From NCBI GenBank assembly GCA_944389185.1, contig CALXLL010000005.1, forward strand, positions 1-50,514: 50,514 nucleotides of DNA, read 5' to 3'. The stretch comes from an uncultured Alphaproteobacteria bacterium (lineage in GTDB: Bacteria > Pseudomonadota > Alphaproteobacteria > Rs-D84). How positions within the stretch are numbered: the stretch's first letter is position 1; each line of letters opens with the position of its first letter. The position numbers were made by a program, and so were the translations under genes. Positions 1 to 50,514 of the stretch are shown in pieces. The notes below the pieces were generated by a model. The model saw only the letters and a program-made list of their open reading frames with translations. It did no database searches and was not told the origin of the DNA.

Positions 1-1
1 T

Positions 2-157
2 ACTATTTCACCGACACAGATTAGATATATATCTCAGATATTCGGTGATACTGTGGCAGACGCAATGAACATGCGAACTTTTGCGCAAAAGATTCGTGAA
101 ATTGCCGAATATTCTTTGCGTAAAGCCTTAAATGCCGCCAAACACCAAGGTGAATAG
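2..157 (+). CDS. 3' end of an unidentified gene
   Basis: An open frame enters from the left edge and ends at TAG 155-157, giving 51 residues that finish in LNAAKHQGE. The fragment looks helical and mixed-charge (MRTFAQKIREIAEYSLRKAL) with no signal peptide, Cys cluster or recognisable motif. A strong rho-independent terminator follows 22 bases later, which supports it being the last gene of a plus-strand unit. I do not recognise the family and the upstream sequence needed to do so is outside the window. Confidence 0.6.
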   Translation, partial: TISPTQIRYISQIFGDTVADAMNMRTFAQKIREIAEYSLRKALNAAKHQGE

Positions 158-178
158 ATATAATTATATCTTATAAAT

Positions 179-208
179 AAAGCCCCTTAACGAAAGGGGC
201 TTTTTTTT
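179..208 (+). terminator. rho-independent terminator
   Basis: AAGCCCCTT (180-188), loop AACGA, AAGGGGCTT (194-202), then a T run to 208. It ends the gene cut by the left edge. The T run is on the plus strand, but A residues on the other side could give weak termination for the convergent giant gene. Confidence 0.9.
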
Positions 209-222
209 GTATATGCATATTT

Positions 223-3200
223 TTACATACTATCATCATATACTGAATATGTAGTAGAACCAGATTTTATTTTTAAGCTTCCTTTTCCTGACGTTCCCAT
301 ATTACCATAGAATATGTCACCGTTTATGCTTACGTTAAGAGAAGGTGTAGTTTTCTTTTCGCTTCGCAGGTATATTTTTTCATCTCCTATATTCAGCACA
401 CGTCCGCAATCTGCGGGTTCATCGGCACCCGCACCGAAACCAATAGTGGTTAATCCTGCTTCACAAGCAATTCTTGTTAAAGAATCTTCAAGAGAATAAT
501 AACCGCTTCCGACTGAAACGCACGCTTTGGTTTTCATATCTTCTATACTAGAAGCTTTTGAAGTGGTCCCATTCGGAGAATAATACCCCCCCACACAACT
601 ATCTATTCTATGAGCCATACATTGACTAGCAGAACCAGTAACCCCATAGTCGTCATCTGTAGAAGAAAGACCGCAAGAAACAAGATATTCACCGTTTGGA
701 TCGTCTTCTTCTATATAAGCCCTGCAACCATATTTACTATCTTGAATATCATCTTCGGCCCAATACCAATAACTTGTCACTCTATCTTTATATACGGTTG
801 CTGTCGGGCAAGTTTTACAGCTTACCAAGCCTTCGGTATCTGCATACGTAGCACCACTACATGCAATACTTCCTCCAATAGTTGTTCCTGTATTATAATA
901 TACTGTCACGCCACCTGGGCAATAATAACCTGTTGGGCATATTGTTTCCCCGGCTTTCGCTGTCGCTACATATTTACCATCCGTAGTTGTTAAATAACAA
1001 CTATTTACACTTGCAGTTCCAGCCGCACTTTTAGTATACAAACCATTAGTTCCGCTACTGCAAGTCGGACAAGCATTACCATTCTTATAATAATTTGTCG
1101 CACATTTTGATACAGCACATAAATTACTTACGCTGTTTGCCGACCATGTTGCAGTCGTCCAAGTACTGACACCTGTCGCATTAGAACAATTCGCGTTACA
1201 GCTTGTTTGACCGGCTGCGCTTGTGGTCTTCCCGCTTTGGCAAGCAATACAAGCACTGGCACCCGCCGCACTATACGAACCAACAGCACATGCAGAACAG
1301 CTATCTGTTGATGTACCACCAGTAGAACTTCTATATGTTCCTGCCGAACAATTTTGAGGTGCGTATTTTCCACCTAAGCAATATTTACCTGCTGGACAAA
1401 TTATACAATTACCACCAGAAAGCGAGTAACCACTAGAACAACCATTTATGGTGCATATATTGTCTACGCTATTTGGGGACCAAGTTGCAGTCGTCCAAGT
1501 ACCGGCACCCGTTGCATTAGAACAAGTTGCGTTACAGCTTGTTTGACCGGCTGCGCTTGTGGTCTTCCCGCTTTGGCAAGCAATACAAGCACTGGCACCC
1601 GCCGCACTATACGAACCAACAGCACACGCAACCCTAGCGGTTGTCCCACCAGTGCAATAATACCCACCAGTACACTTGGTGCAAGTCGCGCTTGCTGTCC
1701 CATTGCTAGATATATAATAACCAGCTTTTGCACTTACTGAATACGTCGTAGCAGGCCAAGCACTGCCACTATAAGCTACCGTATTCGTAGTAACAGTATT
1801 GCAACCACTTATAGTCTTTGATGGTCCTTTATATCTACATGTAGAAGAAGCATTATACGGTGATACAGAACTATATGTTCCTCCACTTACAGATACACCA
1901 GTTAATGAACTACACGCACTTCTACTACTTGTAGCATTTTGAGCTACAGTTTTAGAAGCAGATGTATAATATCCGCTACCTACACTTACACAACCACCAC
2001 CAGCAGTAGCGACGTATTCTCCTGCATCACACGTAACCTTGCAAGATGATACCCCCGCATGACTAGAAGCACTAGTTCCGCTGTTTCCATATCCATCCGC
2101 TGTATCACAAGATGTGCAGGACGCGGCACCAGCATCAGAATATTTATTGGTATCGCATACACTACAACTATAACTTGTCCCATAATACGCATTATGCGCC
2201 GCTTTATACGTTCCTGCATCACAAGTATCTAAACTAGTTCCACTGGTTCCAACTCTTACCTTACCCGCCGTCACAGGTAAATAACAACTTGTATTCTTAC
2301 TTTGACCTGTGCTTGTATTCGTATAACCAGTTCCTAAACTTGAACAAGCAGTGCGACCACCGGTTGTCGTTCCCGTATTGTAATATATCGTTATTCCACC
2401 AGGACACCAACCACCGGCAGCACATGTCACTTCACCGGCATTCTCAGTCGCTACATATTTCCCTGCAGTCGTAGTTAAATAACAGCTATTCACACTAGTC
2501 GTCCCAGCCGCACTCTTCGTGTATAAACCATCTGTCCCACTGCTGCATGTCGGACAACTATTACCACTCTTATAGTAATTAGCCGAACATGTCGATACTG
2601 TGCATAAGTTACTTACGCTGTTCGCTTTCCAAGACGGTGTCGCCCAACTACTTAAACCACTTATAGAACTACATGATATACAACTGCTTGACCCCGTAGT
2701 CCCAGTGCTGCTTGTGGTCTTACCGGCACCACATACAGTGCATGCACTGGCCGTCCCTGTGCTATACGACCCTATCGCACATTTAGTAGCCGCAGCTGTC
2801 CCACCACTGCAATAACTTCCAGCAGGACATGCAGAACATGACGTCCCTTTTACATAATATTTAGGACTAGCACTAAGAGCCGTATTTACACTAGACGAAC
2901 CCCAAGTCGTTGAAGAAGTCGCAGTCTGCTTTAAATTACCACTAGAACAGTTGCTCGGAGTAGGGCTTACTTGAACACAGCTTGTATAACTTGTCCAACC
3001 AGTTCCACTGCTATTTTTCTTACTCCAACCGCTTGTTAACGCAGGACAGCTGCTGCAGCTGGATACAGAACCATATTTCACTGTATGCGAACCTTTATAA
3101 GTCCAATTAGGACATGTCTTAGCACTGCTTGCATTCTTACTTGCTACATACTTTCCACTTAAAGAATTAGTATAACATGCAGAAGCACCGCCTGTATTAC

Positions 3201-6200
3201 CATTATTTGAATTAGGATAAAATCCACTTGCCAATCCAGAACATGCAGGACAGGTAACACCACTTACATAATAGCCAGACTTAGCTGTAACTGCTGCCGG
3301 TGATTTTGTGCAATTAGAAGGCGTGCACGTAGTATCTGATATACCATAATAATCTCTATACGTGCATGAACCTGGCGAACACGAATTCCAAGACGTTACA
3401 CTATAGCAATTTGTTGGAACCGCACCATTTACTTGCGAACCATACTTCGTCTTAGTTGCATAACAATAATTACTGTTTGCCGCACCATTATCTGATGACG
3501 GATAACTGGAATTAAACGAACTACACGATGAACATGCTTGACCGTTACCACCACTATACCCGTAATATCCACTTTTACCAGTTGTCGTATCTGCCGTCTT
3601 TGTGCAATTTGCACTATTTGAAGAACATCCACTCTTTATAGTCCCATCACCAGTTCCAGCACTGTTTGAATACGCTACATAATCACAAGCCGGTTTTGAA
3701 CATGAATTCCATGCAGTTACGCTATAACAATTTGTTGGTGTGCTGCCGTTTACTTGACTTCCTGTCCACGCACGAGATTTAGTGTTACTATAACATTGAG
3801 TTATCAAACTTGAACCAGAGCCAGAGTTAGGATAATTAGACGGACAGTCTTTTTTACCGCCTGTGCTGTTATAATATACTTTTATACTGCCAGGACAATA
3901 ATCACCAGCAGAGCAGGTTGAAAATGCTGTTGCTTTCGCACTGGCCAACCATTTCCCAGCAGATGTTGTTGCATAACAATCAGTAGAAGCATCATATCCA
4001 CTATCAGATGCGGTATATATTGCTCCCAAAGAAGTACAAGATTTTCGAGAAGTTGCAGCTGTTGTATCTACATAATATCCACTTCCTGCACTTGAACATG
4101 CCACAGTTCCGGCGCTTGACTTATAAGTTCCCTTTGCACAGGCATTACAAGCACTTGCGCTTGTCCCACCATACCCAGCTTTACATACGCAAGATGAAGA
4201 CGATGTCGCGGTCGTGGTCGTAGTCGTCGTATTAGAATATACACTTGTGCAGGCAGTTCTTGTTAAAGAACCATCGCCGGAAAAATATCCAGTTCCCGCA
4301 GGAACACAAACAGAAGCCTCAAGATTATTTATGCTTGATTTCCAAACACTGGAACTTCCATTAGGAGCATAATAACCAGAAGAACATTTGGATATACTTG
4401 ATGCCATGCATTGTGTAGAACCACCACCGATTCCATAATCTTCATTAGAAGAAGATAAAGCACATGACATTGAATAAGTTCCATGTGCGGACGAACTAAG
4501 TGATATAGTGGCCCTACAACCATATTTACTATCTTGAATACCGTCTTCTGCCCAATACCAATACCTTGTCACTCTATCTTTATATGTTGTTGCAGTTGGG
4601 CAAGTTTTACAGCTTGCCAACCCTTCCACATCAGCATAAGTAGCACCGGTGCAAGCACTGCAACTAGATATAGACCCATATTTGACAGTATGGGCACCTT
4701 TAAAATAACCTGGCTTACAATTTGTAGCACTACTTGCATTCTTACTGGCTACATATTTACCGCTTAAAGAATCTGTATAACAGTCACTTGCCCCATCAGA
4801 ACCTGCCGCACTGTTCGGATAAAACCCATCTGCCAGCGACGAACACGACTGACGCGTCGTAGTCCCACCAGGACAATAATATCCGCTTGTGCACTGACTA
4901 CAAGTACTAGACGTCCCTGATCCAGTTACGTATGCACCAGGTTTAGCGTTAAATGCACTTGATACCGTCGCTGTCCCCCAAGTAGTTGAACTTGCTCCAA
5001 CTTGTTTCAATTGACCAGAACTACAATAACTACTTACCACCGTAGCCGATTTTGTCTGATAACAACTACTATAACTTGTCCAACCGGTCCCAGTCCCTCG
5101 TGTCCAACCACTTGTTTGTGCAGGACAGCTGCTGCAGCTGGATACAGAACCATATTTTACTGTGTGGGAACCTTTATAAGTCCAATTAGGACATGTCTTA
5201 GCACTACTCGCTTTCGCACTGGCTACATATTTACCGCTTAAACTGTTCGTATAACAGTCATTTGCCGCATCAGAACCAGCAGCACTGTTCGGATAAAATC
5301 CATTTGCTAAAGTTGAACAAGCAGTGCGACCACCGGTTGTCGTGCCTGTATTATAATATACCGTCACACCTCCTGGACAATAACCACCAGCAGTACATGT
5401 CTCTTCACCAGCTTTAGCGGTTTCCACAAATTTACCCTTAGTCGTCGTTAAATAACAACTGTTTACACTTGACGTCCCAGCAGCACTCTTCGTGTATAAA
5501 CCACCTGTCCCACCACTGCACGTAGAACGACCCTGAACCCCTCCATTATATGTCCACGTCCCACCTCCGCAGTAATAGTTCGCTGTGCACGTCGTGCATG
5601 TAACACCATTTAAATACTTCCCTTCTGAACAACTATAACTTCTTGCCTTACACGAAGTACTTACACTTGTCCCACCAGCACTGCCAGTCGCAGTAAAACT
5701 TGTGGTCGTGTTCGTCCCTCCAGATTGACTATATCCGCTGTCACACGTAACACTACATCTTGGAGCATTAGAACTTGGCGTAGTTATAGTCCCACTACCA
5801 TTCGTTACACTACATGTAGGTGTTACCCAAACTGCATACAACGTATCCGCCGCTGTAAATGTCATACTAGTAGAACCACTAGTCGCCGTGCTGGTAGTTG
5901 CCCACCCCTTAAATATCTTATTTCCATTCGTTATGTTGTTAGTGCTACTATTCCATGACGGCAATGTGCACGCAGTATTATAATAACACGTTATAGTCCC
6001 ACTAGTCGTCCCAGTAGCACCACCAGATGTCCCAGTGCCACCGTTCTTGTTTAACGTTATCGTTATAGGCGATGCCGTGCACGCACCAGTTATATTAGTC
6101 CCAGAACCGGTATAGTTCGTGTTACATGTATAGCGTGCATACCACGTCGCAGCAGAACTTACATTACAACTACTTGATGTGCTTAACGCACCAGACGATG

Positions 6201-6921
6201 TTATACATTGCGTTCCCCCACTAGACGCATTAGTAGTATACGTCCCGGCGTACGTAGCATTAGTCTTGCTGGGCTTAGTCACACTTGTTATAGATGTGCT
6301 GCAATTACTATTACTATACCATGTAGCAGAACCTGTCTTTTTATATACTGCAGTGGTCCCACCGCTACCGCCACGTGTAGTGTTGTTTAAGGTTATCTTA
6401 TTACAGTTTGCACTACACGTATACGATGATGCTCCACTACTATTTGCACTTCCACCTTTCGTATATCCAGTAGAACATGTGCTTATCGCACACTTGTTAG
6501 TCACTGTGTTTGCAGTCCACGTAGCATCCGCCCATGTGCTGGCACCACTGACATTAGAGCAGCTCGTATCACAACTTGTTTTACCCGTCCCACTTGTGGT
6601 CTTTCCATCTTGACAAGCTCTACATGACGATGCACCAGCAGAACTATACGAGCCTACTGCACAAGCAGTACAACTTGATGATGATGTTCCACCAGTAGCA
6701 TTTCTATATGTCCCCGCAGGGCAATTTTGCGGTGCGGTCGTTCTACCTGTGCAATACTTACCAACAGGACAAACAAGACAATCTTCCCCGGATAAATAAT
6801 AACCGGGCTTACAGCTTAGATACGTTTTAGTGCAAGAATACCCCGCTGCAAAAGAACTGTTGCTAAAAAAAACAATTATTAAAGACGCTAAAAGGCCCAG
6901 GAAACCCAACCTTTTTCTCAT
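223..6921 (-). CDS. giant Cys-rich secreted repeat protein
   Basis: A 2232-residue protein starting at ATG 6919-6921 with a good ribosome site (AGAGAGGAAGT). Residues 1-25 form a Sec signal peptide ending SSFAA. The mature part is dominated by Ser/Thr/Gly and regularly spaced Cys, with many units of the type CPAGTYRNATGG, CTACAVGSYSSAGASSC and CQDGKTTSGTGKTSC. These resemble the ephrin-receptor/GCC2-GCC3 type of Cys repeat. Residues about 285-365 look like a Listeria-Bacteroides (InlB B-type) repeat ending FTAADTLYAVW. A block of about 125 residues containing YWYWAED and SKYGCRA occurs twice, near 767-890 and again near the C-terminus. The last ~50 residues lack Cys. It is probably a cell-surface or released adhesin-like protein; that is inference. 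No sortase, autotransporter or anchor motif was seen. Confidence 0.85.
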   Translation of the reverse strand: MRKRLGFLGLLASLIIVFFSNSSFAAGYSCTKTYLSCKPGYYLSGEDCLVCPVGKYCTGRTTAPQNCPAGTYRNATGGTSSSSCTACAVGSYSSAGASSCRACQDGKTTSGTGKTSCDTSCSNVSGASTWADATWTANTVTNKCAISTCSTGYTKGGSANSSGASSYTCSANCNKITLNNTTRGGSGGTTAVYKKTGSATWYSNSNCSTSITSVTKPSKTNATYAGTYTTNASSGGTQCITSSGALSTSSSCNVSSAATWYARYTCNTNYTGSGTNITGACTASPITITLNKNGGTGTSGGATGTTSGTITCYYNTACTLPSWNSSTNNITNGNKIFKGWATTSTATSGSTSMTFTAADTLYAVWVTPTCSVTNGSGTITTPSSNAPRCSVTCDSGYSQSGGTNTTTSFTATGSAGGTSVSTSCKARSYSCSEGKYLNGVTCTTCTANYYCGGGTWTYNGGVQGRSTCSGGTGGLYTKSAAGTSSVNSCYLTTTKGKFVETAKAGEETCTAGGYCPGGVTVYYNTGTTTGGRTACSTLANGFYPNSAAGSDAANDCYTNSLSGKYVASAKASSAKTCPNWTYKGSHTVKYGSVSSCSSCPAQTSGWTRGTGTGWTSYSSCYQTKSATVVSSYCSSGQLKQVGASSTTWGTATVSSAFNAKPGAYVTGSGTSSTCSQCTSGYYCPGGTTTRQSCSSLADGFYPNSAAGSDGASDCYTDSLSGKYVASKNASSATNCKPGYFKGAHTVKYGSISSCSACTGATYADVEGLASCKTCPTATTYKDRVTRYWYWAEDGIQDSKYGCRATISLSSSAHGTYSMSCALSSSNEDYGIGGGSTQCMASSISKCSSGYYAPNGSSSVWKSSINNLEASVCVPAGTGYFSGDGSLTRTACTSVYSNTTTTTTTATSSSSCVCKAGYGGTSASACNACAKGTYKSSAGTVACSSAGSGYYVDTTAATSRKSCTSLGAIYTASDSGYDASTDCYATTSAGKWLASAKATAFSTCSAGDYCPGSIKVYYNSTGGKKDCPSNYPNSGSGSSLITQCYSNTKSRAWTGSQVNGSTPTNCYSVTAWNSCSKPACDYVAYSNSAGTGDGTIKSGCSSNSANCTKTADTTTGKSGYYGYSGGNGQACSSCSSFNSSYPSSDNGAANSNYCYATKTKYGSQVNGAVPTNCYSVTSWNSCSPGSCTYRDYYGISDTTCTPSNCTKSPAAVTAKSGYYVSGVTCPACSGLASGFYPNSNNGNTGGASACYTNSLSGKYVASKNASSAKTCPNWTYKGSHTVKYGSVSSCSSCPALTSGWSKKNSSGTGWTSYTSCVQVSPTPSNCSSGNLKQTATSSTTWGSSSVNTALSASPKYYVKGTSCSACPAGSYCSGGTAAATKCAIGSYSTGTASACTVCGAGKTTSSTGTTGSSSCISCSSISGLSSWATPSWKANSVSNLCTVSTCSANYYKSGNSCPTCSSGTDGLYTKSAAGTTSVNSCYLTTTAGKYVATENAGEVTCAAGGWCPGGITIYYNTGTTTGGRTACSSLGTGYTNTSTGQSKNTSCYLPVTAGKVRVGTSGTSLDTCDAGTYKAAHNAYYGTSYSCSVCDTNKYSDAGAASCTSCDTADGYGNSGTSASSHAGVSSCKVTCDAGEYVATAGGGCVSVGSGYYTSASKTVAQNATSSRSACSSLTGVSVSGGTYSSVSPYNASSTCRYKGPSKTISGCNTVTTNTVAYSGSAWPATTYSVSAKAGYYISSNGTASATCTKCTGGYYCTGGTTARVACAVGSYSAAGASACIACQSGKTTSAAGQTSCNATCSNATGAGTWTTATWSPNSVDNICTINGCSSGYSLSGGNCIICPAGKYCLGGKYAPQNCSAGTYRSSTGGTSTDSCSACAVGSYSAAGASACIACQSGKTTSAAGQTSCNANCSNATGVSTWTTATWSANSVSNLCAVSKCATNYYKNGNACPTCSSGTNGLYTKSAAGTASVNSCYLTTTDGKYVATAKAGETICPTGYYCPGGVTVYYNTGTTIGGSIACSGATYADTEGLVSCKTCPTATVYKDRVTSYWYWAEDDIQDSKYGCRAYIEEDDPNGEYLVSCGLSSTDDDYGVTGSASQCMAHRIDSCVGGYYSPNGTTSKASSIEDMKTKACVSVGSGYYSLEDSLTRIACEAGLTTIGFGAGADEPADCGRVLNIGDEKIYLRSEKKTTPSLNVSINGDIFYGNMGTSGKGSLKIKSGSTTYSVYDDSM
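1193..1290. repeat. 98-bp exact direct repeat, copy 1 (in giant gene)
   Basis: Bases 1193-1290 read the same as 1529-1626. The repeat encodes a Cys-rich unit containing CIACQSGKTTSAAGQTSC. Exact DNA identity over 98 bases in an otherwise diverged repeat protein points to recent duplication or gene conversion. Confidence 0.85.
1529..1626. repeat. 98-bp exact direct repeat, copy 2 (in giant gene)
   Basis: Second copy of the 98-base unit at 1193-1290, in the same frame. Recombination between the two would remove or add 336 bases (112 codons) without breaking the frame. Confidence 0.85.
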
Positions 6922-6990
6922 TACTTCCTCTCTTTTTTAATCAATGTTAGAAAAAAACACCCCATTAAGGCAAGACCTTTATTAAAAAAA

Positions 6991-7018
6991 TTGATTTTTT
7001 TATATTTTGATATATATT
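6991..7018 (+). promoter_or_regulatory. rnpB promoter
   Basis: TTGATT (6991-6996), a 16-base spacer and TATATT (7013-7018). The predicted start about 7 bases later coincides with the first base of the RNase P RNA P1 helix at 7025. Confidence 0.65.
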
Positions 7019-7024
7019 AATTAT

Positions 7025-7343
7025 ACAGACGAACGGAGCATAGCGGGGGTAGTTCCCTGAGGAAAGTCCGGACTGCGTGGGACAGCATATCGGCTAATGA
7101 CCGAGCGGGGCGACCCGACGATTAGAGCAACAGTGACGAAACGATTAAATTCGAGTGAAACGGGCAATCTCTATGCGCAGCAACTTCAAATAGGTTCCTT
7201 TTAACGTGTCCCAAGTTAGGAACGGGTAGAAGGCTTGACATTTTGTGGTAACACATTATGCAGACTAATTATGCTCGCTACCTGTGTATAATGTTAATTA
7301 CATAACATAGGCAGAACAGAATCCGGCTTATATGTTTGTCTGT
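7025..7343 (+). ncRNA. rnpB: RNase P RNA, bacterial class A
   Basis: The catalytic RNA that removes 5' leaders from precursor tRNAs. The conserved core GAGGAAAGTCCGGACT lies near 7058-7074, and the 3' core ACAGAATCCGGCTTA near 7316-7330. The ends pair as the P1 helix, ACAGACGAAC (7025-7034) with GTTTGTCTGT (7334-7343), with one G-U pair. The length of about 319 nt is on the short side for class A. It is transcribed divergently from the giant Cys-rich gene and convergently with tolA. An intrinsic terminator follows directly. Confidence 0.95.
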
Positions 7344-7371
7344 AAAAAAGCGTCATCAAGACGCTTTTTTT
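7344..7371. terminator. bidirectional terminator, rnpB / tolA
   Basis: GCGTC (7350-7354), loop ATCAA, GACGC (7360-7364), flanked by AAAAAA on the left and TTTTTTT on the right. It serves rnpB on the plus strand. Its T run overlaps the tolA stop codon (7370-7372), so it probably also ends the minus-strand tol operon. Confidence 0.85.
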
Positions 7372-8167
7372 ACATAACTTTACCTTGCGTTGGATAAAAA
7401 GTTAATTGTATCTTTTCCCACTTTTCAAACTCGTTTTCAGGCAACATCTTGAAAGGTTGACAAACATCAATCGCACTTTCTATGGTGCTTAATACATAAG
7501 CAAAAGCAGGATCTGTTTCTGCACGTGCCGCCGATTCAAACCATACGTCACGAACAGTCCCATTTTTACGTAAAGTTAAATGAGCAACCGCACGAATATC
7601 AGATATATCAGAACGACCTTTATCTATTACCCAACATCTTGTCATCGCAACTCTTAACGCGTCTATCACAGACACAGTTAAAGTTCTATCCAAAGATACA
7701 ACCTCTCTATTAACCCTGACTACTTTTTTCTTTTTCGGAGCAGGGACATCTTCTTTTGCAGATTCTTTTTTTTCTTCGGCTTGTTGTTCTTCTGTTATAT
7801 CTTGTTTAGGTTCTTCTTTTATGTCGTCTTTCGGCTCTTCTACAAGACTTGGTGTTTCTATGGGTTTAGATTCTTCGGCAATTTGTTCTTGTTGTTCTTC
7901 TTGAGCCGGCGCTACTTCTTGCAAAGATTCTTTACTTGGTTCTTCTTGCTTTGTCGCATCAGCGTTAACATTATATAAAACAGTATCGTCGCCTTTTACC
8001 TGAATATCATTTAAGTCTATTTCTAGAATCTCTATTCTATCTGGTGCGACTAATTTTGCCCTATCTATCACTATTGCAAAAGAAGTCACCATTACGGCAA
8101 CCAAAGCCAAATGTCCGACAACAGACATTAAAAAGTTTTCCGAAGAAAATCTGTCAGATAATACCAT
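7370..8167 (-). CDS. tolA: TolA-like cell envelope protein
   Basis: 265 residues. An inner-membrane anchor sits at about 15-34 (HLALVAVMVTSFAIVI). It is followed by a Glu/Lys/Pro-rich periplasmic spacer (about 70-150) and a folded C-terminal domain (about 155-265) with two Cys (RCWVIDKG and DVCQPF). TolA links the TolQR motor to Pal and TolB during outer-membrane constriction. The gene starts 3 bases after the tolR stop. The spacer is short compared with the enterobacterial protein. No tolB or pal follows: rnpB and a terminator take their place. The assignment rests on domain layout and position; TonB is the main alternative. Confidence 0.85.
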   Translation of the reverse strand: MVLSDRFSSENFLMSVVGHLALVAVMVTSFAIVIDRAKLVAPDRIEILEIDLNDIQVKGDDTVLYNVNADATKQEEPSKESLQEVAPAQEEQQEQIAEESKPIETPSLVEEPKDDIKEEPKQDITEEQQAEEKKESAKEDVPAPKKKKVVRVNREVVSLDRTLTVSVIDALRVAMTRCWVIDKGRSDISDIRAVAHLTLRKNGTVRDVWFESAARAETDPAFAYVLSTIESAIDVCQPFKMLPENEFEKWEKIQLTFYPTQGKVM

Positions 8168-8170
8168 AGT

Positions 8171-8572
8171 CTAGCTATCCAATTGAGTTCTTAAACCTAC
8201 GCGTTGAAAACCTGCGTCCTTTAATTTTCCCATAATTGACATAACTGCGCCATAATCCGCACTTTTATCACCGTTTATCATTATAGTCAGCTGAGGATTT
8301 TCACCGCGCATAGCAACCGCTTTTTTCACTACTTCTTCAGGGCTTAACTGCATTTCGCTTAAAAAATATTGACCGGCCGCATTAACGCTTATTTGAATAG
8401 CATGATCATTTCCAGTAATAGTAGAATGGCCAGCTTTCGGTAAATCCAAATCTATTCCTGTCGTCATCATAGGGGTCGTCACCATAAATACAGCCAATAA
8501 TACCGTCATAACGTCAATCATAGGCGTTAAAGAAATGCTGGCATCTGAATTACGATATCTTCTACGAGCCAT
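8171..8572 (-). CDS. tolR: TolR/ExbD family protein
   Basis: 133 residues, the usual length. There is a short cytoplasmic start, a single membrane helix at about 14-35 containing the ion-path aspartate (LTPMIDVMTVLLAVFMVT), and a periplasmic ExbD-type domain (LDLPKAGHS, QLTIMINGDKSADYG). It works with TolQ as the proton-driven stator that energises TolA. The start is ATG 8570-8572, preceded by AAGGATTTTATA. It sits 10 bases after tolQ and 3 bases before tolA in the same operon. Confidence 0.93.
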   Translation of the reverse strand: MARRRYRNSDASISLTPMIDVMTVLLAVFMVTTPMMTTGIDLDLPKAGHSTITGNDHAIQISVNAAGQYFLSEMQLSPEEVVKKAVAMRGENPQLTIMINGDKSADYGAVMSIMGKLKDAGFQRVGLRTQLDS

Positions 8573-8582
8573 TATAAAATCC

Positions 8583-9077
8583 TTATTTATGTTTGCTTCT
8601 TAACTCTTTACACGACTCTGTTAAAGAATCATATAAATCATCAGACTTTTTTGAAAAATATTGATAAGCAATAGCCGCCGGAACCGCAGCAATTAATCCC
8701 AAAGCCGTAGTTCCCAAAGCAGTTGCCAACCCTGGTGCAATTACCCCGATGCTTACAGACTGATTTATACCAATAGAAGAAAACGAATCCATAACGCCCC
8801 AAATGGTTCCAAACAGACCTATAAAAGGCGCAACATAAGCAACCATAGACAAAAACCATAAGTTTTTATCAAAAGGCCTTATAAGTCTATCGGCTATGAC
8901 CGATAAATTATCGCTATTTTTTACTTTAACAGGATTTCGTTTATTAATATGCCACAGACGGATTTTTTCTATTATAATCGCCCAAGAAACTACGCTGCCG
9001 AAAACCAATACTATGGATATAAAAAGCGTCATTATATCCCCGGTAAACAGTGCACCAAGTGTAAAATTATTTGTCAT
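8583..9077 (-). CDS. tolQ: TolQ/MotA-family proton channel, short form
   Basis: 164 residues against roughly 230 for typical TolQ. The first helix (about 13-35), the family core PFIGLFGTIWGVMDSF and the third helix (IAPGLATALGTTALGLIAA) are present. The cytoplasmic loop between helix 1 and helix 2 is cut to about 35 residues, and the C-terminal tail is short. The ATG directly abuts the ybgC stop (TAGATG), so translation is probably coupled. Gene order with tolR and tolA makes tolQ more likely than exbB. No frameshift was seen, so the shortening looks genuine. Confidence 0.88.
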   Translation of the reverse strand: MTNNFTLGALFTGDIMTLFISIVLVFGSVVSWAIIIEKIRLWHINKRNPVKVKNSDNLSVIADRLIRPFDKNLWFLSMVAYVAPFIGLFGTIWGVMDSFSSIGINQSVSIGVIAPGLATALGTTALGLIAAVPAAIAYQYFSKKSDDLYDSLTESCKELRSKHK

Positions 9078-9461
9078 CTATCCTTCCTTTTTTGTTATTT
9101 TTTCTAAAATATATTCTGGTATGGGCTTTGTATGCAAGTCCTTACCAATATAAGCTGCTTTTGCTGTTAGTATAGCATAAATATCACCATCTTTCACGAA
9201 TTTTTGTTCAACCTCTAATGAAGCAGGACCAATTTTCGTAATCTCGCTTTCTACATAAAAAGAATCTTTCAACTTCAGTGGTTTTATATACTTTATATTA
9301 AGCTGTCTAACTACAAAACCAATATCATTATCGGGTAAAGCTACTTCTTTTAACCAATTCATTCTTGCCCTTTCCGCTATTTCTATATAACGTCCATGAT
9401 AAACTATACCGCCGGCGTCGGTATCAGCATAAGCAATTGAAAAGGGGAACTTATGAAGCAT
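9078..9461 (-). CDS. ybgC: YbgC acyl-CoA thioesterase
   Basis: A 127-residue hotdog-fold protein. The start chosen is ATG 9459-9461 (MLHKFPFSIAYADTD), which has AAAGGAATAAAAAAG upstream; an upstream in-frame ATG would overlap the preceding gene. The active-site segment ADTDAGGIVYHGRYIEIAERAR matches YbgC-type thioesterases, with the catalytic Asp in the DTD motif. In many proteobacteria ybgC is the first gene of the tol-pal cluster and is tied to phospholipid metabolism. Here it follows the HD gene by 5 bases and abuts tolQ. Confidence 0.93.
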   Translation of the reverse strand: MLHKFPFSIAYADTDAGGIVYHGRYIEIAERARMNWLKEVALPDNDIGFVVRQLNIKYIKPLKLKDSFYVESEITKIGPASLEVEQKFVKDGDIYAILTAKAAYIGKDLHTKPIPEYILEKITKKEG

Positions 9462-9466
9462 CTTTT

Positions 9467-10078
9467 TTATTCCTTTATGAAACATTTTGAATCAATATTC
9501 AGCTCTGTTTTCAGACGTTCTGAAACTTGCTTTTTTATTTCGCCGAAAACTTGAATTAAAACAGGTTCAAAGTCAAACGATTTTTCAAAATCATCGGAAA
9601 AAAATAACTTCCAATAAAAATTGTTGGCATATTCTCCAACATATTTTAAATCCTTTGCACATAAATGAGCGACACATGTATCCAATATATCCAAAGCTTT
9701 AACCAGCTTAGATTCCTGCGTTTTTCTTTCTTCATACTCTTCAAACAAATCGCATATATCCGAGTCTTTAAGCAATTCCGAAAACCGGTCAACAACTATT
9801 TTTTCTTCTTGGTTCTTTTTTTGCTTAATTTCTGGCGTCTGTAAGTGAAGCGGTATATCGTGAGCAACTGCTTCTGGTAAATCGTGTAAAAGACACAGTT
9901 CTAAAACACGCTCCATATTTACCGGTGTTTGCAAATAAGGCTTAAAAGCCATTGCCATCATCGCCATATTCCACGAATGCGAAGCCACAGATTGGAACGC
10001 ACCGTCAGAAGTCCTAGTTATTCTGCACTCGCACTCTAACTTTTCTGCAATTTTTAGAAAATCTACAACGTTTTTCAT
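9467..10078 (-). CDS. HD-domain phosphohydrolase (YfbR/HDDC2-like)
   Basis: 203 residues. The metal-binding HD signature is visible: H34 in VASHSWNMA, H65-D66 in LLHDLPEAVAHDIP, and a later Asp near residue 128 (KALDILDTC). This layout matches the YfbR/HDDC2 group, whose members hydrolyse deoxynucleoside 5'-monophosphates. The substrate here is inferred. It lies 6 bases after ruvB and 5 bases before ybgC, so it is an internal gene of the operon. Confidence 0.85.
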   Translation of the reverse strand: MKNVVDFLKIAEKLECECRITRTSDGAFQSVASHSWNMAMMAMAFKPYLQTPVNMERVLELCLLHDLPEAVAHDIPLHLQTPEIKQKKNQEEKIVVDRFSELLKDSDICDLFEEYEERKTQESKLVKALDILDTCVAHLCAKDLKYVGEYANNFYWKLFFSDDFEKSFDFEPVLIQVFGEIKKQVSERLKTELNIDSKCFIKE

Positions 10079-10084
10079 ATGGAA

Positions 10085-11074
10085 CTACTTTTCTAAACCT
10101 AAGTGTTTATAACCAGCCGCCGTAGCTATTCTTCCACGAGGCGTTCTTTGAACTAATCCCAACTGCATTAAGTAAGGTTCTATTACATCTTCTATAGTAT
10201 CTGCCGGTTCAGATAAAGCGGCCGCAATATTTTCAATACCAACGGGGCCACCCGCATAATGCTTTATAATCGTATTAAGATATTCTCTATCTATTTCGTC
10301 TAATCCGGCCCCGTCAATATGAAGTTGGAATAGGGTAGTTTTTATAGTGTCTGCACTTATGTCTTTTTTATTTAATGCAGCTGCAAAATCACGAGCCCTC
10401 TTTAACAAACGATTTGCAATACGCGGAGTCCCTCGTGCACTTTTTGCTAACATTAAAGCCCCGTCTAAATCAATCGTGGTTCCAAGAATATTTGCACTGC
10501 GTGTAATTATTTTTGCTAAATCTTCCGGTGAATAAAAAGACAACCTTAAATCTATTCCGAACCTGTCACGAAGCGGATTAGATAATAAACCTGTTCTTGT
10601 CGTAGCCCCAACCAAAGTAAATGGAGGCAAATCAATACGAACACTTTTTGCCGAAGGGCCTTCACCAAGCATTATATCCAACTTAAAATCTTCCATAGCG
10701 GAATATAAGACTTCTTCTATGGCGGTTGGCAACCTGTGAATTTCATCTATAAATAAAACGTCCATAGGTTCAAGACTTGTCAGTATTGCAGCCAAATCAC
10801 CTTGCTTGGTAAGCATCGGTGCTGACGTTGCACGAAAATTCGTTCCCAGTTCATTAGCGACAATATGCGCCAAGGTCGTTTTTCCCAATCCCGGAGGCCC
10901 ATATAATAAAACATGGTCCATGGCTTCCCCGCGATTTTTCGCACCAGATATAAAAACAGACAGATTCTGCTTTAAACCTTCATGCCCGATAAAATCAGCC
11001 AATGTTTTCGGTCGTATTGATACAGATAATTCATCTGGAATATTGGGGTCTAAAAATCTTTCTGTGTTATGCAC
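10085..11074 (-). CDS. ruvB: Holliday junction branch migration helicase RuvB
   Basis: A 329-residue AAA+ ATPase. Walker A is GPPGLGKTT at residues 59-67 and Walker B is LFIDEIHRL near 105-113. Sensor and arginine-finger segments ([18 protein letters not shown]) follow, then a winged-helix domain with RTPRGRIAT near the end. RuvB drives branch migration with RuvA, and RuvC cuts the junction. Neither ruvA nor ruvC is in this window, although the three are often adjacent. The start is ATG 11072-11074, 19 bases after the upstream hydrolase-like gene. Confidence 0.97.
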
Positions 11075-11093
11075 GATTGTTCTCTTTTAGATT

Positions 11094-11753
11094 CTATAAT
11101 AACTTATTATCTGTGTTTTCGCGTCCTATATAGGCCTTGCAATCATTATATAATTGTCTAAGTTCTGCAGGCTGTCCATAAGAAGCATCTGCGTTCTTAA
11201 TCTTTATCGTTTCCAAATCTATTTGCGCCTGTTTTTTTAATATTTGCGTTAAATGAACGCCAAAAGCTTTTGCGTCTTCTGGTTCATTTGCCCCCTGCAA
11301 CAACAAACCTCTATTTGGTCTTGGTGATAAGAAACCAAAATCTGATACGGATGAATCAGGTGACACCAAAACGAAACCAGATATTTCAGGTCTTCGCATC
11401 ATCATCTGCAAAACATACCAAGCCCCTAATTGATTACCTGCCAACCATAATTTGACGCTATCTTCATTATAATTTTGAATCCAATCTATTACAGCTGCGA
11501 TATCTTGCATATTTTCCGTAATAGTTCCCAAAGCACCGTCTGAATCATTTACACCACGGTAATCAAACCTGATGACAGAAAAACCGGCATCCATAAAAGC
11601 CCTAAATATTGCATAAGAGACCCTGTCGTTCATATGATATTTTTGCTTTGGGTCACCAGACAACACAACTGCCAAAGGCGAATTAGGCACAGCAGCCTTA
11701 TGATAAACAGCATGAAGATTTCCAGCTTCGCCTTTAATAACGATATCTACCAT
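11094..11753 (-). CDS. alpha/beta-hydrolase-fold protein lacking the Ser nucleophile
   Basis: 219 residues from ATG 11751-11753, chosen because AAGGAAGG lies just upstream; an in-frame ATG 19 codons earlier has no ribosome site. The alpha/beta-hydrolase fold is visible in VVLSGDPKQKYHMND, VIRFDYRGVNDSDG and the nucleophile-elbow strand KLWLAGNQLGAWYVLQ. The elbow normally reads GxSxG. Here it reads GNQLG, so the catalytic Ser is replaced by Gln. The protein resembles the COG2945-like group of small hydrolases. It may have lost catalysis and act as a binding protein, or use another residue. First gene of the ruvB-tol operon. Confidence 0.8.
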   Translation of the reverse strand: MVDIVIKGEAGNLHAVYHKAAVPNSPLAVVLSGDPKQKYHMNDRVSYAIFRAFMDAGFSVIRFDYRGVNDSDGALGTITENMQDIAAVIDWIQNYNEDSVKLWLAGNQLGAWYVLQMMMRRPEISGFVLVSPDSSVSDFGFLSPRPNRGLLLQGANEPEDAKAFGVHLTQILKKQAQIDLETIKIKNADASYGQPAELRQLYNDCKAYIGRENTDNKLL

Positions 11754-11885
11754 TTTACCTTCCTTATATTTATACATATACTTATAGAACAAAATGTTAT
11801 AGTTTTTCAATAAAAATATTTTTGCTTTGACATAAGGCTTGATAATGTTCTATTATTCTGAAAAGAGAGAATAAAAGGCATAACC

Positions 11886-12800
11886 ATGGTCAAGTTTTTT
11901 GTTTTATTTTTAACGTTTGGATTTATATCAAGTAATGTGTATGCAGCCACAGAACAAATTGTTTATGATAATTTTCAGACGATTTACACAGAAACGCCGG
12001 TTCAATCATATTACGCATACCCAGACGACCAAAACTTTATTCCGGAAACAGAGTTTATGCAACGCGCCGACAGCTTGGATTATGACCAAAATATAATTGA
12101 AGCACGTGAAATAGAATCTTCAATACATCCTGGTGTAATGTTTGCTGACAGACCTATGGTTATTTGCCGCAACTTTGGGTGCACAAAGCTAAACGACAGA
12201 ATAACACGAACATTTTTATTTAATAGTTTGGCAAATATGTTTATGGTTAACGCACATTCCAGATTATATATATGTGAAGCAGACCCATTTTCACGCGACT
12301 GCTTACAATCTGGTATATCATTCCCTGTTAAAGCAGGAATTGCAAATGCGTTGGTAAAAATACCAAAAGCTACGATATCTCAAGTTAACATATCCACAGG
12401 ATTATCCAAAGCCAGCGTCGGGATGACATATGAATTTCTTGTTAATGGTATATCAAGAAATTGCGAACCAACCGTAATGGATATTGTGATACCTGTTAAT
12501 TCTCAGGCAACTTTGTCTAATCGTGAGTTTACTTGTAATATGACCAGCGACGGGATGAGCAATGTTTCTTTACTGGTTAACATAGACTATATAGATTTAG
12601 ATTATGGTATTATAGGTGGGTATTACTCTTTAGGTATGCAAGGGCCAACAACTGGTGGTGGGACTGGATATGCCTTGTTTAAAACAGAATTCACAACAAA
12701 CGGTATGGGATTTACAGCCGCAACAATTGACGAAGATATTCAAAGCGGTATACAAACCATACAACCTGGTGAATATGCAGTAGAACCTTTAAGAAAATAA
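11886..12800 (+). CDS. secreted protein of unknown function
   Basis: 304 residues with a clear Sec signal peptide (MVKFFVLFLTFGFISSNVYA). The mature part has five Cys in a few clusters (ICRNFGC, ICEADPFSRDC). Its C-terminal half reads like beta-sandwich or usher-type secreted protein (VSLLVNIDYIDLDYG, GGGTGYALF). No known motif was recognised. It is separated by 40 bases from the response regulator start and could be co-transcribed with the two-component pair. A periplasmic or surface location is inferred from the signal peptide. Confidence 0.75.
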   Translation: MVKFFVLFLTFGFISSNVYAATEQIVYDNFQTIYTETPVQSYYAYPDDQNFIPETEFMQRADSLDYDQNIIEAREIESSIHPGVMFADRPMVICRNFGCTKLNDRITRTFLFNSLANMFMVNAHSRLYICEADPFSRDCLQSGISFPVKAGIANALVKIPKATISQVNISTGLSKASVGMTYEFLVNGISRNCEPTVMDIVIPVNSQATLSNREFTCNMTSDGMSNVSLLVNIDYIDLDYGIIGGYYSLGMQGPTTGGGTGYALFKTEFTTNGMGFTAATIDEDIQSGIQTIQPGEYAVEPLRK

Positions 12801-12840
12801 ATATCAACTTATATATCAATAGTTGATAGGTATTTATATT

Positions 12841-13473
12841 ATGAATAAAACTATTTTAATTATTGATGACGATACGATTTTAAACTCTGCGATATCTTCT
12901 GGTTTAAAAAAAGAAGGTTTTTATACTATCACTTCTTCTTCAGCAGAAGAAGCAAGTGAAATACTGGAAAAAGTTATACCTGACGCGATTATTCTTGACA
13001 GAATGATGACCGGTATGGATGGATTAACTTTTTTAAAAAAGATACGTTCAGAAGGGATTTTAACGCCTGTAATTATGTTAACCGCAATGACAGGTCCAGA
13101 AAACGCAATAGACGGACTTTCCGAAGGGGCAGATGATTACCTTGGGAAACCCTTCCAGTTAAAAGAGCTTGTTTTAAGATTACAAAACATATTAAAAAAA
13201 GCGGCAGGGAATCGGCTTGTTCCCCCGCAAGGACTTATATACCTTGACGACGAATTTTTCATAAAAACAAAAAACAACGTTACAAAACTATTATCATTAT
13301 CTGGCGAAGAAAAAAAGTTATTACAAAAATTAATTAGTCCGATTGGTAATATTGTTGCAGCATCACCAATGGTTGCAAAACGCTTGCGAACGAAAATAAA
13401 TAATGTATTATCAAATATAGATATAATAACTGTTCGTGGCAAAGGTTATAGATTAATAGACACGTCAAACTAA
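12841..13473 (+). CDS. OmpR-family response regulator
   Basis: 210 residues from ATG 12841 (MNKTILIIDDD). An in-frame start six codons upstream is less likely. Receiver domain: acidic pocket D9-D10, phospho-acceptor D53 in ILDRMM, Thr in MLTAM and Lys in LGKPF are all present. The C-terminal region is a short winged-helix output domain ending KINNVLSNIDIITVRGKGYRL, as in OmpR-type regulators but diverged in its first half. It is followed after 16 bases by its presumed kinase. Target genes are unknown. Confidence 0.9.
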   Translation: MNKTILIIDDDTILNSAISSGLKKEGFYTITSSSAEEASEILEKVIPDAIILDRMMTGMDGLTFLKKIRSEGILTPVIMLTAMTGPENAIDGLSEGADDYLGKPFQLKELVLRLQNILKKAAGNRLVPPQGLIYLDDEFFIKTKNNVTKLLSLSGEEKKLLQKLISPIGNIVAASPMVAKRLRTKINNVLSNIDIITVRGKGYRLIDTSN

Positions 13474-13489
13474 ACATAAGGATTAATAA

Positions 13490-14770
13490 ATGAGGCTTAT
13501 ACCACGTAGCTTTTTATGGCGAACAATTTTAATGATTCTGATACCGCTAATAATTGCGGAAGTAATTATAGCTAATGTATTTTTTGGTAATCATTGGGCT
13601 CGTGTTCACGCTACTTTGGCAAGAAGTTTGGCCGGTGAAATAGTCACAATGATGAATTTTATGGACAATGGCGACAGCAATGCTGTCAACAACATGGCCA
13701 AAGACATAGGTATAAACGTATCAATAAATTCAAAATTAAATCGCCCCAAAGAAAACGACAATGATTCAAGAGAAGCAGGATTACTGGCGGCAGAACTTTC
13801 CAACAGATTAAACCGACCGGCAACGATTTACATAGATAAAGGTAAAAGACTTGTATTCATAGACGTTCCAACCAAAGATAATAAAATAGCAACTTTTGGG
13901 ACGTCTTTATACAGGATATATTCAACAAGCACGGAAGTGTTTATTATCTGGTTAATAGGTTCTATATTAATAGTGTCTATTTTGGTTACGCCGTTTATCA
14001 TAATGCACACGCGAAGCATAAGAAGAATAGCAAAAGCAGCGGGTCGTTTTGGTCGCGGCTTAGACGCCCCAGGTTTTGAGCCAAGCGGTTCCAAAGAAAT
14101 TCGAGAAGCAGCAGCGGCTATGATAACAATGAAAGAACGCTTAAATCGTTATAATAGAACAAGAACAGATATGTTAAATGCAGTAAGCCATGATTTAAAA
14201 GCACCTTTAACAAGAATGCGTCTTGCCGTAGAAACCAGTTCTGCATCGCAAACAGATTTATTACGAGATATAGACCGTATGACCGAGATGGTAAATGGTT
14301 ATCTTGCTTTTGCGCGTGGGGAAATGCCAGAAATAGAACAAACCACAGAATTACCGGCAATGTTATTAAGGATTGCGCGCGATGCGGCTCCAAAAAAGAA
14401 AATAGAAACAGATTTTCCCGATGTTCCCGTTCAATTTTACGCCAGACCCATGGCATTGGCCAGAGCTTTTGGTAATATACTTGAAAACGCATCAAGATAC
14501 TCTAAAAAGAAAATCAAAATTACCGAAAAAGATTTTGATGACCACGTAGAAGTAATAATAGAAGATGACGGTCCAGGTATTCCAGACGATAAAAAAGCAG
14601 ATGCGATGCGCCCATTTGTTCGCCTTGACGAATCCAGAAGCGACAAAACAGGTGGAACAGGTTTAGGTTTATCAATCGCCCAAACGGCAATAGAAAACCA
14701 CGGCGGTCAAATGTTTCTGGAAAACAGCGAACTTGGTGGTTTAAAAGTAAGGGTTATATTACCAATCTAG
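13490..14770 (+). CDS. EnvZ-like sensor histidine kinase
   Basis: 426 residues. Membrane helices are at about 13-32 and 147-170, with a ~115-residue periplasmic sensor between them. A HAMP region follows (RIAKAAGRFGRGLDAPG). The dimerisation box AVSHDLKAPLTRMR carries H234. The ATPase domain has the N box NILENASRYSK, DDGPGIPDD and GTGLGLSIAQ. It phosphorylates the adjacent OmpR-type regulator. The architecture is EnvZ-like, but the stimulus cannot be read from sequence. The 3' end is followed by an inverted repeat that overlaps the rplM promoter. Confidence 0.93.
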   Translation: MRLIPRSFLWRTILMILIPLIIAEVIIANVFFGNHWARVHATLARSLAGEIVTMMNFMDNGDSNAVNNMAKDIGINVSINSKLNRPKENDNDSREAGLLAAELSNRLNRPATIYIDKGKRLVFIDVPTKDNKIATFGTSLYRIYSTSTEVFIIWLIGSILIVSILVTPFIIMHTRSIRRIAKAAGRFGRGLDAPGFEPSGSKEIREAAAAMITMKERLNRYNRTRTDMLNAVSHDLKAPLTRMRLAVETSSASQTDLLRDIDRMTEMVNGYLAFARGEMPEIEQTTELPAMLLRIARDAAPKKKIETDFPDVPVQFYARPMALARAFGNILENASRYSKKKIKITEKDFDDHVEVIIEDDGPGIPDDKKADAMRPFVRLDESRSDKTGGTGLGLSIAQTAIENHGGQMFLENSELGGLKVRVILPI

Positions 14771-14821
14771 CGAAAACCATTGCGCAGACATCAACGGTAT
14801 TATAATACCTTATTAAAAAAC

Positions 14822-14850
14822 TTGACTTATATGGCGGAACAGGGCATAAT
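14822..14850 (+). promoter_or_regulatory. rplM-rpsI promoter
   Basis: TTGACT (14822-14827), a 17-base spacer, then CATAAT (14845-14850). It is near consensus and sits 37 bases before the rplM ATG. Confidence 0.75.
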
Positions 14851-14858
14851 TGTTCCGC
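14834..14858. promoter_or_regulatory. inverted repeat enclosing the rplM -10 element
   Basis: GCGGAACA (14834-14841) and TGTTCCGC (14851-14858) are perfectly complementary, and the -10 hexamer lies between them. TTTAATTTT follows. It could be the terminator of the kinase gene, an operator over the rplM promoter, or both. Confidence 0.6.
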
Positions 14859-14886
14859 TTTAATTTTAATAAAAGGTAAAACAAAA

Positions 14887-15360
14887 ATGGCAGCGACAAA
14901 ATCGTTAAAGAAAAGTGAATTAGAAACCAAATGGTATCTAATTGATGCAACAGATTGCACGCTTGGTCGTTTGGCAGCTTATACTGCTAACATTTTGCGT
15001 GGTAAGAATAAACCTACTTGGACACCGAACATGGATTGCGGTGATCATGTTATAATCATAAATGCAAACAAAGTTGCTTTATCTGGGAAAAAAGCAGATA
15101 AAGTAAAATTCTTTTGGCATTCTTTATGGACGGGAAGCATAAAAGAACGCACTTTGGGGCAGATGCGCGAAGAAAAACCTGTAAAGTTGGTTGAAAACGC
15201 CGTTAAACGTATGATGGGTCGTCGCACTGCTGTTGCATTAGCGAACAAACGTTTGAATAAATTACATGTTTATGCTGGTGCAGAACACAAACACACAGCA
15301 CAGCAACCAATTGTTATTGATTTTGCAAGTTTAAATCGTAAAAATAAAAGGGGCCAATAA
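14887..15360 (+). CDS. rplM: 50S ribosomal protein L13
   Basis: 157 residues, slightly longer than the usual ~142. Diagnostic segments: KWYLIDATDCTLGRLA, GDHVIIINANKV, the RMMGRR patch and LHVYAGAEHKHTAQQP. It is a primary 23S rRNA binder in the large subunit. The ribosome site is AAAAGGTAAAACAAAA. The stop directly precedes the rpsI ATG (TAAATG), the conserved rplM-rpsI pairing. Confidence 0.97.
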   Translation: MAATKSLKKSELETKWYLIDATDCTLGRLAAYTANILRGKNKPTWTPNMDCGDHVIIINANKVALSGKKADKVKFFWHSLWTGSIKERTLGQMREEKPVKLVENAVKRMMGRRTAVALANKRLNKLHVYAGAEHKHTAQQPIVIDFASLNRKNKRGQ

Positions 15361-15858
15361 ATGACAGAAGCAAAAAAGACTGTAAAAGCAGCAAAACCAG
15401 CAAAGAAAGCTGCCCCTGCAAAAAAAGCAGTTGCACAAAAAGTTGAAACACCTGTTGTAAAAGCTAATTTGTCTAACGCAACTTATGCTACGGGTAAGCG
15501 CAAGGATTCTATTGCAAGAGTTTATTTAACACCGGGTAAGGGCGCTATTATTATAAACGACAAACCTGCGGATAAATATTTTCGCCGTGCAGTATTACAA
15601 ATGATAATTGCACAACCTTTCGGTATAACCAAGCGTGAAAGTGCTTATGATATTTACGCCATCGTTATGGGTGGTGGTTTATCTGGTCAAGCCGGTGCGG
15701 TTAAGCACGGTATTTCAAAAGCTTTGGAAAAAGCAGAACCAGATTTACGCAAAATATTAAAAGAAGCTGGCTTCTTGACACGCGACAGCCGCGTAGTTGA
15801 ACGTAAGCATTACGGTCGCCACAAAGCACGTCGTTCTACTCAGTTCAGCAAACGTTAA
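15361..15858 (+). CDS. rpsI: 30S ribosomal protein S9
   Basis: 165 residues. The first ~35 residues are a Lys/Ala-rich extension absent from the short enterobacterial form ([20 protein letters not shown]). The conserved body begins [20 protein letters not shown] and ends in the universal tail [10 protein letters not shown], whose last residues contact P-site tRNA. It abuts rplM and shares its promoter. Confidence 0.97.
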
Positions 15859-15873
15859 TAAACTAAAAAAAGT

Positions 15874-15930
15874 AATTTGTGAATGGGCTGAAGATTTGAA
15901 CACTCAACTCTTTGGTCTTTCACAATTTTC
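15874..15930 (+). other. possible stem-loop between rpsI and tig
   Basis: TTGTGAA near the left end can pair with TTCACAA near the right end, with an inner near-match AAGATTTGA / TCAACTCTT. The sequence then runs into TTTTCTTTTTT. It may be a leaky terminator of the ribosomal pair or a tig leader. Long loop, so support is weak. Confidence 0.35.
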
Positions 15931-15962
15931 TTTTTTCACTTTTGTATTCAAAGGAAAAACAA

Positions 15963-17273
15963 ATGTTCAAAAAAGAAAAAGTTAAAGATTTACACTATTC
16001 TGTTACAGGCGTTATATCTGCCCAAGACTTACAAACAGCAGCCGATGAAATATTAATGGATTACGGCAAAAAAGCAAAAATGCCTGGGTTCAGACCAGGA
16101 CACATACCATTATCAGTTTTACGTCAAAAATATAACGCTTCTGCTTATGGTGAAGCTATTGACAAATTGATGAATAAAGATTTAAACGATTACATTTCTG
16201 AAAAAAAGCTTCGTCTGGCGGGTTCTCCAAAGGCCGACTTGGCAGGTTGGGAAATGGGTAAAGACGCAGAATACACACTAGAATTCGACATATTGCCGAC
16301 TTTACCGGATATAGATTTAGAAAAATATACGGTTACAAAAAAAGTTACTAAATTAGACGAAAAAGAAGTAGAAAAAGCTTTGGAAAACATCCGCAAAAGT
16401 CGCAGCACAGCAGAAAAGCAGGATGAAAAATATAAAGCACAAAACGGTGACACAGCTGTTATCGATTTCAAAGGCTTTATAGGCGACGAAGCGTTTGAAG
16501 GCGGTGAAGCTAAAAAGCACCATTTAATATTAGGTTCTGGCGCATTTATACCAGGATTTGAAGATCAAATTATAGGTCATAAAGTTGGCGATAAGTTTGA
16601 TGTAAACGTTCAGTTTCCAAAAGATTATCATGCTGAAAACTTGGCAGGAAAAGACGCAAGATTTGCGGTTGAAGTCCACGAAGTTCGTAAACATATATTA
16701 CCAGAAATGAACGACGACTTAGCAAAGCAAGTAGGGCATGAATCCGTAGAAGCTTTGAAAGAACATATTCGTAAGATAATATCGGAACAATACGAAGAAG
16801 CTTCAAAGCGAGATATGCGCAATGAATTACTAGATTTATTGGCGGATAAAGTAAAACTTGATTTACCAGAAAACTTGGTAGAACAAGAACTTACTATGGT
16901 CAAACAAGAACATGACCGCAATCATGAACACTGCGATGGTGACTGCGGTAAAGACCATAAATGGGACGAAAAGAAAGAACGCAAAGAAGCAGAACGTCGT
17001 GTAAAGCTTGGTTTGATACTTGCTGAATGGGGAACAAAGAACAAGGTTGAGGTAACTCGTGATGACTTACAGCAAGCTGTTTGGGCAGAAGCTTCTAGAT
17101 ACCCAGACCCAAAACAAGTATTTGATTTTTATAACAAAAACCAAAATGCTTTGGCGATGTTACGCGGGATGATTTTTGAACGCAAAGCTTTGGACGCTAT
17201 GCTGACGCACGTTAAGACAAAAGAAAAGGCTGTTAAAGCCGAAGAATTGTTCAAACAAGCAGAAGTAAGATAA
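15963..17273 (+). CDS. tig: trigger factor, ribosome-associated chaperone
   Basis: 436 residues from ATG 15963 (MFKKEKVKDLHYSV), preceded by AAAGGAAAAACAA; an in-frame start 17 codons upstream lacks support. The N-terminal ribosome-binding domain contains the tail signature PGFRPGHIP. A middle FKBP-type prolyl isomerase domain follows (GDTAVIDFKGFIG, LILGSGAFIPGFEDQI). The C-terminal chaperone arms contain an unusual His/Cys stretch, HDRNHEHCDGDCGKDH, that could bind metal. No clpP or clpX follows, although they often do. Terminated at 17291-17324. Confidence 0.95.
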   Translation: MFKKEKVKDLHYSVTGVISAQDLQTAADEILMDYGKKAKMPGFRPGHIPLSVLRQKYNASAYGEAIDKLMNKDLNDYISEKKLRLAGSPKADLAGWEMGKDAEYTLEFDILPTLPDIDLEKYTVTKKVTKLDEKEVEKALENIRKSRSTAEKQDEKYKAQNGDTAVIDFKGFIGDEAFEGGEAKKHHLILGSGAFIPGFEDQIIGHKVGDKFDVNVQFPKDYHAENLAGKDARFAVEVHEVRKHILPEMNDDLAKQVGHESVEALKEHIRKIISEQYEEASKRDMRNELLDLLADKVKLDLPENLVEQELTMVKQEHDRNHEHCDGDCGKDHKWDEKKERKEAERRVKLGLILAEWGTKNKVEVTRDDLQQAVWAEASRYPDPKQVFDFYNKNQNALAMLRGMIFERKALDAMLTHVKTKEKAVKAEELFKQAEVR

Positions 17274-17290
17274 TAAAAAATCATGCTTAA

Positions 17291-17324
17291 AAAAACAGGT
17301 ATAAAATCTATACCTGTTTTTTTT
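17291..17324 (+). terminator. rho-independent terminator after tig
   Basis: ACAGGTATA (17295-17303), loop AAATC, TATACCTGT (17309-17317), then T to 17324. A-rich on the left as well. Confidence 0.92.
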
Positions 17325-17399
17325 ATTGCTTTATAAAACAATATAAAACACAATAATCTTATAGTTAAGGAAAATTAAACAACAATAAAGGAGACTTTA

Positions 17400-17978
17400 A
17401 TGAAAAAAGTATTATTAACATCCTTATCCAGTTTATTAGTAGTTTCTGCAGCTTCTGCTATGGATTTTTCACCTTATATCGCATTACGTGGTGGCTATAA
17501 CATGACCAGCGCCGCCCTTTCTAACGCAGGAACTACAGACGGAAACGGTTTTTTAATCGGTGCAAGCATTGGAACAGAATTATATAAAAATACAGTTATG
17601 GGTTTACGCGCTGAAATCGAATATAACTATATCACATCTTACGATATGGATGGCAGCGATGCAACAAACAGCACGATATTAGCAAACGTATTTGCAGATT
17701 TTGATACGGCAACAACTTTGACGCCTTATGTAAGCCTTGGTATTGGATATGGCTGGACAACAATAACTATTAACACTGTTCTAGGTGATATAGATATGGA
17801 TGACAGCAATATGGCTTGGCAACTGGGTGCAGGTATATCTTATGCTTTATTAGATAATATGAAATTAGATTTAGGATACAGATATCTTAACAGCACAAAC
17901 TTTGAAACGCCTATTGCAAACACCGAATTAGACATAGAATCACACCAAATATATTTGGGCGCCAGACTGACGTTTTAA
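17400..17978 (+). CDS. outer membrane beta-barrel protein
   Basis: 192 residues. Signal peptide MKKVLLTSLSSLLVVSAASA is followed by MDFSPYIALRGGYN, the typical first strand of an OmpA/opacity-type eight-stranded barrel. Alternating hydrophobic strands follow (VMGLRAEIEYNY, TPYVSLGIGYGW, MKLDLGYRYLN), and the protein ends in an aromatic strand (HQIYLGARLTF) with the terminal Phe expected for BAM recognition. The ribosome site AAAGGAGA is strong. It is a stand-alone gene between two terminators and probably abundant. Function beyond membrane structure or adhesion cannot be read. Confidence 0.88.
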   Translation: MKKVLLTSLSSLLVVSAASAMDFSPYIALRGGYNMTSAALSNAGTTDGNGFLIGASIGTELYKNTVMGLRAEIEYNYITSYDMDGSDATNSTILANVFADFDTATTLTPYVSLGIGYGWTTITINTVLGDIDMDDSNMAWQLGAGISYALLDNMKLDLGYRYLNSTNFETPIANTELDIESHQIYLGARLTF

Positions 17979-17991
17979 AGATTGAAAAACG

Positions 17992-18023
17992 AATATAAAA
18001 GCGCCAAATGGCGCTTTTATATT
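17992..18023. terminator. strong rho-independent terminator
   Basis: A 14-bp perfect stem, AATATAAAAGCGCC (17992-18005) with GGCGCTTTTATATT (18010-18023), loop AAAT. It separates the barrel gene from thyA. Confidence 0.88.
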
Positions 18024-18074
18024 GCACAAATATATAAATATTCATATAATCTAAATATAATTAAAGGATTATTC

Positions 18075-19019
18075 ATGAAAGAATACTTAGATATATTACG
18101 CAACATTTATACAAATTGTAAAGATATCAGGAACAATCGCACAGGCATTCCAGATATAGGTCTTGGGGCAGGCGCAGTATTCGTCCATGATATGGATATG
18201 GGTTTTCCTTTATTAACCACAAAGAAAATGGGGCTTAAAAATATAGCCACAGAATTAGAGTTTTTTATTCGCGGAATAACCGATAAAAAGTGGCTTCAAG
18301 ATAGGAATTGTCATATTTGGGACGAATGGGCCAACCCGATAAAAGTAGAACAGACTTATAATATAATAGTAACCAACAAACCAAGATTATCAATTGCGGC
18401 AAGAACGAATATTCGTAATGAAATTATGGATAAAGAGCGCGATTTAGGTCCGATATATGGTTTTCAATGGCGACATTTTGGCGGACAATATAAATGGAAC
18501 CCGAACGACCCAGAAAATAATTTTGACTATAAAAAACCTGGAATTGACCAAGTAAAAAACGCAATAGATAAACTAAAAAACAATCCAAACGACCGAAGAA
18601 TTATAGTCAGCGCATGGAATCCTGCAGCTATTTCAGAAATGGCTTTACCTCCTTGCCACATGATGCATCAGCTTATCGTTCGGGACGGCAAATTATCTCT
18701 GATATGGACGCAACGTTCTTGCGATATGTTTCTGGGCGTTCCTTATAACATAGCAAGCTATGCTTTATTATTATTGCTTTATGCCAAAGAAGCGGGATTA
18801 AAACCGGGAATATTAAAGGGCGAATTACACGATGCACATATTTATACAAATCACCTTTCTCAAGTAAAAGAACAACTTTCTCGCAAGCCTTACAAATTAC
18901 CGCGCGTAGAAATACCAGACGAAAATTGGAAAGGCATGCTGAACTGGCACGCAAACGGTGGTTTCAAGCTGAAAGACTATGTATGCCACGAAAAGTTAAC
19001 CGCCCAAGTTGCAAGATAG
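18075..19019 (+). CDS. thyA: thymidylate synthase
   Basis: 314 residues from ATG 18075 (MKEYLDILRN) with AAAGGATT upstream. It methylates dUMP to dTMP using methylenetetrahydrofolate. The nucleophile is C194 in LPPCHMMHQ. Other landmarks are RTGIPDIG, LLTTKKMGLKNI, QWRHFGGQY, QRSCDMFLGVPYNIASYALL and DAHIYTNH. It is longer than the 264-residue E. coli enzyme, mainly through an insertion near residues 95-130, a form seen in several lineages. No folA follows. Confidence 0.96.
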   Translation: MKEYLDILRNIYTNCKDIRNNRTGIPDIGLGAGAVFVHDMDMGFPLLTTKKMGLKNIATELEFFIRGITDKKWLQDRNCHIWDEWANPIKVEQTYNIIVTNKPRLSIAARTNIRNEIMDKERDLGPIYGFQWRHFGGQYKWNPNDPENNFDYKKPGIDQVKNAIDKLKNNPNDRRIIVSAWNPAAISEMALPPCHMMHQLIVRDGKLSLIWTQRSCDMFLGVPYNIASYALLLLLYAKEAGLKPGILKGELHDAHIYTNHLSQVKEQLSRKPYKLPRVEIPDENWKGMLNWHANGGFKLKDYVCHEKLTAQVAR

Positions 19020-19071
19020 AAAAACGCACCGTTAATCAGACAATAGTCTTTTTATAATATTTTGAAAACGC

Positions 19072-19100
19072 TTGATTTTTATTAGGCGACAGGTTATAAT
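19072..19100 (+). promoter_or_regulatory. rpsA promoter and leader start
   Basis: TTGATT (19072-19077), 17-base spacer, TATAAT (19095-19100). The following ~100-base leader contains a possible long-range stem between TGTGGG near 19114 and CCCACA near 19143. The gene has no clear Shine-Dalgarno, as in other rpsA genes subject to S1 autoregulation. Confidence 0.7.
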
Positions 19101-19207
19101 CAGGCTGATTTTGTGGGTGGGCACAAAGTCAATCCGATTAACCCCACAAGACCTCGTAATAAATAAACAAAAATATTTATACGACGGCAAGCAAATAAAA
19201 ATCTTTT

Positions 19208-20896
19208 ATGAAAGACTTATCTAAAGATTTATATAATCCTGTTGCTGGCGAAGATTTCGTTCAGTTATTCAATCAAAATTATGGTAACCAAGAAACTTTA
19301 CAAGGCTATGCCACAAAGGGAACCGTTAAAGATATTCGCGGTGACTTTGCTGTTGTTGACGTAGGTTTAAAATCAGAAGGTCGCGTTCCTTTAAAAGAAT
19401 TTGGCGCATCTGTTCCTTCTGTTGGTGACATAATTGACGTTTTTGTTGAACGCTATGAATCACGTGAAGGCACAGCGATTTTGTCTTACACCAAGGCTCG
19501 TGCAGAAAAGGTATGGAAAGAATTGGAAAAGACCGTTGCAGAAGGCATTGATCCAGAAGGAACGATTATTGACGTTGTCCGCGGTGGGTATACCGTTGAC
19601 ATCAATGGCGTATTTGCGTTTATGCCTTCTTCACAAGTAGACCACAAACCTGTTCGCGATCCAAAATCGCTTATAGGCTTAAAAGACAAGTTCCGTGTAT
19701 TAAAAATGGATGCATTACGCACTAATGCTATTGTTTCTCGTCGTGCAATTCAAGCAGACGCAATTGCAGCTGCACAAAAAGAAGCAATGAAAAACATTGA
19801 GTTAGGCGCAGTAATAGAAGGAACGGTTAAGAACATCACAGACTATGGCGTATTCGTAGATTTGGGTGGTATTGACGGTTTATTACACGTAACTGATTTA
19901 TCTTGGAAACGTGTAAATCATCCTCGCGAGCTTGTTCACGTTGGTGAAAAAATCAAAGTCAAAGTTATACAATTTGATCCTGAAACACATCGTATTTCTT
20001 TGGGTGCAAAACAGTTAGAAGAAGACCCTTGGGAAACTGCTTCTCGTGCGTTTAACGTAGGGGATACAGTCACAGGTAAAGTATCTTCTTTAACCGATTA
20101 CGGTGCGTTTATTGATCTTGGCAATAACATTGAAGGCTTGGTTCATATGTCTGAATTATCATGGACTAATAAAAACATTCACCCAAGCAAAGTATTGCAA
20201 GTAGGTCAAGAAATAAACGTTGTTGTTCTTGACATAGATCAAGACAAACGCCGTATTTCTTTGGGATACAAGCAATTACAACCAAATCCTTGGAAAGAGT
20301 TTGCAGAAACTCATAAGGTAGGAGACGTTGTAACAGGTCCTATAAAGAATACGACTGAATTTGGTTTGTTTATTGCCTTGACACCAGAATTAGACGGTAT
20401 GGTTCATATTTCTGATTTATCTTGGAATAAGCTTGACGAAGAAGAATTGAAAAAGTTTGTTCGCGGTCAAGAAGTCACAGCCAAGATTTTGGATATCAAT
20501 CCAGAAAAAGAACGTATAACTTTGGGTATCAAACAATTAACAGAAAGCGCAGAAAACAATAGTGCCGCATTAAAGAAAGGTGCCGTTGTTTGTGGAACAG
20601 TATCTGAAATAACACCAGATGAATTGATTTTGGCATTACCAAACGATTTGAAGGGTGTTATTCGCAGAACAGATTTATCTCGTGAAAAATCTGAACAAGA
20701 TACAAGTAAGTTCACAGTAGGCGATCAAGTGGAAGCCTCTGTGGTTTCTGTTGAAGATAATACTGTCAAATTATCAATTCGTGCTTTACAAGTCACTTTG
20801 GAAAAGCAAGCAGTCAAAGAATATTCTAATCAAGCCGACAGTGGCTCTGTATTAGGAGATATCTTGGGTGCTGCAATTGAAAACAGTAAAAAATAA
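19208..20896 (+). CDS. rpsA: 30S ribosomal protein S1
   Basis: 562 residues with six S1 domains, beginning near residues 32, 117, 202, 288, 375 and 462. The central ones are most regular (TVKNITDYGVFVDLGGIDGL, GKVSSLTDYGAFIDLG). S1 unfolds and holds mRNA at the small subunit, which matters most for messages with weak Shine-Dalgarno sites. The ATG has only AAATAAAAATCTTTT upstream, so initiation is SD-poor, consistent with autogenous control known for this gene. A strong terminator follows. Confidence 0.96.
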   Translation: MKDLSKDLYNPVAGEDFVQLFNQNYGNQETLQGYATKGTVKDIRGDFAVVDVGLKSEGRVPLKEFGASVPSVGDIIDVFVERYESREGTAILSYTKARAEKVWKELEKTVAEGIDPEGTIIDVVRGGYTVDINGVFAFMPSSQVDHKPVRDPKSLIGLKDKFRVLKMDALRTNAIVSRRAIQADAIAAAQKEAMKNIELGAVIEGTVKNITDYGVFVDLGGIDGLLHVTDLSWKRVNHPRELVHVGEKIKVKVIQFDPETHRISLGAKQLEEDPWETASRAFNVGDTVTGKVSSLTDYGAFIDLGNNIEGLVHMSELSWTNKNIHPSKVLQVGQEINVVVLDIDQDKRRISLGYKQLQPNPWKEFAETHKVGDVVTGPIKNTTEFGLFIALTPELDGMVHISDLSWNKLDEEELKKFVRGQEVTAKILDINPEKERITLGIKQLTESAENNSAALKKGAVVCGTVSEITPDELILALPNDLKGVIRRTDLSREKSEQDTSKFTVGDQVEASVVSVEDNTVKLSIRALQVTLEKQAVKEYSNQADSGSVLGDILGAAIENSKK

Positions 20897-20912
20897 ACAC
20901 ACAATCAGTGTT

Positions 20913-20948
20913 AAAAAGAATCTGGCAACTTGCCAGATTCTTTTTTTT
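20913..20948 (+). terminator. rho-independent terminator after rpsA
   Basis: GAATCTGGCA (20918-20927), loop ACT, TGCCAGATTC (20931-20940), then eight T. Confidence 0.93.
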
Positions 20949-20958
20949 ATTGTATAAT
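20930..20958 (+). promoter_or_regulatory. promoter of the adenylate kinase homologue
   Basis: TTGCCA (20930-20935) inside the rpsA terminator stem, a 17-base spacer formed by the T run, and TATAAT (20953-20958). Terminator and promoter share DNA. Confidence 0.6.
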
Positions 20959-20991
20959 TTACGCGTTTAAAGAAATAAAAAGGCGAACATA

Positions 20992-21546
20992 ATGAAACCA
21001 GTAATGATAGTTCTGATGGGTGGTCAAGGTGTAGGTAAGGGCACTTTTTCTGCTATGTTAAAAGACTTACACGAATATGTGCACATAGAAATGGGCGGTA
21101 TACTTAGGACTTTGCCAAAAGAATCAGAAATTGCACAAATCATGGCGCGCGGTGAATTAGTGCCGGACGAAAAAATATTGCAATTGATACAATCAAAAAT
21201 ACCTACAAATAAAGATATAATACTTGATGGCTTTCCTAGAACAATGGACCAAGCTAAATGGTTAATAACCAATTACGCAGATATTTTTAATATACACGTA
21301 ATATATCTTGACGTTCCTGAAGAAATTATGATAAGCAGAATACAAAAAAGAATCCGTGAAGGTGGCGGTCGCCAAGACGATGCAAACGAAGAAGCAATAA
21401 AAAAACGCTTAAACACATTCTGGAAAGTAACGGTTCCTGTGATTAATTGGTTAAGCACTGTAAAAGAAATAAAGTTTTCAGACGTTGACGTAACAGGCGA
21501 TGTTAACGATAACTTTGCAAGAATACGCGAAGCTTTAAATATATAA
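20992..21546 (+). CDS. adk: adenylate kinase family protein
   Basis: 184 residues. P-loop GGQGVGKGT at 10-18; nucleotide-binding helix HIEMGGILR; DGFPRTMDQA, the AMP-site motif; and a second Arg-rich segment IQKRIREGGGRQDD. The LID is short: there is no zinc-finger or long beta LID between the IQKR helix and the following helix, as in short-form adenylate kinases. It interconverts ATP+AMP and 2 ADP. It is the best candidate adk, but another NMP kinase of the family is possible because SGDLLR is replaced by EMGGILR. Confidence 0.8.
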   Translation: MKPVMIVLMGGQGVGKGTFSAMLKDLHEYVHIEMGGILRTLPKESEIAQIMARGELVPDEKILQLIQSKIPTNKDIILDGFPRTMDQAKWLITNYADIFNIHVIYLDVPEEIMISRIQKRIREGGGRQDDANEEAIKKRLNTFWKVTVPVINWLSTVKEIKFSDVDVTGDVNDNFARIREALNI

Positions 21547-21553
21547 AAGAAAT

Positions 21554-21584
21554 AAAGAAACGCTCAGGGCTGAGCGTTTCTTTT
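21554..21584 (+). terminator. rho-independent terminator
   Basis: AAAGAAACGCTCA (21554-21566), loop GGGC, TGAGCGTTTCTTT (21571-21583). Confidence 0.92.
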
Positions 21585-21620
21585 ATCCCATTTTTTGTCT
21601 AGATTTAAAAAAGTTAACAA

Positions 21621-21677
21621 CAGGTTCGATTCTTAAAATTAATATTCCAAGGATTTTATGGTCGGGGTGACAGGAAT
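21621..21677. repeat. 57-bp direct repeat with partial tRNA-Pro 3' end
   Basis: Bases 21621-21677 match 21760-21816 exactly and stop where the tRNA T-arm would continue. It therefore carries only the last ~20 bases of tRNA-Pro plus its downstream flank. This is the pattern left by site-specific integration at a tRNA 3' end or by a tandem duplication. Confidence 0.85.
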
Positions 21678-21745
21678 GCTTCGCCACCTTGACACATTTG
21701 CTTCACAAACCGGCATACTTCCGTCTGCCTTGTGTCTGCGGTTCA

Positions 21746-21765
21746 AACCTGCGATTTCGCAGGTT
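21746..21765. repeat. short palindrome at the repeat junction
   Basis: AACCTGCGA (21746-21754), TT, TCGCAGGTT (21757-21765). Its right arm forms the first bases of the second 57-bp repeat and matches the tRNA T-arm in sequence. Confidence 0.7.
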
Positions 21766-21816
21766 CGATTCTTAAAATTAATATTCCAAGGATTTTATGG
21801 TCGGGGTGACAGGAAT
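21760..21816. repeat. 57-bp direct repeat, copy joined to intact tRNA-Pro
   Basis: Second copy of the repeat at 21621-21677. Here it continues into the complete tRNA-Pro gene, so this is the functional side of the duplication. Confidence 0.85.
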
Positions 21817-21874
21817 CGAACCTGCGACCCCTTGCACCCCATGCAAGTACTCTACCAGTCTGAGCTACACCCCG
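21798..21874 (-). tRNA. tRNA-Pro (GGG)
   Basis: 77 nt including an encoded CCA (21798-21800). The acceptor CGGGGTG pairs with CACCCCG. The anticodon arm CTTGC-ATGGGGT-GCAAG gives anticodon GGG. The T-arm GCAGGTTCGATTCCTGT is canonical with one weak pair. Confidence 0.95.
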
Positions 21875-21997
21875 ACATAGCTTTATTTATACAATTCTAT
21901 TTTTATCTTTGCAAGCAGTTATTTTCTGCTTGCACGAATCGCTAAAATATTACTAGTATTCCGATATCGGTTAGTCCAAAAACAGTAGGAGTCATCC

Positions 21998-22378
21998 GTG
22001 ATAATAGGAACAGGTATTGATTTAGTAGAAAGCGACAGATTTTTAGATTGGTCAGCTTTCAAAAAGCAACGCATATTTACAAAAAAAGAATTAGAATATG
22101 CAGATGCTGACAATGCAAACGCAGAAAAACATCTTGCTAACTTCTGGGCAGCACGTGAAGCGTTCTTAAAAGCTATTGGTGTTGGCTTTGGTGATGATAT
22201 TGCTTTTTCCGATGTGTCTGTTATTCATGACGAAACAGGCGCACCAGAATTATTAATTGCAGGTGGCGCCAAAGCCTACTTGAAAGAAAAAGCAGGAACC
22301 AATGTAAAAATTCATTTATCTATAACAGACCAATCAGATTATTCTCTGGCTATGGTTATAATAGAACAAGTGCAATAA
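21998..22378 (+). CDS. acpS: holo-[acyl-carrier-protein] synthase
   Basis: 126 residues, starting at GTG 21998-22000 with TAGGAG placed 8 bases upstream. It transfers phosphopantetheine from CoA to ACP. The magnesium-binding Asp is in MIIGTGIDLVESDRF (D8) and the Glu in FWAAREAFLKAIG. The C-terminal strand VKIHLSITDQSDYSLAMVI is typical. Usual length for AcpS. It shares a terminator with the convergent gene at 22409. Confidence 0.96.
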   Translation: MIIGTGIDLVESDRFLDWSAFKKQRIFTKKELEYADADNANAEKHLANFWAAREAFLKAIGVGFGDDIAFSDVSVIHDETGAPELLIAGGAKAYLKEKAGTNVKIHLSITDQSDYSLAMVIIEQVQ

Positions 22379-22411
22379 AAAACTCTGTTATTTTTAACAG
22401 AGTTTTTTTTA
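22378..22411. terminator. bidirectional terminator
   Basis: AACTCTGTTA (22381-22390), loop TTTT, TAACAGAGTT (22395-22404), with A and T runs on either side. It separates the convergent acpS and 22409 genes. Confidence 0.9.
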
Positions 22412-24589
22412 CAATGGCGGAAAACATTCACCGGTATCATCTGAACAACAAGCATATGTCCCATCAGACATAGTAGAAAAAGTTTCACCTGGGCAACAAC
22501 CATTTACGTCCGGCAAAGCCCCACCAGCACATTCTGAAAAATCATTATCTGTTTCATATCCTGTCCCTGCAACAAACATGTTTTCCTGTTGTGAAACATT
22601 ATACGCCGGCTTATCAACGCTTGAAGTTATTGGCTGTTGAGATTCTATCACAGAATCCTGCGTTTTATTATCTTCTTGTTCGGTCGTAATAAACGGTGAA
22701 TAAGTTATATCTACGCTTCCAGAATTATCCACAACAGGTTCTAAAAAAACAACAGGATCTTCTTCAACAACCGCATCAGAATCAGATAAGACCTGAACAG
22801 TTACAGGTTGTAATTCTATGCCTTCATCTATAAAAACCTCGTTTGTGGTGTCTTCGTTTTCTTTAAGCGTTTCTACTTCTACGGGTTCTAGGACTTCAGG
22901 TTCATCAACAATATTAATAACAGGCTCAACTGGCGCAGGTTGTGTTTCTATTTCAACAACATCGTTTACTTTGACCTCTGGGATATCAACAGGCATTACA
23001 GATTCTGTTACTTTTTCTGTATCGTTAACAGCAGCAATATCAGGAACAGTATTATTCCCACTATTTTTCTGATACATCCATAATGTAAATATAGATAACA
23101 CTATTAATAAAATTAATAAAGCATAGTAAAATATACTATTTTTTTTGCGATCTGTATTCTTTATATCTGTAACTGGTGCACCAACCGGTGAAACAGGCCT
23201 TACATTATTGTCAGAATATACATCAGAAACATCTTTTACTTCTTGCGTTTCAGAAGTATTTTCAATGATTTTTTCTTCGTTGTTCATATTCTTATTAAAC
23301 TCGCTTTCTTTTTCCGAAGGTAATACCACATCAGGCGCACGCAAAGAATCTAATACAGATAAATTATCTTCTTTTTCGTTGCTGTCTTTATTTTCTTCTA
23401 TCACAGGCGTCACATTTAATGGTTTATATTCGTCTTCATTTAAATCTTGCTCTATCTTTTGTGTATCTTCTAAATCTTTAATTTCATCAACTGGTGGCGT
23501 GAAGAATAAATTATCTGTATTTATATTATTATTAATACTATCGTTTTTGTTTAATTCTTCTGTATTAACAAAATTATTTGATGAATCAGTATCTTGTAAA
23601 TCGCTATTCATAGACTCATCAACATCAAAGTTTATAGGTTTAAACGCTATTTCTTCATTTAATATTTCTGGGTCTTTATCAAATAACGGTTTAATTGGTT
23701 CTTCAGCTTCTTCCGCATCAACAGTCACATCAGCAGTGTTATCAAAATCAATATCATTATTAACACTATTATTAACAATATAATTTTCAGTTTCGTTTAT
23801 TGACTCCTTATCTTCTGTTTCAGGATCATATTCTTCAACGGGTTTTATAACAGCTATGTCGTTATTTGATTGCTTTACTGGTAAACTAGTATTGTTTTCA
23901 ACCTTTACAGTTCCGCTGTCGTTTTTTGTTATTCTGCGAACAAGTTCAATCTCTTCATCTGCAGCCAACAACCTTTTTTCTGCATTTGCAATTCTTTTTT
24001 TTGCTCTTTTAATTTTATCGTTAACAATGTCTATCTGAGCTTCTGTTCTTAAAATCTTTGCGGCAGATTGCTTGGTTGGTTCTTTACCAATCTTTTTTTT
24101 CTGCGAGGCTAGTTTAGCCTTTAATTCTTTCAATTTTACTTGTAAATCAGTTATAGATTCATTTGTTTTTTCAATTGTTTCTCTTGCTTTTTCGGCAGAG
24201 CTTTGGGCGGCGTCCAATCTGTCAAAAGCAATTCTTTTAACGGCGGCTTGTCTAAAAGACAACAAATCATTTAATTCATCTTCAATATCTTGACCGTTTT
24301 CAAAGGCGTTTATTAAATCTGCGTATTCGCGTAACCCCGTATAATCAACATCCAGTTTTTGATACAAATTATCTTTCTTTGGTCGAACTGTTTCCAAATC
24401 TATACCATAGTCATTAGATAAAATATCATCCCACTTTCTATTAGAAACAGGGTTTATAACCAAAAGAACATTCGTCTTAATTCCATCGTTGGTGTAATCA
24501 ACAACAAAAACTAACTTGCCATCAGCATCAAAATAAGCCCTTATCTTATTTCCCTGAATATCAAAATCTTTATATGTTAATTTTCTCAT
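22409..24589 (-). CDS. single-pass membrane protein with coiled coil and Cys-rich C-terminus
   Basis: 726 residues, not recognised. Residues 1-120 form a small N-terminal domain (AYFDADGKLVFVVDYTNDG). Residues ~115-215 are a Lys/Glu/Ala-rich coiled coil. Residues ~220-480 are an acidic, Asn-rich low-complexity region. One membrane helix lies at about 485-505 (ALLILLIVLSIFTLWMY). A Val/Glu/Pro-rich linker then leads to a Cys-rich end (about 685-726) containing CAGGALPDVNGCCPGE and YACCSDDTGECFPPL. With no signal peptide, the coiled coil is probably cytoplasmic and the Cys domain periplasmic. The double-Cys style recalls the secreted protein at 26628. Gene start is preceded by AGAGAGGAATAAA. 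Confidence 0.75.
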   Translation of the reverse strand: MRKLTYKDFDIQGNKIRAYFDADGKLVFVVDYTNDGIKTNVLLVINPVSNRKWDDILSNDYGIDLETVRPKKDNLYQKLDVDYTGLREYADLINAFENGQDIEDELNDLLSFRQAAVKRIAFDRLDAAQSSAEKARETIEKTNESITDLQVKLKELKAKLASQKKKIGKEPTKQSAAKILRTEAQIDIVNDKIKRAKKRIANAEKRLLAADEEIELVRRITKNDSGTVKVENNTSLPVKQSNNDIAVIKPVEEYDPETEDKESINETENYIVNNSVNNDIDFDNTADVTVDAEEAEEPIKPLFDKDPEILNEEIAFKPINFDVDESMNSDLQDTDSSNNFVNTEELNKNDSINNNINTDNLFFTPPVDEIKDLEDTQKIEQDLNEDEYKPLNVTPVIEENKDSNEKEDNLSVLDSLRAPDVVLPSEKESEFNKNMNNEEKIIENTSETQEVKDVSDVYSDNNVRPVSPVGAPVTDIKNTDRKKNSIFYYALLILLIVLSIFTLWMYQKNSGNNTVPDIAAVNDTEKVTESVMPVDIPEVKVNDVVEIETQPAPVEPVINIVDEPEVLEPVEVETLKENEDTTNEVFIDEGIELQPVTVQVLSDSDAVVEEDPVVFLEPVVDNSGSVDITYSPFITTEQEDNKTQDSVIESQQPITSSVDKPAYNVSQQENMFVAGTGYETDNDFSECAGGALPDVNGCCPGETFSTMSDGTYACCSDDTGECFPPL

Positions 24590-24631
24590 TTTATTCCTCT
24601 CTCTTTTGGCTATCTCTGACGCATTAACAAG

Positions 24632-25177
24632 TTATTGTTTTTTCTTTGGCGGAGTGAACTGATACGCTTGTTTGCAATGTTCATAGCAATAAGGTTTTCC
24701 GACGAAAACCGGTTCACCACAGAAATGAAAGTTTTCAGAATCTGGATCACCAATCGGCCAGCGACACTGATTAGGCTTTAAATTAGCCATTTCCAAAGAA
24801 TGCTGTATTATTCTTTGATGCATAGCCAAAGATTTTGCACCAGATTTTTTACTTTTTGGTTCAACAGAATCTTTATTTTGTTTTTTTATAGCTTTATTTT
24901 TTAACGAAACGGAGCTTACTTTTTTTACTTCTGCAGATTTTTTGCTTTTATCTTTTTTTACCGCTTCTTTTGTAGTAGATTTTTTTTCTTTTGTAGCCAC
25001 AGCTTTATCAGCGACGGGCGCACCACCGGCCTTAGAATTCCAGCCCAAACGATTTAGCTTACCGACAATAGCGTTTTTAGACATTCCCAATCGTTTACCA
25101 ATTTCGGAAGTAGAAAGCCCTTTGCCCGTCAAGGCTTTAAGCTTTTTTAACATTATATTATCCCAGCCTTTGCTCAT
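24632..25177 (-). CDS. gcrA: GcrA-like cell cycle regulator
   Basis: 181 residues. An N-terminal helix-turn-helix (KGLSTSEIGKRLGMSKNAIVGKLNRLGW) is followed by a long Lys/Ser/Ala-rich linker. The C-terminal conserved region is QCRWPIGDPDSENFHFCG, then KPYCYEHCKQAY. This is the GcrA layout. In alphaproteobacteria GcrA binds sigma70 and promoters carrying GANTC sites methylated by CcrM. It is strong evidence for the class. It is downstream of no obvious partner; the next gene (22409) is 43 bases away on the same strand. Confidence 0.92.
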   Translation of the reverse strand: MSKGWDNIMLKKLKALTGKGLSTSEIGKRLGMSKNAIVGKLNRLGWNSKAGGAPVADKAVATKEKKSTTKEAVKKDKSKKSAEVKKVSSVSLKNKAIKKQNKDSVEPKSKKSGAKSLAMHQRIIQHSLEMANLKPNQCRWPIGDPDSENFHFCGEPVFVGKPYCYEHCKQAYQFTPPKKKQ

Positions 25178-25252
25178 TTAATTCGACCTTTATTATACTA
25201 ATTATGTTATAATTCTATCATAATTCCGATTCGAAACGCAAGGAGGAAAAAT

Positions 25253-25711
25253 ATGATTTACTATCTAATTTTCGTTTGTTTATCTTTGCTCAGCTTATGG
25301 CTTGCCTGGAAAATATCCGTCACAGATTTTAAAAGAAGGATTATACCCGACGTTTACCTTTTTCCTTTAATGTTAATAGGTTTGATATTCGTAGTATTTT
25401 TTCCTTGGATATGTTCCGTTCAAGAATCTGTTTTAGGTGCCTTCTTTGGTTATGGTCTGGCAATGATAACAGGTATATTATTTTCAAAAATAAGACCTGA
25501 TTTAGATTCACCAATCGGTATGGGGGATATAAAGATGCTTTCTGCAGGTGGTTTATGGCTTGGGGTTACGGGTTTGTCCATAGCTTTAATACTGTCTTGC
25601 ATATTCGGCAGTGCTTGGGGTTGGTATAAAAAGCAAAAATATATCCCTTTTGGTCCTTTCTTTATAGCAAGCAGTTTTTTAACTTTAATTATTTTAAGGT
25701 TTTTGCTATAA
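25253..25711 (+). CDS. small prepilin peptidase (A24 family)
   Basis: A 152-residue polytopic membrane protein. The two catalytic aspartates of the aspartic A24 peptidases are visible in SVTDFKRRIIPD and GMGDIKMLSAGG. There is no N-terminal methylase domain, so it is the short CpaA/TadV-like form. It would cleave type IV prepilin-like leaders at the membrane. The ribosome site is AAGGAGGAAAA. It begins a plus-strand run with four secreted proteins and no visible pilin, ATPase or secretin. Its substrate must therefore lie elsewhere or be unconventional. Confidence 0.88.
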   Translation: MIYYLIFVCLSLLSLWLAWKISVTDFKRRIIPDVYLFPLMLIGLIFVVFFPWICSVQESVLGAFFGYGLAMITGILFSKIRPDLDSPIGMGDIKMLSAGGLWLGVTGLSIALILSCIFGSAWGWYKKQKYIPFGPFFIASSFLTLIILRFLL

Positions 25712-25735
25712 TTAAATAAATAAAAGGGCAGGGAG

Positions 25736-26626
25736 ATGATTTCTAAAGCTTATATACCAGCTATTTTTCTAGCACTGGGTTTTATACAGACCGCACGTGC
25801 CACCACTTTTCCAAGTGGAATTCAACCTTTTTCTAAATACGGTCAAATTCAGAACGTTCAAAATTATTCTTCGAATCCGTTTTGGAATCCTGACAGTCCG
25901 TATAATTTACGCATACCTCAGGCGATTTATGCCCAAGGAACAGACGTTGATACGGCAGACTGTCAAAGCATAGTAAACGCTTTAATTTATACGTATTGTA
26001 TGACTCAAAACAATTGTTTAGAAGTAAGTCTTGAAGACATCAGACCTACATTAATGGTTCAATTATCAACTTTGCCAAATCACAATTATGTGACTGCATG
26101 CGCTGGTTTCATAGACGAAGCTTTTAAGTCATATAAAGAAGCTAACAGCACGGCGGCACCGAAAGGGAATCAAGTTGTAAGTTTTCCGCAACCGACGACG
26201 GCAAATCCCAATGCCGGTGAAACAGAGCTAAATATATATAATCCATTTGCACCGCAGGTTCCAGGCTGGGCGCAAGAGATAGAAGAAAGGAAGCAAGAGC
26301 TTAAAAATCTTCAATCGCAAAACGGTGCGGGCACGGAAAGATTAGCCAAAGCAGATTTCCCAGCAACGATTGCGGACTTGTCTTTCAGTGAAAGAGTGCA
26401 AAACGCAGCAGAAGGTTATGCACCATATAAAGGGAAATCGGCATATAAGCAAATAAACGTAGTTGAAGATTCCGCCGAAACGGTTCAAAGAAAAACCGAG
26501 TATTGTAATCAGCAATTACAAAACCTTGCAATTATAGAAGCAGATATAGCGACACTACAAAATTGCCAAAAACAGAATCGTCCTATTGCAGATTGCATGG
26601 CTCTATTGAAAGGGAAATATTTATAA
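25736..26626 (+). CDS. secreted protein of unknown function
   Basis: 296 residues with a signal peptide (MISKAYIPAIFLALGFIQTARA). The N-terminal half has Cys in DTADCQSIVNALIYTYCMTQNNCLE. The middle is polar and Pro-rich. The C-terminal region is helical (EEIEERKQELKNLQSQ) and ends in a Cys-containing helix (IATLQNCQKQNRPIADC). No family recognised. It lies 24 bases after the peptidase gene and 1 base before the next start, so it is in the same operon. Confidence 0.75.
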   Translation: MISKAYIPAIFLALGFIQTARATTFPSGIQPFSKYGQIQNVQNYSSNPFWNPDSPYNLRIPQAIYAQGTDVDTADCQSIVNALIYTYCMTQNNCLEVSLEDIRPTLMVQLSTLPNHNYVTACAGFIDEAFKSYKEANSTAAPKGNQVVSFPQPTTANPNAGETELNIYNPFAPQVPGWAQEIEERKQELKNLQSQNGAGTERLAKADFPATIADLSFSERVQNAAEGYAPYKGKSAYKQINVVEDSAETVQRKTEYCNQQLQNLAIIEADIATLQNCQKQNRPIADCMALLKGKYL

Positions 26627-26627
26627 A

Positions 26628-27734
26628 ATGAAGCATATAAGCAAAATATTTTTTTTATTATATATTTGTTATTTGTTTATTCCTACAAATGCCTTTTCTT
26701 TAAGTTGGGACGACCCCAATGTTAACCCTGTTCAATCGATAAGTGACCAACGTTGGAGGGACGCTAACACCGGTAGATTTATAACTCCCCCCACTGTAGA
26801 ACCAACACAACCAACCACACCGACTACTTCACCCACTCCAACTACGGCCCCGACACCAAGCACACCAACTACGACACCGACCACACCAGCACAACCCGTT
26901 GCTCCTACACAACAACAAAAGCCCAGTCAACCACAAAAAACAACAAAAACGAGCGCAAAAGCAGCTGTTGCAAAAGGTGCTATGGGTGCTGTAGGGCTGG
27001 CAACAGGGACTATCGGTTTGATAAACTCAGTGTCCGGCAACCAAGCTCATACCTGGGGCGATGTTGCACAGGGTGCCATAAGCGGTGCTACGGCTGCGGC
27101 TGGTGGCGCCGCTATAATAAACGCGATTCCTGTTATAGGGAATATATCTTACGGCATAACTGTCGCCGGTGGTGCAATACTTGGCGGGCTTATCGCAGGT
27201 TCTCAACTTTTTTCTGAAACAGACTGTTTGACAGATCCCGTCACAGGTCTTTTTACTTGTTGTAATACTGAATTTAATAAAGGTGAAAGACAAGTAGAAA
27301 TAGGTGGTTATATGTTTTGTGGTTCAGAAACACCCGAAACAAACGGAACTCAAATTGTTCAAGTGCAAGCACAGGTTCGTCAATGTCTTCAAGGCGGGCA
27401 ACCAACCAAAGCTGAAAAATGGTGGCAAAGACCTTTCAAAGATGACTCTTGGGCACCTATTTGTGTTGAAAGATTTTGCGATGAAAATAATAAACCTGTC
27501 GCAGGTATAGAAAATTATATTACTTATGTTCCCGATAAGACAAACGTTTGCTGGAACTGGAATTGCATTGACGGCTATGTTAAACAAGGCAATACTTGCA
27601 CACTTAATGGCAACGCGGTAACACCAGATAAATTAAAAGATTACAATTATTGGATTAATCTTTTGCAACAAACTGCAAAATCTATTCGCCAAGCTTGTTC
27701 TGATGTCATGCAAATTAATCAGGGCACGCTATGA
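26628..27734 (+). CDS. secreted Pro/Thr-rich protein with Gly-rich helix and Cys domain
   Basis: 368 residues, unrecognised. A signal peptide (ending TNAFS) is followed by a Thr/Pro linker at about 55-105, built from repeats of the TPTTTP type. A Gly/Ala-rich hydrophobic stretch at about 115-190 (GAMGAVGLATGTIGLI, AAGGAAIINAIPVIGNISYG) resembles a glycine-zipper membrane segment. A C-terminal Cys-rich domain contains LFTCCNTEF, VCWNWNCIDGYVKQGNTC. The linker and zipper suggest an envelope-spanning or membrane-inserting protein, which is inference. It overlaps the next gene by 4 bases (ATGA). Confidence 0.75.
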   Translation: MKHISKIFFLLYICYLFIPTNAFSLSWDDPNVNPVQSISDQRWRDANTGRFITPPTVEPTQPTTPTTSPTPTTAPTPSTPTTTPTTPAQPVAPTQQQKPSQPQKTTKTSAKAAVAKGAMGAVGLATGTIGLINSVSGNQAHTWGDVAQGAISGATAAAGGAAIINAIPVIGNISYGITVAGGAILGGLIAGSQLFSETDCLTDPVTGLFTCCNTEFNKGERQVEIGGYMFCGSETPETNGTQIVQVQAQVRQCLQGGQPTKAEKWWQRPFKDDSWAPICVERFCDENNKPVAGIENYITYVPDKTNVCWNWNCIDGYVKQGNTCTLNGNAVTPDKLKDYNYWINLLQQTAKSIRQACSDVMQINQGTL

Positions 27735-29479
27735 TGAAGCTGATAACAAGCATTATATTAACGTTATGTATAGCACTTACTGTAAAAGCAGAAGGAATTA
27801 ACCAGACAATTCAGCCAGAAGTTGATAACACTTCACAATCAGAAACGATAGATATTAAACAAATCGTTAACGAACCGGTTTCAAAAACAGAATGCGCAAC
27901 TAACGTTTTTGCAACCGCTTTGCAAACAAATGCTGATAAAATATCTGAATACAGCTCGGAAACAGAAGTCCAACAATGGATATATGAAACTTTTGCTTTA
28001 CCGGACGTCTTAAATCAAGCTCTACAATGCCCAGAGTTTCAAAACTTATCAGATACAGATTCTATTCGCTTATTGCCTATTTTATACACTTTTCCAAACG
28101 GTCGTCAGATAAACATAAGTTATGAAACTCAGCCTCAAATACTTAAACAAAGAATCATTATAGAAAATAAAAGAGATTTACCAGATAATAACCCAAACCC
28201 GCGAATTGGTGACATAAATGATAATACGGTATGGACAAACGTTGACCCGGCTTGGTATGCAATAATGGTCGTTCAATCAGGTAGCCTTGATAACTTCGTA
28301 GGTCCCGATAAAAACAATACAATATCTTTGAAATACATATCGGATAACATAGATAAACTTTACCCAAAAAATAATATGTGCACATCTAAAAGTGCTTTGG
28401 CAAAGGACAAAGCGATGATAAATCGCGCTATGCATAATACCGTAAGTTTAGAAGATGACACAAACGATTATTATGTTGCAGGCGATGCAAACTTAGAATG
28501 GATAGGTTATACGGAAATAGCTTTAGACATGGCAATAACCGTTCTTACAGCTGGTAGCGGGACTATAATCGCAGGAAGCGCAAAAGCCGCAAGGGCTTCT
28601 AAAACACTAAAAAATCTTACGACCACAATTAAAGAACTTTCAAAAACAGAATCCGTAACGAAATACATACAAACAACTAATAAGATTTCCAAACTTACAG
28701 AAGAGCTTTCAACAATAGACCGCGTCACCGATACCGCGCGCTATGAAGCAAGAGCCGGCGAACTGGATAATTTAAGAAAGGCTTTGACAGAAATAGAAAA
28801 AGCAGATGACGTAAAAGATTATAAAAGAGCCATGCAAAGTTATTCTACTATCAATCAATATAGACATGCGTTAAGGGGCTTAAAAATACCGCAACGTGGT
28901 AATGTAATAGCACGAACAGCAAGGTTAGCAAAAGCTATACGTGCCGCAAATACAGGTGCAAGCAAAATAAATAAAGGTGCGAAGATTGCTAGGGCCAGTA
29001 TGAAATCAGGCAAAATAAAAGACTGGTTATACCATTCAACGATGAGGAATATATCAAAACTAGGTAAGGCATTAGAACACACAGGCTTAATTTATGGTGC
29101 TATTAATTTAATTGGTAATATGTATGACTTTACGGAAACCAGCACAGGTGATTTTACCAATAATATAGATTTTTCGCCTTTATTATTGTTATCTGCGGAC
29201 GACCTGCAAGGTCAAGAAAACGTTGTAAATTATGGTATGTGGTTGATGTGGGCAGGTGATTCTATGTCGGCGGCAGATGATGACGCTGCTTATTTACAAG
29301 CTATGGATTTTGCGGCCAAGTTTCATGAAGATTTAGACGATTTGCAAACCGAAGAAAATAATTTTCCTTGTGACGTTGATATATATGTAGTTCGCCCAAT
29401 TTTAAGAAATCCTGACACACCAGAAGCATCTATATATTATCTGATAATGAACGATATACCTTGGACAACATCAAGATAA
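27731..29479 (+). CDS. secreted/membrane helical protein of unknown function
   Basis: 582 residues with a short signal peptide (LITSIILTLCIALTVKAEG). The start is either ATG of ATGATG at 27731. The N-terminal ~240 residues are mixed with a few Cys. A hydrophobic segment near 260-285 (IALDMAITVLTAGSGTIIAG) precedes a long basic helical region (about 285-460, KSGKIKDWLYHS). The C-terminal part is acidic (NIDFSPLLLLSADD, WAGDSMSAADDDAAY). Layout resembles large secreted effectors, but no catalytic motif is visible. Translation is coupled to 26628 by a 4-base overlap. Confidence 0.7.
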   Translation: MMKLITSIILTLCIALTVKAEGINQTIQPEVDNTSQSETIDIKQIVNEPVSKTECATNVFATALQTNADKISEYSSETEVQQWIYETFALPDVLNQALQCPEFQNLSDTDSIRLLPILYTFPNGRQINISYETQPQILKQRIIIENKRDLPDNNPNPRIGDINDNTVWTNVDPAWYAIMVVQSGSLDNFVGPDKNNTISLKYISDNIDKLYPKNNMCTSKSALAKDKAMINRAMHNTVSLEDDTNDYYVAGDANLEWIGYTEIALDMAITVLTAGSGTIIAGSAKAARASKTLKNLTTTIKELSKTESVTKYIQTTNKISKLTEELSTIDRVTDTARYEARAGELDNLRKALTEIEKADDVKDYKRAMQSYSTINQYRHALRGLKIPQRGNVIARTARLAKAIRAANTGASKINKGAKIARASMKSGKIKDWLYHSTMRNISKLGKALEHTGLIYGAINLIGNMYDFTETSTGDFTNNIDFSPLLLLSADDLQGQENVVNYGMWLMWAGDSMSAADDDAAYLQAMDFAAKFHEDLDDLQTEENNFPCDVDIYVVRPILRNPDTPEASIYYLIMNDIPWTTSR

Positions 29480-29549
29480 TATTTTGAACTTTTACCCATT
29501 GTTTTTTATATATTTATGTTTATAATGATATAAAGGAAGAGGTAAATAC

Positions 29550-29867
29550 ATGAAAAAGATATTTTCTATATTTATTGCAGGTTTGGTATTTATCGGCACA
29601 GCTAATGCATATCAAGTTTTATCGTCAAAAGAGCTTGGTAAGAACGACGCAAAAAATCAAAACGTTGTTGTTAAGTGCACAACAGATACAGGAAAAGTAT
29701 CTACGCAAACATGTTCTTTAAGGAGATACGCAAAATGCACCGGCAGCGGTCAGAATAAAAGCTGTAATGGGTGGCAAGCGTGGAAAGATTTACGCAACCC
29801 AAACAAACAATATTCAACTTGGCAAAGCGCCGCATCTGACTGTTGCAGGTCCAAAGGTTTAAGATAA
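29550..29867 (+). CDS. small secreted Cys-containing protein
   Basis: 105 residues with a signal peptide (FSIFIAGLVFIGTANA). The mature ~87 residues are basic with Cys in VKCTTDTGKVSTQTC, KCTGSGQNKSC and DCCRSKG, so several disulfides are likely. The ribosome site AAAGGAAGAGG is strong. It follows the 582-residue protein by 70 bases and is closed by the terminator at 29882. No family recognised; it is not pilin-like. Confidence 0.75.
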   Translation: MKKIFSIFIAGLVFIGTANAYQVLSSKELGKNDAKNQNVVVKCTTDTGKVSTQTCSLRRYAKCTGSGQNKSCNGWQAWKDLRNPNKQYSTWQSAASDCCRSKGLR

Positions 29868-29881
29868 AAAATAATCCAAAT

Positions 29882-29919
29882 AAAACAGCGTTCGAAAATC
29901 GAACGCTTTATTTATTTTT
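29882..29919. terminator. terminator after the secreted-protein operon
   Basis: GCGTTCG (29888-29894), loop AAAAT, CGAACGC (29900-29906), then TTTATTTATTTTT. It runs up to the 3' end of the convergent tRNA-Leu. Confidence 0.85.
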
Positions 29920-30005
29920 GGTGGTCTTGGTGGGACTTGAACCCACACGGTCGCAATGACCAAAGGATTTTAAGTCCTCAGCGTCTACCATTCCGCCACA
30001 AGACC
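29919..30005 (-). tRNA. tRNA-Leu (TAA)
   Basis: 87 nt with long variable arm and encoded CCA (29919-29921). The acceptor GGTCTTG pairs with CAAGACC. The anticodon loop CTTAAAA between GAGGA and TCCTT gives TAA. Confidence 0.95.
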
Positions 30006-30072
30006 TATGCCGAATATATTATACTAATATTTACAGCTTTTCAAGACTTTTATTAATTTTTTTTAAAAATCT

Positions 30073-30148
30073 TGGTGGAGCTGATGGGACTCAAACCCAC
30101 GACCTCTACGATGCGAACGTAGCGCTCTATCAACTGAGCTACAACCCC
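30073..30148 (-). tRNA. tRNA-Ala (CGC)
   Basis: 76 nt with encoded CCA (30073-30075). The anticodon arm CTACG-TTCGCAT-CGTAG gives CGC. The acceptor GGGGTTG / CAGCTCC carries the G3-U70 wobble pair that identifies alanine tRNAs. Confidence 0.93.
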
Positions 30149-30164
30149 ATAAAGCATACTGTTA

Positions 30165-30251
30165 TGGTGGGCATAAGAAGACTTGAACTTCCAAGGTATT
30201 GCTACCACTAGTACCTGAAACTAGCGCGTCTACCAATTCCGCCATATGCCC
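30165..30251 (-). tRNA. tRNA-Leu (CAG)
   Basis: 87 nt with long variable arm and encoded CCA (30165-30167). The acceptor GGGCATA pairs with TATGCCC. The anticodon arm CTAGT-TTCAGGT-ACTAG gives CAG. Confidence 0.95.
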
Positions 30252-30389
30252 ATAATAAGCGTTCTAAATGATAACTTAATTACATTACCTTTGCAATAAG
30301 AAAATCTTAAAACTTTTTATATATAAAAGCGTTTTTATGTTTATTTTGCTTGCTCTGTTTTTTGTAATTTTGCTATGATTTGAAAAGAG

Positions 30390-33077
30390 ATGAAAAACAT
30401 ATTTTCTTTTTTATGTTCTTTAATCGTTATGAGCATTGGTTTCCCTACTAATGCGGCTGTTCGTGATGAAAATGCAACAAACCGTCAAAGTAATCAAGCG
30501 CAAGTTTCTCAACGAACGACAAATACTTCTAATACCGTTACGCGAAGTGCAACAAATCAAAATATCGTTTCCAGAACGGCTGACACCGGACAAAAAGTCC
30601 CGGCACAAACAACCGCCAGAAGTGCTCTTTCAAGCAGAACAACAGGGAACTTAACGAACCGAAATCTTAGCGACACAAACACAAAACAAATAATTAATCG
30701 TTCTGCAACAACAGCGCAATCTGTTACACCAGCCCCATCTGGCTTGATATCAAGGGCTGCCAGCGACACAACAACCCAAACAACAGAAACAAGAACAGGC
30801 GCAGAATACGAACGTTGTAAGAACGCGTATTTCACCTGCATGGATCAATTTTGTATGCTTAAAAACGACGATTATAGACGTTGTTCTTGCAGTGACAAGG
30901 TTTATGATTTGGCAGACGCAAAAAAGACGCTGCAAGATGCCGGTAATCAATTAACTGTCTTTACAGAAAATCTGGATGTAGTTGGTATGACTGCCGCCCA
31001 AGCGGAAGCTATGCGAACAGAATCAGAAGGTGAATCTGCGTTAATGTCAGATTCTTCTGCGTCAAAAGCTTTATTACAAGCTATAATGAACTCAATTCGT
31101 GGCAAAGATTCTTATGTCGGTGGAAAATACACAGACTTAAACAGCATAAATATAGCTTTTGATACGACTAACGCCTTTGGCACAATGGACGCAGGACAGG
31201 CAATTGCCGCTTACAACGGTCAAAATCTATACAGTGCTGTATACCCGCAATGCAGGGCAGCGGTCGCAGCAGATTGTAACGACGCGTCTTTACAACGTGC
31301 TATTACAGCTTATTTAATGGCAATAGAACAAGACTGCAACACCGTTCAGACCGCCATAGAAACCACCCAAAAAGACCTGAAATCAGCTATTCGTGAAGGC
31401 AGTGCAATGTTAGACCTTGCACGTGTTGAAAATCGTCAAAAACACAACTCTTCTGACTTTACGACATGCTTAAATGAAGTCGAAGCTGCGGTATTAAGCG
31501 AACAAGTATGCGGTGCAGGATATAAGAAGTGCCTAGATAACGGTGAATTCATAGATGTTTCTACGGGTGCTCCGATTGCTGGTGTGAAAAACTTTTATGA
31601 ACTGGAACAATTGCTTACCTTTAACGAAGGTGAAGATGCGGTAAATCAAAAGCTATCAAAAATATCTTCAAACCGACCCTTCGTGCAAAACTTTGAAAAT
31701 AAAGTCAAAAAGTTTGCAGAACCAGCACTTGATAAATGCGTTGAAATTGCCGACGACGTGTGGGCAGAATACTTAGACAAAGCAATGTTGGACATATATT
31801 ATGCTCAAAAATCAAAGGTTTCTGAAATAAAGCAAGGTTGTTTTGATTTTATTGCTTCATGTTACGAAAACACCGATGCGGCTTTAACGTCCGCAATGAA
31901 AGATTTAATAGGTGACCCAAGTCTTATTCTTCAACCAGATAAAATAACTTTATCAAACCAGTTATGTCAAGATTATATAGATTCTTGTAATCTTATGTTC
32001 GACAATAACATAATAGAAGAATACGTCAACAATCGCCAAGATACAGACGTCTTAGCAGCCTGTCGTGCAGTAGCAAAACAATGTATTGATAGTTTTGGTG
32101 GAACAAATTATGAAAATTACTACTACCCATATAGTGGAATATTTAAAACGGGTAATGCTTTAAGCTGGTTTACTTTATATGAATATACATTGGATGAAGA
32201 AGGTAATCTTGTTCAATCTGAAGAACCCGTATCAGAATGTGCTAAGCAGTTGAAAGAAGTGTCTTCTTGCAGTTCTTCGGATATTCTTGAGCAAGCTTTT
32301 GGTGGGTTTGACGTAATTGTCGCAACAAAAGTAAAATCAGACGGAACTAATTTGTATTATCTTGATCCTGAAGGGAACTATAACGGGTCTGCACTGGGTC
32401 AATATAAAAAATATGGCGTATTAAACACAACTAAAACTAATGTAACTGGTGTCGGTGAAAAATATGTTCTTGACCACCACAAAGCACGTCCTACGGGGGT
32501 AGCAACCGAAGTATACAATCAAATTATAGACATACTGAACACGCAGTGCGACAATGTTCAAGGTAATTTCATAGAATTACAATTTATCAAAGATATTTAT
32601 AAAGAAGACGATTTATGTGTGTCTGCATTTACAGATTCATTAGAATATGGCGGTGCTGGCGATAATAATTTAAGTCCTAACTTAGTCAAATTATACGGAA
32701 TAGGTGAAGGTGAAAATATGTGTCCTAGGGATTATGACATAAATGTAGACACGCAATCTTGGGGCGCTTGCTTGTGCTGGGAAAACGGCGGAAGAAGAAG
32801 TAAATGGGGTAAATCTGCCAAATGCGTTACTTCACTTCCTATCAATACGGAAGCTTTGGATAAAAATTGCAATGTAACGACACTAAGCGGTGCAAAAATA
32901 GAAGAAACTTCAAGTAGTTTCTCTAGTGACAATTGGTGCAACCAAACAATTCGGTCAACTTACGACCAAGTATGTCCACTGAATGGAACGACAGAAGGAG
33001 GTTTTTGTGCAACTAAGAACACAGACGGCACAAAAACGATATTAAATAACTTACCAAGAAGTAAGAACTATCAATAA
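30390..33077 (+). CDS. large secreted Cys-containing protein of unknown function
   Basis: 895 residues with a signal peptide (SFLCSLIVMSIGFPTNA). Residues ~25-125 are a Ser/Thr/Gln/Asn-rich low-complexity linker. A Cys-rich segment follows (YERCKNAYFTCMDQFC, RRCSCSDKVYDL). The body is helical with paired Cys (CGAGYKKCLDNGEF, QGCFDFIASCYENTD, QLCQDYIDSCNLMF). The end contains ACLCWENGGRR and ends in a disulfide-type domain. It recalls the secreted set at 25736-29867 in style, though the tRNA cluster intervenes. The start has AAAAGAG just upstream. Function unknown. Confidence 0.78.
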   Translation: MKNIFSFLCSLIVMSIGFPTNAAVRDENATNRQSNQAQVSQRTTNTSNTVTRSATNQNIVSRTADTGQKVPAQTTARSALSSRTTGNLTNRNLSDTNTKQIINRSATTAQSVTPAPSGLISRAASDTTTQTTETRTGAEYERCKNAYFTCMDQFCMLKNDDYRRCSCSDKVYDLADAKKTLQDAGNQLTVFTENLDVVGMTAAQAEAMRTESEGESALMSDSSASKALLQAIMNSIRGKDSYVGGKYTDLNSINIAFDTTNAFGTMDAGQAIAAYNGQNLYSAVYPQCRAAVAADCNDASLQRAITAYLMAIEQDCNTVQTAIETTQKDLKSAIREGSAMLDLARVENRQKHNSSDFTTCLNEVEAAVLSEQVCGAGYKKCLDNGEFIDVSTGAPIAGVKNFYELEQLLTFNEGEDAVNQKLSKISSNRPFVQNFENKVKKFAEPALDKCVEIADDVWAEYLDKAMLDIYYAQKSKVSEIKQGCFDFIASCYENTDAALTSAMKDLIGDPSLILQPDKITLSNQLCQDYIDSCNLMFDNNIIEEYVNNRQDTDVLAACRAVAKQCIDSFGGTNYENYYYPYSGIFKTGNALSWFTLYEYTLDEEGNLVQSEEPVSECAKQLKEVSSCSSSDILEQAFGGFDVIVATKVKSDGTNLYYLDPEGNYNGSALGQYKKYGVLNTTKTNVTGVGEKYVLDHHKARPTGVATEVYNQIIDILNTQCDNVQGNFIELQFIKDIYKEDDLCVSAFTDSLEYGGAGDNNLSPNLVKLYGIGEGENMCPRDYDINVDTQSWGACLCWENGGRRSKWGKSAKCVTSLPINTEALDKNCNVTTLSGAKIEETSSSFSSDNWCNQTIRSTYDQVCPLNGTTEGGFCATKNTDGTKTILNNLPRSKNYQ

Positions 33078-33096
33078 TAAATAAGTTTTATGTTAA

Positions 33097-34236
33097 TTAT
33101 TTGATTGTTTTTAATATATCTTTGGAAATAAGTTGAACCGCAGGTTCTTTCTTCATCCATAAAGAATCTGCCGACCCAAGATCTTTTATCATATTTTCTC
33201 TAACAGACGGTATCGTCATCTGTTGAAACGCATCAAGAATATAATCAACTTTTGCATTATTACCAAGAAATTCTGGGTAAACGGTTTTATTTAACAATAT
33301 ATTAACCAAAGACACCCACTTCACCTTGATAACTTGCTTAATCAACCAAGACGTTATCACGTTCATTTTATATACGACTATTGTAGGTACATGCAACATA
33401 GCCAACTCTGCAGAAACAGTTCCACTTGCAACAATTGCGATATATGTATTGGCGTATAAATCATATCGCGCATCAGAATCTATTAATTCTGGTTTTACTT
33501 TCCAATTTTTAACGTGCTTTGTTATATAAGATTTAGTTGTTTCTACTGTTGGTATAACAAAACGGTAACCGATATATCCGCCAGCGGACAATCTTTCTGC
33601 TACATCTTGAAATATCGGTAACAGCTTTTTAACTTCTGACATTCTGCTGCCTGGGACCAAAGCAATAATTTTATCTTCAAGATTATTTTTTTTATATTTT
33701 CCAATTAAATTATTTGCAATAGGGTGACCGACGGCGATTGTTTTTAAGCCATATTTAGTAAAATACGGAACTTCAAAATCAAAAAAAGTATATAGTTTGT
33801 CAAATATTTCTGCATATTCTTTTGCACGCCCCGACCGCCAAGCCCATACTTGTGGTGCAACAAAATGATAAAAACGTAATCCTTTTTTTATTAAAACTTT
33901 ACCTTCTGTCGTCTTTTTTAATTTTTTAATAACGCTTTTAGCAAACCCCGGTGAATCTATTGTAAGAACGATATCGGGCTTTTCAGATATTATTGATTTT
34001 ACTGTTTCGTTTATTCTTTTTAATAGTGTTTTGGAATTAGCCAACACCTCTACGACCCCCATAACAGCTAAATCTGACATTGGGAATATCGGTTTTAATC
34101 CGGCTTTTATCATATTTTCACCGCCAATTCCGACAAATTGAACGTCTTTCATATCTTGCATAATAGTGCCACCAAGGACGTCCCCAGAAACTTCGCCGGC
34201 TATTATAAATATTTTGTGATGTTTATTTTTATTCAT
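33097..34236 (-). CDS. lpxB: lipid-A-disaccharide synthase
   Basis: 379 residues from ATG 34234-34236 (MNKNKHHKIFIIAGEVSGD), whose first 8 bases overlap the end of lpxA. It joins UDP-diacylglucosamine and lipid X in lipid A synthesis at the inner membrane. Family landmarks: GEVSGDVLGG, FVGIGGENM, APQVWAWRSGRAKEY, LVPGSRMSEV and the donor site IVASGTVSAELAMLHVPTIVVYK. Full length. It shows the cell makes lipopolysaccharide. It ends 20 bases from the convergent 30390 gene with no clear hairpin between. Confidence 0.96.
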   Translation of the reverse strand: MNKNKHHKIFIIAGEVSGDVLGGTIMQDMKDVQFVGIGGENMIKAGLKPIFPMSDLAVMGVVEVLANSKTLLKRINETVKSIISEKPDIVLTIDSPGFAKSVIKKLKKTTEGKVLIKKGLRFYHFVAPQVWAWRSGRAKEYAEIFDKLYTFFDFEVPYFTKYGLKTIAVGHPIANNLIGKYKKNNLEDKIIALVPGSRMSEVKKLLPIFQDVAERLSAGGYIGYRFVIPTVETTKSYITKHVKNWKVKPELIDSDARYDLYANTYIAIVASGTVSAELAMLHVPTIVVYKMNVITSWLIKQVIKVKWVSLVNILLNKTVYPEFLGNNAKVDYILDAFQQMTIPSVRENMIKDLGSADSLWMKKEPAVQLISKDILKTIK

Positions 34237-35026
34237 GTCTAGAAGCACCAATACCGCGCTTAGAACGATTTTCTATAAAATCTATCGCGTCCATAGCATA
34301 TTTATTATTTTTAACTTCTTTACGCACTTTCGCAACTCTATCGGCAACAGTTCCTTCGGTTTCATGAAAAACCGCATTATATACAGTATGTATTGCATGC
34401 ATATCTTCATTTGTAAAACCATGACGCATTAAACCAACACGATTTATAGTCCGATAAATAGCGCGCGGACTGCCGTCATATATTGCATAAGGCAACACGT
34501 CATTTCCGACACCTGACATTCCACCGATAAAAGCATTTCTTCCAATACGAGCAAACTGCAACACCATAACACCGCCAGATAATATAGCAAAATCTTCCAC
34601 TTCTACGTGACCGGCGACTTGCACAAGATTTGACATTACAACGCTGTTACCGATTTTACAATCGTGACCTACGTGAGCATTAACCATTATTTGACAATCA
34701 TCTCCTATAACGGTGCCGTCCGAAGCAGGTGTACCAGAATGTATTGTGACATATTCACGAATTTTACATCTTTTACCTATACGCAAACCGGTCATCGTAT
34801 TTTCATCTTGCCATTTTAAATCTTGACTCATTACGCCAAGAACTGCGAAAGGGTATACGATTGAATCGTCACCGATAGTTGTTTTTCCGTCTATAACAAC
34901 ATTAGAAACCAATTCTACTCTATCTCCTAATACGACGTTTGGTCCGATTATGCAAAAAGGTCCTATTTTACAATCTTCACCTAATACGGCGCCTTCGTGA
35001 ATAATAGCTGTTGGATGTATGCTCAT
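34229..35026 (-). CDS. lpxA: UDP-N-acetylglucosamine acyltransferase
   Basis: 265 residues, the usual length. It catalyses the first step of lipid A synthesis. The left-handed beta-helix is built from hexapeptides starting IHPTAIIHEGAVLGEDCKIG. The catalytic His region reads VTIHSGT, then NAHVGHDCKIG. The C-terminal helical domain includes LMRHGF. No fabZ or lpxD adjoins it, although lpxD-fabZ-lpxA-lpxB is a common order. The upstream gene 35106 is 79 bases away. Confidence 0.96.
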   Translation of the reverse strand: MSIHPTAIIHEGAVLGEDCKIGPFCIIGPNVVLGDRVELVSNVVIDGKTTIGDDSIVYPFAVLGVMSQDLKWQDENTMTGLRIGKRCKIREYVTIHSGTPASDGTVIGDDCQIMVNAHVGHDCKIGNSVVMSNLVQVAGHVEVEDFAILSGGVMVLQFARIGRNAFIGGMSGVGNDVLPYAIYDGSPRAIYRTINRVGLMRHGFTNEDMHAIHTVYNAVFHETEGTVADRVAKVRKEVKNNKYAMDAIDFIENRSKRGIGASRHE

Positions 35027-35105
35027 ATTAAACCCACTTATTAAATTATTTCCTAGAAATAATACAACATAATGGTTTTAAATTGTATTAAAGAAATATA
35101 ACCAA

Positions 35106-36134
35106 TTATAACAAAGCTTTTAAACGCTTTTTTATGGAGTCATAAGGTATATCTGAAAGATATAAGCAACCTGAAAAACTTATGACAGGATTTACAGTTA
35201 ACACACCGAAAGCAATCAATAAACAAGCCCATAATTTCTTAGATACGTTTTCACTTATAGCTTCGAAATGCTTTACCGATAAAGCGAAAGATATAAGAAA
35301 CATTAAAGACATACCTAAAAATACAGGGACTGATTCCGTATATATAAACAATGCCGCAGACAACAAAGATAAAAATCTGCACAACCACTTAATTTTTACA
35401 TAAGCGGATTGATAAATCTTATTTGCCGGTTTTATGTTTCTTGTTGCAAAAACCGCCATAGTCAAGGCAGAAATTATAACCAGCGCAATTTTATGAATTA
35501 TAGTTAAATTACCCATTTGACCAAATCTAAAAAACTCTGGTTGCATTAAAATTAAAACAGAAATGACAAACATTAAAAAAGTCGTCATAAATATAGGACT
35601 TATAGCTTTTTTCAACGCCCGTCCAAGTAAACCGCCACAAAAAACAGCAGCAAACATCATTAGCAATCCAAGTCCAGAATCCAGCCCACTTAATAGCGCA
35701 ACTGAAATCGCACAAGCAATAAAACTTAGCCATAAAAACGTTTTTTTATACTTTATAGCTTGCATCCAGCTTGGTAAATCTGGATTTATCATACGCAACT
35801 TATGAATAATAGATGCAGACATTATAAAAAATAATCCTGCTATAACGAACGGTAAAACAGAAGTTTCATCTCTTAAAACAATGTAGTTGCCACCAACGAA
35901 GGCCAACCATGCAAAAATCGCTATTAATACCACAAAAGAAAAATTAAACGTTTTGTTCTTAGCACTTTTTAATAAATCTATATTGGTATAATCTATAAAC
36001 TTATTCCCATATTTATACGCAATAAAAAATAAAGGCAACATCAGCAATCCGGTCCAAAAAAACATTGGAGAAAACAAAGCCGCATTATTAAAAGTACTTA
36101 TTGCAGTTTGAACTATTATCGTATCATTAAACAT
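35106..36134 (-). CDS. polytopic membrane protein of unknown function
   Basis: 342 residues with about nine or ten hydrophobic helices across the whole length (FFWTGLLMLPLFFIAYKYG, LAIFAWLAFVGG, LLMMFAAVFCGGLLGR). No transporter or enzyme motif was recognised. It has a ribosome site AAAAGG upstream of ATG 36132-36134. It is divergent from the methyltransferase gene, and the short gap holds a -10-like TATTATATA that reads TATAATA on this strand. Confidence 0.75.
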   Translation of the reverse strand: MFNDTIIVQTAISTFNNAALFSPMFFWTGLLMLPLFFIAYKYGNKFIDYTNIDLLKSAKNKTFNFSFVVLIAIFAWLAFVGGNYIVLRDETSVLPFVIAGLFFIMSASIIHKLRMINPDLPSWMQAIKYKKTFLWLSFIACAISVALLSGLDSGLGLLMMFAAVFCGGLLGRALKKAISPIFMTTFLMFVISVLILMQPEFFRFGQMGNLTIIHKIALVIISALTMAVFATRNIKPANKIYQSAYVKIKWLCRFLSLLSAALFIYTESVPVFLGMSLMFLISFALSVKHFEAISENVSKKLWACLLIAFGVLTVNPVISFSGCLYLSDIPYDSIKKRLKALL

Positions 36135-36138
36135 AAAC

Positions 36139-36166
36139 TTGCCTTTTCTTTTTGAAGAATTATTAT
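36139..36166 (+). promoter_or_regulatory. promoter of the TrmN6-like gene, leaderless type
   Basis: TTGCCT (36139-36144), a 16-base spacer and TATTAT (36161-36166). Only six bases separate the -10 from ATG 36173, so transcription would begin at or next to the start codon. No Shine-Dalgarno is present. Confidence 0.55.
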
Positions 36167-36172
36167 ATAGGT

Positions 36173-36859
36173 ATGACAGAAAAACAAGATATTTTTACCT
36201 TACTGGGTGGTAAAGTCCGCTTATTTCGGGGAATATACAATCCGACATCTGATGCAGTATGGTTAGCGGCTTTTGCAAAACTTGATAAAGTCAAGACGGT
36301 TTTAGACGTTGGAATAGGGACAGCAGGCGTATCTTTGTGCTTATTGTCGCGAAAATCTGATTTATCAATAACCGGTATTGATATATCCCAAGAAATGATT
36401 AATGAAGCAGAAAAGAATCTTAAATTAAATGATTTTTCGATTAATCTGATACAGACAGATATAACGAAATGGCGAACGCCTATTACTTTTGATTTAGTAA
36501 TATCTAATCCGCCTTATTTTAAAGGAACACCGGCTAAACATAATGCGCACCATAACGTTGATTTAAAAAAATGGGCTCAAAAGTGCATAGCCAGGGTAAA
36601 ACCAGGTGGTTATTTTTGCACTATTATAGACGCTTCTTGTTATGCAGATATTATATCAGAAATGAATAAAGTATGTGGTGATATAACTACGCTTCCACTG
36701 TTCGGTAAAAAAAATACAGCAGAACGAGTTTTAATAAGCGGCAAACTGGGCTCTAACGGTATCAGCACACTATACAAAGGGCTTTCAATGAATGACGAGC
36801 GCGTTTTGCGTGACGGCTTGACTATTTGGGACACATTGGCTACACTAGACCAGAAATGA
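36173..36859 (+). CDS. TrmN6-like SAM-dependent methyltransferase
   Basis: 228 residues from ATG 36173. The class I methyltransferase fold shows LDVGIGTAGVSLCLL (SAM loop) and GIDISQEMI. The NPPY motif (VISNPPYFKG) marks N6-adenine methylation. It resembles TrmN6 (tRNA1-Val A37) of COG4123, which has this length. An alternative TTG start seven codons upstream has no ribosome site. Its stop overlaps the next ATG (ATGA). Confidence 0.85.
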   Translation: MTEKQDIFTLLGGKVRLFRGIYNPTSDAVWLAAFAKLDKVKTVLDVGIGTAGVSLCLLSRKSDLSITGIDISQEMINEAEKNLKLNDFSINLIQTDITKWRTPITFDLVISNPPYFKGTPAKHNAHHNVDLKKWAQKCIARVKPGGYFCTIIDASCYADIISEMNKVCGDITTLPLFGKKNTAERVLISGKLGSNGISTLYKGLSMNDERVLRDGLTIWDTLATLDQK

Positions 36860-38136
36860 TAAACTTTATAACCAGACATTTTACATCATTGTGGTCATTT
36901 TTGACTTCGCCTTTCAGGGCGATATGGCGATTAATCGTAAAGTTATTTCCTCCACGAGAGTTTACAGTTATGGATACTCCGCGTGGTAACGTTTATACTT
37001 TTCAACAAAGCACTTTTTGGAGATTCACAAAGTTTTGTGGAAAATTAGGTTTAGTAATTTGGGCTTCGTGGTCAACTTATGTATTTATATATCACCGACC
37101 AATGCTACAAAGAAGAACGCAGCAGCTGGAAGAAGTTCGCGATATGCACGAACGTCAAATGACCGATTTAGAAGTATACTTACAAAAATTCAACCAACTA
37201 ACGAAAGAACTTAATGTAATAGACGATAAAATTGTAAACGCAGAGAAATTGACCGACAGCCAGAAAGAAAACCTTATAAACGATAAATCAAAGATATGGG
37301 GTGAACTGGACTTTTTAAAAACAAGATTAACAGAAATGTTTACCAACGAAGATTATCGTGCTGAATATACTAAAATATCAGAACTTTCTGCAGAATACGA
37401 ACTAACTCGCGCAGAAAACGAAGAACTGAAAAAGAAAGACGCTTTGATACTGGAATCTATGCAAAAAATATCTGAAGCCGACAATAAGATAGTAAATCTT
37501 GTATCAACAATGGCGACAGAAAACATAGACGAAATAAAGAACGAAATGAAGTCTATAAACAACACGATTGCAAGTCTAGGTTTAACGCAAAACAAGCTTG
37601 TAAGAAGTGCGAATAAATATTCAAATCATTTGGTTGGTTCTGCTTTCAATCCTATTGAACTAGATAAAGAACTTGATCCAAAATATCAAAAGCTGGCAGA
37701 CGATTTGGAACTTTGGCATGGTTTATCCAAGCTTGATAAACTATTACCATTGGGTGCGCCTGTTGAAAAAGTCAGGGTAACTTCTAACTATGGGACCAGA
37801 ACGGATCCATTTACAGGCGAACAAAAGCGTCATCGTGGCATAGATTTTGCGGGTAAAATAGGCACACCTCTTATGGCGGTTGCGCCGGGCAGGGTAATAT
37901 CCGCTGGTGAAAGGGTTGGTTACGGGACCACAGTAGAAATCGACCATGGTTTAGGTTTTACGACTTTATATGCGCACTTATCACAGATAAATGTATCTCG
38001 TGGGGATTGGGTTCGTGCAGGGACGGTAATCGGTCTGGCAGGTTCATCAGGTCGTTCTACGGGACCACATTTACACTATGAAATAAGGTATAAAGGCGTT
38101 CCGTTTGACCCTACAAAATTCGTAAAGGAAAAATAA
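36856..38136 (+). CDS. M23 peptidoglycan endopeptidase with coiled coil
   Basis: 426 residues from ATG 36856, overlapping the previous stop by 4 bases. A short cytoplasmic part is followed by a membrane helix near 65-85 (LGLVIWASWSTYVFIY), then a coiled coil at about 90-255 and an M23/LytM domain at about 295-420. Zinc ligands are in HRGIDFA and HLHYEIR, so the peptidase looks active. It probably cleaves peptide crosslinks in the periplasm. A bactofilin gene follows by 1 base, the common pairing in which the bactofilin scaffold positions the peptidase for cell shape. Confidence 0.93.
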   Translation: MINFITRHFTSLWSFLTSPFRAIWRLIVKLFPPREFTVMDTPRGNVYTFQQSTFWRFTKFCGKLGLVIWASWSTYVFIYHRPMLQRRTQQLEEVRDMHERQMTDLEVYLQKFNQLTKELNVIDDKIVNAEKLTDSQKENLINDKSKIWGELDFLKTRLTEMFTNEDYRAEYTKISELSAEYELTRAENEELKKKDALILESMQKISEADNKIVNLVSTMATENIDEIKNEMKSINNTIASLGLTQNKLVRSANKYSNHLVGSAFNPIELDKELDPKYQKLADDLELWHGLSKLDKLLPLGAPVEKVRVTSNYGTRTDPFTGEQKRHRGIDFAGKIGTPLMAVAPGRVISAGERVGYGTTVEIDHGLGFTTLYAHLSQINVSRGDWVRAGTVIGLAGSSGRSTGPHLHYEIRYKGVPFDPTKFVKEK

Positions 38137-38137
38137 T

Positions 38138-38491
38138 ATGCTAGCATTCACAAACGCGAAAGAAAAGACATCACCGACGATTATAGGTGCAGGTTGCAAA
38201 GTCACAGGAGACATAAAGACCGACCATACAGTTCAGATACATGGGCAAGTCATTGGTGATGTGACTGCGGACATTGTTGTCATAGGCAGAGGCGGTAAAG
38301 TATCCGGCAAGATAGTTGCGAACAGCTTATTTTTACATGGTGCGATTGACGGTCCTGTAAACGTTATTACGGCCAATGTGTTTAACAATGCGCAAATGAC
38401 GGGAACGTTGTCTTATAACACCTTAAACATAACGGGAAACACGGGTTTAGAATGCAAGCTTGAAAAAAGAAAGGAAAAGAAACATGAATAA
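38138..38491 (+). CDS. bactofilin
   Basis: 117 residues. The DUF583 beta-helix core is visible as short hydrophobic repeats: TIIGAGCKVTGDIKTDHTVQIHGQVIGD, then VVIGRGGKVSGKIVANSLFLHGAIDGP. It forms filament scaffolds at the membrane. It follows the M23 gene by 1 base. The last 8 bases (ATGAATAA) contain the rpiB start, the same overlap as at lpxA/lpxB. The charged tail KLEKRKEKKHE is short. Confidence 0.93.
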   Translation: MLAFTNAKEKTSPTIIGAGCKVTGDIKTDHTVQIHGQVIGDVTADIVVIGRGGKVSGKIVANSLFLHGAIDGPVNVITANVFNNAQMTGTLSYNTLNITGNTGLECKLEKRKEKKHE

Positions 38492-38930
38492 AGATATATC
38501 CAAGATTTATATTGCTTCGGATCACAGAGGCGTAGGTTTAAAGCTGTATTTGATAGAGATGTTAGGTGCGATGAATTACGAGATAGTTAATTTAGGAACG
38601 GAAGATCCGAATACGCCTGTAGACTTTCCTGACATAGCGGAAAAAGTTGCAAAGAAGATGGAAACAGACCCTCAATCCAGGGGTATATTGATTTGTGGGA
38701 CGGGTGCTGGCATGGAAATTGCAGCGAACAGATACAGACATTTAAGGGCTTCCAGATGCGAGCGTCCAGAACAAGCTCGTGACGACAGGTTTCATGACGA
38801 TATAAATGTCTTAGCTTTGGCATCGGACGACATAGACATAGAAATGGCGTTTGTATGCGCAAGGTCGTTCCTAGAAAGCCCGTTTGACGCGCAAGAAAAA
38901 CGCATAAGAAGATTAAAAAAGATATCATAA
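38484..38930 (+). CDS. rpiB: ribose-5-phosphate isomerase B
   Basis: 148 residues from ATG 38484, overlapping the bactofilin gene by 8 bases, with AAGGAAAAG upstream. It interconverts ribose-5-P and ribulose-5-P. Landmarks: IASDHRGVGLK (usually DHAG), CGTGAGMEIAANRY with the catalytic Cys, and the phosphate-binding Arg residues in RHLRASRCERPEQAR. Normal length. A terminator follows. Confidence 0.93.
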   Translation: MNKDISKIYIASDHRGVGLKLYLIEMLGAMNYEIVNLGTEDPNTPVDFPDIAEKVAKKMETDPQSRGILICGTGAGMEIAANRYRHLRASRCERPEQARDDRFHDDINVLALASDDIDIEMAFVCARSFLESPFDAQEKRIRRLKKIS

Positions 38931-38935
38931 AGCAT

Positions 38936-38962
38936 AAAAAAAACCGCCAAGTGCGGTTTTTT
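38936..38962 (+). terminator. terminator after rpiB
   Basis: AAAACCGC (38940-38947), loop CAAGT, GCGGTTTT (38953-38960), T run. Leader copy 1 begins directly after. Confidence 0.88.
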
Positions 38963-39238
38963 CTTGCAATAAAAAGCAAAAGTGTATTAAAGTGATATCG
39001 TCAGCAGGTGTTCTGCTGATGGGGTGTGACTACCTCGCTTATGCGTCCGGAATAGATACTTATGGCGCATTTTTGCGCCGTTTTTACTATAAGGGATGAA
39101 AAATGACTCCTGATCTACAAAAAGGTCAGGAGGGCTTGTGAATATATTGAATAAACAGCACAATTCATAAGATTGTAGTCAACCTCCTGACCACCAGTTA
39201 CGCTTGGTGGTTTTTCATTTGAAAAAACGGGGGTAAAA
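38963..39238 (+). promoter_or_regulatory. repeated surface-gene leader, copy 1
   Basis: A ~280-base conserved leader before the 492-residue LRR gene. Hairpins in order: CAGCAG/CTGCTG (near 39003-39018); GGCGCA/TGCGCC then T5 (39064-39085); and a switch region. CTCCTGA (39107-39113) or CCTCCTGA (39183-39190) can pair with TCAGGAGG (39126-39133). ACAAT/ATTGT is nested. Last comes CCACCA/TGGTGG (39191-39210) then TTTTT. The AGGAGG is followed by GTG 39138, a 10-codon ORF ending at 39170. TTGCAA near 38964 and TATTAA near 38985 may be the promoter. Confidence 0.75.
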
Positions 39239-40717
39239 ATGCGGAAACTTTTTGCTGGGCTATTACTTGGTATTGGGTTGTTATTTGCAGGGGCGAATAT
39301 AAATCCGGCGCAATCTGCGCAAGTTGCGAACGTTGAATATATACACTTATTGATTAAACAAGAGTGGGGAATAGAAGTTCCGTATTATCCAGAAAACGCA
39401 AAGCTGGTTGCGAATATGGAATATTTGCTGATGGTGGTGGACAGGGCAAACCTTATGCTGAACGGGGAAGAAACGACATCGTATGCAAGCGATCCAGTAT
39501 ATGCGACGAAACAAGCCGTAGATACAATCGCAGTAAACCAAGCCGTAGAAACATTGATAAAAAAGATAGATTTAACCCCAAAGTTTTTTATTACTACGAC
39601 GCCGGACACCAGTAGTTTTAGTTTTAAGATAAGTGCGAAAGGCACATATTTGATAGATTGGGGTGACGGTAATAAAGAAACAATAACTAAAACAAATACT
39701 ACAAGCACGACATACAGTCATACTTATGACAGTGCAGGTGAATATACTATCGGCATCGGTGGCGAAGCAACTGCATATAATACCAGCACAACAACAGCCG
39801 CAATAAGTTTCAGAGACAATAAAAATACAGCCGGTATATCGGGCAGTCTTGGTGCAATATTTGGAACTCTTTCCAACGGCACAAACCCAAGGTTTTATCG
39901 GACTTTTTATTCCAACAGTAATTTAACCGGTGAAATCCCTGCAGATTTATTTGCGGGGATATCCGGCGCACCGGCAGATTATATGTTTTACTACACATTT
40001 TCTGGTTGTTCGGGGCTGACAGGCACCATTCCAGAAAACTTATTTGCAGGTATATCCGGCGCACCAGCAACTTATATGTTTAGAAGCACATTTGAGGGTT
40101 GTTCGGGTTTGACTGGTTCTATTCCAGAAAACTTATTTGCGGGTATATCCGGCACACCTGCAAGTTATATGTTTTACAGCACATTTTATCGTTGTTCGGG
40201 TTTGACTGGTTCTATCCCAGAAAACTTATTTGCGGGTATATCCGGCACACCTGCAAGTTATATGTTTAGAAGCACATTTGAGGGTTGTTCGGGGCTGACG
40301 GGTTCTATCCCAGAAAACTTATTTGCGGGTATATCCGGCACACCTGCAAGACATATGTTTTCCTACACATTTGATGGTTGTTCTAACCTTTCGGGCAATA
40401 TTCCAGAAAACTTATTTGCGGGGATATCCGGTGCACCCGCAAGTTTTATGTTTAGAAGCACATTTGAGGGTTGTTCGGGGCTTACGGGCGAAATACCGCT
40501 TGGTTTATTTGGTAATTTAACGAACAGCCCACAATATTATATGTTTTCCTACACATTTTATAATTGTTCTGGGTTAACTGGTCCATCTGCCAGAATGCCT
40601 GATGGAACATATTTATATGAATTCTTTACCGGCGCAACCGAGACGGAAGTGGGATATATGTATCGTGGTGCGACGGGGTTATCAGATTACAGTTCTATAC
40701 CAAGCGCATGGAAATAA
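39239..40717 (+). CDS. LRR/PKD-like surface protein 1
   Basis: 492 residues. Signal peptide MRKLFAGLLLGIGLLFAGAN is shared exactly with the other two family members. A conserved N-terminal domain (IHLLIKQEWGIEVPYYPENA) is followed by a PKD-like beta domain (TYLIDWGDGNKETI, YDSAGEYTIGIGGEA). Then seven near-identical 31-residue units (SGLTGSIPENLFAGISG type, ending MFxxTFxGC) and a cap ending SIPSAWK. The unit resembles the DUF285/BspA-type leucine-rich repeat. Start preceded by ACGGGGGTAAAA. Probably an adhesin. Confidence 0.9.
   Translation: MRKLFAGLLLGIGLLFAGANINPAQSAQVANVEYIHLLIKQEWGIEVPYYPENAKLVANMEYLLMVVDRANLMLNGEETTSYASDPVYATKQAVDTIAVNQAVETLIKKIDLTPKFFITTTPDTSSFSFKISAKGTYLIDWGDGNKETITKTNTTSTTYSHTYDSAGEYTIGIGGEATAYNTSTTTAAISFRDNKNTAGISGSLGAIFGTLSNGTNPRFYRTFYSNSNLTGEIPADLFAGISGAPADYMFYYTFSGCSGLTGTIPENLFAGISGAPATYMFRSTFEGCSGLTGSIPENLFAGISGTPASYMFYSTFYRCSGLTGSIPENLFAGISGTPASYMFRSTFEGCSGLTGSIPENLFAGISGTPARHMFSYTFDGCSNLSGNIPENLFAGISGAPASFMFRSTFEGCSGLTGEIPLGLFGNLTNSPQYYMFSYTFYNCSGLTGPSARMPDGTYLYEFFTGATETEVGYMYRGATGLSDYSSIPSAWK
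39920..40590 (+). repeat. tandem 93-bp repeats (31-residue LRR units)
   Basis: Seven units; the central ones differ by only a few bases. Each unit is a multiple of three, so unequal crossing-over would change copy number in frame. Confidence 0.9.
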
Positions 40718-40732
40718 TCTGATTGATTTTAT

Positions 40733-40763
40733 AAAAAATCCGCCGTTATGGCGGATTTTTTAT
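40733..40763. terminator. bidirectional terminator, LRR 1 / leuS
   Basis: AAAAAATCCGCC (40735-40746), loop GTTAT, GGCGGATTTTTTA. It lies between the convergent genes and overlaps the leuS stop codon. Confidence 0.9.
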
Positions 40764-43162
40764 TTCTTTACTACAAAGTTCACAAGCTTGTTCGGAACAA
40801 CTATGGTCTTTATAATCTCGGCCCCGGACAGCTGTCTGGACGCACTGGCTTTCGCCATTTCTATCAAGTCGGCTTCTGATACCGATACCGGTGCTTGAAA
40901 TACACCCGCACGCTTGCCGTTAACCGAGGCTACTATTGTCATTTCCGTCTTCGCTAATTTTGCTTCGTCATAGGTCGGCCAAGGCTCAAATACCAGCATG
41001 TCTTTATGTCCCAGCTTTTCCCATATCTCTTCCGTTAAATGTGGTGCGAACGGATTTAACATTTGAATCAAAGGCTCGTAAGCTTTGCGCGGCATCTTAC
41101 CGCCGCTGAAATGATTCAAAAACTCCATCATAGCGGAAATAGCCGTGTTAAAACGCATGTTATCCAGACGCTCGGTCATATCCGCAATTAACTGATTAAG
41201 CAATCTTTCTTGCTCTGGCGTCAAATCTTCATCCGTTAAGTTATCCGACAAGGCTTCTATCCTGCCCAAGAATCTTTGAACACCAGCCAGCGCACCACCA
41301 GACCAGATTACGTTTGAATCCCAAGGCCCCAACGACAGAATCGTCACACGTGAAGCGTCCGCACCTACGGCGTCCAGCATTTCGTCTACTTGAAAACCGT
41401 TACCTTTGGACTTGGACATCTTCTTACCGTCCGTTCCAAGTAATAAACCGTTCGTAGTTCTTTTCTTATACGGTTCCGGCGTATTAACCAAGCCTAAATC
41501 ATACAGGGCTTTATGCCAGAATCTTGAATAAATCAAGTGACGGGTATTATGCTCGTTTCCACCGTTATAGTGATTTACAGGCATCCATTTTGTCATCTGT
41601 TCCGCCGAGCAAAAAGCTTTATCATTACGTGGGTCTAGATAACGCAGATAATACCAAGAAGACCCCGCCCATTGTGGCATCGTATCTGTTTCACGTTTGG
41701 CAGGTCCACCGCATACAGGGCAGGTAGTATTAACCCAATCGGTCGCTTTTGCCAAAGGACTTTCACCGTCTTCTGTTGGTTGATAATCTTCCATAAAAGG
41801 TTGCATCAAAGGAAGCTCGGATTCCGGTATCGGTTGCCAACCGCATTTTTCACAGTATACCAGCGGTATAGGTTCACCCCAATACATCTGACGAGAAAAC
41901 CCCCAGTCCGTCATTCTAAAACGAACTTTCGGTCTTATAAAACCACCTTCTTCGCCTTTCTTGATAACCGCGGCGATTGCGTCTGCTTTATTCAAGCCGT
42001 CCAAAAAGCCCGAGTTTATATGAGCACCGTCTTCTTCCCAAGCTTTTTCGGAAATGTCACCACCAGCCAAGACTTGTATGATAGGTAAGTCAAACTTTTT
42101 TGCGAAGTCATAATCTCGCTGGTCATGGGCCGGCACCGCCATAATAGTCCCATGCGCATAATTAACCAGAACATAGTCTGCCACAAAGATAGGAATCTGG
42201 TTACCGTTAAAAGGGTTAACGGCGGTTAAACCTTCCAGCTTTACGCCTGTTTTTTCTTTTGTGACGTCTGTTCTATCAAACTCTGATTTAGCGGCAGAAT
42301 CTTTTATATATTTGCGAACTTCGTCTGCGTTTTTAATCTTACCTTCGTCCAGCCATTTAGCCAGCAATTTATGTTCAGGTGAAATAGCACAGAAAGTGAC
42401 GCCGAAAATAGTATCTGGTCGCGTAGTATAAACCGTCATAATGTCGTCACCGACCTTAAAGTCGACGTCTGCACCTTCCGAACGTCCAATCCAATTAGTT
42501 TGGTCTCGTTTAACTTTTTCTGGGTAATCGACCAAGGCCAAGTCGTCCAGCAAACGCTGAGCATATTTAGTAATTGCAAGATTCCACTGCATTTTTTCGC
42601 GTATTTCTACTTCACCGTTGCAGCGGTTGCACTTACCGTCTTCCAGCTCTTCGTTTGTCAGGGTAGTCCGACAATGAGGGCACCAGTTCATCGGAAGCAT
42701 TGATTTGTAAGCTAAACCGGCTTTAAAGAATTGTATAAACATCCACTGCGTCCATTTAATAAAGCCTGGATCCGAAGTCGCAATCTGAGACGACAAATCA
42801 ATAGACCATCCCATTTTTAACATACTGTTGGTAAACTTATTAACCAGTTCTTTTACTACCAAAGAAGGGTGGCGTCCGATTTTAGTAGCATAATTTTCAG
42901 CGGAAATCCCCAAAGAATCAAATCCCATAGGGTATAAAACGTCAAAACCGCGCATACGTTGATATCTTGCCATAACGTCGCACCCAGTATAATTCAGCAT
43001 ATGACCGCCGTGCAAGCCTTCACCGGACGGGAAGGGGAACTCGGCCAGCATATAAAAAGGCTTTTTCTTACCGTCGTTTTTCGGTGTAAAAGTATTTTCT
43101 GTTTGCCAACGTTTTTGCCATTTAGCTTCACGTTCTTTGATTTTTGTTATATTTTCCGCCAT
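40760..43162 (-). CDS. leuS: leucyl-tRNA synthetase
   Basis: 800 residues from ATG 43160-43162 (MAENITKIKE); a GTG three codons upstream has no better ribosome site. Class I landmarks: GLHGGHMLNYTG (HIGH-type), KMSKSKGN, and a Zn-type CPHC...CNRC region near residue 170. The CP1 editing domain is present (TTRPDTIFG, AVPAHDQRDYDFA). The nucleotide-site segment reads PMGFDSLGISAENYATK, different from the common MGWDAFGLPAENAA, and the threonine-rich editing strand reads NYAHGTIMAV rather than YGTGAVM. It lies between two surface-gene leaders and its DNA looks less AT-rich than its neighbours, so horizontal transfer is possible. Confidence 0.95.
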   Translation of the reverse strand: MAENITKIKEREAKWQKRWQTENTFTPKNDGKKKPFYMLAEFPFPSGEGLHGGHMLNYTGCDVMARYQRMRGFDVLYPMGFDSLGISAENYATKIGRHPSLVVKELVNKFTNSMLKMGWSIDLSSQIATSDPGFIKWTQWMFIQFFKAGLAYKSMLPMNWCPHCRTTLTNEELEDGKCNRCNGEVEIREKMQWNLAITKYAQRLLDDLALVDYPEKVKRDQTNWIGRSEGADVDFKVGDDIMTVYTTRPDTIFGVTFCAISPEHKLLAKWLDEGKIKNADEVRKYIKDSAAKSEFDRTDVTKEKTGVKLEGLTAVNPFNGNQIPIFVADYVLVNYAHGTIMAVPAHDQRDYDFAKKFDLPIIQVLAGGDISEKAWEEDGAHINSGFLDGLNKADAIAAVIKKGEEGGFIRPKVRFRMTDWGFSRQMYWGEPIPLVYCEKCGWQPIPESELPLMQPFMEDYQPTEDGESPLAKATDWVNTTCPVCGGPAKRETDTMPQWAGSSWYYLRYLDPRNDKAFCSAEQMTKWMPVNHYNGGNEHNTRHLIYSRFWHKALYDLGLVNTPEPYKKRTTNGLLLGTDGKKMSKSKGNGFQVDEMLDAVGADASRVTILSLGPWDSNVIWSGGALAGVQRFLGRIEALSDNLTDEDLTPEQERLLNQLIADMTERLDNMRFNTAISAMMEFLNHFSGGKMPRKAYEPLIQMLNPFAPHLTEEIWEKLGHKDMLVFEPWPTYDEAKLAKTEMTIVASVNGKRAGVFQAPVSVSEADLIEMAKASASRQLSGAEIIKTIVVPNKLVNFVVKK

Positions 43163-43554
43163 TTTTAACACCTATTTACTTATAAAAACACAAAATGAAT
43201 GATAAAATTAAATGCTCAGATTTTCAAGCGAAATATACAAACGCCCTTATAAGCCAATACGTTTCGTCCAAACATATTTTTTCTTGCAATAAAAAGCACA
43301 AGTGTATTAAAGTGATATTGTCAGCAGGTGTTCTGCTGATGGGGTGTGAGAACCCGTTCCTTAGCGTCGGAATAGATAGTTATGGCGCTTTTGCGCCGTT
43401 TTTAATATTACGACGGAAAACAACTCCTGATTCTGCATGGGTCAGGAGGGCTTGTGAATATATTGAATAAGCAGCACAATTCTAAGGATTGTTCTCAACC
43501 TCCTGACCACCAGTTACGCTTGGTGGTTTTTCATTTGGAAAAACGGGGGTAAAA
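43163..43554 (+). promoter_or_regulatory. repeated surface-gene leader, copy 2
   Basis: The leader proper is 43281-43554, preceded by ~118 bases with no gene. Switch elements: CTCCTGA (43424-43430), TCAGGAGG (43442-43449), CCTCCTGA (43499-43506), CCACCA/TGGTGG (43507-43526) then TTTTT. An upstream hairpin GGCGC/GCGCC is followed by GTTTTT (43384-43402). An open frame runs through the left part from GTG 43312 to 43470 without stops in this copy only. Confidence 0.75.
43454..43552 (+). CDS. possible leader peptide coupled to LRR gene 2
   Basis: GTG 43454 follows AGGAGG by 4 bases. It encodes 32 residues (MNILNKQHNSKDCSQPP..., ending LEKRG) and stops at TAA 43550-43552, two bases before the LRR ATG. 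The frame covers the terminator-like hairpin. In copies 1 and 3 the same frame stops earlier (10 and 14 codons). Translation through it would melt the hairpin. No experimental support; could be fortuitous. Confidence 0.35.
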   Translation: MNILNKQHNSKDCSQPPDHQLRLVVFHLEKRG

Positions 43555-45810
43555 ATGCGGAAACTTTTTGCTGGGCTATTACTTGGTATTGGGTTGTTAT
43601 TTGCAGGGGCAAATATAAATTATGCAAACGCTGCGCAAGTTGCAAATGTTGAATATATACACTTATTAATTAAACAAGAATGGGGAATAGAAGTTCCGTA
43701 TTATCCAGAAAACGCAAAGCTGGTTGCGAATATGGAATATTTGCTGATGGTGGTGGACAGGGCAAACCTTATGCTGAACGGGGAAGAGACCAGTTCGTAT
43801 GCATCAGACCCGGTATATGCGACTAAACAAGCCGTAGATACAATCGCAGTAAACCAAGCTGTAGAAACATTGATAAAAAAGCAAATAAAACCAGAGTTTT
43901 TTGTGACGACAACGCCAAACACAAGTAGTTTTAGTTTCCAGATAAGTGCAAAAGGCACATATTTGATAGATTGGGGTGACGGTAATAAAGAAACAATAAA
44001 TAAAACAGATACAGCGAACACGACATACAGTCATACTTATGACAGTGCAGGTGAATATACTATCAGCATCGGTGGCGAAGCAACTGCATATAATACCAGC
44101 ACATCAACAGCTGCAATAAGTTTCAGAAGTAATAAAAATACAGCTGGGATATCTGGCAGTCTTGGTGCGATATTTGGAACGCTTGCCGACGGCACACAGC
44201 CAAGATTTTTTAATACTTTTTATAACAACACTAATTTAACCGGTGAAATCCCTGCAGATTTATTTGCAGGTATATCCGGTGCACCGGCAAGTTATATGTT
44301 TTACTACACATTTTATAATTGTTCGGGGCTGAGTGGCGCTATTCCAGAAAACTTATTTGCGGGTATATCCGGCGCACCGGCAACTTATATGTTTGCCTAC
44401 ACATTTAGTGGTTGTTCGGGGCTGACGGGTTCTATTCCAGAAAACTTATTTGGAAATATATCCGGTGCACCGGCAGATTCTATGTTTTTCAGCACATTTA
44501 ATGGTTGTTCGGGGCTTACGGGCGAAATACCACTTGGATTATTTGGTAATTTAACAAACAGTCCACGAACTAATATGTTTTCCTACACATTTAGGTTTTG
44601 TTCCGGGTTAACTGGTTCGTCTGCCAGAATGCCAGATGGAACATATTTATATGACTTCTTTACAGGCGCAACCACCAGTCATGTTATTGGTATGTATCGT
44701 GGTGCGACGGGATTGGATGATTATCCGTATATACCGACAGCTTGGGGTGGTTTGGGACAAGTTAAATCAGATTTCTTTATCACGACAACGCCAGATACCA
44801 ACAGTTTCAGCTTCCAGATAAGTGCAGCAGGTGATTTTACTATTGATTGGGGTGATGGTGATGTAGAAACAATAAATAAAACAAATACCAGAGATACGAC
44901 ATACAGGCATACTTATGACAGTGCAGGTGAATATAAGATAGGTATAAGTGGCGAAGCAACTGCATATAATACCAGCACATCAACAGCTGCAATAAGTTTC
45001 AGAGACAATACAAATACAGCTGGTATATCGGGCAGTCTTGGTGCGATATTTGGAACTCTTTCCGACGGCACACAGCCAAGATTTTGTCGGACTTTTTTTT
45101 CTAATACTAATTTAACCGGTGAAATCCCTGCAGATTTATTTGCGGGTATATCCGGTGCACCGGCAGAAGATATGTTTTCCTACACATTTTATGGTTGTAG
45201 GGGGCTGACGGGTATTGGTGGACCTTTATTCGCTAGGATATCCGGCGCACCGGCACAATATATGTTTGCCGGCACATTTTATGGTTGTTCGGGTTTGACT
45301 GGTTCTATTCCAGAAAACTTATTTGCGGGTATATCCGGCGCACCGGCAAGTTATATGTTTAACGACACATTTTATAATTGTGCTGGGCTGACTGGCACCA
45401 TTCCAGAAAACTTATTTGGAAATATATCCGGCACACCGGCAGATTATATGTTTTACAGAACATTTAGTGGTTGTTCGGGTTTGACAGGTTCTATCCCAGA
45501 AAACTTGTTTGGAAATATATCCGGGAAACCTGCAACTGGTATGTTTTCCGGCACATTTCAGAATTGTTCGGGGCTTACGGGTGAAATACCGCTTGGTTTA
45601 TTTGGTAATTTAACAAACAGTCCACAATCAAATATGTTTAGACAAACATTTTATAATTGTTCGGGGTTAACAGGTCCGTCTGCCAAAATGCCCGATGGAA
45701 CATATTTATATGACTTCTTTACCGGCGCAACCAGCAGTCATGTTGATGATATGTATTATGGTGCGACTGGGTTATCAGATTACAGTTCTATACCAAGCGT
45801 ATGGAAATAA
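43555..45810 (+). CDS. LRR/PKD-like surface protein 2
   Basis: 751 residues, the same signal peptide and N-terminal domain as protein 1. It then has two successive PKD-like plus LRR modules. Module 1 has four 31-residue units and a cap ending IPTAWGGLG; module 2 has a second PKD-like domain (TIDWGDGDVETIN), six units and a cap ending SIPSVWK. The second module is therefore an internal duplication of the protein 1 plan. Residues in the loop positions vary more than the SGLTGSIPENLF core, as expected for surface variation. Confidence 0.9.
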   Translation: MRKLFAGLLLGIGLLFAGANINYANAAQVANVEYIHLLIKQEWGIEVPYYPENAKLVANMEYLLMVVDRANLMLNGEETSSYASDPVYATKQAVDTIAVNQAVETLIKKQIKPEFFVTTTPNTSSFSFQISAKGTYLIDWGDGNKETINKTDTANTTYSHTYDSAGEYTISIGGEATAYNTSTSTAAISFRSNKNTAGISGSLGAIFGTLADGTQPRFFNTFYNNTNLTGEIPADLFAGISGAPASYMFYYTFYNCSGLSGAIPENLFAGISGAPATYMFAYTFSGCSGLTGSIPENLFGNISGAPADSMFFSTFNGCSGLTGEIPLGLFGNLTNSPRTNMFSYTFRFCSGLTGSSARMPDGTYLYDFFTGATTSHVIGMYRGATGLDDYPYIPTAWGGLGQVKSDFFITTTPDTNSFSFQISAAGDFTIDWGDGDVETINKTNTRDTTYRHTYDSAGEYKIGISGEATAYNTSTSTAAISFRDNTNTAGISGSLGAIFGTLSDGTQPRFCRTFFSNTNLTGEIPADLFAGISGAPAEDMFSYTFYGCRGLTGIGGPLFARISGAPAQYMFAGTFYGCSGLTGSIPENLFAGISGAPASYMFNDTFYNCAGLTGTIPENLFGNISGTPADYMFYRTFSGCSGLTGSIPENLFGNISGKPATGMFSGTFQNCSGLTGEIPLGLFGNLTNSPQSNMFRQTFYNCSGLTGPSAKMPDGTYLYDFFTGATSSHVDDMYYGATGLSDYSSIPSVWK
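44230..45700 (+). repeat. two blocks of 93-bp LRR repeats
   Basis: Blocks at about 44230-44610 (four units) and 45110-45670 (six units). Several units are nearly identical to those in 39920-40590, giving substrate for gene conversion between the two loci. Confidence 0.85.
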
Positions 45811-45852
45811 TCTGATTTGACAGCAAAGCCCGCCTGAAAAGCGCATCCGCAC

Positions 45853-45881
45853 AAAAAAAATCCGCATTCCTGCGGATTTTT
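45853..45881 (+). terminator. terminator after LRR gene 2
   Basis: AAAATCCGCA (45857-45866), loop TTCC, TGCGGATTTT (45871-45880), T. Confidence 0.88.
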
Positions 45882-46028
45882 AGCGTCAATCACAAAAATC
45901 TCAAATAATAACAATACGTTATTATCAAAAACAGAATAGGGCGAAATCTTAATATAAATATCCAATACATAAACAACGCAACAAATTATTAAGTTTTTAT
46001 CAAAACCCAAACTTCTTTAAAGCATCAG

Positions 46029-46180
46029 AAAAAAAATGACAATAAAAAGAGAAAAAAAAAACAAAAAAAAAAAACAAAAACAAAAACAAAAAAAAAAAAA
46101 AAAAAAAAAAAAAACAAAAACAAAAAAAAAAAAAAAAAGAAAACCAGAAACGAAAACTAACAAAAAAAAATAATGAAAAC
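46029..46180. repeat. A-rich homopolymer tract
   Basis: About 150 bases of A broken only by single C or G residues, including uninterrupted runs of over 15 A. It lies in the 480-base space between LRR gene 2 and tlyA, where no gene is supported. The minus strand gives a meaningless Phe-rich frame. Length may be unreliable because such tracts are error-prone in sequencing. Confidence 0.85.
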
Positions 46181-46295
46181 ATAACAAAACAACAACGAAA
46201 AAACGCCCAAAACTACCTTTTTATAACAAAATAAAAAATTAAAAATAAAACCTTTTAACAAAATGTTATAAAATAAAATTAAATCAAAAAGTCAA

Positions 46296-47009
46296 CTAGT
46301 TAGTTTTTTCAAAACAAGCCAAGAACTCAACGTTGCCACTGCCACCCAAGATAGGCGATTTCACGAATCCGACACAACCAAAACCTAATTTTTCAAAACA
46401 AGAGCAAACTTTATCAACGGCATTTTGTCTATCTTGCTCTGATTTTATAACACCTTTATGTTTTGCAGCTATTTCTCGTGGCACCTCAAATTGCGGTTTT
46501 ATCAAAACTATGATTTTTTTCGCCCCCCATGCCGCCAAACATTCTGCAATATTACTTAAAGAAATAAAAGAAACATCAACAACTATTAAGTCAATCTTAT
46601 CAAAAGGCTTTAACTTTCTTATATCTGTTTTTTCCAGTGATAAAACCCTGGGGTTATTTTTTAATTCGGCCACCATTTGACCATCACCAACATCAACGGC
46701 GATAACTTTTTTTGCTCCATTATTTAATAAAACTTCCGTAAAACCACCAGTGCTGGCACCAACATCTAAACAAACATAACCAACAGGATTTATCTTAAAG
46801 AACTCTAAAGCTTTCTGCAACTTCAAACTTCCACGACCAGAAACATAGGGAAGGGCACCAGCCTCTATCTTATCTTCCTGCGATACAGATATACTGGGCT
46901 TGTCAGCACTTTTCCCGTTAACAAAAACCAAGCCTGCCTTAATAGCCGCAACAGCCTTTGATCTTGAAATATACAATTTCCTATTAACAAGCTCTTGATC
47001 TAATCTCAT
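46296..47009 (-). CDS. tlyA: TlyA-family rRNA 2'-O-methyltransferase
   Basis: 237 residues from ATG 47007-47009 (MRLDQELVNRK). The N-terminal S4 RNA-binding domain (SRSKAVAAIKAGLVFVNGK) is followed by an FtsJ/RrmJ-type methyltransferase (CLDVGASTGGFTEVLLNNGAKKVIAVDVG, VVDVSFISL, IKPQFEVPRE). Bacterial TlyA methylates 16S and 23S rRNA; older annotations call it hemolysin. There is no Shine-Dalgarno; a promoter ends 6 bases before the ATG. It lies at the border of the AT-rich region. Confidence 0.92.
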   Translation of the reverse strand: MRLDQELVNRKLYISRSKAVAAIKAGLVFVNGKSADKPSISVSQEDKIEAGALPYVSGRGSLKLQKALEFFKINPVGYVCLDVGASTGGFTEVLLNNGAKKVIAVDVGDGQMVAELKNNPRVLSLEKTDIRKLKPFDKIDLIVVDVSFISLSNIAECLAAWGAKKIIVLIKPQFEVPREIAAKHKGVIKSEQDRQNAVDKVCSCFEKLGFGCVGFVKSPILGGSGNVEFLACFEKTN

Positions 47010-47015
47010 AGACAA

Positions 47016-47044
47016 ATAATAGGCAAAAACCATCAAAAAATCAA
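47016..47044 (-). promoter_or_regulatory. tlyA promoter, leaderless type
   Basis: On the minus strand TTGATT (47044-47039), a 17-base spacer, TATTAT (47021-47016), then six bases to the ATG at 47009. Confidence 0.6.
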
Positions 47045-47495
47045 ACGATATAACGCAAACAAACAAGAAAAAAAACTATATATAGAGTCAGCCCTTCAAA
47101 AAACATTATATTAAACCTTTTTATAATTGTATTTTCAAAAAGATATTTTTTACTTTAACTATAAAACATCAACATTTTACATATTTTTACTCAAAGTAAT
47201 AAAACCATAGAATAATTAAATAACATTTTTAATTATTTTCAATATATTATATTGAAATATTTAAGTTTTTTATCAACAAAATATTGCGTTTTTTTAACAG
47301 AAAACCTATCATTCTATCCAGAAAACGCGTATTTTTAATAAAAAAGCCCAGAAAACCACGCAAAATAGGGCATTTTAACCTTATTTCAAAGCTTTTGACA
47401 AGAAAAACATCCAGACATACGCTCCATAGACCGTAAAGACGATGTATAAACATAACAAGAAAGGGGTATATTTTGCTATGCAGTCCCATAGATTA

Positions 47496-47521
47496 TTATT
47501 ATCAGATATATCTGATAATAA
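47496..47521. repeat. 26-bp perfect palindrome
   Basis: Centred between 47508 and 47509; arms TTATTATCAGATA and its complement. Possible dimeric protein site or cruciform; TCTGATAAT half-sites recur nearby. Confidence 0.85.
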
Positions 47522-47694
47522 GATTTATAATAGCCACATATAACGATGACTTGATAAATCTGATAATCATATAAATATAAATCACGCATAAATTATAAAT
47601 CATGCGAACAAAAAAATAACTCGCTTTATAAATAAGCTTATATGAATCATATCTGAAATATTTATCTGATTATTATATCTATAATTTTAACAAC

Positions 47695-47770
47695 ATATTC
47701 AAGCCTAACAATCTGTATATTCAAGCCTTAACAATCTATAACAATATATATGAAAACAATCTATAACATA
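47695..47770. repeat. iteron-like short direct repeats
   Basis: ATATTCAAGCC occurs at 47695 and 47717. AACAATCT follows each, and a third AACAATCTATAACA starts near 47755. Spacing is 22-26 bases, about two helical turns. Confidence 0.7.
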
Positions 47771-48091
47771 ACAATAATATACGATTTTTAACAATTTCCC
47801 ACCCCACAGCAAACAAAAGTATACATAATATACATTATGCGCCTTTGCGTGCGCATTACTCCGTAATGCTGGGCGGGTCTACAAAACACAAAAAAACAAC
47901 CCCTACAACTCCCCGCTTGATAAAAATATTTTATCATAAAAAACATTTTTTACAAAATGTTTTTTTTCCCAGATTTCCGCAAAAAAATATTTTATATTTT
48001 TAAGCGCATGCCAAAAAAAATATTTTAATTTTATTAAATACTTATAATTATAGTTATAATTATAATTATTTGTTTATTTATTTATTTATAA

Positions 48092-48125
48092 AAATAAAAA
48101 AATATAGGCAGTTTTAAACTGCCTA
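48092..48125 (-). terminator. terminator of the three-gene minus-strand unit
   Basis: AGGCAGTTT (48106-48114) and AAACTGCCT (48116-48124). On the minus strand it runs into TATATTTTTTTATTTTT. It sits just after the stop of the 48134 gene. Confidence 0.8.
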
Positions 48126-48133
48126 GTATATTT

Positions 48134-48475
48134 TTAATAAATTACATTTAATTTCAGCTTATCGGAAAGTATAGAAAGCGCATAATCTAAATCAGGCTTA
48201 CAATAAGGCTCGTCATACCCGTATTGACTAACTGCTTCTAGTGCCCTATCAGGCAATTCAAGAATAGCATTTTGTAAATGTAATAAGTCTATACCTGCAA
48301 ATATTAATCTATCTTTGCTATACATGCGCAATTTTACTATGTGTTGCATTTGAAATCCGCCTAAATCGCAAAAAGCATGAATAGCCTTTTTTATTGCTTT
48401 TTTTGTAATAGTTTGTTTTCTTTTCATGTTTTTTTTATATTCAATATGATTTTCAATTATGTTATAATTATTCAT
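48134..48475 (-). CDS. small unrecognised protein (third of three)
   Basis: 113 residues from ATG 48473-48475 with AAAAAGGTTGAAACT upstream. Basic N-terminus (KKNMKRKQTITKKAIKKA), then a helical body (YSKDRLIFAGIDLLHLQNAILELPDRAL) and an acidic Tyr-rich end. Last gene of the minus-strand trio; a terminator follows. No family recognised. Base composition is strongly AT-biased like its neighbours, consistent with a foreign origin. Confidence 0.65.
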   Translation of the reverse strand: MNNYNIIENHIEYKKNMKRKQTITKKAIKKAIHAFCDLGGFQMQHIVKLRMYSKDRLIFAGIDLLHLQNAILELPDRALEAVSQYGYDEPYCKPDLDYALSILSDKLKLNVIY

Positions 48476-48500
48476 AGTTTCAACCTTTTTTATTTTTTAA

Positions 48501-48830
48501 TTATCTAAATCTACGCACAAACCACACAATCCAATCATCCGTTAAGGGTTGCGCTGGTCTAAGTTTATTTCTTAAATACATAGCAACTCTTGGTATTTTT
48601 TGCGGGTTATATATTTCCCCTTTTTCATCAAGTATTTGTTTAACTGTTTCTGCGGTAATATATGCGCTATATTTGTTATCAAAAAAGTTTCTTAATAATT
48701 CACAATACAAATATTTTGCGTGATATTCTTCATCATTTTGTGGTTCAAAGTCTTGTCCGGAACGAATAAGCAAACCTAGTCTTGTATTGTCTTTTATTGC
48801 ATATAATGCACTTAATAAATCTTTTAGCAT
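48501..48830 (-). CDS. small unrecognised protein (second of three)
   Basis: 109 residues from ATG 48828-48830 (MLKDLLSALYAIKDNTR), chosen because AAAAAAGGATTTATA is immediately upstream. A helical N-terminus leads to a C-terminal segment (AYITAETVKQILDEKGEIYNPQKIPRVAMYLRN) that looks like a compact helix-turn region, possibly DNA binding, and an Arg/Trp-rich end (DDWIVWFVRRFR). It starts 13 bases after the first gene of the trio. Confidence 0.65.
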   Translation of the reverse strand: MLKDLLSALYAIKDNTRLGLLIRSGQDFEPQNDEEYHAKYLYCELLRNFFDNKYSAYITAETVKQILDEKGEIYNPQKIPRVAMYLRNKLRPAQPLTDDWIVWFVRRFR

Positions 48831-48843
48831 TATAAATCCTTTT

Positions 48844-49191
48844 TTAACAAACATATTCGGAAGAATATAAAATGCCGTTTATCATATTTCGTCTTACAAA
48901 TTCATTATGAATAATATGAATAGCAGAAATCCAAACCGAATAATCATAACTGCCACGAATAAAAGGCGCATGTCCTTTTTTGCAATATGTAATAATTATG
49001 TTTTGTTGTTCTTCCGTCAAAGGTATTTCATTTAATACATAGCCGACGTCAGCAATAGTTGCATTAGATTCATAGATTTTATCATTTATATAATCAGTCG
49101 GCTTTGCAAAATATTTTAATAGTTTTAATCGTTGGAAATATCTAAATAAAAGTTTTTCAGTATTTCTATAACAAGTCTTATGTTTAATCAT
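48844..49191 (-). CDS. small unrecognised protein (first of three)
   Basis: 115 residues from ATG 49189-49191 (MIKHKTCYRNTEKLLFRYFQ), with AAAGGATTAAAC upstream; an in-frame start ten codons earlier is less likely. Mostly helical, rich in Tyr/Ile/Asn, with a mid-region NEIPLTEEQQNIIITYCKKG. First gene of the trio. The same ribosome site style (AAAGGATT) is used for the second gene. Confidence 0.65.
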   Translation of the reverse strand: MIKHKTCYRNTEKLLFRYFQRLKLLKYFAKPTDYINDKIYESNATIADVGYVLNEIPLTEEQQNIIITYCKKGHAPFIRGSYDYSVWISAIHIIHNEFVRRNMINGILYSSEYVC

Positions 49192-49280
49192 GTTTAATCC
49201 TTTATTTGTTAAAAGAATCAAACGATGAATTATAAGCTTGTTTTTTTATGTTTAGATATCCCCGCCCCGCCCGCTTACCT

Positions 49281-49343
49281 GCGCATAATGCACATTATGT
49301 TCAGTTGCCTTGCAACTCAACATAATGTCGCCACATTATGCGC
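49281..49343. repeat. nested GC-containing hairpin
   Basis: GCGCATAATG (49281-49290) pairs with CATTATGCGC (49334-49343). Inside, ACATTATGTT (49292-49301) pairs with AACATAATGT (49319-49328), and inside that AGTTGC with GCAACT. ACATTATGCGCCTTT also occurs at 47832, so the hairpin may mark one end of a 1.5-kb unit. No gene is supported between 49192 and 49524; another short stem TGCACT/AGTGCA sits at 49397-49413. Confidence 0.8.
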
Positions 49344-49524
49344 CTTTTGTATATCGCTGCCCTGACCGAGTTATACAACCACTTTATCGAAGAAATTGCA
49401 CTCCGTAAGTGCACAATATTAATACAACAAATTAAAATCACAAAATCTTGCGAAAAAGCCTATGAATTATATGTTTTATTTTTATTAAAACCGCTTAAGT
49501 TACATATAAAAATGCAATTTATAA

Positions 49525-50094
49525 TTAAATCGCGCTTTTTTTAAGATTGTCTTGATAAAACTTAATGGCAGTTATAACTTTTTCCAATGTTTTTCTTAAG
49601 TTTTCATCTTTCGTTTCGACGGTTATATCAGCCATAGCATAAATATCATAGCGTTCTTCTATCAATTGAGCCAATATCTGCCGGCTGTCCGCATGTAATA
49701 ATTGCGGCCTGGTATCCCTGGCGTTAGTCCGCTTTACCAGCAAGTCTAAATCTGCCTTCAGCCATACTGTTAAAGCTTTATCCAATACAAGCTTTCTAAC
49801 TGCCGGCGTTATAAACGCCCCTTCCCCAGTAGACAAAACTTTTAGATTTGGCGCAGTATCAAGCAACCGTTCTATTACCTTTTCTTCTACGCGTCTGAAC
49901 TCTTTTTCACCATACATCGAGAAAATATCAACAACACTGCAACCGGCCGCCGCTTCTATTTCCTTATCAGAATCCACAAACTGCACGCCCAAACGTCTGG
50001 CAAGCGCCCTGCCGACGCTTGTTTTACCGGCCCCCATCAAGCCAACCATTACTATCGGTTTATTCAATTTTATATCAAGCTTAGTTTTTCTCAT
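49525..50094 (-). CDS. aroK: shikimate kinase
   Basis: 189 residues from ATG 50092-50094 (MRKTKLDIKLNKPIV). It phosphorylates shikimate in aromatic amino acid synthesis. P-loop GLMGAGKTSVGR, metal-binding DSDKEIE, EKEFRRVE, and the Arg-rich lid NARDTRPQL are present. The shikimate-binding GGG motif reads STGEGAF, so the middle Gly is Glu. No aroB adjoins it. No Shine-Dalgarno; a promoter lies 9 bases upstream. Confidence 0.93.
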   Translation of the reverse strand: MRKTKLDIKLNKPIVMVGLMGAGKTSVGRALARRLGVQFVDSDKEIEAAAGCSVVDIFSMYGEKEFRRVEEKVIERLLDTAPNLKVLSTGEGAFITPAVRKLVLDKALTVWLKADLDLLVKRTNARDTRPQLLHADSRQILAQLIEERYDIYAMADITVETKDENLRKTLEKVITAIKFYQDNLKKSAI

Positions 50095-50103
50095 AATTCT
50101 TAT

Positions 50104-50132
50104 ATAATACCGCAAAAACGCCCTATTCTCAA
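50104..50132 (-). promoter_or_regulatory. aroK promoter, nearly leaderless
   Basis: Minus strand TTGAGA (50132-50127), 17-base spacer, TATTAT (50109-50104), then nine bases to the ATG. Confidence 0.6.
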
Positions 50133-50161
50133 ATATTTTTATTATATGTAGTCAATAAAAC

Positions 50162-50447
50162 TATTTTTTGTTGCAATAAAAAGCACAAGTGTATTAAACT
50201 AATATTGTCAGCAGGTGTTCTGTTGGCGGGGTGTAAGAACCTCTTCGTAAGCGTCCGAATATAGTCTTATAGTGCGCTTTTGGCGCCGGTTTTACACTAT
50301 ACAGGATGAAAAACAACTCCTGATTCTGCATGGGTCAGGAGGGCTTGTGAATATACAGAATAAACAGCACAATTCTTACGATTGTTCTTAACCTCCTGAC
50401 CACCAGTTACGCTTGGTGGTTTTTCATTTGGAAAAATGGGGGTAAAA
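50162..50447 (+). promoter_or_regulatory. repeated surface-gene leader, copy 3
   Basis: Same order of elements: CTCCTGA (50317-50323), TCAGGAGG (50335-50342), CCTCCTGA (50392-50399), CCACCA/TGGTGG (50400-50419) then TTTTTC. GTG 50347 starts a 14-codon ORF ending at 50391. The nested ACAAT/ATTGT stem is kept although its loop differs from copies 1 and 2. The upstream GGCGC-type hairpin is less perfect here. It is divergent from aroK. Confidence 0.75.
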
Positions 50448-50514
50448 ATGCGGAAACTTTTTGCTGGGCTATTACTTGGTATTGGGTTGTTATTTGCGGG
50501 GGCAAATATAAATC
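50448..50514 (+). CDS. 5' end of a third LRR/PKD-like surface protein
   Basis: The frame starts at ATG 50448 and encodes MRKLFAGLLLGIGLLFAGAN before the window ends. This is the same signal peptide as the 39239 and 43555 genes, and the ribosome site (ATGGGGGTAAAA) matches. The rest of the gene is outside; LRR content is inferred from the shared leader and signal peptide. Confidence 0.75.
   Translation, partial: MRKLFAGLLLGIGLLFAGANIN

Follow-up and report, generated by a model that had tools for sequence, protein, structure and literature searches.

A giant cysteine-rich, exported-looking protein at a conserved locus carries a C-terminal domain shared across one alphaproteobacterial family

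We found that a 6.7-kb gene of an uncultured alphaproteobacterium encodes a giant modular protein with constant ends and a variable middle, which occupies a conserved chromosomal slot and ends in a domain (here called the tail) distributed throughout one bacterial family. On balance, we consider it probable that the protein is Sec-exported, disulfide-bonded and located at the cell surface or in the envelope, with the tail acting as a shared attachment or targeting domain.

Results

An intact gene for a giant protein

The gene lies at one end of the window (the whole 50,514-nucleotide stretch of DNA that was analysed), 222 nt from the end of the contig.

223..6921, minus strand: giant Cys-rich exported-looking protein gene (ORF call, ATG start, 2232 aa)
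6847..6921, minus strand: signal-peptide-like N-terminus, residues 1-25 (read by eye)
183..198, minus strand: terminator-like hairpin 3′ of the giant gene (pattern match only)

The frame is intact across 6.7 kb, with zero internal stops, and shows an ordinary coding pattern (GC3 of 0.278, against 0.25-0.31 in neighbouring genes). Because GC3 matches that of the neighbours, the overall G+C of 0.437 reflects the Ser/Thr/Gly/Ala/Cys-rich composition of the protein (S+T 32%, G 12%, C 6.9%, about 153 Cys), and we rejected a foreign origin of the gene, which the higher G+C might have suggested. The protein starts with MRKRLGFLGLLASLIIVFFSNSSFA followed by AGYSC, which reads by eye as a Sec/SPI signal peptide. 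The intact, ATG-started frame and this start agree with a preliminary description of the DNA, which had proposed a 2232-residue, signal-peptide-bearing chain that is exported. No lipobox was seen in the giant protein, the signal sequence having no Cys at the cleavage site (by eye), and Pfam and NCBIfam scans of it returned no sortase LPXTG motif with a TM tail, no C-terminal barrel and no known secretion domain.

The tail is shared by unrelated exported-looking proteins

226..423, minus strand: conserved C-terminal domain, three β-hairpins, 'TTPSLNV..FYGNM..YSVYDDS' (sequence and profile searches, AF2)

The preliminary description had seen no known anchor and had noted a Cys-free C-terminus. 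The former is literally right, but it passed over the conserved module at 226-423; the C-terminus is not featureless, and its last ~60 residues are a conserved, mobile domain found family-wide. A single-sequence search found the tail in 32 of 59 relatives (the window's genome counted), and with a 37-row profile it was detected in 158 of 190 sampled genomes of the order: 145 of 149 from the genus, 13 of 23 from the family's other genera and 0 of 18 from the order's other families. No tail was detected outside the genus in a sample of 289 genomes of the class, or in viral contigs. Within the genomes sampled, the tail is confined to one family (Candidatus Enterousia and neighbouring genera). Public records carrying it, searched with an 8-row alignment, are named uncultured Alphaproteobacteria, Rickettsiales and Candidatus Enterousia, and these relatives of Ca. 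Enterousia bear out the alphaproteobacterial host.

Genomes of the genus hold a median of 3 tail copies, with a maximum of 22. Of 65 hits in the window and 58 public loci, 53 place the tail 0-10 aa ahead of the stop codon; in 8 proteins of this set, about 128-135 more residues follow it. A few divergent copies near the N-terminus (L066, L161, L137, L118 and L073) argue against a purely positional signal. A second domain of ~130 residues was observed after the tail in L160, L161, L163, L164, L166, L167, L169 and L170; the one tested (L166) had no Pfam match there.

Tail-bearing proteins range from under 150 to thousands of residues, and their passengers include Cys-rich chains, chains bearing F5/8-type-C and Flg_new domains, and a PKD/LRR-like passenger. 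The last of these carries the tail in L029 but lacks it in a protein of the window, which makes the modularity direct. This window protein (43555-45810, plus strand; 751 aa, exported-looking) has PKD-type and TFYNCSGLTGSIPENLF repeats and is 41% identical to L029 over 199 aa. At the extremes of size, we noted a 134-aa exported-looking protein that ends in a divergent tail and is paired with a small exported-looking ORF (L013 1237-1641, G000:C8), and a tail within a 6344-residue open frame, the longest seen (G388 contig 2, 74216-74431, minus strand). A signal-like hydrophobic stretch, called by eye and with a hydrophobicity rule, was present in the first 110 frame residues of 38 of 40 complete proteins with the C-terminal domain (CTD), compared with 48% of background ORFs; a C-terminal TM-like stretch was present in 0 of the 40.

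We compared tails within genomes. Across six same-genome pairs, the final 200 nt of the genes, which cover the tail, were 92-100% identical, with most upstream bins far lower. Just past the stop, identity was 71-83% in five of the six pairs and stayed at 95% in L116/L117; the aligner is lenient (random pairs reach 73-75% on average and at most 86% in any bin), so that only contrasts count. The pattern in these few pairs looks like gene conversion keeping same-genome tails alike, as though each tail in a cell had to fit one shared partner.

The tail is a conserved C-terminal β domain on unrelated, probably Sec-exported proteins, the arrangement of the CTDs of the type IX secretion system (T9SS). 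Rather than providing passive attachment, it could be a cleavable or recognized sorting signal, functionally akin to the type IX CTD, of a putative new outer-membrane export or anchoring machine. Its usual place close to the stop codon (53 of 65 hits), behind exported passengers of unrelated kinds, would fit such a signal, as would the near identity of tail DNA between paralogs of one genome and the presence of up to 22 client proteins per genome. However, the 8 proteins with about 128-135 residues beyond the tail count against it, the N-terminal copies do so mildly, and no T9SS sorting model of NCBIfam matched the giant protein or any of 52 C-termini. We regard the sorting signal, the strongest of the alternatives, as a possible but doubtful explanation, and prefer a shared attachment or targeting domain.

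A conserved slot with constant ends and a variable middle

7025..7347, plus strand: rnpB, RNase P RNA, conserved 5′ slot boundary
7370..8167, minus strand: tolA-like gene, upstream side of the slot (no Pfam hit; named by its position after tolQ and tolR)
8171..8572, minus strand: tolR-like gene
8583..9077, minus strand: tolQ gene
2..157, plus strand: 3′ end of a small convergent gene, conserved 3′ slot boundary (cut by the contig end)

Toward the giant gene, the order is ruvB, an HD-type gene, a ybgC-like thioesterase gene, tolQ, tolR, the tolA-like gene and, on the other strand, rnpB; in L120 a secA-like ORF (named by eye) lies beyond the small convergent gene. Of the 59 CTD genes in public loci, 15 were flanked on both sides. 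Only rnpB was seen beside 5 and only the convergent gene beside 17, single boundaries often being due to contig ends; 22 had neither, some for lack of contig. The slot with its conserved boundaries recurs in many independent assemblies, one of which is a chromosome record (L122). The secreted chain of the preliminary description is real, yet it does not stand alone: it belongs to a large modular family with a conserved locus.

The slot proteins vary in length from 493 to 2232 aa. The mean pairwise identity of the slot orthologs is highest in the tail: it is 67% over the last 68 aa, compared with 41% over the 60 N-terminal aa and 24% for a chunk from mid-protein, so that, by sequence identity, the ends are conserved and the middle is not (BLAST coverage without composition correction was inflated by shared composition and was not used). 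The N-terminal similarity includes the motif AGYxC, common to the slot orthologs after the signal-like start.

The conserved place beside tolQRA, and an export-like N-terminus that comes without an outer-membrane barrel, lipobox or known secretion domain, would also suit a structural rod inside the periplasm or envelope, linked to Tol or the wall, with a tail that binds peptidoglycan or the inner face of the outer membrane. We consider such a rod unlikely, because rnpB lies on the other strand between the giant gene and tolA, tolB and OmpA/Pal-like genes are intact elsewhere, and many CTD genes are found at other places (the 22 of 59 with neither boundary, some of them for lack of contig). The extreme variation in length and in the middle is, moreover, unlike a structural part. 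The presence of tolB and the OmpA/Pal-like genes elsewhere in the genome likewise led us to reject the slot gene as a tolB replacement.

Elsewhere in the window, a leuS-like gene (40760-43171, minus strand) has a GC3 of 0.44, against 0.25-0.31 in the other genes measured, possibly reflecting a different origin or codon usage. Two large ORFs (30390-33077 and 27731-29479, both plus strand; 895 and 582 aa) have no Pfam match.

Predicted folds of the C-terminal region

4249..4656, minus strand: YWYWAED module copy 1, residues 756-891, about 135 aa (sequence comparison)
463..864, minus strand: YWYWAED module copy 2, predicted β domain (sequence comparison and AF2)

AF2, given alignments of the window protein and its relatives, predicted the tail confidently as a fold of three β-hairpins (pLDDT 86.6). 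The domain had no significant match in Pfam, NCBIfam or PDB sequences (E ≥ 1), nor among PDB folds (none at E ≤ 0.001). A model of the C-terminal 213 aa (mean pLDDT 88.9, pTM 0.82) confidently arranges a YWYWAED-type β domain, a Cys unit and the tail domain; a Foldseek search with it against PDB and viral models gave nothing at E ≤ 0.001, the nearest match being the Cys-rich domain of EphA2 (E 0.09). The second copy of the YWYWAED block, whose duplication had been described from the sequence, is predicted as a β domain in this model. The block is indeed present in two copies, which are 62% identical, but that account was incomplete: YWYWAED is a local variant of a ~130-residue module with conserved Cys that occurs in 20 of 96 genomes of the genus.

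Kinship of the tail with GroES was examined and rejected. Some members gave weak Pfam and NCBIfam matches to GroES (best E 0.002-0.004), and profile-profile alignment (hhalign) of the tail with the lineage's own GroES reached a probability of 44%. GroES was, however, picked post hoc from about 19,000 models, and the pairwise P of 2e-4 is hence not significant. Superposition of the AF2 tail on GroES gave TM scores of 0.14-0.22, an rmsd of 8-15 Å and E of about 9, that is, no GroES-like superposition and zero fold support. A diverged GroES (Cpn10)-type β domain is, therefore, very improbable.

Cys units and an InlB-type repeat in the middle

4036..4173, minus strand: best Ephrin_rec_like (PF07699) Cys unit (six-frame Pfam scan; more units along the chain)
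5818..6063, minus strand: divergent InlB B-type (Flg_new-like) repeat, residues about 287-368 (via the aligned stretch of a paralog)

The giant protein contains 14 units of the form C-x(1-4)-G-x-[YF]-...-CxxC, compared with 0.6±0.8 in shuffles (maximum 5 in 500), and 25 CxxC motifs, compared with 10.7±2.9 in composition-matched shuffles. The Cys arrangement is not a composition effect, which speaks against low complexity as its sole source. In the protein scan, PF07699 (Ephrin_rec_like) matched six stretches at 22.7 bits, just below the cut-off of 23.1, and in the six-frame scan one stretch (4036-4173) at 30.5 bits, above it; matches over the cut-off were also found in the paralogs and relatives L010, L161 and L162. 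The Ephrin-type units of the preliminary description are supported, with Pfam matches that straddle the cut-off. PF07699 matched in 12 of 289 alphaproteobacterial genomes, over the cut-off in 10, so the type is rare in the class, yet not unique to the lineage. The term 'eukaryote-like' describes a likeness between short Cys modules, which is no evidence of transfer from a eukaryote.

The InlB B-type repeat stood only in part. The Pfam protein scan gave zero direct PF09479 (Flg_new) matches to the giant protein at E ≤ 1. Two large paralogs are encoded in the same genome (2299 and 766 aa), however, and Flg_new exceeds its cut-off of 27 bits in both. The 2299-aa paralog (L009) is 72% identical to the giant protein over query residues 121-368, and PF09479 scored 30.1 bits in this aligned stretch and 30.4 bits in the second paralog. 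The giant protein, thus, likely has a divergent copy, as judged from the alignment; Flg_new is also over the cut-off in relatives. The longer paralog (G000:C9:7731-14630; L009 2732-9631) is Cys-rich, with the InlB-type repeat and without the tail domain. The tail is absent from both long paralogs, indicating that it is not needed by every such protein.

Oxidative folding, which the preliminary description had deduced from the Cys content, is plausible from gene content: five of five Enterousia genomes (G000, G346, G120, G003 and G024) have a DsbA match. DsbB (PF02600) was found in none of the same five, which leaves an oxidation route that is either incomplete or of another kind.

The interior of the gene contains long diverged direct repeats, and the genomes are mostly metagenome assemblies; the exact number and order of the repeats may, therefore, be wrong. 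That the gene itself is a low-complexity or assembly artefact is nonetheless hardly conceivable, given a 6.7-kb open frame with normal GC3, a Cys pattern far above shuffles, the same bounded slot in many independent assemblies (the chromosome record L122 included) and confident folds (pLDDT 86.6 and 88.9).

Discussion

In the mechanism that we favour, the Sec signal peptide would send the giant protein to the periplasm, where the Ephrin/TNFR-type Cys units would be oxidized, probably with DsbA. The middle (shuffled Cys modules, the InlB-type repeat and YWYWAED-type domains) may form the variable presenting or binding region of a rod, while the constant three-hairpin domain of the last ~60 residues would fix or sort the protein at the envelope through a partner common to all carriers. 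The protein may take part in contacts with host or partner cells.

Enterousia is placed in the GTDB order Rs-D84, a group with reduced genomes from which biosynthetic pathways are missing (PMC12306168); genomes of Ca. Enterousia and of the order are near 1 Mb, and these bacteria may depend on partner cells (PMC12306168). On proteins of the present kind, that paper mentions only 'hypothetical membrane-bound proteins', and our literature search found no descriptive paper on the tail domain or the giant proteins. The window's genome comprises 796 kb in 15 contigs, of which about 15 kb encodes three giant or large Cys-rich exported-looking proteins. This outlay suggests that interaction at the cell surface is a core function.

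The tail, present in 145 of 149 sampled genomes of the genus, is a marker for the exported proteome of uncultured Enterousia-type bacteria and a concrete target for finding how their proteins reach or stay on the surface. More tentatively, the three-hairpin tail might be the tag by which an undescribed system for export or surface attachment recognizes up to 22 clients per cell in a single family of reduced-genome gut bacteria of Rs-D84 (Ca. Enterousia), with gene conversion keeping the tails alike while the passengers diversify. The fixed slot, with its constant ends and hypervariable middle, also provides a clean setting in which to study the diversification of giant surface proteins.

Giant repeat adhesin-like surface proteins are huge and modular, carry an export signal and combine conserved ends with a variable middle. 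The giant protein differs from them in its predicted disulfide-rich Cys modules and in a terminal domain without a Pfam or NCBIfam match. It resembles InlB B-repeat (Flg_new, PF09479) surface proteins through its paralogs and relatives with over-cut-off repeats; the protein itself, in contrast, has one divergent, sub-detection copy and neither an LPXTG nor a GW anchor. With Ephrin_rec_like and TNFR-type Cys domains (PF07699; ELAPOR1-type PF23091) it shares repeated short Cys units, but it is bacterial, its chains are S/T/G-rich and run to thousands of residues, and it has no receptor kinase or TM segment. Finally, T9SS substrates are presented in PMC10202324 and PMC12618676 as many unrelated exported proteins with a common C-terminal domain. 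The type IX CTD proteins of Bacteroidota and the tail proteins have in common a Sec signal and a small conserved β domain at the C-terminus of otherwise unrelated exported proteins, whereas the tail belongs to an alphaproteobacterial family and is also found at the N-terminus or with ~130 residues after it.
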